This document shows, one piece after another, positions 1 through 64,000 of a stretch of DNA of 64,000 nucleotides. The first letter of the stretch is position 1. Each line of letters opens with the position of its first letter. Source of the DNA: a virus; IMG/VR virus record IMGVR_UViG_3300033273_000658, positions 62,001 to 126,000 of that record. One strand, written 5' to 3'. The position numbers were made by a program, and so were the translations under genes. Below the pieces are notes generated by a model. It was not told the DNA's origin. It ran no database searches and was given only the letters and a program-made list of their open reading frames with translations.

Positions 1-2
1 GA

Positions 3-650
3 CTTGTATTTGTACTCTCAATGGCCGGTCTCGTTATGATGCCCAACAACGTGAGAAATGTCCGAGAAGAAGGGAATAAAATTATCTTCTCATTAAATGA
101 CAATTCTCGCTTCATTATAGCCTATGAGAGAAAGGTGTCTTTTGATAAACACCTAGATGGCGAAGTTGATGTTTACGATTGGTTCGACATCAGATCAGGA
201 GCAAAAACAGAATTACAGGAGATAAATGATTCAGAAGATGACCTCGTTCATAAAGTTGTTTTTTATGATTCACGAAGAAAGGGAACAGGAGGTAAAGGCT
301 TCAAAGACCTTGTCGCTGTATCTCGCATGCAAACGTCGGAGCTACACGAATATGAAAATAGTGAGGGTTACGTCCGCCTTAAAACAATCAAGATGATGAA
401 AGATCAAGGCATGAGAGGAAGACCGAATGGCTATAACAAGAAAGGCAAACAACAATTTTATGCTCTCAAAATAGAGCACATGCATCGTGAGATTATAAAA
501 AGATACGAACCAAAATTCACCATGCAAGAAGCAATAAATCAAATAAGAGAAGAGAAGGAGATATGGAAACTTACGAAAAAACTATTACATCAAAAGCAAA
601 TTTCCATCTTGCGGGAATCGTCCCGGTTGCCGGTGGACATACTAGTTTAA
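3..650 (+). CDS. Hypothetical protein, 5' end probably outside window
   Basis: The reading frame is open to the window edge. The first ATG (position 21) has no ribosome-binding site, so the true start probably lies upstream. The product is charged and soluble, with a basic stretch (RGRPNGYNKKGKQ) near residue 135 of the visible part. I do not recognise the family. Its last 88 bases overlap the next gene in another frame, which is long for this genome; a frameshift near its 3' end is an alternative explanation. Confidence 0.55.
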   Translation, partial: LVFVLSMAGLVMMPNNVRNVREEGNKIIFSLNDNSRFIIAYERKVSFDKHLDGEVDVYDWFDIRSGAKTELQEINDSEDDLVHKVVFYDSRRKGTGGKGFKDLVAVSRMQTSELHEYENSEGYVRLKTIKMMKDQGMRGRPNGYNKKGKQQFYALKIEHMHREIIKRYEPKFTMQEAINQIREEKEIWKLTKKLLHQKQISILRESSRLPVDILV

Positions 651-1447
651 AGTTTCCGTTTCCTGATGTGATGCTCCCAATAGCGAACGACTATACGTTA
701 TTAGATGCTGCTATTGTTGAATGTGCCTATGCTGGTTGCGATACAATCTGGATTGTCTGTAATGATGACACAGCTCCACTGCTACGTCACAGGATTGGAG
801 ATTACATAGAAGATCCTTCTTATTATTATTTTAATACATCGGTTAATAAATACGACAGAAAACGTATCCCTATCTTTTGGGTACCTCAGCATCCCAAGGA
901 TAGAGATAAGCGAGACTGCCTTTCTTGGAGCGTAATCTATGGAGCACTCAGCAGTTTCATGATTTCATCAAAAATCTCTAAATGGATCATACCGGACAAA
1001 TACTATGTTAGTTTTCCGTACGGTCTTATCAATCCTAGAGATCTTATGGAAAGTAGAAAGTTTATAAGTTCCAAAGATAATTTCTATGTGATGCATAATA
1101 ATCAGACAGTTCAAGACAACCTATACAGTTCTTTTACATTTGGTAAGGATGAATTTGTCAAATACCGAAGAAATGTTCGCAAAGGAACTGGACGATGGAA
1201 AGGTTCTTATGGCAACATGGAAGAGTTGCCACTAGAAGAGCGTTGGTCTGCTAGATTTTTTGAACCAAAAGATGTCTTCACGGACTTAGACATTGAAGAT
1301 TCTAACGTTTTATCAACAGAGAACTATCATAACATAGCCAGTTGGGAAGAGTACCATAAGTACATGAACTCATCATACTCCAGAGAGATTATTAAGCCAC
1401 CTGGGGATTTATTCTCTTATAAAGAATTCAACGGTGTTGCAACCTAA
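563..1447 (+). CDS. Nucleotidyltransferase-like protein (GT-A / sugar-nucleotide type)
   Basis: The start follows a GAAGGAG ribosome-binding site. The N-terminus (residues about 16-60) reads AGIVPVAGG, then K-F-P-F-P-D-V-M-L-P-I, then a helix ending YAGCDTIWIVCND. This is the arrangement of NTP-transferase enzymes such as GlmU and RfbA, where a glycine-rich loop and a following Lys bind the nucleotide. The usual GGxGTRL loop is degenerate (AGGHTSLKF), so activity is uncertain. The length (294 residues) fits a single-domain sugar-nucleotide transferase. With the phosphomannomutase-like gene at 57945 and the cupin at 18753 it could belong to a sugar-activation route (inference). Confidence 0.65.
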   Translation: METYEKTITSKANFHLAGIVPVAGGHTSLKFPFPDVMLPIANDYTLLDAAIVECAYAGCDTIWIVCNDDTAPLLRHRIGDYIEDPSYYYFNTSVNKYDRKRIPIFWVPQHPKDRDKRDCLSWSVIYGALSSFMISSKISKWIIPDKYYVSFPYGLINPRDLMESRKFISSKDNFYVMHNNQTVQDNLYSSFTFGKDEFVKYRRNVRKGTGRWKGSYGNMEELPLEERWSARFFEPKDVFTDLDIEDSNVLSTENYHNIASWEEYHKYMNSSYSREIIKPPGDLFSYKEFNGVAT

Positions 1448-2036
1448 TTATCACATGTCAATACAACAAAAGAAATATAAAAGACTTAGGAAAGAATTGC
1501 AGTTTGTTCAAAGCGAACTTGAGTATGTAGAAGAGGTTTTGAGTGAGTGGCACTTGATTTTTGAAGAATACCACAGAGACTATTGCAAAAGGAAAGGAAT
1601 TGATCTAAATCAATTAAATAAAAAATCTAGTAAAAAAATTGACCAGCTAATACCTGAACCAGTAAAAAAAGATACCGGTTTAATTGTGTATGATAATAAA
1701 AAAGATAAAGATGTTTTTAAAAAACTGTTTAAACAAATTGCTAGGAAATTGCATCCTGATCTGGGTGGAGACGAAAAAAAGTTTCAAGAAGCTACATCTG
1801 CTATGGAAGAAAAAAACTTTGAAAAAATTCTTGACATCTGTGATGAGCATGGTATATTAATAGAGATCAACAAAGAAATGTTGGAACTTTTGGAACAACA
1901 AATTTCAGAAACAAAAGAAAAAATAAGTAAAGAAAAATCTACTTATTCTTGGAGTCTTTATTCATGCACAAATGACAAATGTAAAGATAAAGTAATTCAA
2001 AAATTTCTTAAGCACCTGTTCAACTACGAGGAATAA
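1434..2036 (+). CDS. J-domain (DnaJ-like) protein
   Basis: The C-terminal half contains FKQIARKLHPDLGGDEKKF (about residues 97-115). It carries the HPD tripeptide that stimulates Hsp70 ATPase, in the usual helix-HPD-loop context, so this is a J-domain protein. The N-terminal 60 residues are a predicted coiled coil rich in Lys, Glu and Leu. It lacks the Gly/Phe and zinc domains of full DnaJ, so it is a type III-like adaptor, probably for host DnaK. The GTG start at 1434 overlaps the upstream stop; ATG 1455 is an alternative. Neither has a clear ribosome-binding site. Confidence 0.75.
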   Translation: MLQPNYHMSIQQKKYKRLRKELQFVQSELEYVEEVLSEWHLIFEEYHRDYCKRKGIDLNQLNKKSSKKIDQLIPEPVKKDTGLIVYDNKKDKDVFKKLFKQIARKLHPDLGGDEKKFQEATSAMEEKNFEKILDICDEHGILIEINKEMLELLEQQISETKEKISKEKSTYSWSLYSCTNDKCKDKVIQKFLKHLFNYEE

Positions 2037-2037
2037 A

Positions 2038-3036
2038 ATGTTCAACCCCAATCATAAATTAATACAAAAAATAAAAGAGAAAGGAGGGTTTATTAACTCT
2101 CATGCCCATTTTGATCGGGCTTATACCGTGACTGAAGATAATATGGAAAAGGTGGTTAATTACCACCTTTTTGATAAATGGCAGTTCGTTGATAAGTTCA
2201 AGAAGAATGCCGAAGTCTCAATTTATATTCACAACATGATGGCAGCAATAAATCAACAAATCAAGTATGGAGTTGTTGGTGCTTTGACATTTGTTGACAT
2301 TGATAGTGTATGTGGTTTTAAAGCAGTAGAAGCAGCTCAGATAGTAAAAAAAGAAGCGAAAGCCAAAGGTTTTGAGCTTAAAATTTGTTCCCAAGCGTTG
2401 AAAGGTGTCTTGGCACCTAAAGAAAATAAATTACTTAAAAAAGCCTTAGATTTGGGGTATTTGGATGCTATTGGTGGTCTTCCAAGAGCAGATGAAGGAA
2501 AAGCACAAGCACACTTAGATCAAATTCTTTTTTTAGGCAAAGAATATGGAAAGAGAGTTCATGTACACGTTGATCAACTTAATGATTCTCTAGAAAAAGA
2601 AACCGAAATGCTTGCTTTGAGAACAATGCATTGGGGCATGGAAGGTAGAGTGACCGCTGTTCACGGTATTTCTATTGCAGCACATCCAAAAGAATACAGA
2701 GAGCGTGTTTATGGTTTGGCTCGTGATGCGGCCCTTTCTTTTGTCTCATGCCCAACAGCTTGGATTGACTCTCGCAGAAAAGAGTGGTTAACTCCAACAC
2801 ATAACTCCATCACACCTGTTGAAGAAATGATAAAACATGGCCTGACAGTTGCTATTGGCTCAGATAACATCCAAGATGTTTATAAACCATTCTCAGATGG
2901 AAACATGTACACAGAGCTTAAATTTTTGCTTGAATGTTTGCATTTGTACGACATTGATACCCTTGTTGACATCGCAACCAAAAACGGGAGACTAGTTATT
3001 GGTATGGAGGATAATAATGAAGGAGCCAAAATTTAA
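2038..3036 (+). CDS. Amidohydrolase, cytosine-deaminase-like
   Basis: This 332-residue protein has the metal-dependent TIM-barrel amidohydrolase signature. H22-x-H24 lies in SHAHFDRAYT, followed by HVHVDQLND (about residue 174), AVHGIS (about 209) and IGSDNIQDVYKPFSDGNM (about 274). The last segment resembles the CodA motif with its metal-binding Asp and substrate loop. CodA-type enzymes deaminate cytosine or related cyclic amidines, so a pyrimidine-salvage role beside DnaE and dUTPase is plausible. The exact substrate cannot be read. The start has a GAGGA ribosome-binding site, two bases after the upstream stop. Confidence 0.75.
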   Translation: MFNPNHKLIQKIKEKGGFINSHAHFDRAYTVTEDNMEKVVNYHLFDKWQFVDKFKKNAEVSIYIHNMMAAINQQIKYGVVGALTFVDIDSVCGFKAVEAAQIVKKEAKAKGFELKICSQALKGVLAPKENKLLKKALDLGYLDAIGGLPRADEGKAQAHLDQILFLGKEYGKRVHVHVDQLNDSLEKETEMLALRTMHWGMEGRVTAVHGISIAAHPKEYRERVYGLARDAALSFVSCPTAWIDSRRKEWLTPTHNSITPVEEMIKHGLTVAIGSDNIQDVYKPFSDGNMYTELKFLLECLHLYDIDTLVDIATKNGRLVIGMEDNNEGAKI

Positions 3037-3280
3037 AGTTGGAGACCTTGTATTCTATCAAGCATCTGAAATAAATAAGTATGCTAATGGCGAGAGACAG
3101 ATGGGAATAGTACTTAAAGTTACCCCGGAAGTTTCACCACTGTTTGAGGATCTACCTGATGCCCATATGTGGGCGTATGAGTTTAAAGTTAAATGGATTG
3201 AAACAGGATACACTTCAACGCTTCACGGATTTAATTTAAAAAAAATTGAAATTCCACTTGACAAAGAAGAAGAAACATGA
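3017..3280 (+). CDS. Small KxGDLV-family protein
   Basis: The ATG at 3017 is preceded by GGAGG with a 6-base spacer and overlaps the amidohydrolase 3' end. The product starts KFKVGDLVFYQ and continues with MGIVLKV and EFKVKWIE. This is the pattern K-x-G-D-L-V ... G-I-V ... V-x-W that recurs in about 35 small proteins here (see 21058-25589). The pattern suggests a small SH3-like beta barrel resembling YodC-type proteins. Function is unknown. Confidence 0.75.
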   Translation: MKEPKFKVGDLVFYQASEINKYANGERQMGIVLKVTPEVSPLFEDLPDAHMWAYEFKVKWIETGYTSTLHGFNLKKIEIPLDKEEET

Positions 3281-3286
3281 TATACT
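3258..3286 (+). promoter_or_regulatory. Sigma-70 promoter upstream of 3304 gene and tmRNA
   Basis: TTGACA (3258-3263), 17-base spacer, TATACT (3281-3286). It lies inside the 3' end of the upstream gene and would transcribe the small gene at 3304 and the tmRNA. Confidence 0.75.
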
Positions 3287-3303
3287 ATAATAGAGGAGGA
3301 AAC

Positions 3304-3498
3304 ATGGTAGGAAGATTAGTAAAATGGATTCACGATGAGATGCCAACAAATCTTTGTGTAATAATTGATGATTTAGGGTACAAAGAAGATCATATAGTTT
3401 TATCCGAAGAAGAAGAAAATGAAATGCTTTTTCTTTGTTATGACTTTGTAACAAACGAACAATTTTATGCTTTGGAGAATGAACTCCAGTTTATTTAG
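3304..3498 (+). CDS. Small protein MVGRLVKW...
   Basis: Start chosen at ATG 3304, six bases after GAGGAGG. The 64-residue acidic product begins VGRLVKWIHDE and contains LCVIIDDLG and VTNEQFYALENELQ, a divergent form of the KxGDLV small-protein pattern. Its TAG stop shares its last base with the first base of the tmRNA. Confidence 0.65.
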   Translation: MVGRLVKWIHDEMPTNLCVIIDDLGYKEDHIVLSEEEENEMLFLCYDFVTNEQFYALENELQFI

Positions 3499-3883
3499 GG
3501 GGCGCAATGGTTTCGACAGGGTAGACATGAAGGACAAGTGCAAGTAGGTAAGAACGACCTTAACAGTTTAAAAAAATTATAATTGCCAATAATAACAATT
3601 ATTTCGAAGTAGCTCAAGCAGCTTAATCGGGTGGTTTCTTTATACCATCAGTCCAAATAAAGATAGTCAGATGGGTGAGACGATAAAGTTATAAGGGAGT
3701 CTAGCGGACTTTGCCGTACCTAAAATGGTTACCCTGTTGGTAGCAGGTGGAACTCTAAGGCTACACAAGAGTTGGTTGGAAAAAAGGTAGCTACTTTGTT
3801 TGTTTAGAGAAACAAAATAAACTTGTGAACGACTTTAATTTATGATGCGCTGGACAGCAGTTCAATTCTGCTCGCCTCCACCA
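3498..3883 (+). ncRNA. ssrA: Transfer-messenger RNA (tmRNA)
   Basis: The 5' end GGGGGCG pairs perfectly (one G-U) with CGCCTCC before the discriminator A and an encoded CCA at 3881-3883, making a 7-bp acceptor stem. A T-arm AGCAG/CTGCT with loop TTCAATT precedes it, and the conserved 5' GGTTTCGACAGGG is present. The tag reading frame is 3585-3626, starting at GCC and ending in TAA. It encodes ANNNNYFEVAQAA, with the terminal Ala-Ala recognised by ClpXP-type proteases. tmRNA rescues stalled ribosomes. No smpB is seen, so host SmpB is presumably used. Length 386 nt is normal for one-piece tmRNA. Confidence 0.96.
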
Positions 3884-3933
3884 CTTTTTATTTTAAAATA
3901 ACTATTTATTGTAAATTTTATGGAGATTTAAAA

Positions 3934-4308
3934 ATGAAACTAACAACCCAAAAACTTAAGCAACTCATTAAAGAAGAGCTGAGCAACATAAAAGAATCAG
4001 AGGTTTATGAATTCCCAGATGTTAGTGGCTCAGCGCTGAACCCTGATAACATTGCAAAATACAGAGACTCGATTAAGCACCGCAAACCTCTTAGTGAAGA
4101 ACACATAGCTGACTTTCAACAATTTAAACAAATGTTGAAAACCCTTATAAAAGATAAATACGGTAGAAATCAAAATGAAATACACCACTATACACAAATC
4201 CAGAAATTTATTGCAGGCGTAGAGATGCAACTTGACTATCTTTTCTATGACCTTAAAAAGATAATGGAAAATCCATTGGATTATGAACATCTTGATGATG
4301 AAGGTTAA
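3934..4308 (+). CDS. Tagged virion-type protein (N-terminal LKQLIKEEL motif)
   Basis: Preceded by GGAGA. The N-terminus MKLTTQKLKQLIKEELSNI matches a short amphipathic tag shared with genes at 44275, 44945, 49121 and 60243, with I-x-E/L-x-E sites of the sort cut by T4-type prohead proteases. The rest (about 105 residues) is helical and unknown. By analogy with T4 internal proteins the tag may direct packaging into the head; this is inference. Confidence 0.65.
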   Translation: MKLTTQKLKQLIKEELSNIKESEVYEFPDVSGSALNPDNIAKYRDSIKHRKPLSEEHIADFQQFKQMLKTLIKDKYGRNQNEIHHYTQIQKFIAGVEMQLDYLFYDLKKIMENPLDYEHLDDEG

Positions 4309-4318
4309 CTAAAAATAT

Positions 4319-4347
4319 TTGACAAACTCCTGAGAACATGTTATACT
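4319..4347 (+). promoter_or_regulatory. Sigma-70 promoter
   Basis: TTGACA (4319-4324), 17-base spacer, TATACT (4342-4347), followed by a short leader and AGGAG before the 4370 gene. Confidence 0.8.
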
Positions 4348-4369
4348 ATAATATAACTTAGGAGAAAAT

Positions 4370-4831
4370 ATGAATAGATTAGTACCTCCATCAATATGGA
4401 GTAATAAAACAGTTTTAGTGTCCGGTGGGTTTGATCCCATTCATGCCGGACATGTTGCTATGATAAGAGATGCAGCAAAGCACGGAGATGTGATTGTTGT
4501 TGCGAACTCTGACGAATGGCTTATGCGAAAGAAAGGGTTTGTGTTTATGCCCTTTGAAGAACGCCGAGACATTCTTAAGGAGATTAAAGGTGTCATCATT
4601 GTAGCAGCTGTCGATGACTCAGACGGAACGGTTTGTGATGCCCTTCGAAAAATTCGCCCAGACTATTTTGCTAATGGCGGAGACAGAGGAAAGAACAACA
4701 CACCGGAACAAGATGTCTGTGAAGAACTTGGCATCGAAATGCTTTGGGGAGTCGGTGGAGATTACAAACGAAACTCTTCATCTGACCTTGCAAAGAACTT
4801 GGTAGAAAATTATCCAAAGGAGGAAAAGTGA
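4370..4831 (+). CDS. Cytidylyltransferase-like nucleotidyltransferase
   Basis: GGFDPIHAGHVAMI (residues about 19-32) contains the HxGH motif of the nucleotidylyltransferase superfamily. NGGDRGKNNTPE (about 104-115) resembles the second nucleotide-binding segment of RfaE/TagD-type enzymes. The size (153 residues) fits a stand-alone transferase that couples CTP or ATP to a phosphorylated sugar or alcohol. An NMN-adenylyltransferase-like role is an alternative. It has its own promoter and an AGGAG ribosome-binding site. Confidence 0.8.
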   Translation: MNRLVPPSIWSNKTVLVSGGFDPIHAGHVAMIRDAAKHGDVIVVANSDEWLMRKKGFVFMPFEERRDILKEIKGVIIVAAVDDSDGTVCDALRKIRPDYFANGGDRGKNNTPEQDVCEELGIEMLWGVGGDYKRNSSSDLAKNLVENYPKEEK

Positions 4832-4917
4832 ACGAACAATGGATTTTTTATTTAGATGCTCTCATCCCAATGGTAGGGTTAGTGTGTTTTTATTATTGCT
4901 TACATAATATAGAATAG
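4828..4917 (+). CDS. 29-residue membrane peptide
   Basis: GTG start at 4828 after AAAGGAGG, overlapping the upstream TGA by four bases (GTGA). The product MNEQWIFYLDALIPMVGLVC... has one hydrophobic segment. Unknown function; the strong ribosome-binding site supports translation. Confidence 0.55.
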   Translation: MNEQWIFYLDALIPMVGLVCFYYCLHNIE

Positions 4918-4925
4918 GAGAACAA

Positions 4926-5174
4926 ATGAAAGAATATTTGATTTGGTATCGACTTCCCGGAGATACCATTGATAGAGTCCGTGGAACCGCTCGCAACTGG
5001 CAAAGAGCCGAAAGAATGGCTGAGAATCTTCATCTTCGTTTAACAAGCAATGATATTGATGTTGAAGCTGTTGGTGTCAAAAGTGGCTTCCATGGAGAGC
5101 TATATGAAGATGAAACACTACATATGAGATGGAATGTTATACCACCAGAACCAGAGCAACAGGAGGAACAATGA
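4926..5174 (+). CDS. Hypothetical protein, 82 residues
   Basis: AGGAG precedes ATG 4926. A small soluble protein with an amphipathic helix (ARNWQRAERMAENLHLRL) and a Glu/Gln-rich C-terminus. Its end overlaps the lipoprotein start. Not recognised. Confidence 0.65.
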   Translation: MKEYLIWYRLPGDTIDRVRGTARNWQRAERMAENLHLRLTSNDIDVEAVGVKSGFHGELYEDETLHMRWNVIPPEPEQQEEQ

Positions 5175-6088
5175 GATTTGCTTTATTAACAACACTTTTA
5201 TCATGCGGCGGAGACATTCTTATCTCCGCAAACTATGATGAAAAAACAAACGATACAAATAATGCTATCGTTGTTGAGGACACTGTATCCCCAAGTCCAA
5301 CAACGGACACCCCAAGCGAGCCATCAAGTAGCCCCACAAGTGAACCAGAGACTCAAATGACCGAACTATCCGTTGGTCTTGCAACAATTCATTTCCGACA
5401 GATTTCATGTCCAGCATGTGTTGGGGCTTATGGAGAGTTTGATATTTCAGCAGAACTAAAGATGCATCAACCAACATCCGGAGACTACTTTCAATACATG
5501 ACTCCCGTTGGTACATGTACAACTAATTTAATTGAGACCTATGTGAGCTCACAACCAGTTCAAGCGACACAACCCGCTATGTTTAACAACATTAGTCTCA
5601 ATCCATCAGGACAAGGACAGTGGACAAATAACTACCTCTACGAGTATCAAATAGAGAGACAAACACCTCACACAATTGTTACTGAAAACGGCACGATAAT
5701 CGATGCGTTTACGACCGTAGAGGGCTTTGATGACATTCAGCCCTACACCTTATTGTGGGTTGATCCTTCCTACGCTTTTGACGCTGTAATCTCCAAGAAT
5801 GGCACAACTTTTACATGGTATCCTGTGTTACCTCTTGATTACTTTGAGGTTCTTATTGCGGTCTATTCACCCGATGGTTCTCAACTTCTTGGAGCAGTTA
5901 GTTGCATGGAGACAGACACAGGTTACATGTGGGTTCCCGGAAACTATTTCCAAACATTTCCAACTTGGTCTCTTGCTGCCGTTCATCTTATCCGACACAG
6001 GATTGGAAGACAGATAGCACCAGAGTTTAATGGCTACATTGATTCTCACATGATTTGGGAAGTTGTTGGAACTGGACACATAGAATAG
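5171..6088 (+). CDS. Predicted lipoprotein with Ser/Thr/Pro linker
   Basis: The ATG at 5171 follows AGGAGG. Residues 1-13 (MRFALLTTLLSCG) form a very short signal peptide with a lipobox LLSC, so Cys12 would be lipidated. A Ser/Pro/Thr-rich linker (about residues 38-60) leads to a beta-rich domain containing CPACVGAYGEFD, two more Cys and many aromatic residues. The family is not recognised. Phage lipoproteins can act in superinfection exclusion or host-envelope alteration, but nothing here proves that. A strong terminator follows. Confidence 0.75.
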   Translation: MRFALLTTLLSCGGDILISANYDEKTNDTNNAIVVEDTVSPSPTTDTPSEPSSSPTSEPETQMTELSVGLATIHFRQISCPACVGAYGEFDISAELKMHQPTSGDYFQYMTPVGTCTTNLIETYVSSQPVQATQPAMFNNISLNPSGQGQWTNNYLYEYQIERQTPHTIVTENGTIIDAFTTVEGFDDIQPYTLLWVDPSYAFDAVISKNGTTFTWYPVLPLDYFEVLIAVYSPDGSQLLGAVSCMETDTGYMWVPGNYFQTFPTWSLAAVHLIRHRIGRQIAPEFNGYIDSHMIWEVVGTGHIE

Positions 6089-6094
6089 GTCTAA

Positions 6095-6152
6095 AGGCAT
6101 CCTACTGAAGAATCAGTGATAAGGGCTCCTCTCGCTAGGGTGCCTTTTTTTT
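6095..6152 (+). terminator. Rho-independent terminator
   Basis: AGGCATCCTA (6095-6104) pairs with TAGGGTGCCT (6136-6145), one G-U pair, followed by a run of eight T. It ends the lipoprotein transcript before the dnaE promoter. Confidence 0.85.
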
Positions 6153-6163
6153 ATATAAAACAT

Positions 6164-6192
6164 TTGACAAAGTACCAATACCATGGTATAAT
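6164..6192 (+). promoter_or_regulatory. Sigma-70 promoter of dnaE
   Basis: TTGACA (6164-6169), 17-base spacer, perfect TATAAT (6187-6192). Confidence 0.88.
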
Positions 6193-6215
6193 ATAAACAT
6201 AATTGAGGAGGAATT

Positions 6216-9200
6216 ATGAAAAACATAAAATTTGTTGGGCTTCACGCTCATTCGGGTGTTGGTTCACCCTTTGATGGATTTGGATATCCACAAGAACACA
6301 TGGACTTTTGCTATGAGAATGGAGGTCGTGCTCTCGCATTGACTGATCATGGTAACATGAACGGTTTTGCTTATCAAATCCTTCATGCTAACAAGATGGC
6401 AAAAGAAGGCAAAGACTTCAAGCCAATCTTTGGTGTTGAAGCTTATTTCATTAATGATGTAGAACAATGGAGAAAAGAATATGAAGAACACAAAGCAGAT
6501 AAGAAAAAAGCAAAAGAACTCTCCGATAAACAATCAGGAGTTAATGTTGAAGAAGAAGGAGCTACTAAGTCAAAAGGTCGCTCAATTAATCGCTCTCGTC
6601 ATTTAGTTCTTCTTGCAATGAACCAAACTGGACTTAACAACATATTTAAATTAGTATCGGAAAGTTACAGTGGGAAATATTTTTATAGAAAGCCTCGCAT
6701 GGATTATAATCTCCTTAGTAAATACAGCGATGGTGTTATTGCTATGTCTGCTTGTCTTGGCGGTGTTTACGCTGGGTGCTATTGGGAGAATGTTGAGGAT
6801 GGCGAAGAGGCAGTTCTTAACTGCATGCGCGAAACCACACGAACGATGGTTGGCATTTTTGGTGATCGTTGGTATGGTGAGTTACAGTGGAATGCTGTAC
6901 CTGAGCAGCATGCTCTAAACAAATACATTATTCAGATGCACAAAGAGTTTGGTATCAAGTTGGTTTCAACAGCTGACTCGCACTATCCTACACCGACCGC
7001 TTGGAAAGACCGTGAGTTGTACAAACGTCTCGGTTGGTTAGGTCGTGGTGCACCTGAATGGTTGGACATGACTCTTCCCGGCTCTGTTCAAGACATGGAC
7101 TATGAACTGTATCCAAAGAATGGAGAGCAGATGTGGGAAGATTTTAAGAAATACTCGGAGGCATACGATTATGATGAACAACTCATCCTTAATAGCATTG
7201 AGGAAAGCCATCGTATCGCTTTCGAACGCATTGAACAGTTTATTCCAGACACTACTGTTCGTCTTCCTGATTTTGTTGTACCTGCTGGTCGTGATGAGGA
7301 TGACTATCTACGTGATTTATCACTTGGTGGGTTAAGTCATTTGCGTAAAGACAAGGGAGATTACATCTCTAGAATAAACCATGAGCTTAAAGTTATTGCT
7401 GATCGTGGTTTCTCAAAGTATTTCTTAACTATGAAAGCTATCTCTGATAAAACAAATGAAGTCCAGTTGGCTGGCCCTGGTCGTGGTTCAGCTGCTGGCT
7501 CATTGGTGGCCTACGCCCTAGGCATCACACAGGTTGATCCTATTGAGTATGGACTTCTGTTCTCTCGTTTCTTGCGCTCCGATGCAACAGACTATCCAGA
7601 CATCGACTATGATGTATCTGATCCTATGGTTCTGAAAGACATGCTTATCGAAGAGTGGGGCGATGATGTTGTTGTTCCTATCTCAAACTGGAATACACTT
7701 CAGCTTCGTTCTCTTCTCAAAGACATCTCCAAGTTCTACGAGATCCCATTCAATGAAGTGAACGCTGTTACAAACGTTATGATGAAAGAAGCCACACCTG
7801 CGGCCAAGCGAAAGCATGGTATCAAGGCTGGTGTATACACTCCTACGTTTGAAGAAACAATTGAGTTTTCTGACACTCTTCGTGCGTTCCTCAATAAGTA
7901 TCCACATGTTGCAGATCATGTTATGGCACTCTATGGATCTTATCGTTCGTGCTCTCGTCATGCTGGTGGTGTGGTTGTCGGAGAACAATTGAATAAGTAC
8001 ATGCCTTTGATTTCATCTAAAGGTGTGCGTCAAACCCCATGGTCTGAAGGTCAGAACGTTCGTCAGCTTGAACCGCTTGGTTTTATTAAGTTTGACATTC
8101 TTGGCCTATCAACGTTGAGAATGATTGAAGATTGTATTCGTCGTGTTCTAATTAACAATGGCACTAAGAATCCAACATTCGCTCAAATTAAATCTTTCTA
8201 CGATCAAAATCTACATCCAGATGTTATTGATCTCAACGACGAGGACGTTTATGAAAACATTTTCCATCAAGGCAAGTGGGCTGGTATTTTCCAGTTTACT
8301 GAGAAAGGTGCTCAATCTTTCGCTGTTCGCGCCCAACCAAAGTCTATCATTGATATTGCGGCTATCACGTCAATCTATCGCCCTGGGCCTTTATCGGCTG
8401 GTGTTGATAAGCAGTATGTCGCTGCTATCAATGATACTCTATCGATTAGTTATCTACATGAACTTGTAGAAGAAGTTACCAAAGAAACTTATGGCTTCTT
8501 GATTTTCCAAGAACAGATTGCTCTTCTTGCTTATAAACTCGGAGAAAATATCTCTATGGATGAAGCTAACCTCCTCCGCAAAGTACTTACTAAGAAGGGT
8601 ACGGGGAAAGGACATGAGATTAAAGAAGCGATCAAAGAAAAGTTTATCACGGGCTGTGAGAAGAAAGACATTAAGAAAGAAGATGCGGAGCAACTCTGGG
8701 CTACTTTTGAATATTTCTCTGGCTATGGTTTTAATAAGTCTCATGCTGTTTCTTATTCCATCATCTCTTTTCAATGCGCTTGGCTATACAATTATTTTCC
8801 TACTGAGTGGATGTGTTCTTTTCTTGATCGTGAACCCGACACTCGCAAAGAGAAAGCAATTAATATTGCAAAGTCTCACGGTTTCTCTATCAGCGACATT
8901 GATATTAATGTTTCTGGTGAAAGCTGGGAAGCTACTGATGCCACTAATCTAGTCGCACCTCTTACAACAATCAAAGGTCTTGGTGACAAAGCTATCGAAG
9001 AGATAGTTGCGAACCGCCCGTTTGAGACTGTTGAAGATTTACTATTCAATGAGAATGTTGTCTATCGTAAACTCAACAAAAAGTCTCTAGATGCTCTTTG
9101 TCGTGGTGGTGCTTTGGATTCACTTATTGATGACAGGTTCACAGGCGCTCAACACTTTTGGGCTGCATGTTGCCAGGATCGCCCGAAAAACCTTAAAAAA

Positions 9201-9641
9201 CTCGCTGAAAACATTGAGGCGTATAAGGAGGCCGGCGACTTCTCAAAAGACGATAGAGTTGAATTTCTTACGGAATTAACGGGTATTTTCCCTATGAATC
9301 TTGTTGCTCCGGAAGAAGTACAACAGTCTCTTGCTAAGTTCTGTGTTCCGCCTATCTCTGAGTTTGATCCTGCACTTGGTGCATGTTGGGGCATACCTCG
9401 CAATGTAAATCTTCGTAAGTCAAAGAATGGTAAGTGGTTTGCGGTTATCGATCTGATTGATTCAAATAGTAAACTTACAAAACTTCGGTATTGGGGTGTA
9501 AATAAAGATACTATTCGTGATGAGATTCTCTTGAACGAAGTTTACATCATCAAGCCACAATACTCTGATGGTTGGGGATTCTCAACAAGAGGTCATGTTG
9601 ATAAAACATGGAAACGTATGACAACAAATAAGGAGGAATAA
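6216..9641 (+). CDS. dnaE: DNA polymerase III alpha subunit
   Basis: A 1141-residue C-family replicative polymerase, close to the usual DnaE length. The N-terminal PHP domain is clear (GLHAHSGVGSPFDG, ALTDHGNMNG). The palm has GPGRGSAAGSLVAYALGIT, then PDIDYDVSD near residue 463 with the two catalytic Asp, and KFDILGLSTL near residue 625 with the third. Fingers motifs (SIYRPGP, GFNKSHAVSYS) and a helix-hairpin-helix/OB-like C-terminus follow. An insert of about 40 charged residues (near residue 90) sits in the PHP domain. Start ATG 6216 follows GAGGAGG. A phage-encoded DnaE suggests partly host-independent replication. Confidence 0.97.
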   Translation: MKNIKFVGLHAHSGVGSPFDGFGYPQEHMDFCYENGGRALALTDHGNMNGFAYQILHANKMAKEGKDFKPIFGVEAYFINDVEQWRKEYEEHKADKKKAKELSDKQSGVNVEEEGATKSKGRSINRSRHLVLLAMNQTGLNNIFKLVSESYSGKYFYRKPRMDYNLLSKYSDGVIAMSACLGGVYAGCYWENVEDGEEAVLNCMRETTRTMVGIFGDRWYGELQWNAVPEQHALNKYIIQMHKEFGIKLVSTADSHYPTPTAWKDRELYKRLGWLGRGAPEWLDMTLPGSVQDMDYELYPKNGEQMWEDFKKYSEAYDYDEQLILNSIEESHRIAFERIEQFIPDTTVRLPDFVVPAGRDEDDYLRDLSLGGLSHLRKDKGDYISRINHELKVIADRGFSKYFLTMKAISDKTNEVQLAGPGRGSAAGSLVAYALGITQVDPIEYGLLFSRFLRSDATDYPDIDYDVSDPMVLKDMLIEEWGDDVVVPISNWNTLQLRSLLKDISKFYEIPFNEVNAVTNVMMKEATPAAKRKHGIKAGVYTPTFEETIEFSDTLRAFLNKYPHVADHVMALYGSYRSCSRHAGGVVVGEQLNKYMPLISSKGVRQTPWSEGQNVRQLEPLGFIKFDILGLSTLRMIEDCIRRVLINNGTKNPTFAQIKSFYDQNLHPDVIDLNDEDVYENIFHQGKWAGIFQFTEKGAQSFAVRAQPKSIIDIAAITSIYRPGPLSAGVDKQYVAAINDTLSISYLHELVEEVTKETYGFLIFQEQIALLAYKLGENISMDEANLLRKVLTKKGTGKGHEIKEAIKEKFITGCEKKDIKKEDAEQLWATFEYFSGYGFNKSHAVSYSIISFQCAWLYNYFPTEWMCSFLDREPDTRKEKAINIAKSHGFSISDIDINVSGESWEATDATNLVAPLTTIKGLGDKAIEEIVANRPFETVEDLLFNENVVYRKLNKKSLDALCRGGALDSLIDDRFTGAQHFWAACCQDRPKNLKKLAENIEAYKEAGDFSKDDRVEFLTELTGIFPMNLVAPEEVQQSLAKFCVPPISEFDPALGACWGIPRNVNLRKSKNGKWFAVIDLIDSNSKLTKLRYWGVNKDTIRDEILLNEVYIIKPQYSDGWGFSTRGHVDKTWKRMTTNKEE

Positions 9642-9913
9642 TGAATGAATTAACAAAAGTCATAGACAAAGGCTACCCAACAATGTTGGTCTTTGCCAAA
9701 GTAATAAGAAACATTGGCTACGATCACAACACAGGAGACGAGATAATAGAATATGATCCGAAACTCAAAGCCGGATTTATATTGGAAGAGAGCAAACAGT
9801 TCGAACAATACTATCTTGTCAAGTATTTTGATGGTTCTACATGTTTTCATTGGGGTGTAGATCTTTTTTATAGAAAAGATGAAGAAAAAAACTTGACATA
9901 CTTGAGAAAATAG
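9641..9913 (+). CDS. Small protein, distant KxGDLV-like
   Basis: AAGGAGG precedes the ATG, which overlaps the dnaE stop (TAATG). The segment AGFILEESKQFEQYYLVKYFDG followed by CFHWGVDLF follows the strand pattern of the KxGDLV small proteins, though the N-terminal signature is absent. Function unknown. Confidence 0.65.
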   Translation: MNELTKVIDKGYPTMLVFAKVIRNIGYDHNTGDEIIEYDPKLKAGFILEESKQFEQYYLVKYFDGSTCFHWGVDLFYRKDEEKNLTYLRK

Positions 9914-9921
9914 TGTATAAT
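9893..9921 (+). promoter_or_regulatory. Sigma-70 promoter of the putative R-M operon
   Basis: TTGACA (9893-9898), 17-base spacer, TATAAT (9916-9921), inside the 3' end of the preceding gene. Confidence 0.85.
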
Positions 9922-9943
9922 ATAAAAGTAATGAGGAGGAAAC

Positions 9944-10519
9944 ATGACAACTTTACAAACAATTTTAAACAAATGGTATACCGTCAAGGAACTGGCTGAA
10001 TTATTTGGCACGGCTCAACAGCTGAATGGAAAGAAATCTCAATACCATAGCTTACAAAAAATAGGCTTAGGTGAATTGTGGCACAATGGCAGACACAATC
10101 ACATCTGGATACAAGACATGCTGAGTTGTGTGACGAATGGTGCACTATCCATCGGAGGACAAGGTAAGAAAAATCCTGACATGTTTGGCACAATTAACAA
10201 TCAAGAAGTTAGAGTTGAACACAAAGGCTTTGTTAACGAGAACAACATAAGAGTTAGCGCTTCTAAATTTTTTGCTAGCAACGGAGGTATGACAGAGTTG
10301 AAAAAATGCAAATCAGAAAAAGAAAAAATTGATTTGATACTTGGACACTATACAGATGATTACTATGTTCTCACAAAAACAAATGGAGAATCAATGAAAG
10401 CAATCACAAGTATAGACGACATCAAAGTTTTCTTAATTAAAACTTCTGACATGGTGCCAATGCTAAAAGATAGTGATAAAGTTCCTTTGTCTATTTTGGA
10501 TCTGTCGGAGGTAAAATGA
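9944..10519 (+). CDS. Putative restriction endonuclease (PD-(D/E)xK-like)
   Basis: A 191-residue protein with NPDMFGTINNQEVRVEHKGF (about residues 76-95), which fits the P-D-x(n)-E-x-K nuclease core (Asp79, Glu92, Lys94 approximately). The N-terminus (WYTVKELAELFGTAQQLNGKK) looks like a small DNA-binding helix-turn-helix. It is translationally coupled (ATGA) to a DNA methyltransferase, the usual arrangement of a type II restriction pair. The assignment rests on motif and context only; a methyltransferase accessory protein is an alternative. Confidence 0.5.
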   Translation: MTTLQTILNKWYTVKELAELFGTAQQLNGKKSQYHSLQKIGLGELWHNGRHNHIWIQDMLSCVTNGALSIGGQGKKNPDMFGTINNQEVRVEHKGFVNENNIRVSASKFFASNGGMTELKKCKSEKEKIDLILGHYTDDYYVLTKTNGESMKAITSIDDIKVFLIKTSDMVPMLKDSDKVPLSILDLSEVK

Positions 10520-11451
10520 GTAACAACGTTAAAGACGGACATAAAAACAAACAATCGTATGCAAACACCAGAACAACAGGTAAAGAGCAGTATTATACTA
10601 ATCCGGATGTAGTTGACATGTGTATGGAAGAAGTTGCCAAACACATTGATCTTTCTGGTCGATTTATTCTAGAACCTTGTGGTGGAACTGGAGAGTTTAT
10701 TGAAGGCTTCAAAAGAGCTGGGATAACTGATGATAGGATAGTATCATACGACATTGAACCTAAACATCCAAAAGTTGTTTTGGGTAATTATCTGGAAACA
10801 GACATCGGTTTTAAAAATTATGTTTCAATTACAAACCCTCCATTCGGTAGAATGTCTACATTAGCCAAAAAATTTTTTAATCATGCGGCTGATCATAGTG
10901 ATTACATTTGTTATCTTATACCAAAATCTTGGAGAAAGTGGTCCACTAAAAACTCTTTAGATAGTCGATTTCATTTAATCTCAGACATTGAATTACCAAG
11001 AAATTGCTTTTACCTTCCGGAAGGCAAAGACACAAAGAAAGATGTACTTAACACAGTATTTCAGATTTGGGAAAAAAGAGACACTATTAGAAAAAAGATC
11101 ACCATACCAGACAATGGGTTAGTAAAAAAAATAAAACCAACAACAAAAACCGTCAAAGACAAAAACAACAAAGATGTTCAAAGGCCTGACCATGTTACTG
11201 GCGCAAATTTTGAAATGATTGTATTTGGGCATTCCTGTGGCAAGTTCAAAGATTTAGATCCTGCAAAAAAATACGATGCCAAAACAACAACAATGTATTT
11301 TAAAATAGATCGACAAGATGTCATTGACGCAATAAAACAGATTGACTTTTCAAAACATTATAATAATGTATCATACGTTCAAGCTTTATCTCTTCAAGAA
11401 ATAAACTATGAGCTGAATGAGTATTTTAAATTAAACAATTTCAAATTTTAG
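10516..11451 (+). CDS. DNA N6-adenine methyltransferase
   Basis: Motif I EPCGGTGEF (about residues 53-61) binds AdoMet and motif IV NPPFG (about 107-111) is the catalytic tetrapeptide of N6-adenine methyltransferases. The order I then IV with a C-terminal recognition region suggests gamma-type organisation. It may protect phage DNA, either with the adjacent putative nuclease or as an orphan anti-restriction enzyme. GGAGG upstream; start overlaps the preceding stop. Confidence 0.85.
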   Translation: MSNNVKDGHKNKQSYANTRTTGKEQYYTNPDVVDMCMEEVAKHIDLSGRFILEPCGGTGEFIEGFKRAGITDDRIVSYDIEPKHPKVVLGNYLETDIGFKNYVSITNPPFGRMSTLAKKFFNHAADHSDYICYLIPKSWRKWSTKNSLDSRFHLISDIELPRNCFYLPEGKDTKKDVLNTVFQIWEKRDTIRKKITIPDNGLVKKIKPTTKTVKDKNNKDVQRPDHVTGANFEMIVFGHSCGKFKDLDPAKKYDAKTTTMYFKIDRQDVIDAIKQIDFSKHYNNVSYVQALSLQEINYELNEYFKLNNFKF

Positions 11452-11459
11452 GAGAAACT

Positions 11460-11735
11460 ATGCTAGATAAAAAATTACAACAAGAAATTATAAAAAAATT
11501 CAAAGGAAAAGGAGGACCACCAGACACTGAATGCTCTATTATAGATAGTAAGGACATAAAAGAGTTTGTTGACCTTTTTGCCATGGCTTCTCTCGCAGCC
11601 AAGATTGCTGAACGTTGTTGGCCAGCAGTTAAAGAAGCGAGAATCACAAGCACTGGGGACGGTGTTATGTACAAGATTGACCGCAAGTATTTTCGTGGTC
11701 TTGAATATTGTTTCAAAATTTTCAAGGAGGAATAA
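11460..11735 (+). CDS. Hypothetical protein, 91 residues
   Basis: AGGAG upstream of ATG 11460. A mixed alpha/beta small protein with a central helix (FVDLFAMASLAAKIAERCWPA). Not recognised. Its stop overlaps the next start (TAATG). Confidence 0.65.
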   Translation: MLDKKLQQEIIKKFKGKGGPPDTECSIIDSKDIKEFVDLFAMASLAAKIAERCWPAVKEARITSTGDGVMYKIDRKYFRGLEYCFKIFKEE

Positions 11736-11851
11736 TGAATCATTTAATGAACTGTCACGGCGAATGGAACATGTTGTTCGCTTGTGCATCAACAATGCCC
11801 ATACTTGGAGTATGGATTCGTTACAAACTTGGAGGTAAACATGACGAATGA
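11735..11851 (+). CDS. 38-residue hypothetical peptide
   Basis: AAGGAGG is correctly spaced before ATG 11735. The product MNHLMNCHGEWNMLFACAST... has a hydrophobic middle and a basic tail. It overlaps both neighbours, which supports translation in this operon. Confidence 0.5.
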   Translation: MNHLMNCHGEWNMLFACASTMPILGVWIRYKLGGKHDE

Positions 11852-12146
11852 TATTAAAATTGTGGTAAACAAAGATTACCGAGACACAAAGTCAAAAGAG
11901 GAGCACATCGCTGATTATATCGAAAGTCTTGTTGCTATCGAAGAAGCAATGGAGCCCTACAAAGAGCAGAAGCGAGATCTTAAAAAAGAATACATTGAAA
12001 AACAATGGCTTTCCAAAGAAGACATTTCTCTTTCTGTTCGCGCTCTCCGTCTTCTCAAAGAGGACATTGACATTCCACAATTAATGGACATGTACATCAC
12101 CCTCAGACGCAAGCACGGAGTTCAGAAGGAGGAAGATGATGAATAG
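11841..12146 (+). CDS. Coiled-coil protein, possibly GapR-like
   Basis: ATG 11841 follows TTGGAGG. The 101-residue helical protein has a pattern (HIADYIESLVAIEEAMEPYKEQKRDL... then LRLLKED) faintly like the DUF2312/GapR DNA-binding helices. Similarity is weak and unproven. It sits in a small-gene operon upstream of dut. Confidence 0.55.
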   Translation: MTNDIKIVVNKDYRDTKSKEEHIADYIESLVAIEEAMEPYKEQKRDLKKEYIEKQWLSKEDISLSVRALRLLKEDIDIPQLMDMYITLRRKHGVQKEEDDE

Positions 12147-12441
12147 AGCCCAACGTAGAAAATTGGGTATAAAAGGGAAGAAGCCTGATCTTGAAAAAAA
12201 GATTGGGCTTTTTGATAAATTACCCAAACAGTGTACTAATTGTGATGCACCCTATGATAAGAAAGATAAAAAGATGGCTATGACTTGGTCGGTTGTTGTT
12301 CGCGAACAAGAGAACAAGGTGAATCTTTATTGTCCAACTTGCTGGGATAATGCACACAAAATGCTAGATCAAATGAAAAGAGATTTAGCCGATAGACAAC
12401 AAATTAAAGCTTTAGGAGAAACAAATGAGAATAAGAATTAA
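12136..12441 (+). CDS. Zinc-ribbon-like small protein
   Basis: Two CxxC knuckles, QCTNCDAPYDKKD and LYCPTCW, separated by about 37 residues, predict a zinc ribbon. The N-terminus NRAQRRKLG is basic. AGGAGG precedes the start. A nucleic-acid-binding role is possible. Confidence 0.7.
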   Translation: MMNRAQRRKLGIKGKKPDLEKKIGLFDKLPKQCTNCDAPYDKKDKKMAMTWSVVVREQENKVNLYCPTCWDNAHKMLDQMKRDLADRQQIKALGETNENKN

Positions 12442-12841
12442 AAAAGTACACCCAGATGCTGTGATACCAAAATACGCTCACTTCGGTGATGCAGCAGTTG
12501 ATTTAGTCGCAACAAGAAAATGGGAAGATGACCATGGCAATGTTTGCTATGGAACAGGACTGGCTATGGAAATACCCCATCACCATGTCGGCTTGTTATT
12601 TGCTAGATCTTCTGTTTCAAAAACAGATCTTCGTCTTTGTAATGCTGTGGGTGTTATTGATGCTGGATACCGTGGCGAGATTATGTTGAAGTTTGATAAG
12701 AATGGCGAGAAACAATACGAACCAGGAGATAGAGTTGGGCAGCTTATGCTTGTCCCTATTCCATCTATCCAGTTTGTACAAGTAGCGAACCTTCCACAAT
12801 CTGATCGTGGTCTTGGTGGCTTTGGCTCTACCGGCAACTAA
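12425..12841 (+). CDS. dut: dUTP diphosphatase (dUTPase)
   Basis: Trimeric dUTPase motifs are in order: GDAAVDL (motif 1), ARSSVSK (motif 2), GVIDAGYRGEI (motif 3, with the catalytic Asp and uracil-contacting Tyr), GDRVGQL (motif 4) and RGLGGFGSTG (motif 5). The 138-residue length is typical. It converts dUTP to dUMP, limiting uracil incorporation by the phage polymerase. AGGAG before the start. Confidence 0.95.
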   Translation: MRIRIKKVHPDAVIPKYAHFGDAAVDLVATRKWEDDHGNVCYGTGLAMEIPHHHVGLLFARSSVSKTDLRLCNAVGVIDAGYRGEIMLKFDKNGEKQYEPGDRVGQLMLVPIPSIQFVQVANLPQSDRGLGGFGSTGN

Positions 12842-12848
12842 TTAAGTT

Positions 12849-13175
12849 ATGGATAAGAAAGATAAATCAAAACGAATTGTGTTTGAGAGTACAACAAACA
12901 AGCATGCACAACTTAAGGTTCGGCTGCAATACGATAGTATGACGCAAGCCGAATTCTTTCGTTGCTTGATTGATGGCTATTTAGCCAAAGATGAAAGGCT
13001 TCTAGAATTTCTAGAAGGCTACAGAATAACTAATGGTAAAGATTCAAAGCGAAATGCTAACTATAGAAAAAAAGATAACAAGAAAGCAGAAGACCTATTA
13101 AACAAGTTTGGAATCAAAGATGACGAATTGGAAAACATCTTTGATTTAATCGAAGAAGAATTTCCTGATTTATAG
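12849..13175 (+). CDS. Hypothetical protein, possible ribbon-helix-helix
   Basis: The product begins with basic residues, then KRIVFESTTNKHAQLKVRL followed by SMTQAEFFRCLIDGYL, a strand-helix-helix pattern reminiscent of ribbon-helix-helix regulators. The C-terminus is acidic. Unknown target. The ribbon-helix-helix reading is tentative. Confidence 0.6.
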   Translation: MDKKDKSKRIVFESTTNKHAQLKVRLQYDSMTQAEFFRCLIDGYLAKDERLLEFLEGYRITNGKDSKRNANYRKKDNKKAEDLLNKFGIKDDELENIFDLIEEEFPDL

Positions 13176-13235
13176 TGTTTTTTGGTTTTATTGTTCTATT
13201 TATTAAGAATTTATGTTTTAAGGAGATTATAAACA

Positions 13236-13820
13236 ATGAAAAAGAAAATTTTGTCTGAAGCCCAAGTTAAACGCTTCATGGGTCTCGCAGGAATCCAACC
13301 TCTTAATGAAATGTCTACGTACACGGAAGAGGAACATAAGGAAGAAGGAAAATCACGCAATCCAAATCCTACTAGTAGAAATGAAGGTCTTTATGAAGAA
13401 GAAGACGCAATGGAACCCCCAATGCCAGAAGATGAAGAAGGCATGGAAGATGTTGATGCGCAAATTGACGAAGATGTTCTAATGGACGCAGTTAAAAGCT
13501 CACTTGAAGTCCATGATGCACTTAAAAGTATAGCATCTTCTGCTGGACTCCCTGTGGATGGAGAGCCTGAAATGAGCGAAGAGCCCCCAATGCCAGAGCC
13601 CGATGATAAAGAAGATGAAGAGGATCCTGAAATGGGTGACATGGAAGACGAAGACATGGATGATGTTCTTAAAGAAGTTGAGATGGAACTCACAGAAAAA
13701 GAAGAACAAGAAATGCAAGAAGAAATCGTTAACGAAGTCGCTCGTCGTGTTGCAAAGCGCATTGTTGAAGCAAAACGTGCTCATAAGCGTATGAACGAGG
13801 CTCTCGGTCGTAAAAAGTAA
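13236..13820 (+). CDS. Acidic scaffold-like tagged protein
   Basis: AAGGAG precedes the start. The N-terminus MKKKILSEAQVKRFMGLAG resembles a virion-targeting tag. The middle is extremely rich in Asp, Glu, Met and Pro (PPMPE repeats), and the C-terminus is a basic amphipathic helix (EVARRVAKRIVEAKRAHKRM). Acidic middle plus basic helix suits a prohead core or scaffolding-type protein. The position next to a ClpP-like protease is consistent with head assembly. This is inference. Confidence 0.6.
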   Translation: MKKKILSEAQVKRFMGLAGIQPLNEMSTYTEEEHKEEGKSRNPNPTSRNEGLYEEEDAMEPPMPEDEEGMEDVDAQIDEDVLMDAVKSSLEVHDALKSIASSAGLPVDGEPEMSEEPPMPEPDDKEDEEDPEMGDMEDEDMDDVLKEVEMELTEKEEQEMQEEIVNEVARRVAKRIVEAKRAHKRMNEALGRKK

Positions 13821-13827
13821 TTATTTC

Positions 13828-13892
13828 TTGACAGTTACATAAAATTGTGTTATACTATAAAGACTGGGGGCGGAAATCCTCGGTCTTTTTTT
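13828..13892 (+). promoter_or_regulatory. Promoter followed at once by a terminator-like hairpin
   Basis: TTGACA (13828-13833), 17 bases, TATACT (13851-13856). From 13861, near the expected transcription start, AGACTGGGG pairs with CCTCGGTCT (two G-U) and is followed by seven T. It may end the upstream transcript, or form a 5' stabiliser or attenuator for the ClpP-like gene. Confidence 0.65.
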
Positions 13893-13906
13893 ACTTAGGA
13901 GGTTAC

Positions 13907-14620
13907 ATGAAACACATTATTGAAAGAATCGTAAGGTTCGCAAAAGAAAAGAAAGGAAAAAAGAAATCAAAGGCTGAGGAACCAGCAAAGGAAGTTACAG
14001 AAGAAACCTCCGATAAACAAGAGGAAAAACCAGCTATTGATGTGCAAGCATTATTAAGCGGTATGGCGGATGAAATGGAGAGTAGAACAATGCTTCTCCA
14101 AGGTGAAGTCAATGAAGAGAAAGCAGGAGAAATTATCTCAGGTTTTTTAGCACTAGCAGACCTTAAACCACCCAAAGGAGAACTCAAAGAAGGTGAGATG
14201 CCTTATGACCCAATCACAATGTATGTGTCGACTTATGGTGGTTCAGCAGATGAAATGTTTGCTATCTTTGATATTATGAATCATTGCAAAAAATCATGCC
14301 ATATTGAAACAATTGGGATCGGGAAGGTCATGTCAGCAGGTACCCTTATACTTGCTGCCGGTACGAAAGGAAAGCGAAAAATTTCTAAAAACTGTCGTGT
14401 TATGTTACATCAAGTATCAGCCGGAGCATTCGGTCCCCTATTCAATATGACAACAGAGATTGATGCCATTCAAAAGCTTCAAGATCAATACATTGACGCT
14501 ATGGCTTCTTGTACAAACCTATCAAAAAGGAAGTTGAAATCACTACTTAATGAGAGGGTTAATGTTTATTTGACAGCCGAAGAAGCAGTTGAATATGGAT
14601 TAGCTGACATTATTATTTAG
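13907..14620 (+). CDS. clpP: ClpP-like serine protease (S14)
   Basis: ATG 13907 follows AGGAGG. A 50-residue charged N-terminal extension precedes a ClpP fold. VSTYGGSADEMFAIFDIM is the oxyanion region, MSAGTLILAAG holds the catalytic Ser (about S143), VMLHQVSAG the His (about H168), and YLTAEEAVEYGLAD is the conserved end. The usual catalytic Asp is Asn (about N219), as reported for Listeria ClpP1. It could replace or modify host ClpP, partnering host ClpX on tmRNA-tagged proteins. It could instead be an S14-type prohead protease, since it follows an acidic scaffold-like gene. Confidence 0.88.
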   Translation: MKHIIERIVRFAKEKKGKKKSKAEEPAKEVTEETSDKQEEKPAIDVQALLSGMADEMESRTMLLQGEVNEEKAGEIISGFLALADLKPPKGELKEGEMPYDPITMYVSTYGGSADEMFAIFDIMNHCKKSCHIETIGIGKVMSAGTLILAAGTKGKRKISKNCRVMLHQVSAGAFGPLFNMTTEIDAIQKLQDQYIDAMASCTNLSKRKLKSLLNERVNVYLTAEEAVEYGLADIII

Positions 14621-14630
14621 AGGTTATAAA

Positions 14631-15518
14631 ATGCAAGACAAGATATTTTACAATGAATCATCCGCACAATCTTTGGGCTGGGAACCTTCCTGGCTCGGAG
14701 CAAAAGGATTTGATGATGCTTTGATTAGAAAGATTCGTACTTTCCAACGAGAGAATGGACTCAAACCCGATGGTCTTCTTGGGCCTGGAACATATCGTAG
14801 ACTTTTGGCTCATCGTGAGGCCCAAGAAGAATATAATAATCATGTTGAGATCCAACCTGGGGAGAAAGCAATTCTCTACAAGGGCAAGAAGTTTCCAATC
14901 AAATGGGATAAGGTTGTCCTCCCATCAGATCCAGGCGGCATGGAACACGATAACGGTTATCAGCACATGAAACGCAAGCGCCAAGTATCCATGTTTGTGG
15001 CTCATTGGGATGTCTGTCTTAATTCAAAAACATGTTTTAAGGTTCTGAACAAGACAAGCCGTCAAGCTTCAATACACTTTGCTATTGATAATGACGGAAC
15101 TATCTATCAGTTCCTTGACATGAATCATATTGCTTGGCATGCTTCCAAGCGTATGGTAAACAAGAAGTCTGTTGGTGTGGAGATCTCCAATGCTTATTAT
15201 CCCAAGTATCAAAACTGGTATAAGAAGAATGGTTTTGGAGAGAGACCAATGATAACAGACGCAACTGTTCATGGAAAGAAGATGGAACCATTTATGGATT
15301 TCTATCCTGTGCAGAAAGAAGCATTGAAAGCACTCATGGAAGCTGTGCACAATGCCCTTGGTATTCCTTTGGAAGCACCCGAAGGAGACACCGTTGTTAA
15401 AGATGTTGCATCAGCAAAGTATAAAGGTTTTGTACACCACTACAATGTGGTTAAGAACAAGATTGATTGTGCTGGTCTAAACTTAAATAAATTAATAAAA
15501 GAAATAAAAAACACTTGA
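14631..15518 (+). CDS. Endolysin: N-acetylmuramoyl-L-alanine amidase
   Basis: The N-terminal peptidoglycan-binding domain (about residues 20-62, IRTFQRENGLKPDGLLGPGT) is followed by an Amidase_2 domain. Zinc ligands are visible in FVAHWDV (about H122), FVHHYNV (about 268) and KIDCAGLN (about 278). It cleaves the amide bond between MurNAc and the peptide stem for lysis. No signal peptide, so release needs a holin; a candidate lies at 17167, two genes downstream. Confidence 0.92.
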   Translation: MQDKIFYNESSAQSLGWEPSWLGAKGFDDALIRKIRTFQRENGLKPDGLLGPGTYRRLLAHREAQEEYNNHVEIQPGEKAILYKGKKFPIKWDKVVLPSDPGGMEHDNGYQHMKRKRQVSMFVAHWDVCLNSKTCFKVLNKTSRQASIHFAIDNDGTIYQFLDMNHIAWHASKRMVNKKSVGVEISNAYYPKYQNWYKKNGFGERPMITDATVHGKKMEPFMDFYPVQKEALKALMEAVHNALGIPLEAPEGDTVVKDVASAKYKGFVHHYNVVKNKIDCAGLNLNKLIKEIKNT

Positions 15519-15542
15519 CAACTACCAAAACCGTGTTATATT
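15515..15542 (+). promoter_or_regulatory. Sigma-70 promoter of groEL
   Basis: TTGACA (15515-15520), 16-base spacer, TATATT (15537-15542), overlapping the endolysin stop. Confidence 0.75.
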
Positions 15543-15564
15543 ATTGTATAAGCTTGGAGGCTAA

Positions 15565-17139
15565 ATGTCAAAACAATATAGTAACGGGTCTTCTCTTAAC
15601 GAGAAGATCCTTAAAGGTATGAACGTTCTTGCAGACAATGTGGGAACAACCCTTGGTCCAAAAGGACGCAATGTTATTCTTTATGATAAGAAACAAAACA
15701 TCCCTGTGATCACAAAAGATGGTGTAACCATCGCAAAGTTTGTGGAACTTGAAGACCCATTTGAAAACGTCGGTGTTCAAATCCTAAAACAAGCAGCAGA
15801 ACAATCTGCAAACAAAGCTGGTGATGGAACCACAACCACCACCGTCTTGACTAGAGGAATCATCAACAAGGCTCAGAAGTATCTGACCTCTGGTGTTTCT
15901 CCTATTGAACTCAAACGTGGTATGGACAAAGCATGTGAAGTTATCTGTGAGAAACTTGCAGAACATGCGAGACCTATCCAAACAGAAGAAGACATCTTTC
16001 ACATCGCAACTATTTCTGCTAACAACGACAAGTCTATTGGAACATTAATCTCCAAGGCTATCGATGCAGCAGGTAAAGATGGGACAGTTCTTGTTGAAGA
16101 AGCTCGCTCTGTTAATACATCACTTGATCTCATCGAAGGATTTCGTTTCGATAGTGGCTACATTTCGCCCACATTTATCACGAACGAACGCGCTGGTACG
16201 GTAGACTACGATAGTCCTCTTCTGCTCGTTACAGATGAAAAAGTTGAGACAATAGAACAAATTTTACCTACTCTAGAACTGGCTGCGAGAGAGTCTCGTC
16301 CTCTCATTATTGTTGCTGGTGAAATGGAAGGTCAAGCGTTGGCTGCTGTGATTGCAAATGCTGTCCGTGGCACAATGAAAGTTGCTGCTGTCAAGGCTCC
16401 GAGATACGGAGAAGAAAGACGTAACATCCTCAAAGACCTTTGTGCCTCTGTTGGTGCGACTTTCGTTACAAGAGAAAACGGATTGACCCTGAAAGAAGTT
16501 AAACTAACACACTTCGGTCAATCAAAAAGAATTACAGTATCAAAAGCTTGGACAACAATCGTAGGAGGTAAAGGTGATGAAGAAGAAATTGAAAAGCGTA
16601 TTGAGGCTGTTAAGGCCCTCATTGCTGAAGAAGAGGATCTCCGAGTCTGTGAGCGTCATCAAGAGCGAATCACTAGATTGGCATCCGGAGTGGCCGTTAT
16701 AAAGGTTGGTGCTGCAACTGAGGTTGAAATGATTGAGAAGAAGCATCGTATTGATGATGCTTTGGAAGCTGTTCGTTCGGCACAAGAAGAAGGTATCGTT
16801 CCTGGTGGCGGTGTTTCATTGCTTAAGTCTGTATCTGATATCCAGATTCAAGCAGATAATGATGAGCAAGCCTTGGGTGCCAAGATTGTTGTTGAAGCAG
16901 TTGAAGAACCTATCCGTCAAATGGCAAAGAATGCTGGTCTGTCACCTGACCTTGTTGTTCAGCAAGTTCGTGAGACAACTAGTTTCAATCATGGTATGAA
17001 TTTCTTGACCGGAGACATAGTTAACCTACTAGATTCAGGTGTTATTGACCCAGTTAAAGTTACAAAGTGCGCGTTGCAAAATGCAGTCTCTGTATCATCA
17101 ACTATTATCACAACTAGCCACGCGATTGTGAACTCCTGA
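15565..17139 (+). CDS. groEL: Chaperonin GroEL (Hsp60)
   Basis: A 524-residue group I chaperonin. It has TLGPKGRNV and GDGTTTTTVL (ATP site), SANNDKSIG, the apical domain with RPLIIVAGEMEGQAL, and GGGVSLL with AGLSPDLVVQQV. The flexible GGM-rich tail of bacterial GroEL is absent; the protein ends HAIVNS. No groES is found in the window, so a host or distant co-chaperonin must serve. It probably folds phage structural proteins. TTGGAGG precedes the start. Confidence 0.97.
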   Translation: MSKQYSNGSSLNEKILKGMNVLADNVGTTLGPKGRNVILYDKKQNIPVITKDGVTIAKFVELEDPFENVGVQILKQAAEQSANKAGDGTTTTTVLTRGIINKAQKYLTSGVSPIELKRGMDKACEVICEKLAEHARPIQTEEDIFHIATISANNDKSIGTLISKAIDAAGKDGTVLVEEARSVNTSLDLIEGFRFDSGYISPTFITNERAGTVDYDSPLLLVTDEKVETIEQILPTLELAARESRPLIIVAGEMEGQALAAVIANAVRGTMKVAAVKAPRYGEERRNILKDLCASVGATFVTRENGLTLKEVKLTHFGQSKRITVSKAWTTIVGGKGDEEEIEKRIEAVKALIAEEEDLRVCERHQERITRLASGVAVIKVGAATEVEMIEKKHRIDDALEAVRSAQEEGIVPGGGVSLLKSVSDIQIQADNDEQALGAKIVVEAVEEPIRQMAKNAGLSPDLVVQQVRETTSFNHGMNFLTGDIVNLLDSGVIDPVKVTKCALQNAVSVSSTIITTSHAIVNS

Positions 17140-17166
17140 AACTAGTTACTAGTGGAGGAATTTACT

Positions 17167-17433
17167 ATGACAAACAGTGACATAACACACTTGACCCAAG
17201 CTATTATGGAGCTGAAAGGTCAGATCGAAAGAATGTCTGAGCGCCAAGAAGAAATGGTTGAAGACGTTAAGAAAATTAAAGAGGCGGTATACAACCCAGA
17301 TGAAGGTTTGTATGCTCGCCTTAGAGCATTAGAACAGTGGCAAGAGAATCAATCAAAGATACAATGGTTTGTGTTGACGAGTATTTTTGGTCTTATCATG
17401 ACAACTGTATATAAAATGATAATTGTTACTTGA
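17167..17433 (+). CDS. Holin-like membrane protein (XhlA type)
   Basis: ATG 17167 after GGAGG. A coiled coil (residues about 8-50, LTQAIMELKGQIERMSERQ) leads to one C-terminal membrane helix (WFVLTSIFGLIMTTVYKMI), the architecture of XhlA-type holin partners. Close to the endolysin (14631), which supports a lysis role. Confidence 0.65.
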   Translation: MTNSDITHLTQAIMELKGQIERMSERQEEMVEDVKKIKEAVYNPDEGLYARLRALEQWQENQSKIQWFVLTSIFGLIMTTVYKMIIVT

Positions 17434-17458
17434 CAAATGCTCTGAAACATGTTATAAT
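17430..17458 (+). promoter_or_regulatory. Sigma-70 promoter
   Basis: TTGACA (17430-17435), 17-base spacer, TATAAT (17453-17458), overlapping the end of the holin-like gene. Confidence 0.85.
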
Positions 17459-17478
17459 TAAATATACTTGGAGGTATT

Positions 17479-17766
17479 ATGAGAGTAAGAATAAGTTATT
17501 CGGTAGAACTAGAAGATGTACCGGGTGAATGTGCACGTATGCTTCATGATTCTTTGGAGCACGTTGAAGAAGTACGCGAAGAAATTGTTGAGCTGGTCAA
17601 ACAACTTGATGATGATAAAGGGCAGGCATGGCTTGTCAAAGATAAAATTGATAGAACTAGACAAAAACTAGCAAAGCTTGATGCTGTCCTATCAGATAAT
17701 GACATGATCTTGGAAGGTTATTTCAAAGCCAAAGAGCCGGAGGTTGAAGATGCTAGCGAAGGGTGA
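17479..17766 (+). CDS. Hypothetical coiled-coil protein
   Basis: TTGGAGG precedes the start. Long acidic helices (HVEEVREEIVELVKQLDDDK, KIDRTRQKLAKLDAVL). The final codons overlap the next gene and carry its ribosome-binding site (GGAGG). Function unknown. Confidence 0.65.
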   Translation: MRVRISYSVELEDVPGECARMLHDSLEHVEEVREEIVELVKQLDDDKGQAWLVKDKIDRTRQKLAKLDAVLSDNDMILEGYFKAKEPEVEDASEG

Positions 17767-17962
17767 TCTCGTACGGGTTCCGGCTAACAGTTGTTTGACA
17801 CAAACTCAGTCGGAGCTTCACTTGATTGATAGATACACGTATCTTGAAAAACCAACACTTGGTATTTTTATTAAGTATGTTGGTAGACAGGCACTGTTGT
17901 TTATTAATGAGAACTACTGGAGAGTAGATACAAAAGATGTTAGATATGTAGGAGCAGCATAA
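17750..17962 (+). CDS. Small KxGDLV-family protein
   Basis: ATG 17750 follows GGAGG by six bases. It starts MLAKGDLVRVPANS and continues GIFIKYVGRQALLFINENYWRV, matching the family strand order. 70 residues. Its stop overlaps the next ATG. Confidence 0.75.
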   Translation: MLAKGDLVRVPANSCLTQTQSELHLIDRYTYLEKPTLGIFIKYVGRQALLFINENYWRVDTKDVRYVGAA

Positions 17963-18255
17963 TGAGCACATTAGTAGAATTAATTGAGATTAAAAAAGAT
18001 ACAAAAGGAAATTACATGTTGAACACCATCTATGTAAATCCGAATCAAATTGTATTCATGCAAGAGAATCGACAAATCAAACAACAACTACAAGAAGGAA
18101 AGATAAGTCTTGGACTAAATCAGAACTTCACACAGTTTACAGACATTAGAATGAACTTCTCTTCTTATGTTTCTAATGTCACAGTGGTTGGAGATCCCGG
18201 TTTGATTGAGACAAAGATACACAAACAAAGTTTTAAACAGTTGCTGAGAGACTAG
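17962..18255 (+). CDS. Hypothetical protein, 97 residues
   Basis: Overlaps the upstream stop (TAATG), with weak AGGAG. Beta-rich: IYVNPNQIVFMQE, then SSYVSNVTVVGDPG. Not recognised. Confidence 0.6.
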   Translation: MSTLVELIEIKKDTKGNYMLNTIYVNPNQIVFMQENRQIKQQLQEGKISLGLNQNFTQFTDIRMNFSSYVSNVTVVGDPGLIETKIHKQSFKQLLRD

Positions 18256-18308
18256 TTCTGTCTAAAACAATTATTTTTCAACTAAAATAATTATAAAACG
18301 GAGGTAAA

Positions 18309-18572
18309 ATGAAAAAATACATAGTTTATGGAAGATCAAGCTGTCCTTATTGTATTAAGGTAGTGAACAAGTTATTGAGAGGTGGTAAGACATTTTATGT
18401 TGAACTGCACGATAGCACACCAGAAAAATTAGAAGAGGTTAAGAAAAGATTTAACCACCCAACAATTCCTGTTGTTACTTTTATAGACGACACAGAGATT
18501 CTTATCGGTGGTTGCGACGATACGATTGACCATCTTAAAAAAGAGAAGTCGAATGACGCTAGTGAGACATAA
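18309..18572 (+). CDS. Glutaredoxin
   Basis: The redox motif CPYC is at residues 12-15 (VYGRSSCPYC). The cis-proline segment TIPVVTFIDD and the glutathione-binding GGCDDT follow, all at glutaredoxin positions. 87 residues. It probably supplies electrons to ribonucleotide reductase (host or elsewhere in the phage). ACGGAGG precedes the start. Confidence 0.9.
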   Translation: MKKYIVYGRSSCPYCIKVVNKLLRGGKTFYVELHDSTPEKLEEVKKRFNHPTIPVVTFIDDTEILIGGCDDTIDHLKKEKSNDASET

Positions 18573-18765
18573 GCAACAAAAGTTCTTTGAGATTCTAGGT
18601 TTTGGAATTGTATTAGAAGACCACGGATACAAAGTCTTAGTAAGGTGGATTAATCCAAAGTCTCATAAACATACTCAACACATAATGACAAAGAACGCAC
18701 TACTCTTTCTTGACCCAAACGAGAAAGATTGTATTAAAGAACCGGAGATAATATGGAAAAATTAG
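18553..18765 (+). CDS. Small KxGDLV-related protein (GFGIV type)
   Basis: ATG 18553 lies inside the glutaredoxin 3' end. FFEILGFGIVLEDHGYKVLVRW and NALLFLDPNEK match the proteins at 24263 and 27130 (GFGIV/GVGIV, V-x-W, F-L-D), a subfamily without the first GDLV strand. Confidence 0.65.
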   Translation: MTLVRHKQQKFFEILGFGIVLEDHGYKVLVRWINPKSHKHTQHIMTKNALLFLDPNEKDCIKEPEIIWKN

Positions 18766-19118
18766 ATGATTTTACAACAATGAAGCCGTGGGGACACGAG
18801 ATTCGTTTTGCACAGAATGATAAATACCTTGGAAAGATCCTTTATATCAAAAAAGGCCACAGGCTTTCAAGACAGTATCATGAGCTAAAAGACGAGACAA
18901 TTTTCGTTCAACATGGCACCCTTATACTAGAGCTAGGTTCACCTGACGTAGGCAGTTTTGAGCGCAAAATTCTTGGATACGGGGAAAGATTTCGTATACT
19001 TCCGGGAGTGATCCATCGTTTTTGTGCCCCTGATGATGCGCCGGTTACACTTATTGAAGTTTCAACACCTGAGATTAATGATGTTGTAAGGCTTGAAGAC
19101 GATTATAAAAGAGCATAG
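18753..19118 (+). CDS. Cupin-fold protein, phosphomannose-isomerase-like
   Basis: A single cupin: KPWGHEIRFA, then IKKGHRLSRQYHELKDETIFV (metal-binding cupin motif 1) and LPGVIHRFCAPDD (motif 2). The KPWG opening and motif spacing are typical of the C-terminal domain of bifunctional mannose-6-phosphate isomerases. With genes at 563 and 57945 it would give isomerase, mutase and nucleotidyltransferase steps. Catalysis is not proven; a sugar-binding cupin is an alternative. Confidence 0.75.
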   Translation: MEKLDDFTTMKPWGHEIRFAQNDKYLGKILYIKKGHRLSRQYHELKDETIFVQHGTLILELGSPDVGSFERKILGYGERFRILPGVIHRFCAPDDAPVTLIEVSTPEINDVVRLEDDYKRA

Positions 19119-19135
19119 TTAGTCTCCGTTTGCTC

Positions 19136-19174
19136 ACCCTTCTCTCTATTTACTGTAGGGGGGAGGGTTTTTTT
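19136..19174 (+). terminator. Hairpin with T-run containing the next gene's ribosome-binding site
   Basis: ACCCTTCTCTC (19136-19146) pairs with GGGGGGAGGGT (19158-19168), with several G-U pairs, followed by seven T ending at the ATG of the serine protease. The GGGGGGAGG 3' arm is also that gene's only ribosome-binding site. A related element precedes the lipoprotein at 45521. Confidence 0.7.
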
Positions 19175-19882
19175 ATGTTATTGAGTTTAATTTTGGCTTG
19201 TACTTTAGGGTACAATTATGACAATGAAGGGGTGTCGTTATCGTTTGAACAGACAGCAGCAACTCATTATTTTTATTATGATAAGGCAGTAGAATCTTCC
19301 GTTAGAATTTTATCTTATTCCGGAGAAGAAGAGACTGGACATGCATCTGGCAACTACTTTAAATTGGGACAACACAGATTTATTATTACAGCAGCTCATG
19401 TTGTCACGGATGGAGACGATCTTTATGTTGAAGACTACAAAGATAAAGTGGAACTTGAGATTGTTGGTATTGATGTAGGAAACGATATTGCATTTGCTAT
19501 ACCAAAAAAGAATTTAAAAAGCGCAAAGCCCGTAAACTATAGAACAAATAAAAAACTAAACATTATAGGAGATACGATGGTATACGCAGGGTACCCTGCT
19601 GACTTAAATAAATCTGTATTTCATGGAACAGTTTCTACAGAAGCTAGATATTCTTTTATAATGCAATCTTTTGCTTTACCAGGAGCTTCTGGTTCTGTTG
19701 TTTTTGATAACAAAGGTTTGGCTGTTGGAGTGCTAAGTGCAATCAAGGTGGGGTACTCCGGAATCAGCCCATGGCCTCAGCTACATGGTTCCCTTGTTTA
19801 TGTTAATCGATTGAATTTTTATGACAAATACATGCTAGAGGAGTTGTTGGTGAAGTGGAAAAAATTAAAGTCGGAACTCTGA
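19175..19882 (+). CDS. Lipoprotein trypsin-like serine protease
   Basis: Start ATG 19175 gives MLLSLILACTLG, a short signal peptide with lipobox LILAC. The catalytic triad is visible: His in ITAAHVVTDG (about residue 73), Asp in DVGNDIAFA (about 107) and Ser in PGASGSVVF (about 172). This is the chymotrypsin/HtrA-like S1 fold without a PDZ domain. It is predicted to be membrane-anchored outside the cytoplasm. A protease acting on host envelope proteins is plausible; the target is unknown. Start sequestered in a hairpin (see 19136). Confidence 0.85.
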   Translation: MLLSLILACTLGYNYDNEGVSLSFEQTAATHYFYYDKAVESSVRILSYSGEEETGHASGNYFKLGQHRFIITAAHVVTDGDDLYVEDYKDKVELEIVGIDVGNDIAFAIPKKNLKSAKPVNYRTNKKLNIIGDTMVYAGYPADLNKSVFHGTVSTEARYSFIMQSFALPGASGSVVFDNKGLAVGVLSAIKVGYSGISPWPQLHGSLVYVNRLNFYDKYMLEELLVKWKKLKSEL

Positions 19883-20067
19883 TAGAAGACATGGGAAAGA
19901 TGGGAATCATTACTAAAGTCATTACTAGTGGAACACTTAAAACAGATAACGAATTGATTAAGTGGAGAAACAATTATGAAATCTTTTATTCTGATGGAAC
20001 GATAGCAATACTTGGTGAAGCTACACTTCACAGACTTATAGAAAAGGGAGATGTTAAGATCTTATGA
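19855..20067 (+). CDS. Small KxGDLV-family protein
   Basis: GTG start inside the protease 3' end. MEKIKVGTLIEDMGKMGIITKV, then FYSDGTIAILGEATLHRL: family pattern K-V-G-x-L-I, G-I-I, D-G. 70 residues. Confidence 0.65.
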   Translation: MEKIKVGTLIEDMGKMGIITKVITSGTLKTDNELIKWRNNYEIFYSDGTIAILGEATLHRLIEKGDVKIL

Positions 20068-20137
20068 CCTACTACTACCCTACTACCCCCCTACCCCCCT
20101 CCCCTACGGGGATGGTACGGGTGTATCCGGGGGTATC
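20068..20137 (+). repeat. C-rich CTACTACCC spacer
   Basis: Runs of CTAC, CCCCCCTA and CCCCTCCCC between the stop at 20067 and the next gene. On the - strand it gives several G-runs separated by short loops. Similar tracts occur at 34608, 37983, 39815 and 41741. Confidence 0.6.
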
Positions 20138-20141
20138 ATGA

Positions 20142-20405
20142 ATGGATTCAATGGATGTAAAATTGCCAACTGAAAAACAAGACTTAATTAGATTATACAT
20201 TTATGTTAACCAAAGAATAAATGAGATCTGGAAAGAGTATGTTGTACACACCAATCTTAAATACGTTTCTGCAACAACAAAGATCTTTGCAATTATTTTT
20301 TGTGAAATGGATTTCTATGAATCTGTTCTAGCTAGAATAAGAGTTCATCTTTCCGAAGATGACATGCAAGAAATGAGAAAGCACGATGCAATTTGGGACT
20401 GGTGA
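20142..20405 (+). CDS. Hypothetical protein, 87 residues
   Basis: Helical soluble protein (LIRLYIYVNQRINEIWKEYV). No good ribosome-binding site upstream, only GGGGGTATC, so the start is uncertain; ATG 20151 is an alternative. Not recognised. Confidence 0.55.
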   Translation: MDSMDVKLPTEKQDLIRLYIYVNQRINEIWKEYVVHTNLKYVSATTKIFAIIFCEMDFYESVLARIRVHLSEDDMQEMRKHDAIWDW

Positions 20406-20580
20406 GCTTGTGTATTTTGAAGACCTTGATGGTCAAATTTACCTGTCTGTTATTCTTGCTGATGGGGTTTCTGGATACGGTGGAGATACGAGAATAATTT
20501 ATGTTATCTACTCAATCGCAAATCGATCCACTTGGTTGGCTTATGAGTCTGAGCTGACTCTAGCCAAAAACTTTACATAA
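20386..20580 (+). CDS. Small KxGDLV-family protein
   Basis: Overlaps the previous 3' end by 20 bases. MQFGTGELVYFEDLDGQIYLSVIL has the G-E-L-V strand and following turn. It ends YESELTLAKNF, like the L-E-x-L ends of the family. Last gene before the first repeat-rich regulatory region. Confidence 0.6.
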   Translation: MQFGTGELVYFEDLDGQIYLSVILADGVSGYGGDTRIIYVIYSIANRSTWLAYESELTLAKNFT

Positions 20581-20592
20581 CTTTTTTTATCT

Positions 20593-20982
20593 AAGTTACA
20601 TAAAATTTTAACAAACTTCATAAAACATGTCAAACTTTTTATGTAACTTTCTTAAAATTGTCTCTTGCAAGAATCATGCCAAAAATGTTTTACATAACTC
20701 AGACACTGAAATCGTGGCTGCAACTACCTTTAAGGTTGTTTTTGGATCATTGCAAGAACCATGCCAAACTTTTTTTACATAACTTTGAACCATTTTAAGC
20801 AAGTTACATAAAATTTTAACAAACTTCATAAAATGACTTGCAAGAATCGTGCCAATTTTTATTTACATAACTCAGGCATCGAAAACAGCTCTACGAGCTT
20901 CCAAAGGCCAGATCGCTTAACTTTACTATGAAGTTACATAAAATTTTAACAAACTTCATAAACTTTAACAAACTTCATAAAA
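20593..20982 (+). repeat. AAGTTACAT...CTTCATAAA direct repeats
   Basis: Three almost identical 32-33 bp direct repeats at 20593-20625, 20801-20833 and 20931-20962, with an extra CTTTAACAAACTTCATAAA at 20963-20982. They alternate with the sigma-54-like units. A related fragment occurs near 42237. Confidence 0.85.
20664..20873 (-). promoter_or_regulatory. Sigma-54-like elements, copies 1-3
   Basis: Copies at 20665-20700, 20750-20784 and 20838-20873. On the - strand each reads TTGGCA(C/T)G-N4-TTGCAA, with GG and GC ten bases apart as in -24/-12 promoters, preceded by AGTTATGTAAA. They point left, antisense to the upstream + strand genes. Confidence 0.7.
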
Positions 20983-20998
20983 AAAGTGAAGAAAAAGT

Positions 20999-21027
20999 TT
21001 GACAAGGTTATTTTGCTGGGTTAATGA
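20999..21027 (+). promoter_or_regulatory. Promoter of the small-gene array
   Basis: GTTTGACA with TTGACA at 20999-21004, 17-base spacer, TAATGA (21022-21027, weak -10). It lies immediately right of the repeats and drives the 21058 operon. The same GTTTGACA after an A-rich stretch occurs at 38735 and 40533. Confidence 0.6.
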
Positions 21028-21057
21028 ATATTCTGCAACACAAAACATGGAGACAAC

Positions 21058-21216
21058 ATGAAAGTTGGTGACTTGGTAAAGAATAAATACAACAACAAAG
21101 TTGGGATAATAATCTCACATAGTGGACGGCCACACCGTATACTTGGTGTAATGTACAGTGTGTGGATAGATGGACTTGATGTGCTATTACACGAATCAGA
21201 CTTGGAGGTATTATGA
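21058..21216 (+). CDS. Small KxGDLV-family protein (array member 1)
   Basis: Preceded by GGAGACAACATG. MKVGDLVKNKYNNKVGIII ... YSVWIDGLDV ... ESDLEVL, 52 residues. It shows the full family plan: opening GDLV strand, G-I-I strand, V-W-x-D-G turn and terminal L-E-V. Its last codons (TTG GAG GTA) supply the ribosome-binding site of the next gene, which starts in the ATGA overlap. Confidence 0.75.
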   Translation: MKVGDLVKNKYNNKVGIIISHSGRPHRILGVMYSVWIDGLDVLLHESDLEVL

Positions 21217-21368
21217 TAGGTAGACTTGTGCGTTGCAAATATACAAATGAAATAGGAATAGTGTTGCGTAGGGAAATAACACGCAGAGGAAACTTTCGCT
21301 ACCATGTGTTTATTGGTGGCCATACAGAAAGTTTTCTTCCACATTTCTTGGAGGTGATAGATGAATAA
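21213..21368 (+). CDS. Small KxGDLV-family protein (array member 2)
   Basis: 51 residues: MIGRLVRCKYTNEIGIVLRR ... YHVFIGGHTESFLPHFLEVIDE. The G-R-L-V variant of the opening strand. Coupled to both neighbours. Confidence 0.75.
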   Translation: MIGRLVRCKYTNEIGIVLRREITRRGNFRYHVFIGGHTESFLPHFLEVIDE

Positions 21369-21531
21369 AGGTGACTTGGTACGGATAAGACATAACGAAC
21401 ATCAAGGGCTATTCATCCTCATGGAAAAATGTTCGGCTGGTAGCCAGTTCGTGAGACTATATTCTTTGAAATACAACCGCGTATGTTTTGATATGATACG
21501 CTCATTAGAGGTGATAAATGCAGAAAGGTGA
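21361..21531 (+). CDS. Small KxGDLV-family protein (array member 3)
   Basis: 56 residues: MNKGDLVRIRHNEHQGLFIL ... FVRLYSLKYNRVCF ... RSLEVINAER. Starts eight bases before the upstream stop. The middle strand is G-L-F-I rather than G-I-V. Confidence 0.75.
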   Translation: MNKGDLVRIRHNEHQGLFILMEKCSAGSQFVRLYSLKYNRVCFDMIRSLEVINAER

Positions 21532-21667
21532 TTTAGTTAGATGTATATACACTGATGAACTATTGGTCATAACTTCGGAAGAAGTTGACGGCTATTTTGA
21601 TGTGTATGCAGTTGGAAATGGAAACATGTGGCTTATGCCCAAAGAACATTTAGAGGTGATAAAATGA
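21518..21667 (+). CDS. Small KxGDLV-family protein (array member 4)
   Basis: 49 residues: MQKGDLVRCIYTDELLVITS ... FDVYAVGNGNMWLMPKEHLEVIK. The ribosome-binding site GAGGTGAT is inside the preceding gene's L-E-V-I codons. Confidence 0.75.
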   Translation: MQKGDLVRCIYTDELLVITSEEVDGYFDVYAVGNGNMWLMPKEHLEVIK

Positions 21668-21849
21668 AAGTAGGTGATTTAAGAGTATTTAAGCCTTGTA
21701 GTTTCTATGCAAACAACATGTTTGTTGTCACACAAGTAGACGATATGGACTGCTCAATAACAATAAGAATAATAAAGACAGGAGAAGTGGAATGTTGGGA
21801 TCGAATAATACTTCTTCACGACAGTAAATCCGTATCGGTCAAAAAATAA
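21664..21849 (+). CDS. Small KxGDLV-family protein (array member 5)
   Basis: Start at the ATGA overlap (21664). MKVGDLRVFKPCSFYANNMFVVTQ ... ITIRIIKTGEVECWDRIILL, 61 residues. Ends the first array operon; a promoter cassette follows. Confidence 0.75.
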   Translation: MKVGDLRVFKPCSFYANNMFVVTQVDDMDCSITIRIIKTGEVECWDRIILLHDSKSVSVKK

Positions 21850-21858
21850 ACTTTTTTC

Positions 21859-21887
21859 TTGACAAAATAATTGCAACACATTAAGCT
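21859..21887 (+). promoter_or_regulatory. Cassette promoter (TTTTTTCTTGACA class)
   Basis: TTTTTTC-TTGACA (21859-21864), 17 bases, TAAGCT (21882-21887) with TATAAT directly downstream. First of about 12 near-identical cassettes to 37.3 kb, followed by the conserved GGAGACAA leader before the ATG. Confidence 0.75.
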
Positions 21888-21916
21888 ATAATTGCCAATC
21901 AAAACATGGAGACAAA

Positions 21917-22660
21917 ATGAACATAGAAAAAACAAAAGAGATTCTGCTAGGAAGAATAAACAAACTGACAGAAGAAGAAAGAGAGTGGATGTACGAAAAC
22001 AATAGAGCATGGTATAACAAATACCTTTTTGATAGTCCGTACCAAAAAGAAGAATACTCCAACTTACAATGGGAAGCTATGTGGCTATGGTCATCCTTTG
22101 GCCAAGACTACCTTCGCAATAAGTCTTTGGCAAAGAAATTTCTATCTTCGGAGAAGAAGATGAATCAAGTCATGGATATGATGCAAGACCGCAAGAAGTG
22201 GTATAATACTCGTGTCGATGAAATAAAGCAGCTACATGCGACTGGTAAGCTCACACAAGAGATTATGGCTTTCTTCATAAGCATGTTTCGCAAAGAAAAC
22301 TTCAATGTCTTTGAGAGCTATGTTAAAGACCCAATCTTTGACACTGGTGCAATTGTGCAGTTTCGCTCCAACATTGGTGTAGACGCAGTTCTTCAAGAAC
22401 ATAAGTATAGTGGTGGCACACAGTATTACGGAGCGAATCATAGTACAATGCGAGAACTTAAGCAAAAGACCATGATGGTGCTGGGTGAAAGTCCACCGTT
22501 GGGCGGCAAGATTTATGCTAGTGCCTATTCTCATAAAGAGAAACAAGGTGGTTCACGCTTGTATCGTGTTCTTCCTATCGGAGACACAAAAGTGTATATT
22601 GTTGTGGAGAAGTTCCTTAAGAAGTGTAGAACAAAGGCAGTGAAAGATGCAAAGAAGTGA
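21917..22660 (+). CDS. Hypothetical protein, 247 residues
   Basis: Preceded by the conserved TGGAGACAAA leader. Highly charged helical N-terminal half, rich in Trp (EWMYENNRAWYNKYL, QWEAMWLWSSFGQDYL), then a beta-rich C-terminal half (GGKIYASAYSHKEKQGGS, TKVYIVVEKFLKK). No motif recognised. It is the largest unknown among the small array genes. Confidence 0.75.
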   Translation: MNIEKTKEILLGRINKLTEEEREWMYENNRAWYNKYLFDSPYQKEEYSNLQWEAMWLWSSFGQDYLRNKSLAKKFLSSEKKMNQVMDMMQDRKKWYNTRVDEIKQLHATGKLTQEIMAFFISMFRKENFNVFESYVKDPIFDTGAIVQFRSNIGVDAVLQEHKYSGGTQYYGANHSTMRELKQKTMMVLGESPPLGGKIYASAYSHKEKQGGSRLYRVLPIGDTKVYIVVEKFLKKCRTKAVKDAKK

Positions 22661-22841
22661 TTTCAAGAAAGGCGATCTGTTCAGATACAATAAAGGTATG
22701 TCTATCCATGATGACGTTCATGGGCTTATAGGCATTGTGCTTGCTCCAATCAATCAGTTTGGACAATACAAAGTGCAAGTAGCGCACAAAACATTGTGGG
22801 TTCCTTTTTGTTCCTTGGAGGTGTTAGATGAAGAAAGGTGA
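22647..22841 (+). CDS. Small KxGDLV-family protein
   Basis: 64 residues: MQRSDFKKGDLFRYNKGMS ... LIGIVLAPINQFGQYKVQVAHKTLWVPFCSLEVLDEER. The start lies inside the upstream 3' end. Confidence 0.75.
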   Translation: MQRSDFKKGDLFRYNKGMSIHDDVHGLIGIVLAPINQFGQYKVQVAHKTLWVPFCSLEVLDEER

Positions 22842-22992
22842 TGTGGTAATACCAGTCAGTAAAGATTTAGATAAGACACCTATGATCTACATGGGAATAG
22901 GTTTGTGGACTGGGTGGATACGCGTGTATTGTCCAGCAGATGGACAGATAATACAGGTTAGAAAAACATTCGTACAAAAGGTGGAAGTATGA
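22828..22992 (+). CDS. Small KxGDLV-family protein
   Basis: 54 residues: MKKGDVVIPVSKDLDKTPMI ... WIRVYCPADGQIIQVRKTFVQKVEV. Middle strand GIGLW replaces GIV. Ribosome-binding site GAGGTGTT from the previous gene's L-E-V codons. Confidence 0.7.
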   Translation: MKKGDVVIPVSKDLDKTPMIYMGIGLWTGWIRVYCPADGQIIQVRKTFVQKVEV

Positions 22993-23156
22993 AAGTAGGT
23001 GATCTGGTACAGATGAAAGACACACGCTACCACAAAGAGATAGGTGTGGTCATAAAAACTTTTTTCCATGGCGATTGGCGAATAGAGGTTCATTGGGCTG
23101 ATGGTCGTGTGTTGTGGGAATCAAAGCTGGACTTAATACCTGTTGAAAAAACTTAG
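22989..23156 (+). CDS. Small KxGDLV-family protein
   Basis: 55 residues: MKVGDLVQMKDTRYHKEIGVVIK ... WRIEVHWADGRVLWESKLDLIPVEKT, a very typical member with the V-H-W-A-D-G turn. Last gene before the 23166 promoter. Confidence 0.75.
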   Translation: MKVGDLVQMKDTRYHKEIGVVIKTFFHGDWRIEVHWADGRVLWESKLDLIPVEKT

Positions 23157-23165
23157 AATTTTTTC

Positions 23166-23194
23166 TTGACAAGATTTGCTCAATCAGATAAGGT
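23166..23194 (+). promoter_or_regulatory. Cassette promoter
   Basis: TTGACA (23166-23171), 17 bases, TAAGGT (23189-23194) then TATAAATA. Spacer differs from the other cassettes. Confidence 0.7.
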
Positions 23195-23224
23195 ATAAAT
23201 ATAACATCAAAACATGGAGGCAAC

Positions 23225-23578
23225 ATGGCTTACATCAAACCAAAAATGAATGTGTTCTTCGCCAATGGTGGCAAGGCAATAACGGCAGTCATAGACAAGA
23301 TTGCATTTCGCAAGTACATGACAAAACCATACAAAGATCCAAAGACAGGTGAAACCAAACGTAGACAGAAGTCTATGCCGTTCGCAGTGTGTCGTGTGAT
23401 TCTATCTCTTGATCCATCGGTGAATGTGAATGAGACATTCCTTATCGCTGGTTATCAGCTTGAAAATGTAGTTATCAAGAATGAGAAGATGCTCACATTC
23501 AAAAGCGACTACGTTGCAGAGTATGCAAAAGACTATGGTAACGAATGGGTTAGGAGAATAATCAATGAAGATAGGTGA
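23225..23578 (+). CDS. Hypothetical protein, 117 residues
   Basis: TGGAGGCAAC leader. A basic first half (RKYMTKPYKDPKTGETKRRQK) follows a strand (MNVFFANGGKAITAVIDK). An OB- or barrel-like nucleic-acid binder is possible, but no family is recognised. Confidence 0.7.
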   Translation: MAYIKPKMNVFFANGGKAITAVIDKIAFRKYMTKPYKDPKTGETKRRQKSMPFAVCRVILSLDPSVNVNETFLIAGYQLENVVIKNEKMLTFKSDYVAEYAKDYGNEWVRRIINEDR

Positions 23579-23741
23579 TTTAGTAAAATGTATAGAAACA
23601 GACTACGGAATAGGTATAATCACAATGAAAAGACCTTTTGGTGGTTTTATAGTGTGTTTTCCAAACTCAAAGTTAAAACATAGCGACAAGTGTATTGGTT
23701 TATCAAGAGGAAACTTGGAGGTGATCAATGAAAAAAGGTAG
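23565..23741 (+). CDS. Small KxGDLV-family protein
   Basis: 58 residues: MKIGDLVKCIETDYGIGIIT ... GFIVCFPNSKLKHS ... LSRGNLEVINEKR. Starts 14 bases before the upstream stop. Confidence 0.75.
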   Translation: MKIGDLVKCIETDYGIGIITMKRPFGGFIVCFPNSKLKHSDKCIGLSRGNLEVINEKR

Positions 23742-23895
23742 TTTAGTGAGAATAAAACATTCAGCAGATATGAAACTCATAGGCACATTCGGTATTGTTT
23801 TGGGAGATTTGCAACATGGTCATATCATGATAAAGCGTTTTGTGGATGGTCGTAGAGATACCTATCATCAATCTAGATTGGAGCTGATAGCATGA
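23728..23895 (+). CDS. Small KxGDLV-family protein
   Basis: 55 residues: MKKGSLVRIKHSADMKLIGTFGIVLG ... IMIKRFVDGRRDTYHQSRLELIA. G-S-L-V variant. Confidence 0.75.
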   Translation: MKKGSLVRIKHSADMKLIGTFGIVLGDLQHGHIMIKRFVDGRRDTYHQSRLELIA

Positions 23896-24077
23896 AGATA
23901 GGTGATTTAGTTAGGGTAAACAGTGTTTTCTCTTGGGAACATCAAAAATACTTAGGCAAGATAGGTGTATTGAGGCGCAAAGCAGTAGGTACGGATAGTG
24001 TTTGGCTTGTGTACATAGATGGAAAAACATTATTATTAAGAGATGATAGATTAGAGGTGATAAATGAAAGTAGGTGA
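23892..24077 (+). CDS. Small KxGDLV-family protein
   Basis: 61 residues: MKIGDLVRVNSVFSWEHQKY then GKIGVLRRK ... WLVYIDGKTLLLRDDRLEVINESR. Coupled by an ATGA overlap. Confidence 0.75.
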   Translation: MKIGDLVRVNSVFSWEHQKYLGKIGVLRRKAVGTDSVWLVYIDGKTLLLRDDRLEVINESR

Positions 24078-24288
24078 TTTAGTAAAGGTGTCCAACAAAG
24101 GGTTCACAGCGATAGGGTTCATCAAAAATATTATGAAAAGCCAGATGGGTGAATTTTTCATGGTACATTACCTTACCACCAATGGAGTCCCAAACTTTCG
24201 TGGATACACCAATGGTGGGCTGTGGTCAAAGAAGTATCTGCAATTATTAAAGGAGGTGGAAGATGAAAAAGATATTAGCAAGACATAG
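24064..24288 (+). CDS. Small KxGDLV-family protein
   Basis: 74 residues: MKVGDLVKVSNKGFTAIGFIKN ... FFMVHYLTTNG ... KKYLQLLKEVEDE. Closest to the member at 27457 (KVTHKGNRTIGYIKKF). Confidence 0.75.
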   Translation: MKVGDLVKVSNKGFTAIGFIKNIMKSQMGEFFMVHYLTTNGVPNFRGYTNGGLWSKKYLQLLKEVEDEKDISKT

Positions 24289-24451
24289 AGACAAGGAAGT
24301 TTTCAATAAGATCGGCTTTGGAATAGTCACTGAGGATCTTGACGAGACAAAGTGCAAAGTGAAATGGCTGAAAAGCCAGTATGAAACTCTACAACTGAAA
24401 AATTACATCTTTTTGCTTGACGAACAGGCAGAGAACGGCTATATTGAATAG
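24263..24451 (+). CDS. Small GFGIV-subfamily protein
   Basis: 62 residues: MKKILARHRDKEVFNKIGFGIVTED ... CKVKWLKSQYETLQLKNYIFLLDEQ. Resembles 18553. AAGGAGG ribosome-binding site within the upstream gene. Confidence 0.7.
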   Translation: MKKILARHRDKEVFNKIGFGIVTEDLDETKCKVKWLKSQYETLQLKNYIFLLDEQAENGYIE

Positions 24452-24468
24452 ACACAACAGGAGACAAC

Positions 24469-24624
24469 ATGTTAGATACAATAGAGAAATGTTATTATGT
24501 GAGCAGTGATAGACTGCATGAGAGTAAACCAATGACTATGTTTCAAGCTTTACGGTTTGCAGATAGTTTAGAGAGACAAGGACACAAGAACGTGTTCTTT
24601 TACAAGGGGCAGTTAGCGATATGA
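24469..24624 (+). CDS. Hypothetical protein, 51 residues
   Basis: Preceded by AGGAGACAACATG. MLDTIEKCYYVSSDRLHESK then TMFQALRFADSLERQGHKNV. Not a KxGDLV member; one helix and two strands. It breaks the array. Confidence 0.6.
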   Translation: MLDTIEKCYYVSSDRLHESKPMTMFQALRFADSLERQGHKNVFFYKGQLAI

Positions 24625-24800
24625 AGATAGGTGACTTGGTAAAACTGGAATACAAAGGCGTAGATCTTGATGAGAAAGATAGATTGAAGATTGGTATTGT
24701 GGTCAACAATACCATCACAACTTTACAACTGGCCAAGGTTCTTTGGAGTAATGGCGATCAAACATGGTGTTTATGCGAGCAGTTAGAGGTGATAGCATGA
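24621..24800 (+). CDS. Small KxGDLV-family protein
   Basis: 59 residues: MKIGDLVKLEYKGVDLDEKD then LKIGIVVNN ... AKVLWSNGDQTWCLCEQLEVIA. Ends with the common E-Q-L-E-V-I-A. Confidence 0.75.
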   Translation: MKIGDLVKLEYKGVDLDEKDRLKIGIVVNNTITTLQLAKVLWSNGDQTWCLCEQLEVIA

Positions 24801-24976
24801 AAATAAAAGTAGGAAGTTTAGTACAGATACAAAACTTTGCAAAGTACAGTGGAATGATTGGGATTGTCATATACGTTTGTAGACGAGCAGGTTTTGTCGA
24901 TAGTTACGCAGTAAAGATCCCGAACACCACATACGAGTTAGGTGTGGCGAGAGAACAACTCAAGGCGTTAGCATGA
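24797..24976 (+). CDS. Small KxGDLV-family protein
   Basis: Start chosen at the ATGA overlap (24797). 59 residues: MKIKVGSLVQIQNFAKYSGMIGIVIYV ... YAVKIPNTTYELGVAREQLKALA. Confidence 0.75.
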   Translation: MKIKVGSLVQIQNFAKYSGMIGIVIYVCRRAGFVDSYAVKIPNTTYELGVAREQLKALA

Positions 24977-25128
24977 AAGTAGGTGATTTGGTTAAACACA
25001 TGGGGCATGGTCGCATTGGTGTTATTCTTAGAGATCTAGTTCCCAATGCTAGGGTTAAAAGGTATCTTGTTCATTGGGGTGACTATCAGTCATCACAAGT
25101 AGTATGGGCTTTGGAGGTGATAGCATGA
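24973..25128 (+). CDS. Small KxGDLV-family protein
   Basis: 51 residues: MKVGDLVKHMGHGRIGVILR ... YLVHWGDYQSSQVVWALEVIA. Contains V-H-W-G-D, the most regular turn of the family. Confidence 0.75.
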   Translation: MKVGDLVKHMGHGRIGVILRDLVPNARVKRYLVHWGDYQSSQVVWALEVIA

Positions 25129-25304
25129 AGAAAGGTGATTTAGTAACGGAGAAGTGGCGCATGTGGCGAAACATAGGTATCGTCAAGAGAGTAGGCAAAG
25201 ACGGATATACAAAGGTTAAATGGATCTTGAAAGCAGATCCAGTAGCTGACGATCAGTTTACCAGTGTGTTCGTTGTAATAGGAGAGATCAATGAAAGTAG
25301 GTGA
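25125..25304 (+). CDS. Small KxGDLV-family protein
   Basis: 59 residues: MKKGDLVTEKWRMWRNIGIV ... YTKVKWILKADPVADDQFTS ... IGEINESR. Start at 25125 after GGAGGTGAT. Confidence 0.75.
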   Translation: MKKGDLVTEKWRMWRNIGIVKRVGKDGYTKVKWILKADPVADDQFTSVFVVIGEINESR

Positions 25305-25446
25305 TTTGGCAGAATATTATTTACGTCCAAAAAGCTGGGGCATTATTGTAGGGATAGATACCTTTGAGTATGAGATGTTTTGGATGGATGGAAGCCGTGG
25401 ATGGATCTCAAAACGATCAATGGTCAAGAAAAGAGGTGATCAATGA
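25291..25446 (+). CDS. Small KxGDLV-family protein, tandem duplicate A
   Basis: 51 residues: MKVGDLAEYYLRPKSWGIIVG then IDTFEYEMFWMDGSRGWISK. The segment D-T-F-E-Y-E-x-F-W-M-D-G is shared with the next gene, so the pair is a recent duplication. Confidence 0.78.
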   Translation: MKVGDLAEYYLRPKSWGIIVGIDTFEYEMFWMDGSRGWISKRSMVKKRGDQ

Positions 25447-25589
25447 AAGTAGGTGATTTAGCAGAACACCACATCAACTCTTGGTGTTGGGGTATTATTG
25501 TGGCGATGGATACCTTTGAGTATGAGGTGTTTTGGATGGACGGAGAACGCTCTTGGGTAAGAAAAGAAATCATGGTCAAAAAATTATAG
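25443..25589 (+). CDS. Small KxGDLV-family protein, tandem duplicate B
   Basis: 48 residues: MKVGDLAEHHINSWCWGIIVA then MDTFEYEVFWMDGERSWVRK, a near copy of its upstream neighbour. Last of this array operon. Confidence 0.78.
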   Translation: MKVGDLAEHHINSWCWGIIVAMDTFEYEVFWMDGERSWVRKEIMVKKL

Positions 25590-25597
25590 CTTTTTTC

Positions 25598-25626
25598 TTG
25601 ACAAAATAATTCCAATCCTATAAGGT
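25598..25626 (+). promoter_or_regulatory. Cassette promoter of uvsE
   Basis: TTTTTTCTTGACA (TTGACA 25598-25603), 17 bases, TAAGGT (25621-25626) followed by ATAAACATAACA. Confidence 0.75.
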
Positions 25627-25655
25627 ATAAACATAACATCAAAACAGGAGACGAC

Positions 25656-26576
25656 ATGAAACTAGGTTACGCATGTATCAACAAAGGACTATCTGAACAG
25701 TCCATCAAAAACCGTATCACAACCAACCGTACATTTCGCAAGGCTACCTTTGAAGAGAAAGGTTTACCTCATGCGTCTGCTATCTTCTTACAGAACAGTA
25801 AAGACTTGCTTAAGATCCTCCAATGGAACGAGCAACACAACATCAAGTTCTTTCGCTTGTCCTCGCAGATTGTATCGTGGGCTACGGAGTATCAGCTCAC
25901 TGACTTGCCAGACTACGATCAGATTGAAGAAGTTCTTTTTGAGTGTGGTCTATTCATCGAAGAGCATGGTATGCGTGTCACATCACATCCCGATCACTTT
26001 GTCAAACTTGCGTCACCCAATGAGGATGTTGTTCGCAATTCTATTCGTGACTTGGAGATTCATGGTGAGATCTTTGATCTATTGTGCCTACCTCGTACCC
26101 ACTATGCCAAACTGAACATTCATGTTGGCGCGTCCTATGGTGACAAACCCAAGGCTATTGACAACTTTTGTCGTAACGTAGATAGACTATCCGATGCAGT
26201 ACGCTCTCGTTTGACCGTAGAGAATGATGATCGTGCCTCCTTGTACTCTACCCTAGACCTCATGGAAGTTTACAAGCGTGTCGGTACTCCCATCGTACAT
26301 GACCTACACCACCATGGGTTCTGCACTGGTGGTCTATCCAACCCCGATGCTCTTACACTTGCAGTGTCTACATGGGGCGATACTACCCCCGTGGTACACT
26401 ACTCCCAATCCCGTGCCATAGAACACAATGACACGTCCATCAAGGCACATGCACACTCAGACTCATACTGGACACCAGTGGATACATACGGACATGATGT
26501 GGATGTGATGCTTGAATGCAAGCACAAAGAGCTAGGTTTATTCAAGATGCGAGAACTATTAGGAAAAACTATTTAA
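25656..26576 (+). CDS. uvsE: UV DNA damage endonuclease (UvdE/UvsE)
   Basis: A 306-residue TIM-barrel protein with the UVDE family motifs: LGYACINKGL at the N-terminus, FFRLSSQIVSW, TSHPDHFVKL, KLNIHVGASYGDK, LTVENDDRAS, IVHDLHHHGF, VHYSQSR, AHSDSYW and DVMLECKHKE. These carry the His, Glu and Asp ligands of the metal cluster. It nicks DNA 5' of UV photoproducts. Light protection is useful for a phage of surface waters. GGAGACGAC leader and own promoter. Confidence 0.92.
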   Translation: MKLGYACINKGLSEQSIKNRITTNRTFRKATFEEKGLPHASAIFLQNSKDLLKILQWNEQHNIKFFRLSSQIVSWATEYQLTDLPDYDQIEEVLFECGLFIEEHGMRVTSHPDHFVKLASPNEDVVRNSIRDLEIHGEIFDLLCLPRTHYAKLNIHVGASYGDKPKAIDNFCRNVDRLSDAVRSRLTVENDDRASLYSTLDLMEVYKRVGTPIVHDLHHHGFCTGGLSNPDALTLAVSTWGDTTPVVHYSQSRAIEHNDTSIKAHAHSDSYWTPVDTYGHDVDVMLECKHKELGLFKMRELLGKTI

Positions 26577-26590
26577 CAAAGGAGACAACC

Positions 26591-26839
26591 ATGAAAACAG
26601 AAAGAGAACAAGCAATACAAAACCTTATGAAAATAATGCCTGACCATACTGACAGTGCGTTTATAGTTAAACAAGAGGGTGATGATAGTGGCTCGTACCT
26701 ATGTGTGTATGTAGAGCGCACAGAGACAGGTGCAGAGGTATGCAAGACCATCCCAACACCGTTTGAGGGATGGAGAGTGGTGCATGTGTGGTGTCCAGAT
26801 GGGTTCATCAAGCACATACTGGAGAGAACGAGAGAATGA
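26591..26839 (+). CDS. Hypothetical protein, 82 residues
   Basis: Start at ATG 26591 after AAAGGAGACAACC. Helix, then strands SYLCVYVERTETGAEVCKTI and WRVVHVWCPDGF. Not recognised; not a KxGDLV member. Confidence 0.65.
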   Translation: MKTEREQAIQNLMKIMPDHTDSAFIVKQEGDDSGSYLCVYVERTETGAEVCKTIPTPFEGWRVVHVWCPDGFIKHILERTRE

Positions 26840-27045
26840 AAATAGGCGATCTTGTTGTGTTATCGGCCAAAGGTGCGAAGTTAAAGCACAACCACAATTA
26901 TTATCGTGGCTTTGGAATTATTTTAGAGGTTTACCCAGCGAAAGGATACTATGACTTCGGTATACAGTGGTTTTGCGAGGGTAGATCCACACACAACAAG
27001 AGAGTTTGGTTTAAGAGATACGAGATAAAGAAATTAAAACCTTGA
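26836..27045 (+). CDS. Small KxGDLV-family protein
   Basis: 69 residues: MKIGDLVVLSAKGAKLKHNHNY then GFGIILEVYPAKGYYDFGIQWFCEG ... KRYEIKKLKP. Links the GDLV and GFGI subfamilies in one protein. Confidence 0.75.
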   Translation: MKIGDLVVLSAKGAKLKHNHNYYRGFGIILEVYPAKGYYDFGIQWFCEGRSTHNKRVWFKRYEIKKLKP

Positions 27046-27070
27046 TTATGAAAAAACTTCAATTTTTTTC

Positions 27071-27099
27071 TTGACAAAATAATTGTAACCCTATAAGCT
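27071..27099 (+). promoter_or_regulatory. Cassette promoter
   Basis: TTGACA (27071-27076), 17 bases, TAAGCT (27094-27099) then ATAAACACC. Confidence 0.75.
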
Positions 27100-27129
27100 A
27101 TAAACACCACACCGAACAACGGAGAAAAA

Positions 27130-27327
27130 ATGATTGGAAAACTAGTAAAACGAAAAGAAAAAAAACACCACAAGTTTTGGGGAGTAGGTATAGTTTTAGA
27201 TTACAGATCCACAGGAAGATTTTACCCCAGTACAGAACTGAAAGTGCATTGGGTTTCCTGTGAAATCGGTTCACAGATTTCTAGCATTGACATTGGGCTT
27301 GTGGAGTTTTTAGATGAAAGCAGGTAG
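27130..27327 (+). CDS. Small KxGDLV-family protein (GVGIV type)
   Basis: CGGAG leader. 65 residues: MIGKLVKRKEKKHHKFWGVGIVLDY ... ELKVHWVSCEIG ... GLVEFLDESR. Confidence 0.75.
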   Translation: MIGKLVKRKEKKHHKFWGVGIVLDYRSTGRFYPSTELKVHWVSCEIGSQISSIDIGLVEFLDESR

Positions 27328-27460
27328 TGTAGTAGAAAATACTTTTGGAGACATTGGTATCGTCATTCGACAGATAGGTGTCGCAGATAGGTGGCTCATT
27401 CAATGGGCTAGTGGAGAAGTTTACGGTATCAATGGATACCAACTAGAGGTGATAGCATGA
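27314..27460 (+). CDS. Small KxGDLV-family protein
   Basis: 48 residues: MKAGSVVENTFGDIGIVIRQ ... WLIQWASGEVYGINGYQLEVIA. Shortest class, with the L-I-Q-W-x-S-G turn. Confidence 0.75.
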   Translation: MKAGSVVENTFGDIGIVIRQIGVADRWLIQWASGEVYGINGYQLEVIA

Positions 27461-27651
27461 AGATAGGTGATTTAGTAAAAGTGACACACAAAGGTAATCG
27501 TACGATTGGATACATCAAAAAGTTTGGACGTTATGGGAAGAGTTATGTTATGGTCGTGTACTTGACTGGCTCTCATGTAGGCAAAGAGCGGTTCTTCTCA
27601 GAAAAAGAAGTCCTACCAATCAATCAACTCATTGGAGAGGAAAGAGCATGA
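27457..27651 (+). CDS. Small KxGDLV-family protein
   Basis: 64 residues: MKIGDLVKVTHKGNRTIGYIKKF ... YVMVVYLTGSHVGKERFFSEKEVLPI. Confidence 0.75.
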   Translation: MKIGDLVKVTHKGNRTIGYIKKFGRYGKSYVMVVYLTGSHVGKERFFSEKEVLPINQLIGEERA

Positions 27652-27827
27652 AGATAGGTGATTTAGTTATAGTAAAAGATGTTTTGGGCTACAACACGTA
27701 CATGCAGAACCTTGCCGGTCACATTGGTGTAATTGTCAAGGAAAGGTACAATGAGCATTGGGTGAAAGTCCACATACTAGGAAAAACAAAAAGGATCAGC
27801 ATATATGATTTGAAGGTGATAAAGTGA
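27648..27827 (+). CDS. Small KxGDLV-family protein
   Basis: 59 residues: MKIGDLVIVKDVLGYNTYMQ then HIGVIVKERYNEHWVKVHIL ... ISIYDLKVIK. Confidence 0.75.
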   Translation: MKIGDLVIVKDVLGYNTYMQNLAGHIGVIVKERYNEHWVKVHILGKTKRISIYDLKVIK

Positions 27828-28000
27828 AGATAGGAACACTATGCGAAGTGGTTGCAATAGCAAGTCATTTTCCATCACAGTTTGGTGATTTAGTGGTCAT
27901 AACAGGATACACACATGGTGTATACATCACTGGAACAAACTTGAAAACAGGCAAAACACATCATTACAACCCAACAGAACTCAAAGAGGTGAAACAATGA
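27824..28000 (+). CDS. Small KxGDLV-related protein
   Basis: GTG start in a GTGA overlap. 58 residues: MKIGTLCEVVAIASHFPSQFG then DLVVITGYTHGVYITGTNLK ... NPTELKEVKQ. The DLV strand is shifted, a divergent copy. Confidence 0.65.
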   Translation: MKIGTLCEVVAIASHFPSQFGDLVVITGYTHGVYITGTNLKTGKTHHYNPTELKEVKQ

Positions 28001-28296
28001 ACGTATACGAAGTTACAAAAACAAGACCATGGGATGGTAGAGAAACAATAAGTATTCACATGACACGAAAAGGTGCTTTGCAAGTGGCTTGCATAGAGGG
28101 TTTGGATGCACTTTTGGGCTGTTTTCATGAAGATGATGAGGATTTAGCATGGGCAGAAAAGAGTCTTGAAACACTTGAAAACCCAGATCATACGCTCAAA
28201 ATAAAAGAACTGGAAACTATGTTCGATAAATGCGAAGAACTTCTTTGGAGCATAGAAATGGAGGTAGAGGTGCATGAATACGCACTCAAACCATAA
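27997..28296 (+). CDS. Hypothetical helical protein, 99 residues
   Basis: GAGGTGAAACA precedes ATG. Mostly acidic helices (DALLGCFHEDDEDLAWAEKS, METMFDKCEELLWSIEMEVE-like). Not recognised. Confidence 0.65.
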   Translation: MNVYEVTKTRPWDGRETISIHMTRKGALQVACIEGLDALLGCFHEDDEDLAWAEKSLETLENPDHTLKIKELETMFDKCEELLWSIEMEVEVHEYALKP

Positions 28297-28319
28297 AAAA
28301 ATTATTTTCAACTTTTTTC

Positions 28320-28348
28320 TTGACAAAACAATTCCAACCCTATAAGGT
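28320..28348 (+). promoter_or_regulatory. Cassette promoter
   Basis: TTTTTTCTTGACA (TTGACA 28320-28325), 17 bases, TAAGGT (28343-28348). Confidence 0.75.
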
Positions 28349-28379
28349 ATAAAGACCAACCCAAACAAACGGAGACAAC

Positions 28380-29309
28380 ATGAACATTCATGAAAACAAG
28401 AACAGCTCAAACAGAAGTAAAGCAACATGTGGCTACTGCCGAGAAGAGGGGCACAACCAATACCAATGTCCACACGTCAAAGGTGATTGGGAGAACTTCC
28501 TATCAAGACTGGAAATTCCCAAAGACAAAGATGGTAACATCATCAGACGTGGCTATAATTACGCTGTATGGAGTTATAGTGGCAACTTCGATCCTCTCAC
28601 TATGGACATAGCCAATAATGCTCTTGCCTCATGGTTTCGTAACTGCAAGAAAGCATACCTCGTCCAGAAAGAACGTGGGTTCAATCTTGAACACAAAACC
28701 AAGCGCAAAGCAGTAAATAGAACATGTGGCTTTTGTGGTGGCAAAGATCATACAAGGCGCAACTGTACCAAGATGGAACAGTTTCTCAAAGACTGCTACA
28801 AAGCCAATGAGAACTGGCGAATGGCTGCCTACAAAGATCTTGTGTTGGATGGTGGCTTATCTGTTGGGGCTTGTATCAAGGTCTCTTATGAAACAGGCAA
28901 CTGGAGTAATAGAGAGACTAAAATGAGCACCGGTATCATCACCAAGATAAATTGGAACACTGTAAATGTGTTCTCCGGTATGAACAAACGTCACAACGAT
29001 GCTCATTCTCCGATAGAGGTTTCTGTACTGGTAGATGGTGAAACAAGACGACTTGATAATCTTGCTGACAAGTTCAACACTGTCGGAGAGAATGGTAGAA
29101 TACATTCCTTTTGGAATGGTGCCCCAGCATGTTCACTGCATACAGTTATCACCAACTCCCCTACTCCCCTACCCCAAGAGTGGATTACTTCCTACAAGGA
29201 ATCCTTTGGAACTCTTGTCAAGAAGAGAACTTATGAGCAACTACAAAACGGCTTGAAGTCCGATTGGCGACCTGCTAACCTTGTAGCTCACATTGACGCA
29301 TGGAAATAA
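28380..29309 (+). CDS. Double zinc-knuckle (CCHC) protein
   Basis: Two exact C-x2-C-x4-H-x4-C knuckles: CGYCREEGHNQYQC (about residues 17-30) and CGFCGGKDHTRRNC (about 116-129), the retroviral Gag-type fold that binds single-stranded nucleic acid. Between them is a helical region. After them, LSVGACIKVSYETGN ... STGIITKINWNTVNVF ... VSVLVDGETRR resembles the strand plan of the neighbouring KxGDLV proteins. An RNA- or ssDNA-binding role is likely. CGGAGACAAC leader. Confidence 0.85.
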   Translation: MNIHENKNSSNRSKATCGYCREEGHNQYQCPHVKGDWENFLSRLEIPKDKDGNIIRRGYNYAVWSYSGNFDPLTMDIANNALASWFRNCKKAYLVQKERGFNLEHKTKRKAVNRTCGFCGGKDHTRRNCTKMEQFLKDCYKANENWRMAAYKDLVLDGGLSVGACIKVSYETGNWSNRETKMSTGIITKINWNTVNVFSGMNKRHNDAHSPIEVSVLVDGETRRLDNLADKFNTVGENGRIHSFWNGAPACSLHTVITNSPTPLPQEWITSYKESFGTLVKKRTYEQLQNGLKSDWRPANLVAHIDAWK

Positions 29310-29310
29310 C

Positions 29311-29493
29311 ATGCGTTATTCTCCCCTACATACAGGTGATCTCATACACATGTATGGATTGGAGAGCATGATAGGTGTGGTTGTGCGTGAAAGGCGCGAG
29401 GGTGTGTATGATATACACATCTTCCAAGACAATCGCACATTCACATTCCCTAGGGGTATGCTAGAAAAACTTAAAACAACGGAGATAACATGA
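29311..29493 (+). CDS. Small KxGDLV-family protein
   Basis: 60 residues: MRYSPLHTGDLIHMYGLESMIGVVVRE ... YDIHIFQDNRTFTFPRGMLEKL. T-G-D-L-I variant. No strong ribosome-binding site (GGAAATAAC). Confidence 0.65.
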   Translation: MRYSPLHTGDLIHMYGLESMIGVVVRERREGVYDIHIFQDNRTFTFPRGMLEKLKTTEIT

Positions 29494-29744
29494 AATATTA
29501 TTTACTAACCATAACAATCTATGATGGAGATCATGAGTATTGGGATAAAGCCATCGTCTTTATGAAAGATACATCAGATGAACACAAAGTGTTAAAAGCT
29601 TGGTCTGGTCATGATGATCTTGTTTATGATGAAGATCTCAGGGTGTACATGTCACCATATACCTATCGTGGCTATCGACTATATCATGCACAAGAGATAG
29701 AAGAAAACGACCTCCCAATACTACGCAAGTACCATATTGGGTAA
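29490..29744 (+). CDS. Hypothetical protein, 84 residues
   Basis: CGGAGATAACATG leader, four-base overlap with the previous gene. Strands YYLLTITIYDGDHEYWDKAI, then an acidic Tyr-rich middle. Not recognised. Confidence 0.65.
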   Translation: MKYYLLTITIYDGDHEYWDKAIVFMKDTSDEHKVLKAWSGHDDLVYDEDLRVYMSPYTYRGYRLYHAQEIEENDLPILRKYHIG

Positions 29745-29770
29745 ACGGACAAAAAATTTCAACTTTTTTC

Positions 29771-29799
29771 TTGACAAAATAATTCCAATCCTATAAGCT
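29771..29799 (+). promoter_or_regulatory. Cassette promoter
   Basis: TTGACA (29771-29776), 17 bases, TAAGCT (29794-29799). Confidence 0.75.
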
Positions 29800-29830
29800 A
29801 TAAACACTAACCCAAACAAACGGAGTGACC

Positions 29831-30334
29831 ATGAACGCACTAACCAAAAGACAAAACGAAGTCTACAACGACATAATAGATTTTATCATTCACAATCATA
29901 GATCCCCTAGTTATCGTGAGCTAGGTGATAGACTTGGAATTAAAAGCACAAATGGTGTCTTTGACCATGTAAAGGTTCTTAAACAGAAAGGCCTTTTAAG
30001 AAATGAAACAAAGATAACACCTGTTTCTATGCCTAAAAAACAAACAACTAGTGTTTCTCCGTCATGTATTGGGTTAAACAAGACTCAAAAACTACTATTA
30101 TTCACAAGATTATTGACAAAGATAGGTTCAATGCCAAAAGATGAAATCTTATCTAAGTATGGAATCTGCGAAAGAACTTGGAGACGTTGGAAAAAAGATA
30201 TGCATGGAGCCGGTATTGCTGTTTATACATGGCGATGTAAAAAAACAAAGACCTCCTTGGTGGGTACACCCCATGCCTATGTCCAAGCTATGATTGATGA
30301 AATGAATGAAAAATTAAACAAAAGGAGTAAATAA
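29831..30334 (+). CDS. LexA-like winged-helix DNA-binding protein
   Basis: ATG 29831 (GTG 29825 is an upstream alternative). Residues 1-55 match the LexA DNA-binding domain: LTKRQNEVYNDIIDFI, SPSYRELGDRLGIKS, then VFDHVKVLKQKGLL. There is no LexA peptidase (Ser-Lys) domain. A second helix-turn-helix-like region follows (DEILSKYGICERTWRRWKKD, about 112-131). A candidate regulator of the cassette or repeat-controlled genes, unproven. Confidence 0.75.
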   Translation: MNALTKRQNEVYNDIIDFIIHNHRSPSYRELGDRLGIKSTNGVFDHVKVLKQKGLLRNETKITPVSMPKKQTTSVSPSCIGLNKTQKLLLFTRLLTKIGSMPKDEILSKYGICERTWRRWKKDMHGAGIAVYTWRCKKTKTSLVGTPHAYVQAMIDEMNEKLNKRSK

Positions 30335-30468
30335 TGATTCACCACAACGCATTTTATATGTTCCTCATAAATACAGGAATAGTGCTATTGTCAGCTTATT
30401 TCTTGGATAGATGGGCAACCTACACCCAAAGAAAGCCAATTTCCAAAAAAAATAAAAAAAATACTTGA
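30334..30468 (+). CDS. 44-residue membrane protein
   Basis: AAGGAG upstream; ATG overlaps the previous stop. MIHHNAFYMFLINTGIVLLS forms one membrane helix, followed by a basic tail (RKPISKKNKKNT). Its stop lies in the next promoter's -35. Confidence 0.55.
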   Translation: MIHHNAFYMFLINTGIVLLSAYFLDRWATYTQRKPISKKNKKNT

Positions 30469-30493
30469 CAAAATAATTTCAACCCTATAAGGT
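30465..30493 (+). promoter_or_regulatory. Cassette promoter
   Basis: TTGACA (30465-30470), 17 bases, TAAGGT (30488-30493). Confidence 0.75.
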
Positions 30494-30539
30494 ATAAACA
30501 TCTTCACAACGAAGAACTTTCAACAACAACGGAGACAAC

Positions 30540-30821
30540 ATGTCATTTACCGACCAACAACTAAAACAACTAGGCACGTATGAGATACAAAATCTATCAG
30601 ATGAAGAACTCAAAGAACTTACTGTTTCACAATTGGAAATCATCAAAGATACTTTACAAGATGAACGAGACGAACTTGCAAACGAATACAATACTGGCGA
30701 CCCTCTTTGCTATCCCCCTGACTGGTATGATTACCACGTATATCCTCTTGATAGTGCAATCTCAAAGATCGAAGATCTCATGAAAGACGATGAAAATTCC
30801 GATGAAGATTCATGGTATTAA
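30540..30821 (+). CDS. Acidic hypothetical protein, 93 residues
   Basis: CGGAGACAACATG leader. DQQLKQLGTYEIQNLSDEEL and SQLEIIKDTLQDERDELANE are acidic helices; the C-terminus is Asp/Glu-rich. The acidity could suit a DNA-mimic or small regulator, but nothing identifies it. Confidence 0.65.
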   Translation: MSFTDQQLKQLGTYEIQNLSDEELKELTVSQLEIIKDTLQDERDELANEYNTGDPLCYPPDWYDYHVYPLDSAISKIEDLMKDDENSDEDSWY

Positions 30822-30840
30822 AAAAACTTTAACTTTTTTC

Positions 30841-30869
30841 TTGACAAAGCTTTTCAACCTAATTATTAT
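30841..30869 (+). promoter_or_regulatory. Cassette promoter of the AAA operon
   Basis: TTTTTTCTTGACA (TTGACA 30841-30846), 17 bases, TATTAT (30864-30869). Confidence 0.8.
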
Positions 30870-30926
30870 ATAAACATCTTCACAGCGAAGAACTTTCAAC
30901 AACAACAAAACTAACGGAGGCCTCCC

Positions 30927-31988
30927 ATGGCTATTGACTTCAAAACATTCTCTAACGTAATCAACCCTATCCTTAACGCAAAGTTCCCTGTCCTCGTTCG
31001 TGGTCGGCACGGTATCGGTAAATCTACCATCGTTTACCAAAAAGCCAAAGAACTCGGTCTGCCTGTCGTAGAGCGTAGAGCATCCCAAATGACTGAGGGG
31101 GACTTGCTTGGCTTGCCAAAGCAATCAGACAATGATGTAACTGAGTGGTGTCCACCAAAGTGGTTCAAGACTGCTTGTGATACCCCTGTTGTCCTCTTCC
31201 TTGATGAAGTAGACCGTGCAACACTTGAAGTCCGTCAAGGTATCTTTGAACTATGCGATAGCCGTAAGATTGCCGGTCGCAGTCTTCATCCCGACACCCT
31301 TATCTTTGCTTGTGTCAATGGCGGAGAACATGGTTCTCAATACCAAGTAGGTGAGATGGATCCCGCAGAACTTGACCGCTACACTGTCTTTGACGTAGAA
31401 CCTACGGTAGAAGATTGGCTTAACTGGGCAAAGGGTAATGTTGCCCAAGAAATCTGGGATTTCATCAATCAGAACCACAATCATCTTGAACACAATGATG
31501 ACTACGAGCCTAACAAGGTTTACCCATCAAGACGTTCTTGGGAACGACTATCCACGACTTTGTCTGGAATGGGCGATCAGATTGAGGGTTCATCTGTAAC
31601 CTACCATATCGCTTGCTCTTTCATTGGCTTTGAGGGTGCAGTGGCATTCAAAGACTTCCTTGACAAATACGATCGTCAAGTCACCATCGAAGATCTTCTA
31701 GATGATGGTAAGTTTGACAAGATCAAAGGTTGGAAAATCAACGATCACAATGCCATGGTCGAAAAGATGAAAGCAAAGAACATCTTTGCAGACCGTCTAT
31801 CCGACACACGTCTTGATAACCTTGCAAAGTACTTCTTGCAACTTCCATCCGAGATTGTCATGGTTCTATGGCAGTCCATGGCTCAGACCGATGAGTCTAC
31901 CTACAACATCGCTAAACTTTGGGCAATCGAAGTGGATGGTACATCTATTCAAGACTATGTTGTCGGTATCCTCAACGCAGGAAACTAA
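30927..31988 (+). CDS. MoxR-type AAA+ ATPase
   Basis: A 353-residue single AAA module. Walker A is GRHGIGKST (about residues 27-35), Walker B is VVLFLDEVDRA (about 90-100), with FACVNGGE as sensor I and PAELDRYTVFDVEP typical of MoxR/AAA_5 proteins. MoxR ATPases act as chaperones with VWA-domain partners, and one is encoded at 32826. AACGGAGGCC leader. Codon use is more C-rich than in the small genes. Confidence 0.9.
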   Translation: MAIDFKTFSNVINPILNAKFPVLVRGRHGIGKSTIVYQKAKELGLPVVERRASQMTEGDLLGLPKQSDNDVTEWCPPKWFKTACDTPVVLFLDEVDRATLEVRQGIFELCDSRKIAGRSLHPDTLIFACVNGGEHGSQYQVGEMDPAELDRYTVFDVEPTVEDWLNWAKGNVAQEIWDFINQNHNHLEHNDDYEPNKVYPSRRSWERLSTTLSGMGDQIEGSSVTYHIACSFIGFEGAVAFKDFLDKYDRQVTIEDLLDDGKFDKIKGWKINDHNAMVEKMKAKNIFADRLSDTRLDNLAKYFLQLPSEIVMVLWQSMAQTDESTYNIAKLWAIEVDGTSIQDYVVGILNAGN

Positions 31989-32004
31989 GCCACAAAGGCT
32001 TTGG

Positions 32005-32028
32005 CTCCTTGTGCCTTGAAACAAGGAG
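32005..32028 (+). other. Intergenic RNA hairpin
   Basis: CTCCTTGT (32005-32012) pairs perfectly with ACAAGGAG (32021-32028), 8-base loop, no T-run. It lies in the AAA-32057 spacer; perhaps a processing or stability element. Confidence 0.5.
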
Positions 32029-32056
32029 ACTATAATCCCTTTCTATGGAGATACCC

Positions 32057-32395
32057 ATGAGAATACACAAAGGTACATTCAAGATACGAGAACATGATGA
32101 TGGTGAACGAAAGTGGTCTTATTACGATGGATCGTATGGCAACGACTTCCCTTTCTATGTTCATCGTAAAGAGAACGAAAAGTGGTGGACTTTATCTCAC
32201 ATGTCTACTGGCTACATGATAAAGAAGAACCTATCACTGAAAGAGGCAAGGCGATTGTGCAAGGCTCTCAAAGAGTGGCCTTTGTTCCTAATGCCTACTG
32301 CTGAGACTTTGAACCATCAAAAGTCTTTACTACCAACCTACAAACAACAACTACTTAACAACATTGTACACAATGCAGGAGAAACCAATGAGTAA
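32057..32395 (+). CDS. Hypothetical protein, 112 residues
   Basis: ATG 32057 after GGAGATACCC. Beta-rich first half with many aromatic residues (KWSYYDGSYGNDFPFYVHRK), then a helix. Lies within the AAA/VWA operon. Confidence 0.65.
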   Translation: MRIHKGTFKIREHDDGERKWSYYDGSYGNDFPFYVHRKENEKWWTLSHMSTGYMIKKNLSLKEARRLCKALKEWPLFLMPTAETLNHQKSLLPTYKQQLLNNIVHNAGETNE

Positions 32396-32594
32396 TAACG
32401 AGATCAACATTACACTGAACATATCAGACGAACTACTATCCAAGCTAATCATGGCTATGCAACCACAAAGCAACTCCATGGGAATACCCTTGCAAGCTCT
32501 CATGGGTATGGCTATGCCACCACAAGCACTTCCCAAGGCAGAAAAGCCCAAGAAGAAAGCACCTATGGGTTTCAAAACAGGGAGCGCAGAATGA
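32388..32594 (+). CDS. Hypothetical protein, 68 residues
   Basis: ATG 32388 after GCAGGAG. Short helix (ITLNISDELLSKLIMAMQ), Met-rich middle and basic tail. Operon member between AAA and VWA genes. Confidence 0.6.
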   Translation: MSNNEINITLNISDELLSKLIMAMQPQSNSMGIPLQALMGMAMPPQALPKAEKPKKKAPMGFKTGSAE

Positions 32595-32833
32595 GCAGAC
32601 CAAAATTGCAGTATAGCAACATAACGTACTACGCAATACAAAGGCAAAAGCTGGAGTTTCCACCAGAACTTGAAGAGTTATCTGAACCTTTGGAAGTCAA
32701 GTCATTGGCTCAAAAGATAGAGGAAGCGCACACAAACCTAGATAGAATAGAATTTTCAAAAAAAAACTTGACAATTCCTATCGAACAGAATAATAGTAAA
32801 TTATCACCCCAACAAGGAGATTCCAATGAGTGA
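32591..32833 (+). CDS. Hypothetical protein, 80 residues
   Basis: ATGA overlap with the previous gene. Acidic centre (ELEELSEPLEVKSLAQKIEE). A possible internal promoter TTGACA-N17-TAATAG lies near its 3' end. Unknown. Confidence 0.55.
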   Translation: MSRPKLQYSNITYYAIQRQKLEFPPELEELSEPLEVKSLAQKIEEAHTNLDRIEFSKKNLTIPIEQNNSKLSPQQGDSNE

Positions 32834-34064
32834 TAACGAAACAACAGAAAAGTTTGACTTGAACATGCACACTTTCCGTTTGCTACAACAAGAACCGTTC
32901 TTCGCAAGTCTTTCAAGACGTATTCACAAAGCACCATCCAAGCACATTCCAACTGCTGGTGTCCGTATCAATCCACAGTCAGCACAGTTTGAGATGCTTT
33001 ACAATCCAGAGTTCATGGCAAGTCTTACAGACAAGCAAAAGCTTGGTGTTCTAATGCACGAGTTTTACCACATCATCTTTGAGCACGTCACCACACGACT
33101 TCCAGCAGAGGGTATGTCTATGAAGTGGAACGTTGCAACAGACCTTGCAATCAACAGTCACATCATGGACATGTTGCCGGAGGGTGGATGTATCCCATCA
33201 AAGGTTGGCACTCCGTTTGAGAACTATCCTGTCGGTCTATCTGCTGAGGCTTATCTAAAGATAATCGAAGAAGATGAGCAGTTCAAGAAAGACGATGGTC
33301 AAGGCCAAGGTGACGGTCAAGGTGGTCAAGGTGACGGAGATCCATCACAAGGGCAAGGCCAAGGTTCATCGCTGGGCGATCATGTTCTTGACGATCATAG
33401 TGGCTGGGGCGATGTAGATGAAGAGACAAAGGCTATGGCCAAAGAGCGTTTGAAAGACGCTATGGAGAAAGCCGCAAAGGATGCGTCAAGCGGTCAAGGC
33501 TGGGGTTCTGTATCGGCAGACGTTCGTAAGCAGATCATGGACGCTATCACACCGAAGATTGACTGGCGCAAGGTTCTTCGATACTTCATCAAGACCTCAC
33601 AGCGTAGCAACAAGCGATCAACCGTTCGCAGATTGAACCGTAGGTTCCCTTACATTCATGCTGGCCGAAAGGTTACACGTCAAGCCAAGATTGCTATCAG
33701 CATTGACCAATCGGGTTCTGTTTCAGACACCATGCTTGCCTCATTCTTCGCAGAACTCAATAGCCTATCAAGCCTTGCCGAGTTTACCGTTGTGCCTTTC
33801 GATACCGAAGTAGATGAGAGCCTTGTCTACACATGGAAGAAAGGTGAGCGCAAGACATGGGAGCGTGTCAAGTGTGGTGGCACATGCTTTGACGCTCCGA
33901 CACGATACGTCAATGAGAACGGTTTCGATGGTCACATCATCTTGACTGACATGGAGGCTCCAAAGCCGATAGCCAGCAAGTGCCAACGCATGTGGATGAC
34001 TGACCAACGAGGCAAGGAGAACCCTTACTTCACAACCAATGAACGTGTCATAGCGATAGACTAG
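32826..34064 (+). CDS. Metallopeptidase with C-terminal VWA-like domain (DUF2201 type)
   Basis: N-terminal zinc-peptidase motif HEFYHIIFEH (about residues 78-87, HExxHxxxxH). A low-complexity Gly/Gln/Asp linker (GQGQGDGQGGQGDGDPSQGQ) follows at about 158-182. The C-terminal VWA-like domain has SIDQSGSVS (about 291-299), a MIDAS-like DxSGS, and ILTDMEAP. This layout is known for bacterial DUF2201-like proteins paired with MoxR ATPases, as here (30927). The substrate is unknown; it may remodel host or phage proteins. Preceded by AAGGAG. Confidence 0.85.
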   Translation: MSDNETTEKFDLNMHTFRLLQQEPFFASLSRRIHKAPSKHIPTAGVRINPQSAQFEMLYNPEFMASLTDKQKLGVLMHEFYHIIFEHVTTRLPAEGMSMKWNVATDLAINSHIMDMLPEGGCIPSKVGTPFENYPVGLSAEAYLKIIEEDEQFKKDDGQGQGDGQGGQGDGDPSQGQGQGSSLGDHVLDDHSGWGDVDEETKAMAKERLKDAMEKAAKDASSGQGWGSVSADVRKQIMDAITPKIDWRKVLRYFIKTSQRSNKRSTVRRLNRRFPYIHAGRKVTRQAKIAISIDQSGSVSDTMLASFFAELNSLSSLAEFTVVPFDTEVDESLVYTWKKGERKTWERVKCGGTCFDAPTRYVNENGFDGHIILTDMEAPKPIASKCQRMWMTDQRGKENPYFTTNERVIAID

Positions 34065-34072
34065 GTGATAAC

Positions 34073-34255
34073 ATGATAGGGATGTTGTATAGAACGAAAC
34101 ACAGCAAACACATATATGCTTGCATAAGCATAGACTATGCACACATCCCCTACTTCACCATGGTCTGTATAACAGACGGAGACACATGGGTAGTCAAGGG
34201 ATTGAGAGAGCTAGATAGATACTTTGAACCCCTAACAACACCGGAGGAAGAATGA
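34073..34255 (+). CDS. Small GxLW/GxLY-type paralogue
   Basis: 60 residues: MIGMLYRTKHSKHIYACISI ... FTMVCITDGDTWVVKGLREL. Related in plan to the KxGDLV proteins (opening I-G-x-L, D-G turn). Confidence 0.65.
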   Translation: MIGMLYRTKHSKHIYACISIDYAHIPYFTMVCITDGDTWVVKGLRELDRYFEPLTTPEEE

Positions 34256-34446
34256 TTGGTACACTATGGAGATTCAACGAAACCGGCAAGGTATACATTC
34301 TCAAAGAGAAGTATACCACAAGACAAGGGAATGAATACTGCGTATTCATACAGCCATGTGGCAACCATGTAACACTTCGTGACTACTTTATCAAGAAAAC
34401 TATGACTAAGATAACCTACTCTACCCCTACCAAGGAGAAACCATGA
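34252..34446 (+). CDS. Small GTLW paralogue, copy 1
   Basis: CCGGAGG leader. 64 residues: MIGTLWRFNETGKVYILKEKY ... YCVFIQPCGNHVTLRDYFIK. Near copy of the next gene. Confidence 0.7.
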   Translation: MIGTLWRFNETGKVYILKEKYTTRQGNEYCVFIQPCGNHVTLRDYFIKKTMTKITYSTPTKEKP

Positions 34447-34607
34447 TCGGTACACTATGGAAATGTCGAAAAGGCAAGGTTTACATTCTCAAAGACAAAT
34501 ACTATACAACAGGTGGGGCACTATACTATGTGTTCACGACACCCAGCCTAGGCCATGTGAGACTTCGTGATTTCTTTGTAGAGAGATCTATGACCAAGAT
34601 AGCCTAA
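34443..34607 (+). CDS. Small GTLW paralogue, copy 2
   Basis: 54 residues: MIGTLWKCRKGKVYILKDKY ... YYVFTTPSLGHVRLRDFFVERSMTKIA. Duplicate of 34252 (shared IGTLW, GKVYILK, LRD, SMTKI-type end). ATGA overlap. Confidence 0.7.
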   Translation: MIGTLWKCRKGKVYILKDKYYTTGGALYYVFTTPSLGHVRLRDFFVERSMTKIA

Positions 34608-34637
34608 CCTACTACCCTACTACCCCACCCCCAACCA
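34608..34637 (+). repeat. C-rich CTACTACCC spacer
   Basis: CCTACTACCCTACTACCCCA then CCCCCAACC between stop and next ribosome-binding site; same motif as at 20068 and 39815. Confidence 0.6.
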
Positions 34638-34648
34638 AAGGAGAAACT

Positions 34649-34819
34649 ATGGTCGGAACACTATGGAAGAGCGAGAGTGGTATAGCAGTATGCACTGCAT
34701 GCAAAGATGGGTTCTACACACTGAGATACCTTGACGCTCCCGATTGCTTTGCTCACATAAGCGAGAGCAGTCTACACTTCTACTACACACAACTCACACA
34801 ACCACAGGAGGAAACATGA
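34649..34819 (+). CDS. Small GTLW paralogue, copy 3
   Basis: AAAGGAGAAACT leader. 56 residues: MVGTLWKSESGIAVCTACKDGFYTLRYLDAP ending QPQEET. Divergent third copy. Confidence 0.65.
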   Translation: MVGTLWKSESGIAVCTACKDGFYTLRYLDAPDCFAHISESSLHFYYTQLTQPQEET

Positions 34820-34962
34820 GTAAACCTAAGCACACGATGGACAAAGTAACCATCACAACACGTACCAACACAGGAACACAAGTGCGTGTCCTGTCTCCAA
34901 AGGAGATCAAGCGCACAACCAAGTACAACACCTTTCACTACGGAGGCAAGGATGGAGGATAA
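34816..34962 (+). CDS. Hypothetical basic protein, 48 residues
   Basis: ATGA overlap after CAGGAGGAAAC. Lys/Thr-rich (MDKVTITTRTNTGTQVRVLS). Not recognised. Confidence 0.6.
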   Translation: MSKPKHTMDKVTITTRTNTGTQVRVLSPKEIKRTTKYNTFHYGGKDGG

Positions 34963-35200
34963 AACTGCAATCACTATCAAAGCAGTCAAAGAGGCTCTAG
35001 ACTTCATAGAGAATCTATGGGGCAATTGGGATGGAGATCTTCATGACTTCGTTGCGAACGTCATAAGTGAAGATACTGTTACACAGTATGACGTGCAACA
35101 CCTTTTGGATGCTCTCTCCAAAGGAGAGCATGTGGATGGGATTGAGACTCTCTATGTCAATAAACGAGGTTCAAAGTACCAAATCAAAATCAAACGGTGA
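34952..35200 (+). CDS. Hypothetical acidic protein, 82 residues
   Basis: ATG 34952, with GGAGG upstream inside the previous gene. Helices IKAVKEALDFIENLWGNWDG and YDVQHLLDALSKG, then a short strand YVNKRGSKYQIKIKR. Unknown. Confidence 0.6.
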   Translation: MEDKTAITIKAVKEALDFIENLWGNWDGDLHDFVANVISEDTVTQYDVQHLLDALSKGEHVDGIETLYVNKRGSKYQIKIKR

Positions 35201-35241
35201 ATGAGGTAATGTAAGGGGCAGTTTCAGAGTAGAGGCACCTC

Positions 35242-35277
35242 TTGCAATTTCCATGCCAAAAAAATTTTACGTAACTC
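35242..35277 (-). promoter_or_regulatory. Sigma-54-like element, copy 4
   Basis: On the - strand: GAGTTACGTAAA, then TTGGCATGGAAATTGCAA. -24 GG and -12 GC ten bases apart. Single copy, pointing toward the 3' end of the 34952 gene. Confidence 0.65.
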
Positions 35278-35330
35278 AGACCAGCTCACAACCATCCCCT
35301 AAGGGGATGAAAAAAACTTTCACTTTTTTC

Positions 35331-35359
35331 TTGACAACCTTTTCTGAACCCTATAAGAG
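35331..35359 (+). promoter_or_regulatory. Cassette promoter (second subtype)
   Basis: TTTTTTC-TTGACA (35331-35336), spacer, then CTATAAGAGTATTGTACC. TATAAG (spacer 15) or TAAGAG (spacer 17) may be the -10. Same subtype at 36223 and 37302. Confidence 0.7.
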
Positions 35360-35390
35360 TATTGTACCAACCCAAACCGATGGAAACAAA

Positions 35391-35615
35391 ATGAACAAGA
35401 TCATTTACTTCTACACAATCTACTGGAAATCATTTCCAACTCAGTACAGACCATCCGAGATAGAATCACTGAGTATAGCTTATTCCGAGAACAACGTACC
35501 AAAGGATAGATTCGATCATCATGATGCTGTTTTGGATTATCTTATAGATACCAATCCAAACCCCTTTGAGTCAGTGCCAGAATTTATCATCATCAAGACC
35601 ACAACAGAACAATAG
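35391..35615 (+). CDS. Hypothetical protein, 74 residues
   Basis: ATG 35391 after GATGGAAACAAA. IIYFYTIYWKSFPTQYRPSE then FDHHDAVLDYLIDTNPNP. Soluble, acidic; not recognised. Confidence 0.6.
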   Translation: MNKIIYFYTIYWKSFPTQYRPSEIESLSIAYSENNVPKDRFDHHDAVLDYLIDTNPNPFESVPEFIIIKTTTEQ

Positions 35616-35623
35616 GAGACACC

Positions 35624-35848
35624 ATGAAGTTCCAACCAACAATCCTTATAGACAACGACCTCTACATCAAGATCGAAAAAGGGGAAGTAAAACTTCAATG
35701 TGGCCAATGGATACAACTTGAATGGTGTGATAAACCATCACGATGGGTTGGACTTACCAAAGCCAGAACTTTATGGGCAGTTCACTATCCAGTCAAGATG
35801 AACCAGTTCAAAACATTGTGCAAGAACATAAACCGATTCCAATCATAA
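35624..35848 (+). CDS. Hypothetical beta-rich protein, 74 residues
   Basis: AGGAGACACC leader. Alternating hydrophobic strands (LYIKIEKGEVKLQCGQWIQL) suggest a small beta barrel. Unknown. Confidence 0.6.
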   Translation: MKFQPTILIDNDLYIKIEKGEVKLQCGQWIQLEWCDKPSRWVGLTKARTLWAVHYPVKMNQFKTLCKNINRFQS

Positions 35849-35860
35849 TAGGAGACAACC

Positions 35861-36004
35861 ATGAACAAAACTGAAATGTATAGACAACAACTTCGTCAAC
35901 TTCGTAGCAACTTCTATGCTAAAGACAAGCCCACTTTTCAAGAAATGATGGAGTTTGCACAAGAAGAAATCTACCTTGTAAAGAAGATGAACGGAAAGTT
36001 TTAA
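35861..36004 (+). CDS. Hypothetical helical protein, 47 residues
   Basis: AGGAGACAACC leader. MNKTEMYRQQLRQLRSNFY and FQEMMEFAQEEIYLVKKM, two helices. Unknown. Confidence 0.55.
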   Translation: MNKTEMYRQQLRQLRSNFYAKDKPTFQEMMEFAQEEIYLVKKMNGKF

Positions 36005-36016
36005 TAGGAGACAACC

Positions 36017-36199
36017 ATGAACAACAAAATGCCTTTATCCTCCATCTTTGATGGGAAAGACCACGAAACCTTTGTATCCATCAATCTTGCCTTGCAAGCT
36101 CTAAACATGGACGGAGTACCATCTGAATTACGAGAGATTACCGAACAAGCTCTTGTGGAATTGCTAAAAGCCAGTTTTGACATGAACAATTGCAACTGA
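36017..36199 (+). CDS. Hypothetical protein, 60 residues
   Basis: AGGAGACAACC leader. Helical C-terminus (LREITEQALVELLKASFD). Unknown. Confidence 0.55.
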   Translation: MNNKMPLSSIFDGKDHETFVSINLALQALNMDGVPSELREITEQALVELLKASFDMNNCN

Positions 36200-36222
36200 G
36201 AAATTTATTTTCAACTTTTTTC

Positions 36223-36251
36223 TTGACAACCTTTTCTGAACCCTATAAGAG
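36223..36251 (+). promoter_or_regulatory. Cassette promoter (second subtype)
   Basis: TTGACA (36223-36228), same spacer as 35331, TATAAGAGTATTATACC with TAAGAG at 36246-36251. Confidence 0.7.
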
Positions 36252-36282
36252 TATTATACCAACCCAAACCGATGGAGACATC

Positions 36283-36537
36283 ATGTCAAAAATGATACAA
36301 CTTGAACCACCCTTTGATAAAGAAATGCCTACCTTTGATGCAATCATGATTGCCGAGGGTGTTGTGCAAGCCGAGAGCAGAGAACAATACATCCAAGCAT
36401 GGCAAGTACTCATCGACACTGGCATGGCCTATCAGCTACAAGGATGGTTCCATAGAACGGCAGATGCTCTTATAGAGAACGGTCACTGCACACCACGAAA
36501 GACACAACAAGCCAACAACCAAACATACTCATGCTAA
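36283..36537 (+). CDS. Small phage protein, 84 residues
   Basis: ATG 36283 after GATGGAGACATC. The core IAEGVVQAESREQYIQAWQVL then GMAYQLQGWFHRTADALIENG resembles a widespread small phage family of unknown function (a Q-A-W-Q-x-L-x-D-T-G, L-Q-G-W-F pattern). Confidence 0.7.
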   Translation: MSKMIQLEPPFDKEMPTFDAIMIAEGVVQAESREQYIQAWQVLIDTGMAYQLQGWFHRTADALIENGHCTPRKTQQANNQTYSC

Positions 36538-36551
36538 TAATGGAGAACATC

Positions 36552-36713
36552 ATGATTTATTTCGTAGACTACACATACAACACAACAGGCGCAAACTTTG
36601 GAGCGCAGTACGGTTTCATGCGAATCAAAGCAACATCCAAAGCAGACGCAATCACCAAAGCTAAAAAGCAAGCCCCACGCAACGCAAAAGGCTTCAAGGC
36701 TACACCTGTATAA
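36552..36713 (+). CDS. Hypothetical protein, 53 residues
   Basis: ATG 36552 after TGGAGAACATC. YFVDYTYNTTGANFGAQYGF then a basic helix (SKADAITKAKKQAPRNAKG). Unknown. Confidence 0.6.
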   Translation: MIYFVDYTYNTTGANFGAQYGFMRIKATSKADAITKAKKQAPRNAKGFKATPV

Positions 36714-36724
36714 CGGAGACACAC

Positions 36725-36808
36725 ATGAATGAAACAGAAGTATTCCTTGCACTCCTTTTCTTATGGGCAACCTTTCTTCTCTTCTCATTGGGCATTGTAC
36801 CTACATAA
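36725..36808 (+). CDS. 27-residue membrane peptide
   Basis: CGGAGACACAC leader. MNETEVFLALLFLWATFLLF: one membrane helix. Too short for the usual gene finders but well initiated. Confidence 0.5.
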   Translation: MNETEVFLALLFLWATFLLFSLGIVPT

Positions 36809-36841
36809 TCAAAGCCTTATAAAAAAATTCAACTTTTTTTC

Positions 36842-36870
36842 TTGACAACCTTTTCTGAACCCCTTATATA
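36842..36870 (+). promoter_or_regulatory. Cassette promoter
   Basis: TTTTTTTC-TTGACA (36842-36847), 17 bases, TATATA (36865-36870). Confidence 0.75.
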
Positions 36871-36901
36871 ATAAACACCAACCCAAACTGATGGAGACAA
36901 C

Positions 36902-37285
36902 ATGTCACTCATTCTACAACAAAACAAACAAGAAATCAAAGACTTCTGCCTTGACCGACTTCGTGAGCTATCAATCTACATGGGCAATCAAGACTTCCGA
37001 GATGCTTATGTTTCTGACCTGCATGACGACATCTTTAACCGAGACTATTACATCATTGGTCACTACCAAGCTAAACAATGGATGGGGGATTCTGCTTTCG
37101 ATATGATCGGAGACGTTGTAGAGTATGAGCGAGACAACTTCGGAGAAGTCCATACAGACCTTTCTTCTCCCGAAAGCGTTGTGAACATGTGGGTTTATGT
37201 GGAGGGATGGAACATCATTCATAAGTGTTATGAAGCTGTTGTGATGGAGTTGGGTGATGAGCAATGCCAATTGGATGTGACATAA
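36902..37285 (+). CDS. Hypothetical acidic protein, 127 residues
   Basis: GATGGAGACAAC leader. Helical N-terminus (LILQQNKQEIKDFCLDRLREL) and a Trp/Tyr-containing middle. Not recognised. Confidence 0.7.
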   Translation: MSLILQQNKQEIKDFCLDRLRELSIYMGNQDFRDAYVSDLHDDIFNRDYYIIGHYQAKQWMGDSAFDMIGDVVEYERDNFGEVHTDLSSPESVVNMWVYVEGWNIIHKCYEAVVMELGDEQCQLDVT

Positions 37286-37301
37286 AATCTCATCTTTTTT
37301 C

Positions 37302-37330
37302 TTGACAAAGTAAACCGAACCCTATAAGAG
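37302..37330 (+). promoter_or_regulatory. Cassette promoter (second subtype)
   Basis: TTTTTTCTTGACA (TTGACA 37302-37307), TAAGAG at 37325-37330. Confidence 0.7.
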
Positions 37331-37361
37331 TATTATACCAACCCAAACCGATGGAGACATC

Positions 37362-37649
37362 ATGAACAACTATCTTGACCTTGCACTACAAGCCTACCGT
37401 AACGGAACCATGGACACCCGATACGAATACTTCGCAGAAGTAGCTACCCTTGCGAAATTGTATAAAGACTTGCATACGCTTTACTTTGAGATTGATGAAC
37501 TGCAAGAAGAGAAGAATCCCGATGGTTCCTATGTGGACAACACCGAAGAGCTGGAGCGCATGAGACAAGCGTATCGCAACACCCAAGAAATGCTCCATGC
37601 CTATGAAGAATACGCAATCCCCCTCATCTGCAAGCAGGTGTTGAAATGA
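37362..37649 (+). CDS. Hypothetical helical protein, 95 residues
   Basis: GATGGAGACATC leader. Almost all helix (YFAEVATLAKLYKDLHTLYF, RMRQAYRNTQEMLHAYEEYA). Unknown. Confidence 0.65.
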   Translation: MNNYLDLALQAYRNGTMDTRYEYFAEVATLAKLYKDLHTLYFEIDELQEEKNPDGSYVDNTEELERMRQAYRNTQEMLHAYEEYAIPLICKQVLK

Positions 37650-37717
37650 GCGACAAAGACTTGAACGCCCTTGCAATAATGATCCTTGTCCTTGCCCTAC
37701 CTTTTATCCTATGCTAA
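37646..37717 (+). CDS. 23-residue membrane peptide
   Basis: ATGA overlap with the preceding gene. MSDKDLNALAIMILVLALPF: one membrane segment. Ribosome-binding signal GCAGGTG. Low certainty. Confidence 0.4.
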   Translation: MSDKDLNALAIMILVLALPFILC

Positions 37718-37803
37718 CATTCATCATCATCCAACTAACCGTATCAATCACCTACTCATACTTGACCATCTACCTGAACAATCGGAGACCACATGAAAAA
37801 TAA
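37711..37803 (+). CDS. 30-residue membrane peptide
   Basis: ATGCTAA overlap with the previous peptide. MLTFIIIQLTVSITYSYLTI then RRPHEK. Paired tiny membrane ORFs; its end contains the next gene's CGGAGACC site. Confidence 0.4.
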   Translation: MLTFIIIQLTVSITYSYLTIYLNNRRPHEK

Positions 37804-37981
37804 ATCTTTTAATACTCTTGAATCTGCCTATAAGTACTACGATGTTGTATCTCAGAACTATGTAGCTTTCCTTATACTCAATAGAGAAGAAGACAAGTAC
37901 GAAGTAATCAATCAAGACTTGTATGACCACTACGCTTTTGAGTTTGATCTTGACATGGTTATCATGGACTTTGTCTGCTAG
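37793..37981 (+). CDS. Hypothetical acidic protein, 62 residues
   Basis: CGGAGACCAC leader. AYKYYDVVSQNYVAFLILNR, then many Asp, Tyr and Phe. Unknown. Confidence 0.6.
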   Translation: MKNKSFNTLESAYKYYDVVSQNYVAFLILNREEDKYEVINQDLYDHYAFEFDLDMVIMDFVC

Positions 37982-37982
37982 G

Positions 37983-38030
37983 CTACTCCCCTCTACCGTA
38001 CTACCCCCCTACCCTACCCCCCTACCTAAC
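37983..38030 (+). repeat. C-rich CTACCCCCC spacer
   Basis: CTACTCCCC, CTACCGTACTACCCCCC and TACCCTACCCCCCTACC between stop and ribosome-binding site. Confidence 0.6.
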
Positions 38031-38045
38031 CGACCGGAGATTTAC

Positions 38046-38288
38046 ATGAACACTCAATCCACCCTCACACAAATTATCGATAGAACCCTTGCACTCATTG
38101 ACAACGGACTTGAACGCTCCGTAGGAGACATGCGCCTTATGGACGCTCTTGAGCTTGTGGGTGTCCTCATGGACATACGTGAACGTCAGCTCGTATACGA
38201 TAATGAGCGCAGTGTTTCCGAGCCTATTCCATCATGCAGAAAGGCATGTATGAAAAAGCCCAAATGCAAAGGTACAGATGGGCTATAA
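38046..38288 (+). CDS. Hypothetical protein, 80 residues
   Basis: ATG 38046 after CCGGAGATTTAC. A long helix (MRLMDALELVGVLMDIRERQ) and a C-terminal Cys cluster (SCRKACMKKPKCKG). Possible zinc site. Unknown. Confidence 0.6.
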   Translation: MNTQSTLTQIIDRTLALIDNGLERSVGDMRLMDALELVGVLMDIRERQLVYDNERSVSEPIPSCRKACMKKPKCKGTDGL

Positions 38289-38497
38289 AACGGAGGAAAT
38301 AAACTTTATGAAAGTATTGTTTTGTGGCGTGTTATGGATGTATTGAAATTTTCCTTTATTGTCGGGAGTATCTGAGCTAAAACAGCTCCTAAGCACACCA
38401 CCCACTACTAAGTAGTACCCCCAAAACTAAAACGCCTTTTTTCCCCGAAACTTTTGAAATAGGGGAATCTTTTTTTTGCCCAAAATCTAATTGAAAA

Positions 38498-38512
38498 TGA
38501 GAATCATTATCA
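38498..38512. promoter_or_regulatory. Fur-box-like palindrome
   Basis: TGAGAATCATTATCA, one mismatch from the 7-1-7 Fur consensus TGATAATCATTATCA. Adjacent to sigma-54-like copy 5. Confidence 0.6.
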
Positions 38513-38521
38513 AAATGCGCC

Positions 38522-38665
38522 TTGCAATTTCCGTGCCAAAACTTCTTTACATAACTCCGAGCCGATTGTCCTTGCAATTTCCGTGCCAAAACTTCTTTAC
38601 ATAACTCCGAGATCACCCGAAAATACCCCTTGCAAAAAGCGTGCCAAAAAAATTTCACATAACTC
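38522..38665 (-). promoter_or_regulatory. Sigma-54-like elements, copies 5-7
   Basis: Copies at 38522-38557, 38572-38607 (identical to each other over the 36 bases) and 38630-38665. - strand core TTGGCACGGAAATTGCAA (copies 5, 6) matches the sigma-54 consensus TGGCACG-N4-TTGCA exactly; copy 7 is TTGGCACGCTTTTTGCAA. Confidence 0.72.
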
Positions 38666-38734
38666 AAAACAGCTTTCCAGATAGCTGGGATTAAGGTGGC
38701 TCCCGTAGGGAGATAAAAAAAATGAAAAAAAAGT

Positions 38735-38763
38735 TTGACACCAGAAACACCATCGGATAGAAG
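38735..38763 (+). promoter_or_regulatory. Promoter after repeat region C
   Basis: GTTTGACA (TTGACA 38735-38740), 17 bases, TAGAAG (38758-38763, weak). Preceded by an A-rich tract. Confidence 0.55.
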
Positions 38764-38816
38764 TAAGTATCGGCTTTTTTCGATGGTCGAATTTTCACAT
38801 CCCTTTCGGAGCTATC

Positions 38817-39116
38817 ATGCCCTACTACGCTTTCTTCCACTGTTCCCACTGCAATTGCCTCCTCCCAGAACATGATCAATCCTTTGGATTCTACCGAGAC
38901 GATAACGACAAAGCAGTTTGTTTACGTTGCTTCAGCTCTCTTGATGGAGAACTACCTGTCGATGTACAACAAGCATTTGAGGCTATCATAGAGCGTATGG
39001 ATGAGTATCACGAGACCTTTCGTGGAGCTATGGTTCATGTGTCCTATGAGTATGGTACAAATGAGACGCACCACCAACAGCTTTGGGCTATGTACCGAGA
39101 TCTATACAAGTCCTAA
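38817..39116 (+). CDS. Zinc-binding small protein
   Basis: CGGAGCTATC leader. HCSHCNCLLPEH (about residues 8-19) and VCLRCF (about 38-43) give a two-knuckle zinc ribbon. A helical acidic C-terminus follows. Nucleic-acid or protein binding is possible. Confidence 0.7.
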   Translation: MPYYAFFHCSHCNCLLPEHDQSFGFYRDDNDKAVCLRCFSSLDGELPVDVQQAFEAIIERMDEYHETFRGAMVHVSYEYGTNETHHQQLWAMYRDLYKS

Positions 39117-39171
39117 AAACCGGCCTTTGAAGGCCCTTCCTTTAACATCCAACCCCTAGCGAGATAAACTC

Positions 39172-39342
39172 ATGATGTACAATAATCACTTCAATCCGTT
39201 CCCCTATCTAATCATTGCAATCTATACCTCCCTAATCTTCATTGGCCTTGCAGGGTTCTATCAGAACATAGCACACCCAAAACCCTTGCCAAAGGTAGAG
39301 ATTCCCCACAATGAAGTCGAAATCACATTTATTTCAAAATAA
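39172..39342 (+). CDS. 56-residue membrane protein
   Basis: A hairpin GGCCTTTGAAGGCC precedes it, then a weak GCGAGAT site. One hydrophobic helix (YLIIAIYTSLIFIGLAGFY) and a hydrophilic C-terminus. Confidence 0.55.
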   Translation: MMYNNHFNPFPYLIIAIYTSLIFIGLAGFYQNIAHPKPLPKVEIPHNEVEITFISK

Positions 39343-39345
39343 TTC

Positions 39346-39374
39346 TTGACACCACCAAAATAACCCAGTATACT
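39346..39374 (+). promoter_or_regulatory. Sigma-70 promoter
   Basis: TTGACA (39346-39351), 17 bases, TATACT (39369-39374). Confidence 0.8.
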
Positions 39375-39463
39375 GTATAGAGACGATAACGATTGAGATA
39401 ATGAGTTTCAAGACTGCTGAATCGATCCGAAGTCTCTCCAACCCCTCCCAAATAGGAAACCCC

Positions 39464-39808
39464 ATGCCACGTTACTTTTCTTGCTCTTGCCACCTCAACA
39501 CCGAAACCACTTGCCGACACGATAGAGATCCTTTCAATGCTCTCCGTATGAGAACCGACTGGACTGTAGCTGACTTCGATGGTCTCAGCTCAAAAGAAGT
39601 CCAAGCTATCAATGAGTCCAATGCACGATACAACCAGCTTGCAGAAGAGATTGAGGAGATGAACATCTCCATAGCTATGCGCCAGATGGACGATGGAACC
39701 TACAACAAAAAACCACGTAGAACCAAGCGTATCAAACGCGTCTCTCTCTCAGAAGAACAACAAGCCGAGATTATCGCAGATCTCAAAGAGGACGGCTACG
39801 AAGTGTAG
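39464..39808 (+). CDS. Hypothetical protein, about 114 residues
   Basis: Start ATG 39464 after AGGAAACCCC is preferred; ATG 39401, nearer the promoter, is an alternative that adds 21 residues. The N-terminus has Cys/His (FSCSCHLNTETTCRHDRD), possibly a zinc site, followed by a coiled coil (ARYNQLAEEIEEMNISIAMR) and a basic stretch. Confidence 0.65.
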   Translation: MPRYFSCSCHLNTETTCRHDRDPFNALRMRTDWTVADFDGLSSKEVQAINESNARYNQLAEEIEEMNISIAMRQMDDGTYNKKPRRTKRIKRVSLSEEQQAEIIADLKEDGYEV

Positions 39809-39814
39809 CCAACT

Positions 39815-39866
39815 CTTCTACCCTACTACATACCACCCTACTACCCTACTACCCCACCCCCAAGGA
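39815..39866 (+). repeat. C-rich CTACTACCC spacer
   Basis: CTTCTACCCTACTACATACC, then ACCCTACTACCCTACTACCC and CACCCCCAAGG; the longest tract of this class, between stop and ribosome-binding site. Confidence 0.65.
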
Positions 39867-39873
39867 CATACCC

Positions 39874-40263
39874 ATGAGCACATCTAACGCTAACAACGAG
39901 ACCACTATTAACCCCTCTTCTCTTCCAACTGCTGAATACCTCTATGCTCGCAACCCTGCTCTCCGAGACTCCAAAAACACCATCTCATACACGCAGTTCG
40001 ATAAAATCGTGCGCTCAATAGAGCCAAGCGCATACCAGCAATTACGCCTCATAGAGCTATGTGAGATGTACAACGCTCTCACACGTGAGCAACAGGTAGC
40101 ACAGGATGAGCCACACTTAAGCGCAGAAGATGACTTTGCAATCTTTACAGATCAAAACGGGTTTACTATCATTCAGCATGAACCAACCTTTATCAAGTTT
40201 AAGCTTATGGGCTATGAGAGTGTCGAAATGAAACGGCCGAGAAGACTCTCAATCATACTCTAA
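39874..40263 (+). CDS. Hypothetical protein, 129 residues
   Basis: AAGGACATACCC leader. Ser/Thr/Asn-rich N-terminus, then helices (YQQLRLIELCEMYNALTREQ) and a beta-rich C-terminus. Unknown. Confidence 0.65.
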   Translation: MSTSNANNETTINPSSLPTAEYLYARNPALRDSKNTISYTQFDKIVRSIEPSAYQQLRLIELCEMYNALTREQQVAQDEPHLSAEDDFAIFTDQNGFTIIQHEPTFIKFKLMGYESVEMKRPRRLSIIL

Positions 40264-40297
40264 GTTTTTGGAGTTTGCCAGAAGAACCATTTCATTT

Positions 40298-40312
40298 TGA
40301 GAATGGTTCTCA
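40298..40312. promoter_or_regulatory. Fur-box-like palindrome
   Basis: TGAGAATGGTTCTCA, arms perfectly inverted, less close to the Fur consensus in the centre. Confidence 0.5.
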
Positions 40313-40332
40313 TTTTTTTAGCTCGGTCATTT

Positions 40333-40347
40333 TGAGAATCATTCTCA
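40333..40347. promoter_or_regulatory. Fur-box-like palindrome
   Basis: TGAGAATCATTCTCA, perfect 7-1-7 inverted repeat, two differences from the Fur consensus. Confidence 0.6.
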
Positions 40348-40377
40348 ATTTCAGTTTTTGGCATGAGCTTTGCAATA

Positions 40378-40463
40378 TTGCAAGAAGTGTGCCAAACTTT
40401 TTTGACATAACTCAGACCGTTTTTCTCTTGCAAAAACCGTGCCAAAAAAAATTGTCATAACTC
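40378..40463 (-). promoter_or_regulatory. Sigma-54-like elements, copies 8-9
   Basis: Copies at 40378-40413 (- strand core TTGGCACACTTCTTGCAA) and 40428-40463 (TTGGCACGGTTTTTGCAA). Both keep GG-N10-GC and the upstream GAGTTATG. Confidence 0.7.
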
Positions 40464-40483
40464 AAATGGCCTAGCTGGCCATT

Positions 40484-40498
40484 TGAGAATCATTCTCA
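40484..40498. promoter_or_regulatory. Fur-box-like palindrome
   Basis: TGAGAATCATTCTCA, identical to 40333 and 42212, placed 35 bases upstream of the 40533 promoter. Confidence 0.6.
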
Positions 40499-40532
40499 TT
40501 TAGAAAAAAATGAAAAAAAGTGAAAAAAAAGT

Positions 40533-40561
40533 TTGACATAGCAAAATGAGTCGGGTATTAT
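40533..40561 (+). promoter_or_regulatory. Promoter after repeat region D
   Basis: GTTTGACA (TTGACA 40533-40538), 17 bases, TATTAT (40556-40561). Confidence 0.78.
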
Positions 40562-40668
40562 AGAGTATGCCTTTTTTGAGGCTGTCGCTCTTTTACATCC
40601 CCAATAACAAATCTTCCTCTCCGTGGCTGTTCATGGAGAGAGACAAACTTCTTTATATGGAGCCAACC

Positions 40669-41094
40669 ATGGCAACAATCATTCTCAATTCTCTTAATCT
40701 CCTCACAAAAATCATCAATCAAGGTGCTTTTGCAACTGACGCTATCGCAGAAGTCCAGAACACCTATGGTCTTGATCAAGAGCAGGTCGATACCGTACTC
40801 ATGGAGTACAACATCAATCAGATGCGTTCCCAGCGTTCTCAGCTCACACTGACTGTCTGCTTAAAGAACGCATCCAGCGTAGAGATTCCTCTTACTCAGG
40901 CCCAGTTCGATCTGCTCATGGCGCAGTTCAATACTGGGGATGCAAAGGATCCCTATGGGAATCTCATTGTGAGAAGTGTAGAGATCACTGACAACAAGCG
41001 TATCCGTCAGCATGGTTATGCACCCGATGGAAACACAGGTTACAACTGGGGTTATGCATCCACAGGACGCTTGTCACATCCCAGTGATGAATAA
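40669..41094 (+). CDS. Hypothetical protein, about 141 residues
   Basis: ATG 40669 after GGAGCCAACC. Helical start (LNSLNLLTKIINQGAFATDA), VDTVLMEYNINQMRS, then LTLTVCLKNASSVEIPLTQAQFD strands and a polar Gly/Tyr-rich tail. Unknown. Confidence 0.65.
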   Translation: MATIILNSLNLLTKIINQGAFATDAIAEVQNTYGLDQEQVDTVLMEYNINQMRSQRSQLTLTVCLKNASSVEIPLTQAQFDLLMAQFNTGDAKDPYGNLIVRSVEITDNKRIRQHGYAPDGNTGYNWGYASTGRLSHPSDE

Positions 41095-41118
41095 ACATCC
41101 ACCCAATCACCCAAAACA

Positions 41119-41134
41119 GGGGGCGCAAGCCCCC
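41119..41134 (+). other. GNRA-capped RNA hairpin before a start codon
   Basis: GGGGGC-gcaa-GCCCCC: six G-C pairs closed by a GCAA tetraloop, directly followed by AAGGAG of the next gene. May influence translation or transcript stability. Confidence 0.6.
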
Positions 41135-41145
41135 AAGGAGCTTGT

Positions 41146-41274
41146 ATGAGCCGTTTAATGAATCTTGCACACCTTGGAAATCCACTTGTAAAATGCACAA
41201 AATGTGGATTCCAATACCCCAAACTTGGAAAGTGGTCAATTGCCACCCATCAATGTACAGGAAAGAAAAAATGA
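41146..41274 (+). CDS. 42-residue zinc-finger peptide
   Basis: AAGGAGCTTGT leader. VKCTKCGFQYP (CxxC) and THQC (HxxC) separated by about 17 residues suggest a single C2HC zinc finger. Confidence 0.6.
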   Translation: MSRLMNLAHLGNPLVKCTKCGFQYPKLGKWSIATHQCTGKKK

Positions 41275-41330
41275 GACTAGATCACTTCGTCATCAAACCA
41301 CCCACAACCAACCTTTATAGAGGAGCCACC

Positions 41331-41708
41331 ATGGCCATTTCAAACACACCCAAAACCAACACCCAAACCATCACAACAGGAGCCACCATGGCACACTATC
41401 CACAAAACACCCCATCTGTAACCCAGTCACGAGGCTTTGAGTCGTCACACATGACTTGGGTTCGCACACAACAAACTGGATCGGATCTTGTATACGGTCG
41501 TATTCGTGACACCGGAGCCAACTACATTGTAGAGGGTTATCGATCTGGTGTATGGGTTGCGATCCCTTGCAAGAATCTCCCAAGTGCACAGCTTCTTCTT
41601 GGTGGTGTCATGCCAAAGGCAACACACAAACGAGAAAAGGCGCACTATGACTTTCAGAAAGCCCATGTAGAGCTATACGCATGGTGGAAAGACCACAGCA
41701 TTGTATAA
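41331..41708 (+). CDS. Hypothetical protein, about 126 residues
   Basis: Two good starts with identical AGGAGCCACCATGGC context: ATG 41331 (chosen) and 41388. The Thr-rich first 25 residues lie between them. The core (TWVRTQQTGSDLVYGRIRDT, NYIVEGYRSGVWVAIPCKNL) is beta-rich. Unknown. Confidence 0.6.
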   Translation: MAISNTPKTNTQTITTGATMAHYPQNTPSVTQSRGFESSHMTWVRTQQTGSDLVYGRIRDTGANYIVEGYRSGVWVAIPCKNLPSAQLLLGGVMPKATHKREKAHYDFQKAHVELYAWWKDHSIV

Positions 41709-41740
41709 CTCTTCCAGTGCTCTAGCCGTGGCATAAAACG

Positions 41741-41769
41741 GCCTACTACCCCACCCCCGTACCCCCACA
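41741..41769 (+). repeat. C-rich CTACTACCCC spacer
   Basis: CCTACTACCCCACCCCCGTA then CCCCCAC, shortest of the C-rich spacers. Confidence 0.55.
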
Positions 41770-41783
41770 AACAGGAGACATCC

Positions 41784-42143
41784 ATGTCACACGAGACACC
41801 CGAAACCAACCCCACAACCCCACAAAACACTACCACCAAGAAAGTTCTTTACATTGCTCATTTATGCCCATACGACATGGCTCAGTATGGATATGGAACC
41901 ACACATCGCTTTTCAGATCGGGAGGAGTTTGAGGCTTTCCGAGCCTCCAAAGGCTCTCGTTGTGATGACTACAGTCGTTGGATCTACCATGTGCGCACCA
42001 TCTTTAATCGAATCGAAGAAGGATACGATGTAGACTCGTGGTATTTCGACTATGGTGTCAATAATGACGGTTCAGTTTCAAAAACCCCATACGGACATTG
42101 GAACCAGTACCATGCAGATTTCAAGAGCTTTCCCGAAATCTAG
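41784..42143 (+). CDS. Hypothetical protein, 119 residues
   Basis: AGGAGACATCC leader. Thr/Asn/Pro N-terminus, then KKVLYIAHLCPYDMAQYGYG and aromatic-rich SWYFDYGVNNDG. Not recognised. Followed by a terminator. Confidence 0.65.
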   Translation: MSHETPETNPTTPQNTTTKKVLYIAHLCPYDMAQYGYGTTHRFSDREEFEAFRASKGSRCDDYSRWIYHVRTIFNRIEEGYDVDSWYFDYGVNNDGSVSKTPYGHWNQYHADFKSFPEI

Positions 42144-42170
42144 TCACGTCAAGTCTTGACGTAACAACAT

Positions 42171-42198
42171 GAGCCGAAATTTTCGGCTCTTTTTTTTG
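42171..42198 (+). terminator. Rho-independent terminator
   Basis: GAGCCGAAA pairs with TTTCGGCTC, followed by eight T. Just upstream lies the palindrome ACGTCAAGTCTTGACGT (about 42147-42163). Confidence 0.85.
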
Positions 42199-42211
42199 AG
42201 CTTGATCATTT

Positions 42212-42226
42212 TGAGAATCATTCTCA
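42212..42226. promoter_or_regulatory. Fur-box-like palindrome
   Basis: TGAGAATCATTCTCA, same 15 bases as at 40333 and 40484. Confidence 0.6.
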
Positions 42227-42280
42227 ATTTCTGTTTTAACAAATTTCATAAAATTTTATGCAAGTTAGATAAAAATCCTC

Positions 42281-42423
42281 TTGCAATAACCGTGCCAAAC
42301 TTTCTTTACGTAACTCCAAAAATCTTGCATGCAAGAAGTGTGCCAAAAAAACTTTACGTAACTCAAACCGGATAGCTGAAAATCCTCTTGCAAGAAGTGT
42401 GCCAAACTTTCTTTACGTAACTC
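42281..42423 (-). promoter_or_regulatory. Sigma-54-like elements, copies 10-12
   Basis: Copies at 42281-42316, 42329-42364 and 42388-42423. - strand cores TTGGCACGGTTATTGCAA, TTGGCACACTTCTTGCAT and TTGGCACACTTCTTGCAA, each preceded by GAGTTACGTAAA with the palindrome TTACGTAA. Confidence 0.72.
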
Positions 42424-42652
42424 AAAACACATAGCTGAGCATTTTTGAAAATCTTCTCATTTAGAGCCGGTCAAAAAATGTCCTCAAAAAAAAGAAAAAA
42501 AATGTTTGCACATCGAAAAAACATGTTATATTAATTTTGTGGCGAGGTCATAACCTCAAAACTTTTTTCGCTCTTTGTCAGTTCCAATAATAATCCTGTT
42601 CTTTTCGTGGGTGCTAGTGCCACGAATCAAACCATCACAACAGGAGCCACCC

Positions 42653-42733
42653 ATGGCCTTATTAATCTTTCTACTCGTATTCGGTTATGTCGTTTGCGAC
42701 ATTGCCAAGAACATCAAAAACAATCGCAAATAG
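42653..42733 (+). CDS. 26-residue membrane peptide
   Basis: AGGAGCCACCC leader. MALLIFLLVFGYVVCDIAK then basic tail. One membrane helix. Confidence 0.5.
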   Translation: MALLIFLLVFGYVVCDIAKNIKNNRK

Positions 42734-42743
42734 GAGATAAACC

Positions 42744-42827
42744 ATGCTTATTATCGCATCTGCATACATTTCACTGATCGGGGGCTTTGGCCTCTACCAC
42801 TTCCTCAAACTCATTTTCAATCAATAG
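42744..42827 (+). CDS. 27-residue membrane peptide
   Basis: AGGAGATAAACC leader. MLIIASAYISLIGGFGLYHF: one membrane helix. Part of a run of membrane genes to 43611. Confidence 0.5.
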   Translation: MLIIASAYISLIGGFGLYHFLKLIFNQ

Positions 42828-42835
42828 GAGACACC

Positions 42836-43078
42836 ATGTCAGAAACTCACGTCCTTTTCAGTTTATTCCTCACCATCTCAGTTATGCTTTCCGGCTTTGT
42901 CTGGATTGTATGCGAAGAGTCTACACCATCTGAAACAGACGATTGGGAACTTATTCCAATCGCTCAAAAGATGGTCACAATCGGCCAGAAGCTTTCCGGC
43001 TTATACCTTTCTCTATCGATCCCCATCATGTTTTTTAACATGGTGTACATCATTACATTCTGCACCCACCAACCTTAG
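42836..43078 (+). CDS. Two-helix membrane protein, 80 residues
   Basis: AGGAGACACC leader. Helices VLFSLFLTISVMLSGFVWIV and SLSIPIMFFNMVYIITFC flank an acidic loop. Holin-like topology, but far from the endolysin; function unknown. Confidence 0.6.
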   Translation: MSETHVLFSLFLTISVMLSGFVWIVCEESTPSETDDWELIPIAQKMVTIGQKLSGLYLSLSIPIMFFNMVYIITFCTHQP

Positions 43079-43087
43079 GAGACAACC

Positions 43088-43447
43088 ATGAACACATTCA
43101 CAACCAACCAGCCCACAACAGGAAACAACACCATGAACCAAGACAACACAACCCACGTAGAACACAGCGCCACCAACACTATCCCATCCGTATATGATGA
43201 TACAAACCACAAGTATGACACACTTGAAACCACGCACCTCCCAAACCCCTCGGAATACCGTTCTGAGGTGGCAGTGATGTACGACTTCTTATGTGCTATC
43301 TCGGATTCGTGGGTACACTGCGCGAATACTCAGTACATCATTGACCATGCTCGTAACGAGCTTGTGCGTGGTGGTCGTACTCCATTCTACCATGAGTGCA
43401 TTAAGGAGCTTGTGAAGCTCTACAATGCACCACAAGGGGGTGAGTAA
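43088..43447 (+). CDS. Hypothetical protein, 119 residues
   Basis: AGGAGACAACC leader; ATG 43133 is an internal alternative. Thr/Asn-rich first 45 residues, then VMYDFLCAISDSWVHCANTQ and a basic helix. Unknown. Confidence 0.6.
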   Translation: MNTFTTNQPTTGNNTMNQDNTTHVEHSATNTIPSVYDDTNHKYDTLETTHLPNPSEYRSEVAVMYDFLCAISDSWVHCANTQYIIDHARNELVRGGRTPFYHECIKELVKLYNAPQGGE

Positions 43448-43611
43448 TGACGAGTATCATCACCACCACAGGGCTTGCATTGCTTGCCCTTGTGGGCTTT
43501 GTGGGTGAGGTATTCGCCCCATGGAATGACATCCCCCGAAGCCTATCGGCTCGGCTCCTCTTGACGGCTGGCCTGTTTGGGCTGGCCTTGCGCCTGATGG
43601 GGTGGTTCTGA
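43447..43611 (+). CDS. Two-helix membrane protein, 54 residues
   Basis: TAATG overlap, GGGGGTGAG upstream. MTSIITTTGLALLALVGFVG and SARLLLTAGLFGLALRLMGW are membrane helices. Clearly more GC-rich than its neighbours, suggesting separate origin. Confidence 0.6.
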   Translation: MTSIITTTGLALLALVGFVGEVFAPWNDIPRSLSARLLLTAGLFGLALRLMGWF

Positions 43612-43898
43612 TGTTTCTGAGAGTCACCCAAACCCACACCAATCGCCCAAGCACGTGCAACGCACGTGCATGCGATTGCAAGCCCATCCCCTCCGGTACC
43701 CCGGTGGTGTGGACGGTGTCTACCTATCGGGGGCGTACCCTCAGCCGTGTGTGGCACCCTGAGTGCTTTGAGAGAGCCACGGCATACGCTCCCTACTATC
43801 ATAGACTCAAAGCGATTAGGGAGGGTAAAGACATCCTCCCGTTACCATTGTCGGCCTATTGTCCTGAGACGGGAAAGGTAATAGGCTACGAGCGATAG
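43611..43898 (+). CDS. PARP-zinc-finger-like protein
   Basis: TGATG overlap (ATG 43611). ARACDCKPIPSGTPVVWTVS then RVWHPECFERATA gives CxC ... HxxC in the layout of PARP-type treble-clef fingers. C-terminus basic. GC-rich like 43447. DNA-binding is possible. Confidence 0.6.
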   Translation: MFLRVTQTHTNRPSTCNARACDCKPIPSGTPVVWTVSTYRGRTLSRVWHPECFERATAYAPYYHRLKAIREGKDILPLPLSAYCPETGKVIGYER

Positions 43899-43947
43899 AC
43901 CACCAGCCGATCGAATGATCGGCATTCTCTTTCCCCCACACCATAAT

Positions 43948-43966
43948 GATAATGAGAATCATTATC
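43948..43966. promoter_or_regulatory. Fur box, 18/19 match
   Basis: GATAATGAGAATCATTATC differs from the classical 19-bp Fur box GATAATGATAATCATTATC at one base. Best of the palindromes in the window. Confidence 0.7.
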
Positions 43967-43989
43967 AATACCAGCCCGATTGGATGGGG

Positions 43990-44140
43990 CAAGACTTTCA
44001 AGTAATTGATTTCAATTATGGTATAGCGCAAACCGAAATCAATTATGGTTTTGAAATCGAAATCAATTATGGTTTGCGCAACCCCCTCCTCCTACTTCCC
44101 CTTGGTTGGAGCGTTGCGAAATAAGTACTTGAAAGTCTTG
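43990..44140. repeat. Nested inverted/direct repeat element (151 bp)
   Basis: Outer perfect 15-bp inverted repeat CAAGACTTTCAAGTA (43990-44004) / TACTTGAAAGTCTTG (44126-44140). Inner inverted repeat GCGCAAACC (44026) / GGTTTGCGC (44071). Three direct repeats GA(A/T)(A/T)TCAATTATGG at 44008, 44035 and 44059. Confidence 0.85.
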
Positions 44141-44274
44141 ACACGTCAAATCGGCGCAGATACATCCTCGCTACACACAGAAATTTCCCAGATTTGAAAA
44201 AAATTAAAAAACATAAAACTATTTAAGGTGTAAAAAAATATAGAAAAAAAATTTCTAGATTTAAGGAGCATAAA

Positions 44275-44598
44275 ATGAAATTAACAACAACACAAATAAG
44301 AAAGCTTATAAAAGAAGAGCTGCGTAAAATTCTAAAAGAAATGGATTATTCAGAAAGCATGAGTCTTGATTTGGGGTATTTGCAAAACTTAGCCAATCAA
44401 GTTAGAGAAAAAACTATTTCAAACAATGACATGCAAGAATTAATCAAAGCTGTTCAATTGATTGGAAATGAGCTTTTCGCTCAAAAATTAAATCCCAATG
44501 GGGAACACGCGATGTTTTATTATAAAACAGTTGGATTGGTAGATCCTGATGTTGACATGTATGAATTTAGCCCGGAAGAAGAGCCAGAATTTTATTAA
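44275..44598 (+). CDS. Tagged virion-type protein
   Basis: AAGGAGC leader. MKLTTTQIRKLIKEELRKIL carries the same tag as 3934, with L-K-E at residues about 20-22 as a possible cleavage site. Acidic helical body. Probably packaged (inference). Confidence 0.65.
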   Translation: MKLTTTQIRKLIKEELRKILKEMDYSESMSLDLGYLQNLANQVREKTISNNDMQELIKAVQLIGNELFAQKLNPNGEHAMFYYKTVGLVDPDVDMYEFSPEEEPEFY

Positions 44599-44609
44599 AG
44601 AAACATAAA

Positions 44610-44948
44610 ATGAAATTTTATATCATAGAAAATAGTCGCATACCCCAAGCGCTTTCGCTTTTTATAAACATCTGGGCGATTACCCTATACCCGTTTATTA
44701 TTTGCAAAGGAGAACTTGACCAACGCACAAAAACTCATGAGATAATCCACCTTCATCAACAACGAGAGCTTTGGCTCATCGGCTTCTATTTATTGTATGT
44801 TTGGTATTGGCTTGTGGGTGTCTATAAACTTAGGTCATTTCATGGCGCATATCTCAATATTCCGTTCGAAAAAGAGGCTTACGCTAATGATCAGGACCCA
44901 ACATACCCCGTTCGCCGCAAAGCGTTTTCTTGGAGGAAATATCGATGA
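44610..44948 (+). CDS. Membrane protein with HEIIH motif
   Basis: 112 residues. A membrane helix (ALSLFINIWAITLYPFIICK), then THEIIHLHQQRELWL with the gluzincin-like HExxH, a second membrane helix (IGFYLLYVWYWLVGVY) and a later Glu in IPFEKEAYAND that could be the third ligand. A small membrane metallopeptidase-like protein; activity unproven. Confidence 0.65.
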   Translation: MKFYIIENSRIPQALSLFINIWAITLYPFIICKGELDQRTKTHEIIHLHQQRELWLIGFYLLYVWYWLVGVYKLRSFHGAYLNIPFEKEAYANDQDPTYPVRRKAFSWRKYR

Positions 44949-45442
44949 ATATAAGCAGAAATTTACTAAAACAAATTATAAACGAAGAGCTTCGCAAAGT
45001 CCTTAACGAAGTTGATAGAGAATCTTGCGCTATTCACTCTCTCGGTTTTATTGATTTGGATGGAAACTTTATAGATTTAGAATCTTTTGCGACCGAATAC
45101 CAAAAAAGAATAAATGTTGCTTATACGCATGGAGATTATTTAAAAAGTGTAGGTTTAGATTGGACACCTGATGGCTGGATTAAAGTATCAAATGCTTATT
45201 CAATGACTATAGAAGCTTCTGACTGGTCTGCTATAAAACCGCAACAAGTCGATGGTTTAATTGACATGTGGATGTCTTGCACCAAATATTCCCCATGGAT
45301 TAGAAAAAAAGCAAATTCAAAGCATTTAGAATTTTGGGCTGGTGGTGAAGTCTTACCTAAGATGACTTTGGAAGAATTTCTATTAACATACGGCACTAAA
45401 GAGCAATTTGAAAGATTTTTTAATTTTTTAATTAATTACTAG
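44945..45442 (+). CDS. Tagged virion-type protein
   Basis: ATG 44945 after TTGGAGG. Tag MNISRNLLKQIINEELRKVL with L-N-E next. The body (about 145 residues) contains WTPDGWIKVSNAYSMTIEAS and FWAGGEVLPKMTLEEFL. Unknown function; a packaged protein by tag analogy. Confidence 0.65.
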   Translation: MNISRNLLKQIINEELRKVLNEVDRESCAIHSLGFIDLDGNFIDLESFATEYQKRINVAYTHGDYLKSVGLDWTPDGWIKVSNAYSMTIEASDWSAIKPQQVDGLIDMWMSCTKYSPWIRKKANSKHLEFWAGGEVLPKMTLEEFLLTYGTKEQFERFFNFLINY

Positions 45443-45483
45443 ATAAAAGTGGAAAAATTTAGGGCGCGATGCTCCGCTTGGAA

Positions 45484-45515
45484 AAAACCCTTCCTAGTTA
45501 CAATAGGGGGGTTTT
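45484..45515 (+). other. Hairpin containing the ribosome-binding site of 45521
   Basis: AAAACCCTTCCTA pairs with TAGGGGGGTTTT (one bulge, G-U pairs); the G-run is the only ribosome-binding site for ATG 45521. Closely resembles the element at 19136. Confidence 0.65.
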
Positions 45516-45520
45516 ATGTT

Positions 45521-46453
45521 ATGTGGTTATTATCATTATTATGGGGGTGCGGCTCAGACCATTTCTTGAGCCATGGAAAAATTCAGAATGAAATTGAATA
45601 TGTTTATGTCCAAGACAATTACATTGAGGGCTCTGAGGATACAGGATCAAATGAACCAATATGGGTAGACTCATTCACACAACCATCTATATCAAATGGA
45701 GTTGATATAATCTGGGTTATTGATGGCTCAGGATCAATGACAGATGATCACGCACTTGTTCTCCAAGGAATTTCAGATATGATGCATAGCCTCCCGCTTA
45801 TTAGTTGGAGGCTTATTATTATTTCAATGACACCTCATGAGGCCGTTGCTGTTGAGACATTTCCATTGCTGCCGGGAGACAGCGATTTGGATGCTTTTGT
45901 GATGTTTTCGCAAAATGTTAATAATGGATATGAACAAGGGTTTGAATCTGTTTATCAGTTTATTGAAAACAATGAGTTTGCTCGTCAATGGTTGAGGGAT
46001 GATGCTGCTTTATTAACGGTATTTGTCTCGGATGAAGATGATCAATCAAGTTCTAGGTTTCCAACGGTTGAAATATTTAAAAATTGGCTTGATAGTATAA
46101 GAGATCATGTCTATGTCTCCTCAATTACCAATCTTATGCCAGATGATTCGCTTTGCAACAACTACTCTCACAACGTTGGATTTAGATATCAAGAATTAAC
46201 CAATTTATATTCTGGTCAATTGCTTGATATTTGCTCCGAAAACTGGTCGCAAGGTGTTGCTGATGCCTCTAACCAGCTGCAGCTCAGAGAATGGCTTGAT
46301 CTTTCAAAAATTCCCGCAAATGACCAAGAAATTTATGTGTTTGTTGATGGTCTAGAGTATTTTGATTGGCATTATAATCCGGATGAAAATAGAGTTTATT
46401 TTGATGTTGTTCCGGATGAAGAAACTTTAGTTGAAATTGCATACTATTACTAA
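45521..46453 (+). CDS. VWA-domain lipoprotein
   Basis: ATG 45521 gives MWLLSLLWGCGSD, a short signal peptide and lipobox (LLWGC). GVDIIWVIDGSGSMTDDHAL (about residues 60-79) is a von Willebrand A MIDAS (DxSxS), with later FVSDEDDQSS as the conserved Asp segment. C-terminal strands (EIYVFVDGLEYFDW) follow. Such VWA lipoproteins bind proteins at the cell surface. Together with 5171 and 19175 it makes three predicted lipoproteins. The track-length GTG start at 45449 would bury the signal peptide. Confidence 0.8.
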   Translation: MWLLSLLWGCGSDHFLSHGKIQNEIEYVYVQDNYIEGSEDTGSNEPIWVDSFTQPSISNGVDIIWVIDGSGSMTDDHALVLQGISDMMHSLPLISWRLIIISMTPHEAVAVETFPLLPGDSDLDAFVMFSQNVNNGYEQGFESVYQFIENNEFARQWLRDDAALLTVFVSDEDDQSSSRFPTVEIFKNWLDSIRDHVYVSSITNLMPDDSLCNNYSHNVGFRYQELTNLYSGQLLDICSENWSQGVADASNQLQLREWLDLSKIPANDQEIYVFVDGLEYFDWHYNPDENRVYFDVVPDEETLVEIAYYY

Positions 46454-46461
46454 TTATTAAC

Positions 46462-47415
46462 ATGAAAATACGAATAACAAAGAAAAAAAACATTGAAGAA
46501 ATTTCATCTAGTGGATCCGGGTCAGGATTTGCTGGAAATGCATTTCAAAATAAAAACAAAACAGAAGTAAATGAAGCAACTGAGATCAAAAGTGAAGTAG
46601 ATCCTGAACAAAAACTTGAAGATGGATACATTTCTCTTATTACAGTGCACAACACCGATTTAAATTATAAAATTATTCAAAATTTAGTTATTGAAAAAGA
46701 GTCACTATATATTGAATCTAGCTCTTATCATAAGCTTGCAGATGAAGTTGAAAAATGTATTCCTAGTGCGATAGTTTGGAGCTATGGTAGCAAGATGATA
46801 GAATACAGTCAAATTTCTTTTGACATTAGTAAAATAGAAATTAATGGAAAACCAATAACAAATCTTCACGGACTAGAAGAAAATATTTTTTTAAATAAAA
46901 TGGATGCCGTTAGATTTTTTAATCAAGTTATGAAAGAAATAGGTCAATATGTTTCCAAGCATTTAGATAAAGTTTATCGTTTTATTGGAATACCATCAGA
47001 AGAAGAAGAAAAATTATTTTCTGATGATAAGGCTACCAAGCGAACCCAGATTTATAAAATGGGACTAAAAAGGCTTTTTAGAAGTTTACCAGGAAATTGG
47101 AAGACACAAGAGGTAGGAGATCCAAATGATTTGTTTTTTTGGAGATGTCCTGATGGAGAACAGAGCACTCTGGTCTTTGAAAATAAAGAAATTGAGTTCA
47201 CAAATGAAGAAATCGATTTAATTCATGAAATGTATTCAACTTCTGGTGCTATGATGGGATCTGGTAGTGGTCATATTCCTAGAGAACGCAACCCAAAAGC
47301 TCACAAACGCTATGTTCGTATACGATTTACGCGTCAAAGGCTTCAAAACTTCAAACCAAGTAGATATTTTCCCAATAGGATGCAGCAGTTAGGTGAAAAG
47401 TGGTCACGGAAATAA
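46462..47415 (+). CDS. Tagged virion-type protein, 317 residues
   Basis: N-terminus MKIRITKKKNIEEISSSGSGS, then FAGNAFQ: a second type of leader (basic, EEIS, small residues) that may be a head-targeting sequence. The body has no recognised motif; a Gly-Ser segment (SGAMMGSGSGHIPRERNPKA) precedes a basic C-terminus (RYVRIRFTRQRLQNFK). Confidence 0.65.
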   Translation: MKIRITKKKNIEEISSSGSGSGFAGNAFQNKNKTEVNEATEIKSEVDPEQKLEDGYISLITVHNTDLNYKIIQNLVIEKESLYIESSSYHKLADEVEKCIPSAIVWSYGSKMIEYSQISFDISKIEINGKPITNLHGLEENIFLNKMDAVRFFNQVMKEIGQYVSKHLDKVYRFIGIPSEEEEKLFSDDKATKRTQIYKMGLKRLFRSLPGNWKTQEVGDPNDLFFWRCPDGEQSTLVFENKEIEFTNEEIDLIHEMYSTSGAMMGSGSGHIPRERNPKAHKRYVRIRFTRQRLQNFKPSRYFPNRMQQLGEKWSRK

Positions 47416-47636
47416 AGAAAAAAGCGAAAAAGCAAATGTTCTAATCCAAAAGGCTTCACAATGAAGCAATTTTGTAAAAACCAGCGCACAAGATCCAAAA
47501 AAGGACAAAAAAAGAATTAATTTTCATTGACAAACCCCTTATTTAATGTTATATTAAGTTTACACAACAAAAAAAACTATATAACATGTCTTATGTTTAT
47601 AATATAACATACAATTACAAAGGTGTCAACAAAAAA
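47416..47636. other. Spacer with promoter
   Basis: A 19-codon basic ORF at 47461 (MKQFCKNQRTRSKKGQKKN) lacks a ribosome-binding site and is doubtful. The promoter at 47527 lies at its right. Otherwise nothing seen. Confidence 0.5.
47527..47555 (+). promoter_or_regulatory. Sigma-70 promoter
   Basis: TTGACA (47527-47532), 17 bases, TATATT (47550-47555). Confidence 0.8.
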
Positions 47637-48677
47637 ATGAAAAAAATTAGCTTTGATTTCGATAATACTATCGCAATGTCCTTTATGACATACATAAATG
47701 AAGAACCAATACCGGTTTTTCAATCCTATAATGACAAAATTATAAAAAAAATTAAGAAACATATCAAAAATGATGATGATATTTACATCGTAACTGCTAG
47801 AACCGAGGAATTGGAGCAGTATTTTCCCGATCAAACAGTAGAAAAACATCTTGAGAAGCTTGGTCTTAAAGATTATTTTTGGCCAGACAGAGTAATCTTT
47901 ACTGCTGCACAGCCAAAATCAGATATTTTGCATAATTTAGGTGTTGAAAAGCACTATGATGACTCAATTGAAGAACATTTTGACGGTCTTGATGCAAAAT
48001 ACGAGGTAATTCAGCCCTTGGATGACTTCAAAGACAGTGAAACAGTCGGAAAAGTATGTATTTTTGATGATAATGAGAAGATGTTGATACTACAAAGATC
48101 AGATGAAGGGCATTTATGGGACTTACCAGGTGGTCATCTTAAGAATGTTGAGATAGCTAGGGGTGAACAGGGCTACGAAGACGGCACAGAACGCGAAGTT
48201 TTCGAAGAAACAGGTATAATGGTGCCATTTATCAAGGAATTTATGGATTATGACTTCAATCATAAGGGTCTCGTACACAAAATTCACTTATATTTAAGCA
48301 AAATTGAAGGAAATGAGCCGCCTGTACGACTTGATTTGCAAGATCATATCGAAAACATCGACTATAAATGGGTTACAATCGAAGAATTAGAAGATTATAT
48401 GGGGAAAACAACGACAAATTTACGTAAAGCTTACGATATGATCTCAATTCAGGACGAAATCTTTGAACATACAGAGCCATATCAGCTAAAAATGAAGAAA
48501 AAACACCGAAACATGAAGAGAAAACTAGTTGGGTTTGGCAAAAATAAGCATTTTGGTGGTGGAAAAGGTCATTCTAGACCAAAAATGAGTCGTTCCAAGT
48601 CTGCTCCGCCGCCTTTTGGGGCAATGGGAGAGGGAAAAGAACCTAAAAAGATACTAAAAATAAGGAAAAAACGATGA
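47637..48677 (+). CDS. HAD-Nudix fusion protein
   Basis: ATG 47637 is preferred because FDFDNTIA, HAD motif I, follows at once (ATG 47586 is upstream). HAD motifs: D7-x-D9, TARTEE and HYDDSIEEH (about residues 1-120). The second domain holds a Nudix box: GGHL ... GTEREVFEETGI (about 161-190), with an insertion before the REVFEETG helix. The C-terminus is very basic (KMKKKHRNMKRKLVGFGKNK). Nudix domains hydrolyse nucleoside-diphosphate-X compounds; the HAD domain may remove the phosphate released. The basic tail could bind nucleic acid. Confidence 0.85.
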   Translation: MKKISFDFDNTIAMSFMTYINEEPIPVFQSYNDKIIKKIKKHIKNDDDIYIVTARTEELEQYFPDQTVEKHLEKLGLKDYFWPDRVIFTAAQPKSDILHNLGVEKHYDDSIEEHFDGLDAKYEVIQPLDDFKDSETVGKVCIFDDNEKMLILQRSDEGHLWDLPGGHLKNVEIARGEQGYEDGTEREVFEETGIMVPFIKEFMDYDFNHKGLVHKIHLYLSKIEGNEPPVRLDLQDHIENIDYKWVTIEELEDYMGKTTTNLRKAYDMISIQDEIFEHTEPYQLKMKKKHRNMKRKLVGFGKNKHFGGGKGHSRPKMSRSKSAPPPFGAMGEGKEPKKILKIRKKR

Positions 48678-48985
48678 ATTTTGATGATTTTGAGCGTCCT
48701 TTGGACCCCGATGCAGAGCAATTAGCCCTTAAAATGCAGGCTTTTTTAAAATCAAAAAACGGTAATTTATTGCAACCTGTACGATTAAAAGGCAAAAAAG
48801 AGACTTACTATTGGTCTTTCATGAACAAAAAACATGAATTATTACATCCAAACTCGGAAATGTACTTACTGCCGTGGAAAGAAACAGAAAAAGGTGAATA
48901 CTATGTGTATTCTCCGTATACTTTTCAAAGCGGCAATGTATTTCTAGTTCCAAAAAATGAAATTATAGATTTGGGGTTTAATTAA
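48674..48985 (+). CDS. Hypothetical protein, 103 residues
   Basis: ATGA overlap. Acidic start, then KKETYYWSFMNKKHELLHPN and YYVYSPYTFQSGNVFLVPKN strands. Unknown. Confidence 0.6.
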   Translation: MNFDDFERPLDPDAEQLALKMQAFLKSKNGNLLQPVRLKGKKETYYWSFMNKKHELLHPNSEMYLLPWKETEKGEYYVYSPYTFQSGNVFLVPKNEIIDLGFN

Positions 48986-49134
48986 TGTATTCTTTTATCT
49001 ATTTATGTATAGCATTAATGATTTTTCTAATCATTTATGTATTAATTGGGTTTGAATTGATGGTAGCGACTTTGTTGTTCTTGATTTTCTTATCTTTGAT
49101 AACAATAATAGGAATGTTAAATGAAAATAAATGA
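48985..49134 (+). CDS. 49-residue membrane protein
   Basis: TAATG overlap. Two membrane helices (YLCIALMIFLIIYVLIG, MVATLLFLIFLSLITIIG). Its end overlaps the next start. Confidence 0.55.
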   Translation: MYSFIYLCIALMIFLIIYVLIGFELMVATLLFLIFLSLITIIGMLNENK

Positions 49135-49480
49135 ATCTAAGTTAAAACAAATTATCAATGAAGAAATGATGATGCTTGACGATAAACATCATGACCATGA
49201 AATCGATGAAGAAGGCGGAATGGCCAAGTCTCAGCTCTATAACATAGCAAAATATGCTATTATGCTTCACGATGCGTTAGAAGACGAAGATCAACTAGAA
49301 GCATGGGTTCAAAGTAAAATTACAATTGCAAAAGAATACATTGGAAAAGTTAAGCATTATCTAGAATACGAAATGGGGCTTGAGTTGGAAGATCCTGAAT
49401 TAATGACCGATGAATATTCCGAAGATGAAAGCGAATATTATGAATTTGAAGATGATGACGAAGATCCAATGTATACATGA
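49121..49480 (+). CDS. Tagged acidic virion-type protein
   Basis: Tag MKINESKLKQIINEEMMMLD. Then helices (AKYAIMLHDALEDEDQLEAW) and an extremely acidic tail (SEYYEFEDDDEDP). A packaged acidic protein by tag analogy. Confidence 0.65.
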   Translation: MKINESKLKQIINEEMMMLDDKHHDHEIDEEGGMAKSQLYNIAKYAIMLHDALEDEDQLEAWVQSKITIAKEYIGKVKHYLEYEMGLELEDPELMTDEYSEDESEYYEFEDDDEDPMYT

Positions 49481-49507
49481 CCAGATTGGCAGGATTAGGG
49501 TAATCGC

Positions 49508-51577
49508 ATGAAAATAAAAATTATCTCCACTCGTATGACAACTATGTCTGAGGGAAAAGACGAAAAAAATTGGATTAAAAAACAACCAGAACAGTTACAG
49601 CCTATTTGGAAAATGGCTAGTCAAAATAAGTTAAAAGTTTCAGACTTTAAATGGATTTTAAACAACAAACAAGAGCATCCATTGGAAGATGTTGTTGACG
49701 ATGTCATAAAATTCAAAAATCAAAAGATACAACAGATTTTGAAAAGTAATGATTTACCTTATAATTTAAAACAATACAAAAACGCCAATGATTTAAAACT
49801 AATTCTTTCTCAAATCGAACAAGTAGAAGAGGGAGAGATAAAATATGATGAAGTCTTAAAGGACCCTTCTCAAGTTAAATTTTTAAAAAAAGTTGGCAAT
49901 AGAGAAATTTTGTTAGCCTTAACTCAAAAAGGTTCTATCTCTTGTGACATCTCCGGGAAAGACACTACATGGTGTACGACAAAAAGGAAAGGTCAAAACT
50001 TATTTTACAGTTACATCGCTAAAGACATTATCTTGTTTTACATTATGGACTATTCTAGAACTCCTCAGTTCAAAACAAAAGCAACAAAAGATCAGCCAGA
50101 AATAACTGAAGACACTGATATGGATTCTAGACTATGTGTTGGATTTGCAAAAGGTAAGCCTATTTTGGATGGAAAAGCTGGTGGTGCTTCTGTTGATGCT
50201 GCCAATAATGGTTTGACAGAAAGGTCTTTACAAAAGTATTTTGGAGATGATTACAATGAAATAATGAATTTAATGTACAAAGAAGCAGAAAAAATTGGAA
50301 CAAATCATCCAGCCAAAGAAACAATAAAACAAGCTGGTACAAACATTTTAAAATTAAAAAAAATAATTAAAAATTATGGAGAAGAAGAAAAGATAGATCT
50401 TTTTTCTGTGATTGTACCTAAAAACAGACAAAACATAATAATCCCAAGAGAAAAAATAGACCCTAGGGTATTGGATTACATTATTAAGTCTATGGAAGGA
50501 TTTGAAACTAAATCGATTGGTATTAATTTTTTCACAAAGGTTACAACTGATTCAATAAAAGAATTAATCTTGATGGACTGCCCTCAACTACATTCTTCTA
50601 CTATTGATTTCTTGGTTAAAAAAGTAATCGAAAATCCTTCAGAAAAATTGAGAGGATTAACCCATAACGATACTGAGGTGACATTGTTAGCGAGAACCAA
50701 TAACATTTCTCCCAATAATATTAAAGGTCTTATAAATGTCTTTCAGGGAAAACACCGTTGGAGCGACTATAAGAGATTTTGTAAGGCTCTCGCTGGTAAT
50801 AAAAATGTTTCCTCTGACGTTTTGGAAGATCTTTATAGTGAAGGTTGGCACACAGTTCAACTGCGTTATAACGATGCCAAAGAGATGTATTCTGCCGAAG
50901 GGATAAAATTCTTAAAAAATTTAAGAAGTTTGGTTTTAGCAAACCCCAATGTTTCAGCTGACATTGTTGGTAAATTGAATTTTAGTAATGTTCATCAGGT
51001 AATAGAATATCTAAAAAATACAAATGCCAATCCAGAAGTATTAAAACAGATTTTTAAAAAATCTCTTGACAATACCACAGGTAACCAGCAATTTCTTTTC
51101 TTTTATGGTCTCGCTAGAAATAAGAATACACCTCATGAAATAATCAATCAAATTATAGAATTACAGCCAACACTAGGCATTCAAGTTTTACAAAATCCTA
51201 GTGTGCCAAAAGAAATTGTAGACTTAGTATATTATAAGATACCAGTAGAACAAAGGTATGAAATTGCTATTGAACGTACAATAAATGTTTATGCTTTATC
51301 TCTATTTGCCAAAGAAGAAGATGTAGATGACAGGGCTCTTGCTGCGGGTCGAAAAGAATTGCCGATAGAAATTATGAAAGAGCTAGTTAATGACCCAAGC
51401 AAAGAAGTCAGAGAAGAATTGCTATATAATGAAAATGTAACAAATGAAATCTTGAAAATACTATCACAAGATGAAGATGATGATATAAAAACTGTGGCTA
51501 TGCAATACCTTAAACAAAGAGGAATCCAAGAAAGTTTTGGACGGCTAGCAAAAAAATTTAAAAGGCTTTTAAAATGA
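49508..51577 (+). CDS. Large protein with LRV/HEAT-like repeats
   Basis: 689 residues. The N-terminal domain (to about 240) holds SISCDISGKDTTWCTTKRKG followed by YSYIAKDIILFYIMDYS, a W-C-T motif region I have seen only in phage-type proteins of unknown function. From about 380 there are degenerate helical repeats with a recurring N-x-N-(V/I/T)-S/P pattern (ALAGNKNVSSDVLEDL, VLANPNVSADIVGKL, LARNKNTPHEIINQI, LLYNENVTNEILKIL), like leucine-rich variant repeats. Basic C-terminus (GRLAKKFKRLLK). Likely a protein-interaction scaffold. Confidence 0.75.
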   Translation: MKIKIISTRMTTMSEGKDEKNWIKKQPEQLQPIWKMASQNKLKVSDFKWILNNKQEHPLEDVVDDVIKFKNQKIQQILKSNDLPYNLKQYKNANDLKLILSQIEQVEEGEIKYDEVLKDPSQVKFLKKVGNREILLALTQKGSISCDISGKDTTWCTTKRKGQNLFYSYIAKDIILFYIMDYSRTPQFKTKATKDQPEITEDTDMDSRLCVGFAKGKPILDGKAGGASVDAANNGLTERSLQKYFGDDYNEIMNLMYKEAEKIGTNHPAKETIKQAGTNILKLKKIIKNYGEEEKIDLFSVIVPKNRQNIIIPREKIDPRVLDYIIKSMEGFETKSIGINFFTKVTTDSIKELILMDCPQLHSSTIDFLVKKVIENPSEKLRGLTHNDTEVTLLARTNNISPNNIKGLINVFQGKHRWSDYKRFCKALAGNKNVSSDVLEDLYSEGWHTVQLRYNDAKEMYSAEGIKFLKNLRSLVLANPNVSADIVGKLNFSNVHQVIEYLKNTNANPEVLKQIFKKSLDNTTGNQQFLFFYGLARNKNTPHEIINQIIELQPTLGIQVLQNPSVPKEIVDLVYYKIPVEQRYEIAIERTINVYALSLFAKEEDVDDRALAAGRKELPIEIMKELVNDPSKEVREELLYNENVTNEILKILSQDEDDDIKTVAMQYLKQRGIQESFGRLAKKFKRLLK

Positions 51578-51915
51578 AGACAGTTGATCATGTAGCGTTA
51601 CTAGTAGACGACCTTGATGTTGCTCAAGCTTGGTACGAAGAAAGACTTGAAGCAACTTGCGAGTATTCCACAGATTCTTACCGTAGAATGCGTTTTAATA
51701 ATACTACCCTTGCTCTCATAAGCAAACATCGTTACCCCTATGCTCACGTTGGAATTCTTACCGAATGTAAGGAAGATTTACCCCAAGATGGAGAAAGGGT
51801 AGAACACCGAGATGGAACGATTGGAGTTTATCAATTTGATCCGGATGGAAACTGTATTGAATACATTTGGTATAACGAAGAATGCAAGAAGACCGTTAGA
51901 AATGAAAACAAATAA
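51574..51915 (+). CDS. VOC (glyoxalase/bleomycin-resistance) family protein
   Basis: 113 residues forming one VOC module: VDHVALLVDDLDVAQAWYEE with the first metal His, PYAHVGILTEC, and FDPDGNCIEYIWYN with the final Glu. VOC proteins are metal-dependent lyases, dioxygenases or drug binders; which applies here is unclear. ATGA overlap with the previous gene. Confidence 0.85.
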   Translation: MKTVDHVALLVDDLDVAQAWYEERLEATCEYSTDSYRRMRFNNTTLALISKHRYPYAHVGILTECKEDLPQDGERVEHRDGTIGVYQFDPDGNCIEYIWYNEECKKTVRNENK

Positions 51916-52159
51916 CAAGCCATTTATGGAATCTTATAGAGACATGTTTGAAGTTGGAGACATAGTGTGGTGGAGCGAATGGGAAACTTTAGAAAACTAT
52001 GAATACAGATCACAAGTTCAGCATGGTGCTATTATAGAAATAAGAATAAAAAAAAATTTGTACAACGAAAGATCGGTTTATGTGGCAGAGGTTCTTCCTT
52101 TTGGCCAAACAAAAACTCGTGAACTTTCTCTTCATCTTCTAAACAAAAGGACTAATTAA
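51902..52159 (+). CDS. Small protein, KxGDIV-like
   Basis: ATG 51902 inside the VOC 3' end. SYRDMFEVGDIVWWSEWE ... HGAIIEIRIKKN ... VYVAEVLPFGQTKTRELSLHLL follows the KxGDLV strand plan, 30 kb from the main array. 85 residues. Confidence 0.65.
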   Translation: MKTNNKPFMESYRDMFEVGDIVWWSEWETLENYEYRSQVQHGAIIEIRIKKNLYNERSVYVAEVLPFGQTKTRELSLHLLNKRTN

Positions 52160-52162
52160 TAC

Positions 52163-53194
52163 ATGAATAAATTTTTTAATATTAATAATAAATGTGGGAT
52201 GGATTTGTCTCAAACAGAAGAATTGTTCCATGATCTCGGACACTTTGCACAAAATCGATTTGGTTTCAAAAAACCACCTTCTCTTAATTTGGTATCAGAT
52301 GTAGAGAACGGTCAAAAACCTCTTGGAAAAACAGCATATTACGATCCACATGAAAGATGTGTTACGATCTACACAGACAATAGACACATCAAGGACATTC
52401 TAAGATCTCTTGCTCATGAACTAGTTCACCATATGCAAAATGAACTTGGCATGCTTGATGATGATGGTTATCACAGCCCTGGATATGCTCAAAAGAACAA
52501 GCAAATGAGAAACAGAGAAAGTGAAGCTTATGAAAAGGGAAACCTTTGCATGCGAGATTGGGAAGATCGCCTAAAACAATCAAAACCTACTATTTATAAC
52601 GAATGGAGAATTAAAACTATGTCTACTAAAAAATGGAAAAATAATGAACTTATGGAAAATGTAACCAGAAAGTTCGGATTCAAAATGGATCTCACTCAAC
52701 TTAATGAGGCTTCTTGTGGAAGCAAGAAAAAGTATGAAGAAGAATTAAAAGAAGAGAAGGAATGCCCTGAGTGTAAAGGCAAGGGTGACGAATGTAAGTG
52801 TCCTGATAAAAAAGAATTAAAAGAAGTTGATGAAGATGGTGACGGAAAACCTGCTCCACCAAAATGGTCTAAAAAAAGCAAAGATAAACCAAAAGAACCA
52901 CCAAAGTGGGCAGATGTAGATGATAATGATCCAAATGTTCAAGAATCCAAACTTCGAAAAGTCATAAGAAAAATTGTTCTCTCAGAGATGGCAAAAAAGA
53001 AACCTTTAGACGCTACAATGATTGACAGAATAAAAGACCCCAAAAAGGCTCAAAGATTAATCGATAAATATGAAGCGATTATCAAGAAAGAAGAAGATAA
53101 AACTGAATTTAAACACGGAGCTGCTGAGGATTATAAGAGAGCAGTTGATAATTTAAGAGTAGTATTAAGAGATCTTGAAAAGAAGGAAAAATAA
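52163..53194 (+). CDS. Zinc metallopeptidase with internal tag-like segments
   Basis: RSLAHELVHHMQNELG (about residues 81-96) is an HExxH zincin motif, and ESEAYEKGN about 30 residues later could hold the third ligand. After residue 150 the protein becomes modular: KKWKNNELMENVTRKFGF, a Cys cluster (CPECKGKGDECKC) and VQESKLRKVIRKIVLSEM, which resembles the packaging tags found at other N-termini. This layout suggests a protease joined to packaged segments, perhaps processed during head maturation. Confidence 0.75.
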   Translation: MNKFFNINNKCGMDLSQTEELFHDLGHFAQNRFGFKKPPSLNLVSDVENGQKPLGKTAYYDPHERCVTIYTDNRHIKDILRSLAHELVHHMQNELGMLDDDGYHSPGYAQKNKQMRNRESEAYEKGNLCMRDWEDRLKQSKPTIYNEWRIKTMSTKKWKNNELMENVTRKFGFKMDLTQLNEASCGSKKKYEEELKEEKECPECKGKGDECKCPDKKELKEVDEDGDGKPAPPKWSKKSKDKPKEPPKWADVDDNDPNVQESKLRKVIRKIVLSEMAKKKPLDATMIDRIKDPKKAQRLIDKYEAIIKKEEDKTEFKHGAAEDYKRAVDNLRVVLRDLEKKEK

Positions 53195-54006
53195 TGAACA
53201 AAAACATTATTGAAATAAACAGTCTCCAAGAATTCTTGGATTTGGCCAAGGAAGAACAAATGACAGAAGAAGAAAAAGTACTAAGAGAATTTATTCGTAG
53301 AGAACTTATCAAAGAAATAAAAGCCGAAGAACAACAAGAATTTGAATTAAGAAAAATAATTCGTAATCTATTGAAAGAAGGTGACATCTCTGATATTCAT
53401 CCCCACAGATCAACTGCTATTAATGCTCTTGAAGATGTTCTTAAAAAAATGATTCCAACTCTTAGAAAAGATTATAAAAATCTTACTACAGATAAAACCC
53501 AAAGAGAATCCTTTCGTGCACACATTCTTAAGGCGATGTCTGACATTGTTGCACCTGCTATGAATAATGCTAAGTATGCATCTGGTGGTGCATTACTCTC
53601 TGAGCCTTCTAATCTTGGTGACTCAGAAAAGCCAGAAAGCAATGATGACGATGACCTAGATGCTGAACTACAGGCCTTAGAAGAAGTTGAAATTGACATT
53701 ACTGATGATGAAGATCCAATTGAAAAGCCTGAAGAAGATAAGAAGCTCAATGTTGAACCAGATGATGAACCTGATGAAAAAGAAGAGTTTGGAATCCAAG
53801 GTATGGATGAAACAGGAAGAAACATGGCATACACCACATTTAGAAAAGTTTCCCAATACATTCTAGACACATTTGATATGCTAGCTAACCCAAAAGATAA
53901 AGAAGTTTTCATTGACTACCTCCTGACTAATTCAAAACTATACTTCGATAAATTTGAAGATGAACTTCAGAATACAGTTCAAGAACCAGATTCTCCTGAA
54001 GCTTAA
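53194..54006 (+). CDS. Acidic tagged virion-type protein, 270 residues
   Basis: N-terminal helix EEKVLREFIRRELIKEIKAE then FELRKIIRNLLKEGDISD, two tag-like segments ending L-K-E. Conserved-looking central region (STAINALEDVLKKMIPTLRK), a Glu/Asp-rich middle and a helical C-terminus. Candidate head core or internal protein. Confidence 0.65.
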   Translation: MNKNIIEINSLQEFLDLAKEEQMTEEEKVLREFIRRELIKEIKAEEQQEFELRKIIRNLLKEGDISDIHPHRSTAINALEDVLKKMIPTLRKDYKNLTTDKTQRESFRAHILKAMSDIVAPAMNNAKYASGGALLSEPSNLGDSEKPESNDDDDLDAELQALEEVEIDITDDEDPIEKPEEDKKLNVEPDDEPDEKEEFGIQGMDETGRNMAYTTFRKVSQYILDTFDMLANPKDKEVFIDYLLTNSKLYFDKFEDELQNTVQEPDSPEA

Positions 54007-54129
54007 TACAACAACAAATATAATATAACATATCTAATCTTTATTGTCAAATAATTTTATTAATATAATTTTAGATATATTAATTTTTTATATATAATAA
54101 TATTATATAATATATAACAATAAAATAAT
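54007..54129. other. Extremely AT-rich spacer
   Basis: 123 bases, nearly all A and T (ATATAATATAACATATCTAA, TATATATAATAATATTATAT). No gene or clear hairpin. Could be a melting region or promoter. Confidence 0.6.
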
Positions 54130-54507
54130 ATGTGGAAAAAGAAATTAAGAGAATATAAAGGTAAGTTTGAAAACTACTCTATTAGAAAAAAACTGAATTA
54201 TGAAAAGAAGATTAATTCTAATTTCGAAACAATTCTTAATTCTCTAACACTGGAAGAAATAATAGCACTTAAATTAGAACTTGCTGCATCTCATGTAAAC
54301 CATAAATTGTATGGGTTTCCTATTATCAGGTCTATAAAATTTATTGTAAGAGAAGCAGTTGTTAAATTTGCTCTCTCAGCTACTAGAACTCCAAAAGATG
54401 CTGCTGGTGTATTGGGTATAACAGAAAGACAATTAAAAGAAGAAATACAAAGATTTCAAATAAATCCGAAAGAATGTAATTATGAAGTGTCAGAAGATAC
54501 TAATTAA
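54130..54507 (+). CDS. Helix-turn-helix protein, 125 residues
   Basis: Basic N-terminus; C-terminal TRTPKDAAGVLGITERQLKEE (about residues 88-108) has the shape of a Fis- or sigma-type helix-turn-helix. No ribosome-binding site seen (AAATAATATG). Possible late regulator. Confidence 0.6.
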   Translation: MWKKKLREYKGKFENYSIRKKLNYEKKINSNFETILNSLTLEEIIALKLELAASHVNHKLYGFPIIRSIKFIVREAVVKFALSATRTPKDAAGVLGITERQLKEEIQRFQINPKECNYEVSEDTN

Positions 54508-54523
54508 TTTGAGGTATTTTACT

Positions 54524-55720
54524 ATGGAAGAAACTGAAGAAATCTTAGATGAAAAACGTGGCAAAAAAAGACACCACAAAAAGAAGGCTAAGAAAAAGGG
54601 TAAAACTGATGGAAAAAGTGCAAAGTCCAAAGGATACACTTTAAGAGATTGGTTTGATGAAGGAGGATGGGTACAAGCTGGGGGCAAGTATGATGGAAAA
54701 CCGTGTGCTAAACAACCCGGTCAAAAGACAAAACCTTTTTGTAGAGATCCTGACGATAGAGCTAAAATGAGCAAAAAAGAGAGAGAATCTCGTGCTAAGA
54801 AAAAAAGAAAAGAAGATCCAAATCCAAACAGAAAAGGGAAGGCTAAAAACGTGACTGCAAAAAACAAGAAAAAATCCAAGAAGAATGAAGATGTATTCAG
54901 ACTATCTAATGAAGAAATTAGAACAATTATTTCTGAAGAGCTTGAAAAGGTATTGGATGAAAAACGTGGTAAAAAAAGACATCACAAAAAGAAAGCTAAG
55001 AAAAAAGCCAAAAGAGATGCATGTTACCATAAAGTAAAAAGAAGATATAAGATCTGGCCTTCTGCTTATGCATCTGGTGCATTAACAAGATGCAGAAAAG
55101 TAGGTGCAAAGAATTGGGGTAACAAATCGAAAAAGAAGAAAAAATCTAAAAAAAATGAATCAATTTCTGAATCATTACAGTATCATTTAGACCATGGTGT
55201 AGGTGTTGATAAAAATGTCTTCAGACCAGGAAGTTCTGAGTTTTTTAATGTTTTTAGAGAAGCAAGACAGTTGTTTCGCGAAGGAGTGTATAAAATACAT
55301 TCAGAAAATGAAAAAGAAATTATTGAATCTGATCTCGGAGAATTTGGAATGTTTGGAGAACAAATGGTACCTCTTGATTTTCCAATGCTAATAGAACAAG
55401 ATGAAGATGAATTACTTGACGAAAAGAAACGTAGAAAGAAAAAAAAGAAGAAAGATCCTCCTTTAAATAAACCAACAAAAAACACCGGCGGAGGAAAAAA
55501 GTATAAAGTATATGTTAGATCAAAGTCTGGTGGTGTAAAAAAGATTACCTATGGTGATGCCAAAGGTGGCCTCAAAGGAAACTGGAACAACGCAGAAGCA
55601 AGAACGAATTTTGCAAAAAGACATAAGTGCGCTGATAAGAAAGATAGAACTAAAGCTGGATACTGGGCGTGTAGAGCTCACAAGCATTTTGGAAAGAATG
55701 TTCCCGGAAGGTTCTGGTAA
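54524..55720 (+). CDS. Basic polyprotein-like tagged protein
   Basis: ATG 54524 after GAGGT. Three modules are each preceded by an (I/V/L)LDE-K site and a polybasic stretch: ILDE-KRGKKRHHKKKAKKK (7-25), VLDE-KRGKKRHHKKKAKKK (143-161, identical) and LLDE-KKRRKKKKKK (about 296-309). Module 1 has YTLRDWFDEGGWVQAGGKYD; module 2 follows an internal tag (LSNEEIRTIISEELEKVLDE) and has IWPSAYASGALTRCRKV; module 3 has TYGDAKGGLKGNWNNAEART and the C-terminal HKHFGKNVPGRFW. Likely packaged DNA-binding domains released by a prohead protease. Confidence 0.75.
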   Translation: MEETEEILDEKRGKKRHHKKKAKKKGKTDGKSAKSKGYTLRDWFDEGGWVQAGGKYDGKPCAKQPGQKTKPFCRDPDDRAKMSKKERESRAKKKRKEDPNPNRKGKAKNVTAKNKKKSKKNEDVFRLSNEEIRTIISEELEKVLDEKRGKKRHHKKKAKKKAKRDACYHKVKRRYKIWPSAYASGALTRCRKVGAKNWGNKSKKKKKSKKNESISESLQYHLDHGVGVDKNVFRPGSSEFFNVFREARQLFREGVYKIHSENEKEIIESDLGEFGMFGEQMVPLDFPMLIEQDEDELLDEKKRRKKKKKKDPPLNKPTKNTGGGKKYKVYVRSKSGGVKKITYGDAKGGLKGNWNNAEARTNFAKRHKCADKKDRTKAGYWACRAHKHFGKNVPGRFW

Positions 55721-56274
55721 TGAAGTTTAGAATATTAATGGAAAATTGGAAAAAATTTGTTCTAAAAGAGAACGAAGATTTAGAAATACCTGAAATGGAA
55801 GATAATTTTCTTTACCATGGTACCAGTATTAAAAATGCAAAAGATATTGAAGAGGGAGGCTTAGAGCCAAGTTTCGGTCCTGTGGTTAAAGGAACAGAGG
55901 GATATGGTTACTACATGGATGATGATTATTATGATCCGTATTATAGAGTGGAAGGAACCTTGTTTTTTTCTGACGATATTGATACATGGAAATATGGCAG
56001 CTTAAGAGATGGAAAATTGTTAGGTGGCAACAATGTTGATGAAGCAGCACTGGTTATTGTAGAAAATAATGATTCCATTTATAGAATGCTTGAAGACGGC
56101 GTAGTTATTGATTACGAAGGCAATCAAGTTGATTATGTTGGAGATTTACCGGTAGATAAACTTCCTCCATTTATAGAAAGAAACGATTTTTTTTCAATTG
56201 AATGGCAACCGGCTGAAGATGTCTTGTACGGAGAACGATTAAAAGCATTTTTAAAAAAATATGGCAACCTCTAG
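55720..56274 (+). CDS. Tagged ADP-ribosyltransferase-like protein
   Basis: Start overlaps the upstream TAA. N-terminal tag MKFRILMENWKKFVLKENED, then YHGTSIKNAKDIEEGGLEPS (residues 32-51) and GTLFFSDDIDTW. The Y-H-G-T-S strand, a following I-x-x-x-G-L-x-P and the L-F-F-S strand are the layout of the ART/PARP-like fold. T4 Alt is an ADP-ribosyltransferase packaged with the DNA by an N-terminal signal; this gene combines both features. The catalytic Glu is not securely placed. Confidence 0.65.
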   Translation: MKFRILMENWKKFVLKENEDLEIPEMEDNFLYHGTSIKNAKDIEEGGLEPSFGPVVKGTEGYGYYMDDDYYDPYYRVEGTLFFSDDIDTWKYGSLRDGKLLGGNNVDEAALVIVENNDSIYRMLEDGVVIDYEGNQVDYVGDLPVDKLPPFIERNDFFSIEWQPAEDVLYGERLKAFLKKYGNL

Positions 56275-56282
56275 AGTATAAG

Positions 56283-56552
56283 ATGGACTTCCCATTCACT
56301 GAAAAAAGAATATCAAAAAAAATTTTTTTGCGAGAGTTCAAAAGAGATGTTGTCTCCGATGAACTCATTTGGCACATGGATAGAGAAGATCGTTATGTTA
56401 AGGTTGTTTCCGGTAAAGGTTGGGAACTACAACTTGATAATAAATTGCCTACATTATTAAAAGAAAACACTATTTATTTCATACCAAAGTATACTTATCA
56501 CCGTATAATTAAAGGCGATACTGATTTAGTTGTGGAGATAGAAAAACTATGA
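56283..56552 (+). CDS. Cupin-like protein, 89 residues
   Basis: SDELIWHMDREDRYVKVVSG, KGWELQLDNKLPTLLKENT and IYFIPKYTYHRIIKGDTDL form a small cupin barrel with His residues at ligand-like positions. Role unknown. Confidence 0.7.
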   Translation: MDFPFTEKRISKKIFLREFKRDVVSDELIWHMDREDRYVKVVSGKGWELQLDNKLPTLLKENTIYFIPKYTYHRIIKGDTDLVVEIEKL

Positions 56553-57283
56553 AACATAAACTTATTATGGAAAACTGGAGAAAATTTGTTATAACAGAAG
56601 CATGGGCTGGAGGAAAAGGCTTTGGCTCTCTTATAAAGCCTGTAATGTTCCCTGACATCGGTCAGCCCGGAGATCCTCTCCGTCATGTTGAGTCTGGTGG
56701 CGAACTTAAAGGTTGGGATAAATACGGACAATTGGTTGCCGAAGCATATCTAGCAGCACCAGACGAAAATTCTGCAGGATTGGAATCTTTTAATGCCCTT
56801 ATTCCGCACATTGACAATAACTTTAAAAGAATTGTCGGAAGAGACACAGAAGTTAATTTTGTACCGGAAGATCCGTATTCCTCTGCTGAAGAAATGTTAG
56901 ATGATTACAAGCAGAATAAAAAACTTGACATTACAACACAATTTAATCAAGGTGGTTTTTATGGCCCAGAGCGAAATCTCAAGTTCCGCGCTGTACATGA
57001 TTACTTTGCTCACATGAAAGCTGGAAAAAAAGATAAATTTAAGTTGCCTCGTTTTTCTTGGGAAGGAGAAATTAGAGCATACAATGAGCACATGCTTTTG
57101 GTTGGAAAACAAGCCAAGCTCCTGCCTGCTCTTTTCACTGAAATTATAGGACAAGCAGCAGTGTTCGGTTATACCGGAGCATTTCCAGATCAAAAAATTA
57201 TTGCAATACCGGGATTTGACTATGTTAACATCGGTGCTGTTGATGGTTATCAAATTATCGATGGAGATTTGGTGAAGGTATAA
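56549..57283 (+). CDS. Tagged virion-type protein (MENWRKF tag), 244 residues
   Basis: Tag MKHKLIMENWRKFVITEAWA shares M-E-N-W-(R/K)-K-F-V with 55720. The body has RAVHDYFAHMKAGKK, WEGEIRAYNEHMLLVGKQAK and PALFTEIIGQAAVFGYTGAF, with well-placed His, Glu and Gln suggesting an enzyme-like core. Family not named. ATGA overlap. Confidence 0.7.
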   Translation: MKHKLIMENWRKFVITEAWAGGKGFGSLIKPVMFPDIGQPGDPLRHVESGGELKGWDKYGQLVAEAYLAAPDENSAGLESFNALIPHIDNNFKRIVGRDTEVNFVPEDPYSSAEEMLDDYKQNKKLDITTQFNQGGFYGPERNLKFRAVHDYFAHMKAGKKDKFKLPRFSWEGEIRAYNEHMLLVGKQAKLLPALFTEIIGQAAVFGYTGAFPDQKIIAIPGFDYVNIGAVDGYQIIDGDLVKV

Positions 57284-57284
57284 C

Positions 57285-57866
57285 ATGTTAACTGCTATTG
57301 GCGATGTAATGAGAGAAGCCTACAAGAGAGGCTGGATAACAACTCGTGATGGAAACTGTTCTGTTCGTATGAGAAACAGACCATTTCTCTACATCACCCC
57401 TTCGGGTGTTAGGAAGACCATTATTCATCCAGAGAGTGTTGTAAAAATAAAAATAAAGGATGATGAGCTTCATTTTAATCCATCTCTCCGCCCATCAGGT
57501 GAATTATGGATGCATTGGAATCTTTTGAAAGATGCAACAAGTACCACATCAGTCCTTCACCTTCATCCTACGTACTGTGTTGCTGCAATGTACAAAGGTT
57601 GGCAGCTTAACGACATTGTTAAAGATTTTCCAGAGGTATTTCGTTATACCAGAACAGGACCTAATGTTCCAAAACTTGAAGCAACCTCACAAGATCTCGC
57701 AGATCAAACTTACCAGAAATTTTTAGGAAAAGATGGAAAGATAGCTTATGATATTGTAGGGCAAGAGTGTCATGGTGTAACAGCTATTGCAAAAAATCCA
57801 TGGGATGCTTTTGAGCACATAGAGAGATTAGAGCACATCTGTCAAATCGTTTTGGCGGCAAGTTAA
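57285..57866 (+). CDS. Class II aldolase/adducin-family protein
   Basis: TTRDGNCSVRM and ITPSGVRKT bind the phosphate, RPSGELWMHW carries the catalytic Glu, and VLHLHPTYC holds two zinc His, with a later His in QECHGVTAIAK. 193 residues fits fuculose-1-phosphate aldolase or methylthioribulose-1-phosphate dehydratase. With sugar genes at 563, 18753 and 57945 a sugar role is reasonable but unproven. Confidence 0.85.
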   Translation: MLTAIGDVMREAYKRGWITTRDGNCSVRMRNRPFLYITPSGVRKTIIHPESVVKIKIKDDELHFNPSLRPSGELWMHWNLLKDATSTTSVLHLHPTYCVAAMYKGWQLNDIVKDFPEVFRYTRTGPNVPKLEATSQDLADQTYQKFLGKDGKIAYDIVGQECHGVTAIAKNPWDAFEHIERLEHICQIVLAAS

Positions 57867-57884
57867 TTTTTTTTAAAAAAATTC

Positions 57885-57913
57885 TTGACACGCACCTTGG
57901 GGTATGTTATAAT
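57885..57913 (+). promoter_or_regulatory. Sigma-70 promoter
   Basis: TTGACA (57885-57890), 17 bases, perfect TATAAT (57908-57913). Confidence 0.88.
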
Positions 57914-57944
57914 ATAAATACACAACAACAACCCCTGGAGCATA

Positions 57945-58739
57945 ATGCGTAAAATAGTTTTATTTGACATGGATGGAACACTAACTCCTCCAAGAGAACG
58001 TCTAGATCAAAGTCTTGTTGAGACACTTATCAAGCTTAGTAATCATGCTGAGATTGGTATAGTGAGCGGTAGTGACTATGAATACATTATGCAGCAATGT
58101 GGTCTCCTGACACTGAAAGATCAAATTAACCTTAAGCTACATATTCTTCCATGCAATGGAACTATGCATTATGCTCCACCTTTATACCGAGAACAGCGTC
58201 ATCAATTGGTTCATGAGAATAACATGCGTCAAGTATTAGGTGATGCTGATCTCAATAAATTGTTTAAAAAAATTATTAATTATCAAGATCACATTGTATC
58301 TCATTATGACATTCCTTTAACCGGTCACTTTGTTTCTTACCGTGGTTCAATGATAAATTGGTGTCCAATAGGCAGAAATGCAACTAAACAGGATAGAGAG
58401 ATTTTTCAAGAGTTTGATAAGAATTTTGGAATGTCTTCATTCAGAAGAACAGTTCTGGAACAAATAAAAGAAGAGTTTTCTAATACCAAACTTGATGTCA
58501 CAATCAAGCTAGGCGGTGAGACATCTTTTGACATTTTCCCTGTTGGGTGGGATAAAACTTATGCACTCAATCATTTTCCAGATTATAAAATCTGGTTCCT
58601 CGGTGATAGGTGCGGAGATAATGGAAACGATAAAGAAATCTTCGATGCTTTACAACCAGAATGCTCTTTCTGGGTTGATGGCACCAAACATACCAAAGAG
58701 ATTTTAGAAGAGCTTTTAATTCCAAAACTTGGTGAATAA
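57945..58739 (+). CDS. Eukaryotic-type phosphomannomutase (HAD-IIB)
   Basis: HAD motif I FDMDGTLTP (residues about 7-15), GIVSGSDYEYIMQQ (motif II), FVSYRGSMINWCPIGRNA and LGGETSFDIFPVGWDKTYAL (motif III Lys), then FLGDRCGDNGND (motif IV). The RGSMxNxxPIGR segment and the cap layout are characteristic of alpha-PMM, the eukaryotic type, rather than bacterial ManB. It would interconvert mannose-6- and mannose-1-phosphate. 264 residues, near the usual 250. CTGGAG leader. Confidence 0.88.
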   Translation: MRKIVLFDMDGTLTPPRERLDQSLVETLIKLSNHAEIGIVSGSDYEYIMQQCGLLTLKDQINLKLHILPCNGTMHYAPPLYREQRHQLVHENNMRQVLGDADLNKLFKKIINYQDHIVSHYDIPLTGHFVSYRGSMINWCPIGRNATKQDREIFQEFDKNFGMSSFRRTVLEQIKEEFSNTKLDVTIKLGGETSFDIFPVGWDKTYALNHFPDYKIWFLGDRCGDNGNDKEIFDALQPECSFWVDGTKHTKEILEELLIPKLGE

Positions 58740-59113
58740 TGAAAGAAACAAAAGACATTTTAAAGAGAGCAATGAAACACGGTTTTGATCTTAGCTTCAT
58801 TGAAAATTATAATGAAAAAAGAATACTACAAGGTCTTTATGATTATTTGGTTAGGAATCATTATTATTGTTCCATGGAAGATGGTGTTATCTATGTTGGA
58901 ATAGACATAGTTCAGGACATAGCTGAAGTTACAATTTCCAATAAAACTATGAAAGTTAAGCCGATAACAGATAAAGGATTCTTTGATATTCTTATTTCAC
59001 TATTTAAGTACATAAGGTTCGCATCTTCTATAGAACAAAAAGAAATAGAAGAAGACATATCTACTGAAACAGATGAAGATGATGATGAATCAAGTGAGGA
59101 AATGTGGTTATGA
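58739..59113 (+). CDS. Hypothetical acidic protein, 124 residues
   Basis: TAATG overlap. Helical N-terminus, strands YCSMEDGVIYVGIDIVQDIA, and an Asp/Glu-rich end. Unknown. Confidence 0.65.
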   Translation: MKETKDILKRAMKHGFDLSFIENYNEKRILQGLYDYLVRNHYYCSMEDGVIYVGIDIVQDIAEVTISNKTMKVKPITDKGFFDILISLFKYIRFASSIEQKEIEEDISTETDEDDDESSEEMWL

Positions 59114-59433
59114 AAATTTTTTATCTTAATAGAACAGAAGACGAGTCCGGAGTTTCTGGTACTGGTCGGATAGCACAAGGTTTTATTTTTGATAATGGAA
59201 AAGTCTGCTTAACATGGTTATCAGAACATCCAAGTGTTACAGTATATGATAACATTGGAGAAGTTCGTGCAATACATGGTCATGCCGGAAAAACAGAAGT
59301 TGTAATGGAACCAGATTATAAGAGGGCTTTTGGAGAACTAAAAGCTTTTGTCGATAGTTTTTCATTGTCAGATGTTGTTGCTGAAAAACTTCCTTTAGAA
59401 TCAGCAGCAGGAAAACTACTGAGTAAAAACTAA
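59110..59433 (+). CDS. Hypothetical protein, 107 residues
   Basis: ATGA overlap (ATG 59110). GVSGTGRIAQGFIFDNGKVC, WLSEHPSVTVYDNIGEVRAI and HGHAGKTEVV form a compact beta domain with conserved-looking His-Gly-His. Family unknown. Confidence 0.65.
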   Translation: MKIFYLNRTEDESGVSGTGRIAQGFIFDNGKVCLTWLSEHPSVTVYDNIGEVRAIHGHAGKTEVVMEPDYKRAFGELKAFVDSFSLSDVVAEKLPLESAAGKLLSKN

Positions 59434-59440
59434 ATACTAT

Positions 59441-59914
59441 GTGGAACGCTATACTCTCAAACTTGATGCATCTTGGAGACCAATCGAAATTATCGATGGG
59501 TTCAAAGGATTCAACATGTGCTTTACAGGGAGAGCTAACGTGGTTTTGAATTATGACGATGGATTTTTCCCTGCTGTAATTGTTTTGAAGTCATACATTA
59601 GAAAAGAATTTATGTCTTATGCATGCAATAGAAAAAATGTTGTATGGAGAGATAAAAGCATTTGTCAATACTGTGGTGGCAGATTTTCTTTTTCTGAATT
59701 AACAATGGATCATGTTGTCCCAAAATCTCGTGGTGGTGACAAATCATGGACAAACATTGTTGCATGTTGCAAAAGATGTAATAATAAGAAAGGCAATAGA
59801 ACCCCTGAAGAAGCAAAGATGCCTTTAATCAAAAAACCTATTGTTCCAAAATGGAACATTCATGTTTTACTGCGAGATAAATTAATACCACAAGAATGGG
59901 AAGACTACATATAG
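59441..59914 (+). CDS. HNH endonuclease
   Basis: GTG start. HNH core: ICQYCGGRFSFSELTMDHVV then PKSRGGDKSWTNIVACCKRC and NNKKGNRTPEE. The catalytic His is in DHVVP, Asn in WTNIV, His replaced by Asn in the last position (CNNKKG), as in many HNH/HNN enzymes. Two CxxC pairs bind zinc. Could be a packaging-associated or homing nuclease. Weak ribosome-binding site. Confidence 0.88.
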   Translation: MERYTLKLDASWRPIEIIDGFKGFNMCFTGRANVVLNYDDGFFPAVIVLKSYIRKEFMSYACNRKNVVWRDKSICQYCGGRFSFSELTMDHVVPKSRGGDKSWTNIVACCKRCNNKKGNRTPEEAKMPLIKKPIVPKWNIHVLLRDKLIPQEWEDYI

Positions 59915-59922
59915 GAGAAAAA

Positions 59923-60183
59923 ATGAGTGATACTATTTTTAATAAAGAAACAACAGACATGATTGTAAAAAAAATCAAACAAGATCCAACTGGAAAGATG
60001 GCTGAAGTTATGCATAAAATTTTAGACGTATGTGAAGAAGCAGGAAACAGAGGATTCACAATGCAAGAACTTTCTGTGATAGCAACAACAGGATGGTTTC
60101 TATCACAAAGTCCAGAGCTAAGAAGTTTGCTGGATGACATGATGGGGCTAACACCACCATCTGATGATGAAATCTGGAATTGA
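59923..60183 (+). CDS. Hypothetical helical protein, 86 residues
   Basis: ATG 59923 after TAGGAG. Helices TDMIVKKIKQDPTGKMAEVM and IATTGWFLSQSPELRSLLDD. Unknown. Followed by a terminator. Confidence 0.65.
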   Translation: MSDTIFNKETTDMIVKKIKQDPTGKMAEVMHKILDVCEEAGNRGFTMQELSVIATTGWFLSQSPELRSLLDDMMGLTPPSDDEIWN

Positions 60184-60185
60184 TA

Positions 60186-60214
60186 AAAATGGGAGGCAAA
60201 AAGCCTCCCATTTT
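60186..60214 (+). terminator. Rho-independent terminator
   Basis: AAAATGGGAGGC pairs perfectly with GCCTCCCATTTT around an AAAAA loop; works in either direction. Confidence 0.85.
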
Positions 60215-60242
60215 GCTATTTATGGTATTGGAGAATTTAAAA

Positions 60243-60530
60243 ATGAAACTATCAGAAAAAAGAATTAAGCAAATTATTCTAGAAGAAATAAATAAAATAA
60301 CAGAACAAGAGCAGCCTCCTGAAGATGAAACTAAAACACTTCAACAGTTAAAGAAATTTTTATTAGAGTTATCAAAAAACACAAATCAAATAAAAGGAGC
60401 ATCTTCAGCTGAAGTAAAGGCTGTAGCTGATTTATTTTTAATTATTTTAAGATCTTTACCACAAGGAGAAGTGTCAAAGTATATACAGTATACAACAGAC
60501 ATTTTTAATAAGAAAACAGGAAACAAATAA
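60243..60530 (+). CDS. Tagged virion-type protein, 95 residues
   Basis: GGAGAA leader, ATG 60243. Tag MKLSEKRIKQIILEEINKIT with L-E-E and I-T-E sites. Helical body. Its stop overlaps the next start. Confidence 0.65.
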   Translation: MKLSEKRIKQIILEEINKITEQEQPPEDETKTLQQLKKFLLELSKNTNQIKGASSAEVKAVADLFLIILRSLPQGEVSKYIQYTTDIFNKKTGNK

Positions 60531-63500
60531 TGAACAATAGAAATCTTGCAATTAAAATCTCCAAGCATCCCTTGTTGAGAAAACTTTCCGAAGATAAGAA
60601 AATCCCAAAAAGCATTCTTGCACGCCTCATTGTTGAAGAGATGATGTCTGAAATGGCACCACCAATAACCAATCCATCCTTAAAAAGTGCAACTAGAGCA
60701 GTTCAACAAAGTTTAAAAAATCTAGAATCAAACCCCCAAAGCGTTTTTCAAAAGTATTTTGATACGAATCAAAATAAACCGGTTTATCCATATGGTGCTT
60801 TTGATCAACTTAGCTCAAATGATCAAAGAAAATACCAAGGAAAAATACATGACACTATTTTAAGATCTTACCAAGCTTGGAAAGGAGATGAGCTGAATTC
60901 TGATGAACTTGAAGCTTTGGAAAATCATTTGAACAGTTTTCTGGTAGACCCTGAACCAGAACAAGCAGAACCTGAAAGTTCTCAGGAATATAAAAGAATT
61001 ACAGATGTGGATCACGATGATGAAAGAATACAACCATTTCTTGAATATGTTAACAGGTACTCATTGGGATTAGAAGGATACAAATTAATTGATTTTACAG
61101 TTCTATTAATGAATCTATACTACAAAGCAAAACAGCTTAAGTTAAGTGAATCTGAGTTTAGATCCATAAAAAAAGCGCTTGAACAAAATACTCAACTAGC
61201 TAATCAAAAGAGGTTTGAAGAATTAGTAGAGTTTAAGCAAGTCATTCAGTTTCTAGAAAAATACTCAACTGTTGAAGAGCAAGCCTGGAGAAATTTTATT
61301 AAAACTTTTCAAGAAGAAAATTTTCCTGCCACTTTTCCATCATCTGAAGATGTTCCACCTTCACCAGAGGAACCCACTCAAGATACCACAACTCCCGATG
61401 AACCAGAAGATACTGAAAAAGACAAAGAAGGAACTGAACCTGAAACACCAGAATCTGCAGATTCAAAAGACACTGAAAGAGATGAAGAAGAGATTGAGGG
61501 TGAAGAGAAAAAAACACCAGAAGATTCTGAAACAGAAGAAGAAGAGGCAACCATTGCTCCAGAAACAGAAGAAGGTGGAGAGGAAGAAGAAAAAACCGAC
61601 CCCTTACCTGAAGAAATTGAAGAAAAGAAAAAGCAAGCATACATTGATGCATCAACAAAATTCCAAAATGATTTTTATGATCAAGAATACAGAATCGATC
61701 AAGCGAACCTTATTGGTGCTGTAATCAATGCGATCTCAGACATTTATGATAATCCAAACAAAGTAAGAGCATTTGGCAGAGTACCATCAGAAGAACAAAA
61801 TCTTCAAGAAAATGATGAAACAATACAAGCATCAGAAGATGAGATTAGAAATCTAAGAATCGATTTTAGATCATTATTATCCAGAATCAATACAGCAAAG
61901 TCAGAATTAGATAAATTTGAAAAAGCAAAAACTACCGGTTCTGTTGTCACAGATAATTATAAAAAACAATTCTTGCTTATTTTGAGAAGAATCCAAGCAT
62001 CGATTAAAACTATACATAATTCACTTCAAGTTATAATTGGAGATAAATTTTCCATTAATGAACAGGTAACAAAAGAAGACATTATACAACAATGGAAAGA
62101 AGTTCAAGATAAGTATGACAAAGCTGTTCAATCTTCTGCTTCTTTAAGAGAGTTAATGGCTGGAACAGAATCATCAGAAAAACCAGAATTAATAATACAG
62201 GATACTTATTCATCTCTTTTGGATTTGGCTACACACTTTCCAAGTGTAAATCCTTTCGGAAGTTCCGAAGTAAAGACCAAAGAAGACATGAATAAATATA
62301 AAGAAGCTTTTGAGAATGCTGTTGGAAAAGTCAAAACAGATTTACAAAATGTTCTTTCTTTGATGAAAATTGGAAGATCTGGTAAAGCCACACTTCAATC
62401 TGCATTGAATGGTCTAGAAGATTTTTCTGGATCTGTTCAAAGTATTTTCGGTGTTCCATCTCAGTTTGTTGAAATTAAAGTAGATAATCAAACACCAGCG
62501 GCTGAAGGAAAACCGACTGAAGTAGAAGTTGAAGGTGATTTGGATTCTGAAACAAAACCTAAAGAAGTTAGTGAATTTGACAAAGCAATTGATAAACTAA
62601 CATCAGGGCAGATAGCTGAATTTATAAACCAACAAAATTATAAACTTGGACCCTTAATGTTAAACTATCTAGTGGACAAAGGAGACGTTACCAAAGCAGC
62701 AGAAACTTTGAGTCTTATAAAAGATCCGGGTTTGAAAGCAAGAATTATTATTGATAGCGGCAAAGGTAAAACTACAATTCATAAAGATTATTACGATGAT
62801 TTTAAGAAAGGGTTTATTGAATTCGCAAAAGAACAACCAGAAATGAATGTGCTGGACCCAAATGACTTTGGAAAAATGCTATCACAATTTGAAAAAGAGT
62901 CTCCGAAACAATATAAAGAATTAATGAATGTAATTGAGGATGAAGAAAATCAGCTTTATAAAGACCTTGCGCAACGTCAAAAAGATAGTGAGATAGCAGC
63001 AGAAGATTTAGAAAAAGAAATCCAAAAAGTTATGGCAACCATTGATACTAAACAAGAATGGGAGCAACTTTTAAAAAGACAAGCAATCGAAGATCAAAAT
63101 ATTATAAAAACAGCAGGAATAATAAGAGATCTCTTTGTTGAAGTCTTCAAAAGTCTTTCTGGTGAAGAGGATGAATTAGAAGAATCAGTAATCAATAAAT
63201 TTATGGGAAGACTCTCACCAGATTCTGATGTTATAAAAAGAACTTTTATTACAAGATCAACAAATTACATTTCAAATCTTGACGTCGGCGCGGAAAAAGA
63301 AGAAATAAAAAATACATTGACATCAAAATTTGAAAAGTTATCAGAAGAAGATCAAAAACTTATAATTGATAATTATCGTAAAGTTCTAAAGCCTATGTCT
63401 TTAAAAGACATGTTAACATCTGTTTACCAGAATGAAGGCTTTGGGGAACTTTTTAATACTGGTTTATCAGGCAATCAAATAAAGGGCATAATAAAACAAT

Positions 63501-64000
63501 CTTATAAAGATTCAAAACAAAAAAATTGGAATGACAGCACTGCCGCTGACCTCGACGACGACAACGACGGCATCTTGGATTCCGATGAGGGAACTGGCGA
63601 CACTGATGGCGACGGCATTCCCAACAACCAAGATTTGGATGCCGATGGCGATGGTCAAGAATCTTATGAGGAAGAAGATTCCGAAAACAACCGGGAACGT
63701 CAAGACTCAGAGCCACCACCTGAAGATGAAGAGATGTCTGAAGAAAATCCTTTTGAACTTGCTGATTGGTATGAAGATTCCGAAAACAACTGGGAACCTC
63801 AAGACTCAGAAACACCACCTGAAGATTCTGATGAAGCTACAAATGAACTACAACAAGAATACAAAAAACAAACAGGTATAGACTTTGAAAAAGGTGAAAT
63901 TGAAGAATTGGAAGCTTTGATTAATTTTAGTCCTCAAATCAATGAGAGTTTGGAAGATGATTTTAAAAGTATCATAGGAAGTGATAATTATTCTAAACAC
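60530..64000 (+). CDS. Large acidic tagged protein with TSP3-like repeats, 3' partial
   Basis: The frame is open from ATG 60530 (AGGAAACAAATA leader) to the window end, over 1,150 residues. N-terminus has a tag-like ILARLIVEEMMSEM. Region 250-365 is a Glu/Pro/Thr/Ser low-complexity linker (TEPETPESADSKDTERDEEE). The middle is helical, coiled-coil-like. At about residues 1005-1044 DLDDDNDGILDSDEGTGDTD and GDGIPNNQDLDADGDG are thrombospondin type 3-like calcium-binding repeats, in locally GC-rich DNA. Then an imperfect duplication follows (SENNRERQDSEPPPEDEE / SENNWEPQDSETPPEDSD). Probably virion-associated. Confidence 0.75.
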   Translation, partial: MNNRNLAIKISKHPLLRKLSEDKKIPKSILARLIVEEMMSEMAPPITNPSLKSATRAVQQSLKNLESNPQSVFQKYFDTNQNKPVYPYGAFDQLSSNDQRKYQGKIHDTILRSYQAWKGDELNSDELEALENHLNSFLVDPEPEQAEPESSQEYKRITDVDHDDERIQPFLEYVNRYSLGLEGYKLIDFTVLLMNLYYKAKQLKLSESEFRSIKKALEQNTQLANQKRFEELVEFKQVIQFLEKYSTVEEQAWRNFIKTFQEENFPATFPSSEDVPPSPEEPTQDTTTPDEPEDTEKDKEGTEPETPESADSKDTERDEEEIEGEEKKTPEDSETEEEEATIAPETEEGGEEEEKTDPLPEEIEEKKKQAYIDASTKFQNDFYDQEYRIDQANLIGAVINAISDIYDNPNKVRAFGRVPSEEQNLQENDETIQASEDEIRNLRIDFRSLLSRINTAKSELDKFEKAKTTGSVVTDNYKKQFLLILRRIQASIKTIHNSLQVIIGDKFSINEQVTKEDIIQQWKEVQDKYDKAVQSSASLRELMAGTESSEKPELIIQDTYSSLLDLATHFPSVNPFGSSEVKTKEDMNKYKEAFENAVGKVKTDLQNVLSLMKIGRSGKATLQSALNGLEDFSGSVQSIFGVPSQFVEIKVDNQTPAAEGKPTEVEVEGDLDSETKPKEVSEFDKAIDKLTSGQIAEFINQQNYKLGPLMLNYLVDKGDVTKAAETLSLIKDPGLKARIIIDSGKGKTTIHKDYYDDFKKGFIEFAKEQPEMNVLDPNDFGKMLSQFEKESPKQYKELMNVIEDEENQLYKDLAQRQKDSEIAAEDLEKEIQKVMATIDTKQEWEQLLKRQAIEDQNIIKTAGIIRDLFVEVFKSLSGEEDELEESVINKFMGRLSPDSDVIKRTFITRSTNYISNLDVGAEKEEIKNTLTSKFEKLSEEDQKLIIDNYRKVLKPMSLKDMLTSVYQNEGFGELFNTGLSGNQIKGIIKQSYKDSKQKNWNDSTAADLDDDNDGILDSDEGTGDTDGDGIPNNQDLDADGDGQESYEEEDSENNRERQDSEPPPEDEEMSEENPFELADWYEDSENNWEPQDSETPPEDSDEATNELQQEYKKQTGIDFEKGEIEELEALINFSPQINESLEDDFKSIIGSDNYSKH

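What the first reader, a model, noticed from the sequence alone, without database searches (positions are those of the whole stretch)
21058..29493. Tandem array of about 25 hyper-divergent KxGDLV mini-proteins
Adjacent genes of 48-74 residues share M-K-x-G-D-L-V, then G-I-(V/I), then V-x-W-x-D-G and a terminal L-E-V-I, yet are otherwise very different. More members lie at 3017, 3304, 17750, 18553, 19855, 20386, 34073-34649 and 51902. The plan suggests a small SH3-like barrel. Such expansion and divergence is what one expects of proteins in an arms race with host targets (anti-defence or takeover factors).
Basis: partly seen in the sequence, partly recalled or inferred. Interest (0 to 1): 0.8.

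Follow-up and report, generated by a model that had tools for sequence, protein, structure and literature searches.

The report
Shuffled cassette array of mini SH3 proteins
An uncultured phage, and its wider group of relatives, carries a block of about 26 tiny genes that all appear to make variants of one small barrel-shaped protein; whole genes are swapped in and out at a built-in start/stop junction, which looks like an exchangeable kit of early proteins for acting on the host.

Summary
The array is real. Window 21058-29493 holds 26 small ORFs, all on the + strand; 22 of 26 match a profile built without them (E<0.01). One representative folds confidently as an SH3-like barrel (pLDDT 89.6). 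An iterated profile finds 780 members next to the same MoxR gene in related IMG/VR contigs, 777 of them on MoxR's strand, up to 36 per contig. Orthologues in a close relative are under purifying selection (pooled dN/dS 0.21), so the genes are used as proteins but do not diversify fast at codon level. Variation comes from gene replacement: only 8 within-contig pairs are >=50% identical, against 275 between contigs. The 'terminal LEVI' is largely the next gene's Shine-Dalgarno site (GGAGGTGAT), and K-x-G-D carries the previous gene's stop codon. This 14-nt overlap is the commonest junction (39% of members, 2% of other genes). Homology between cassettes falls to chance at it, whole cassettes are missing exactly at it, and cassette order differs between relatives. 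Similar promoters are almost confined to this module. I read it as a host-takeover (possibly counter-defence) effector kit on one fold, shuffled as cassettes. The anatomy is shown; the function is inferred. Members listed outside the array are mostly unconfirmed.

The parts
21058..21216 (+). family member
   Evidence: leave-one-out E 9e-7
21213..21368 (+). family member, -4 overlap with previous; 92% identical orthologue in L041
21361..21531 (+). family member, -8 overlap
   Evidence: leave-one-out E 2.6e-4
21518..21667 (+). family member, -14 overlap; no syntenic orthologue in L041
   Evidence: leave-one-out E 0.0037
21664..21849 (+). divergent family member; last of its operon, no LEVI
   Evidence: leave-one-out E 0.32, core better than 97% of shuffles
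22647..22841 (+). family member
   Evidence: leave-one-out E 0.0085
22828..22992 (+). divergent family member, -14 overlap
   Evidence: leave-one-out E 0.7; KxGD start and junction
22989..23156 (+). canonical family member; structure predicted; replaced by another cassette in L041
   Evidence: leave-one-out E 1.7e-10; pLDDT 89.6
23565..23741 (+). family member, -14 overlap; cassette absent in L041
   Evidence: leave-one-out E 5e-9
23728..23895 (+). family member, -14 overlap; cassette absent in L041
   Evidence: leave-one-out E 1.6e-7
23892..24077 (+). family member, -4 overlap
   Evidence: leave-one-out E 7.6e-8
24064..24288 (+). family member, -14 overlap
   Evidence: leave-one-out E 1.9e-4
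24263..24451 (+). family member without the KxGDLV start; related to 18553
   Evidence: leave-one-out E 0.099; core above all shuffles
24621..24800 (+). family member; different cassette at this place in L041
   Evidence: leave-one-out E 2.8e-7
24797..24976 (+). family member, -4 overlap
   Evidence: leave-one-out E 1.1e-6
24973..25128 (+). family member, -4 overlap; cassette absent in L041 with exact junctions
   Evidence: leave-one-out E 1.6e-8
25125..25304 (+). family member, -4 overlap; 98% identical orthologue in L041
   Evidence: leave-one-out E 3.2e-4
25291..25446 (+). family member, -14 overlap; its end carries the Shine-Dalgarno site in another frame (KKRGDQ)
25443..25589 (+). family member, tandem duplicate of 25291 (66% identical)
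26836..27045 (+). family member
   Evidence: leave-one-out E 3.9e-9
27130..27327 (+). family member; closest L041 homologue (60%) lies about 8 kb away, beyond the array
   Evidence: leave-one-out E 0.0064
27314..27460 (+). family member, -14 overlap
   Evidence: leave-one-out E 0.0034
27457..27651 (+). family member, -4 overlap
   Evidence: leave-one-out E 2.8e-6
27648..27827 (+). family member, -4 overlap; cassette absent in L041
   Evidence: leave-one-out E 1.1e-6
27824..28000 (+). divergent family member, GTG start, -4 overlap
   Evidence: leave-one-out E 0.11
29311..29493 (+). family member
   Evidence: leave-one-out E 2.7e-4
3017..3280 (+). solitary family member outside the array
   Evidence: profile E 1.4e-7
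18553..18765 (+). probable solitary relative of 24263
   Evidence: profile E 0.004
21508..21537 (+). example of the -14 junction: GAGGTGAT Shine-Dalgarno, start ATG, and stop TGA of the upstream ORF inside GGT-GAT
24054..24083 (+). second exact example of the -14 junction
21855..21894 (+). promoter-like repeat TTTCTTGACAAAATAATT...
23162..23201 (+). promoter-like repeat
25594..25633 (+). promoter-like repeat
27067..27106 (+). promoter-like repeat
28316..28355 (+). promoter-like repeat
29767..29806 (+). promoter-like repeat

Best explanation
The array is an exchangeable repertoire of small binding proteins on one SH3-like barrel. Shown here: the genes lie in short operons, and the last codons of one gene supply the Shine-Dalgarno site of the next. 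The next gene's start (ATG AAA GTx GGT GA) supplies the stop codon of the previous one. The junction is therefore a shared block of roughly 25-30 bases that is position-independent: any cassette ending in it should be translated with correct coupling wherever it lands. Also shown: cassettes are lost and replaced whole at this junction, homology between cassettes of different phages ends at it, order changes between relatives, and homologues are shared mostly between phages rather than within one. Inferred: recombination (the phage has its own RecA-like gene) uses the junctions as its homology. Also inferred: the proteins are made early from the module's own promoters, and each uses its variable surface to bind a different host target (takeover of host machinery, or blocking of defence), so that swapping cassettes changes the target set.
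For: Family and fold. Use as proteins: 777 of 780 members on MoxR's strand, pooled dN/dS 0.21 over orthologues. Junction: -14 overlap 257 against 32 for -4 between neighbouring members; 284/736 family genes against 23/1038 other genes; GAG 94% at the E of EVI before an overlap, background 48%. Cassette exchange: exact losses of 23565+23728, 24973 and 27648 in L041. DNA identity of 100 homologous cassette pairs falls from 0.84 to about 0.33 upstream of the start, and to about 0.35 just past the stop. 8 within-contig against 275 between-contig pairs >=50%, with scrambled order in L020/L046/L035. Own promoter set, 12 of 13 record-wide matches inside window 21.8-39.4 kb. RecA present, no tyrosine integrase, no reverse transcriptase. 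Binding scaffold: conserved positions are structural (G4, D5, L6, V7, G19, V34, W36) with most other positions near maximal entropy. Analogue: SPO1 host-takeover module, 26 mostly small early genes with strong promoters and ribosome sites (PMC6873191).
Against: No member has a known function, target or known anti-defence relative; PADLOC found nothing convincing. Early expression rests on promoter-like repeats with unusual spacing, not on transcripts. The junction as recombination substrate is inferred from breakpoints; a junction selected only for translation would also be conserved. Orthologues are conserved (purifying), which a strict arms race would not predict.
Confidence: 0.5

Rival explanations
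1. All members do one job: they are KOW/Tudor-like barrels that bind nucleic acid, RNA polymerase or the ribosome, and many copies give dosage or transcript specificity.
For: Nearest solved folds include the UvrD C-terminal domain bound to the RNA polymerase lobe, Spt5 KOW domains and ribosomal proteins; profile hits to the uL24 and NusG KOW domains at E 0.007-0.1.
Against: No conserved surface patch and no consistent charge; very low identity between members of one genome. The fold likeness is generic to small barrels, with no Foldseek hit below 1e-3.
Confidence: 0.18
2. The array is specifically a counter-defence locus: each protein inhibits one bacterial defence system, and gain and loss follow the defences of local hosts.
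For: Fast whole-gene turnover between close relatives and a pool shared between phages are what variable host defences would select.
Against: No defence or anti-defence homology; orthologues under purifying selection; host unknown, so no matching of cassettes to defences is possible.
Confidence: 0.2
3. The cassettes act against other phages (superinfection exclusion or competition) rather than on the host.
For: Repertoire diversity and exchange between related phages would also fit phage-phage competition.
Against: Nothing in the sequences points to membrane or envelope location; no direct evidence.
Confidence: 0.07
4. The array is a near-neutral by-product: recombination between repeated junctions multiplies and swaps small ORFs that do little.
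For: Junction repeats and frequent gain and loss.
Against: dN/dS 0.04-0.49 for all scored orthologues with at least 55% identity; open frames on one strand in 777 members with the start/stop architecture kept; few recent duplicates.
Confidence: 0.04

Closest known systems
[quoted passage not shown]
   Same: A block of about 26 mostly small, tightly packed genes with their own promoters and strong ribosome sites (PMC6873191).
   Different: SPO1 genes are not described as one fold or one family, and no cassette junction is described there; here one barrel fold is used throughout and function is untested.
PeSL (promoter early stem-loop) modular shuffling in T4-type phages
   Same: Short repeated DNA elements next to small early genes mediate swapping of genes between related phages (Arbiol 2010 and Comeau 2014, cited in PMC4503421; the originals were not held).
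   Different: There the repeat is an intergenic promoter-terminator with a stem-loop. Here it lies inside the overlapping coding ends (Shine-Dalgarno, start, stop), has no significant stem-loop, and all cassettes share one fold.
Integron gene-cassette arrays
   Same: Head-to-tail cassettes with conserved junctions, variable contents and a pool shared between genomes.
   Different: No tyrosine integrase in the record, no attC-like folded site, no recombination site outside the coding frame.
Diversity-generating retroelements
   Same: A source of hypervariable binding proteins.
   Different: No reverse transcriptase in the record; orthologues are conserved, so variation is not targeted mutation.
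Small SH3-like barrel families (KOW, DUF2158, PWWP/Tudor-like, HspQ, YorP)
   Same: Same predicted fold class.
   Different: For the window members scanned no family reaches its curated cut-off; over 110 members the matches are scattered and weak.

Membership tests
SH3-like small beta-barrel fold | five-stranded small barrel | tested here: met
   AF2 pLDDT 89.6, five strands; PDB matches are SH3-like barrels, TM about 0.6-0.75. Fold computed well for one member only; others by profile.
KOW / NusG / uL24 family | clear sequence match to the KOW model | tested here: not met
   3 of 110 members hit KOW, best E 0.002; PDB profile best KOW-protein E 0.007.
DUF2158 | match above the Pfam cut-off | tested here: inconclusive
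   4 of 110 members, best E 0.0021; scores against the cut-off were not listed.
Host-takeover module (SPO1-like, functional class) | block of small packed genes with its own promoters and strong ribosome sites | tested here: met
   (by sequence only)
Host-takeover module (SPO1-like, functional class) | early expression and effect on host growth | not testable with these tools
   no transcripts, host or expression data
PeSL shuffling element | intergenic promoter plus stem-loop terminator flanking swapped genes | tested here: not met
   junctions lie within overlapping ORFs; six junctions fold no better than shuffles
Integron cassette array | tyrosine integrase and attC sites | tested here: not met
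   no PF00589 match in the record (the record may be a fragment); no folded site
Diversity-generating retroelement | reverse transcriptase and template repeat | tested here: not met
   no PF00078 match in the record (the record may be a fragment)
Known defence-system proteins (PADLOC) | homology to catalogued proteins | tested here: not met
   no PADLOC match for the two members and the neighbours tested beyond a weak AAA hit

The most novel reading that the evidence does not exclude
A phage clade carries an integrase-free analogue of the integron. Single-fold effector genes are exchanged between phages through a coding junction that at once is ribosome site, start codon, stop codon of the previous gene and homology for recombination, so the host-target repertoire can be re-cut one gene at a time without breaking translation.
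Probability: 0.35. Interest if true: 0.85.

Novelty: new variant of a known kind. Interest (0 to 1): 0.68.

Why it matters
Phage early regions are full of unknown small genes. Here hundreds of them in one clade reduce to one fold with a recognisable junction, so they can be collected, folded and screened as a set. The junction also gives a testable mechanism for how phages swap small effector genes one at a time without breaking translation, and the members may be a source of natural binders of bacterial proteins on a very small scaffold.

Tried and rejected
1) Link between the array fold and the C-terminal half of the neighbouring zinc-knuckle protein (28380-29309): hhalign probability 4%, rejected. 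2) The MIGTLW group (34073-34819) as members: profile E 2.6-95 and a model of pLDDT 62, not accepted. 3) Structured RNA at junctions: six fold no better than shuffles. 4) Retroelement mutagenesis or integrase: no RT or tyrosine integrase in the record. 5) Relatives in named phages: tblastn of two members found none. 7) Host from MAG bins: WOR-3, Deltaproteobacteria, Flavobacteriales, Desulfobacteraceae, inconsistent. 8) Literature: no description of such an array found in the open library; subscription papers are not covered. 9) The charge spread of members is only what random composition gives, so charge says nothing for distinct targets.

Full report
What was checked. The window is bases 62001-126000 of a 141,005-base virus record. 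It encodes a GroEL-like chaperonin, a DnaE-type polymerase whose known phage relatives are all below 60% identity, and a tmRNA. The record appears to be an uncultured phage.

The array. Between 21058 and 29493 I count 26 family ORFs, all on the + strand, with larger or unrelated genes between some of them. Each member was scored against a profile built without it: 22 of 26 reach E<0.01. To rule out that the shared ends alone create the family, I cut 8 residues from the start and 10 from the end and built the profile from other phages. 19 of 26 cores then beat at least 97% of shuffled cores; seven do not, so for those the link rests on the ends, the place in the array and the full-length profile.

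The motif explained. The 'LEVI' end is written GAG-GTG-AT and sits just before the next start codon: it is the Shine-Dalgarno site. The overlaps between neighbouring members in the window are mostly -4 or -14 bases, once -8. In the -14 form the downstream start ATG-AAA-GTx-GGT-GAT supplies the upstream stop TGA. In the window, the five members with no overlapping follower lack LEVI, and 25291 has the same DNA in another frame, ending KKRGDQ. Across relatives LEVI is present in 227 of 276 members followed by a -14 overlap, 39 of 107 followed by -4 and 55 of 126 otherwise. The share without an overlap suggests that the last strand of the fold also tends to this pattern, so the motif is largely but not only a ribosome site.

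Relatives. The neighbouring MoxR-type ATPase (30927) found 71 related loci in IMG/VR. An iterated profile found 780 members there, 777 on MoxR's strand, up to 36 in one locus. All 20 whole records tested had members, 2 to 32 each. Between neighbouring members the -14 overlap occurs 257 times and -4 32 times. With a ribosome-site filter, 284 of 736 family genes but 23 of 1038 other genes have a -14 follower. Codon choice at the junction is far from background: GGT 312 of 312 in the -14 class, GTC 74% against 24%, GAG 94% against 48%.

Selection and turnover. L041 carries a MoxR 98% identical to the window's, and conserved stretches of the array region are mostly 80-90% identical in DNA. Family orthologues of >60% identity have pooled dN 0.092, dS 0.440, ratio 0.21; other genes 0.10. 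So the members are kept as proteins and are not under gene-wide diversifying selection, although about twice as relaxed as their neighbours. Eight members have no syntenic orthologue there (21058, 21518, 22989, 23565, 23728, 24621, 24973, 27648). The losses of 23565+23728, 24973 and 27648 are exact from junction to junction. The closest homologue of 27130 lies about 8 kb away.

Cassettes. Among 764 members only 8 pairs within a contig are at least 50% identical, against 275 between contigs; part of the latter comes from a few close contig pairs. The order of shared cassettes is scrambled in L020/L046, L035/L046 and L020/L035, while the closest pairs are collinear. In 100 homologous pairs whose upstream neighbours differ, DNA identity is about 0.33 upstream and rises to 0.84 at the start codon. 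In 96 pairs with different downstream neighbours it falls from about 0.68 to about 0.35 just past the stop. The unit of exchange is the single gene, bounded by the junction. The record encodes a RecA-like protein but no tyrosine integrase and no reverse transcriptase. Six junctions fold no better than shuffles.

Fold. With 110 sequences AlphaFold2 gives a five-stranded barrel, pLDDT 89.6, pTM 0.71. The nearest solved structures are SH3-like: YorP, the UvrD C-terminal domain bound to RNA polymerase, HspQ, PetP, Spt5 KOW and PWWP domains, with TM about 0.6-0.75 and no E-value below 0.001. Conserved positions are structural; most others are near maximal entropy, and no conserved polar set suggests an enzyme. 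I infer a binding scaffold.

Expression. A 40-base promoter-like repeat (TTTCTTGACAAAATAATTnCAAnCCTATAAG) was modelled from six copies in the module. It matches 13 places in the record; 12 are in window 21.8-39.4 kb on the + strand and one weak match lies elsewhere. Spacing to the second box is not the classical 17. This suggests a separately controlled, probably early, module; timing is not shown.

Interpretation and limits. The anatomy resembles a host-takeover module (SPO1) assembled by a shuffling process that resembles PeSL exchange in T4-type phages, but with the exchange site inside the coding junction and a single fold. I give 0.5 to the full statement, with the takeover or counter-defence role the weakest step. 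Only one member was folded well; the host is unknown; dN/dS rests on one pair of phages with dS high for some genes; and the literature search covered open papers only.

Noticed in passing
window 28380-29309: A protein with two CCHC-like zinc knuckles (CGYCREEGHNQYQC, CGFCGGKDHTRRNC) and no Pfam match; iterated search gives 75 hits in the related loci.
   Followed up: partly
window 30927-34064: MoxR-type AAA ATPase followed, after small ORFs, by a metallopeptidase/VWA (DUF2201) protein; the ATPase is conserved beside the array in 71 IMG/VR loci.
   Followed up: partly
window 25656-26576: UV-damage endonuclease UvdE (E 3.5e-60) inside the array.
   Followed up: no
window 3498-3883: A phage-encoded tmRNA with tag ANNNNYFEVAQAA.
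   Followed up: no
window 15565-17139: Phage GroEL-like chaperonin, about 45% identical to the nearest records.
   Followed up: no
window 20593-20975: Short direct repeats (AAGTTACATAAAATTTTAACAAACTTCATAAA and CTTGCAAGAATC-like) just upstream of the array, three copies each, with a further copy of the second near 35241.
   Followed up: no
window 34073-34819: A second small tandem family (MIGTLW..., four ORFs) right after the VWA gene, not shown to belong to the barrel family.
   Followed up: partly
L203 (CP070664.1, 585894-606946): A 64% identical MoxR relative lies in a 2.8 Mb WOR-3 MAG chromosome; either a prophage or an assembly error.
   Followed up: no
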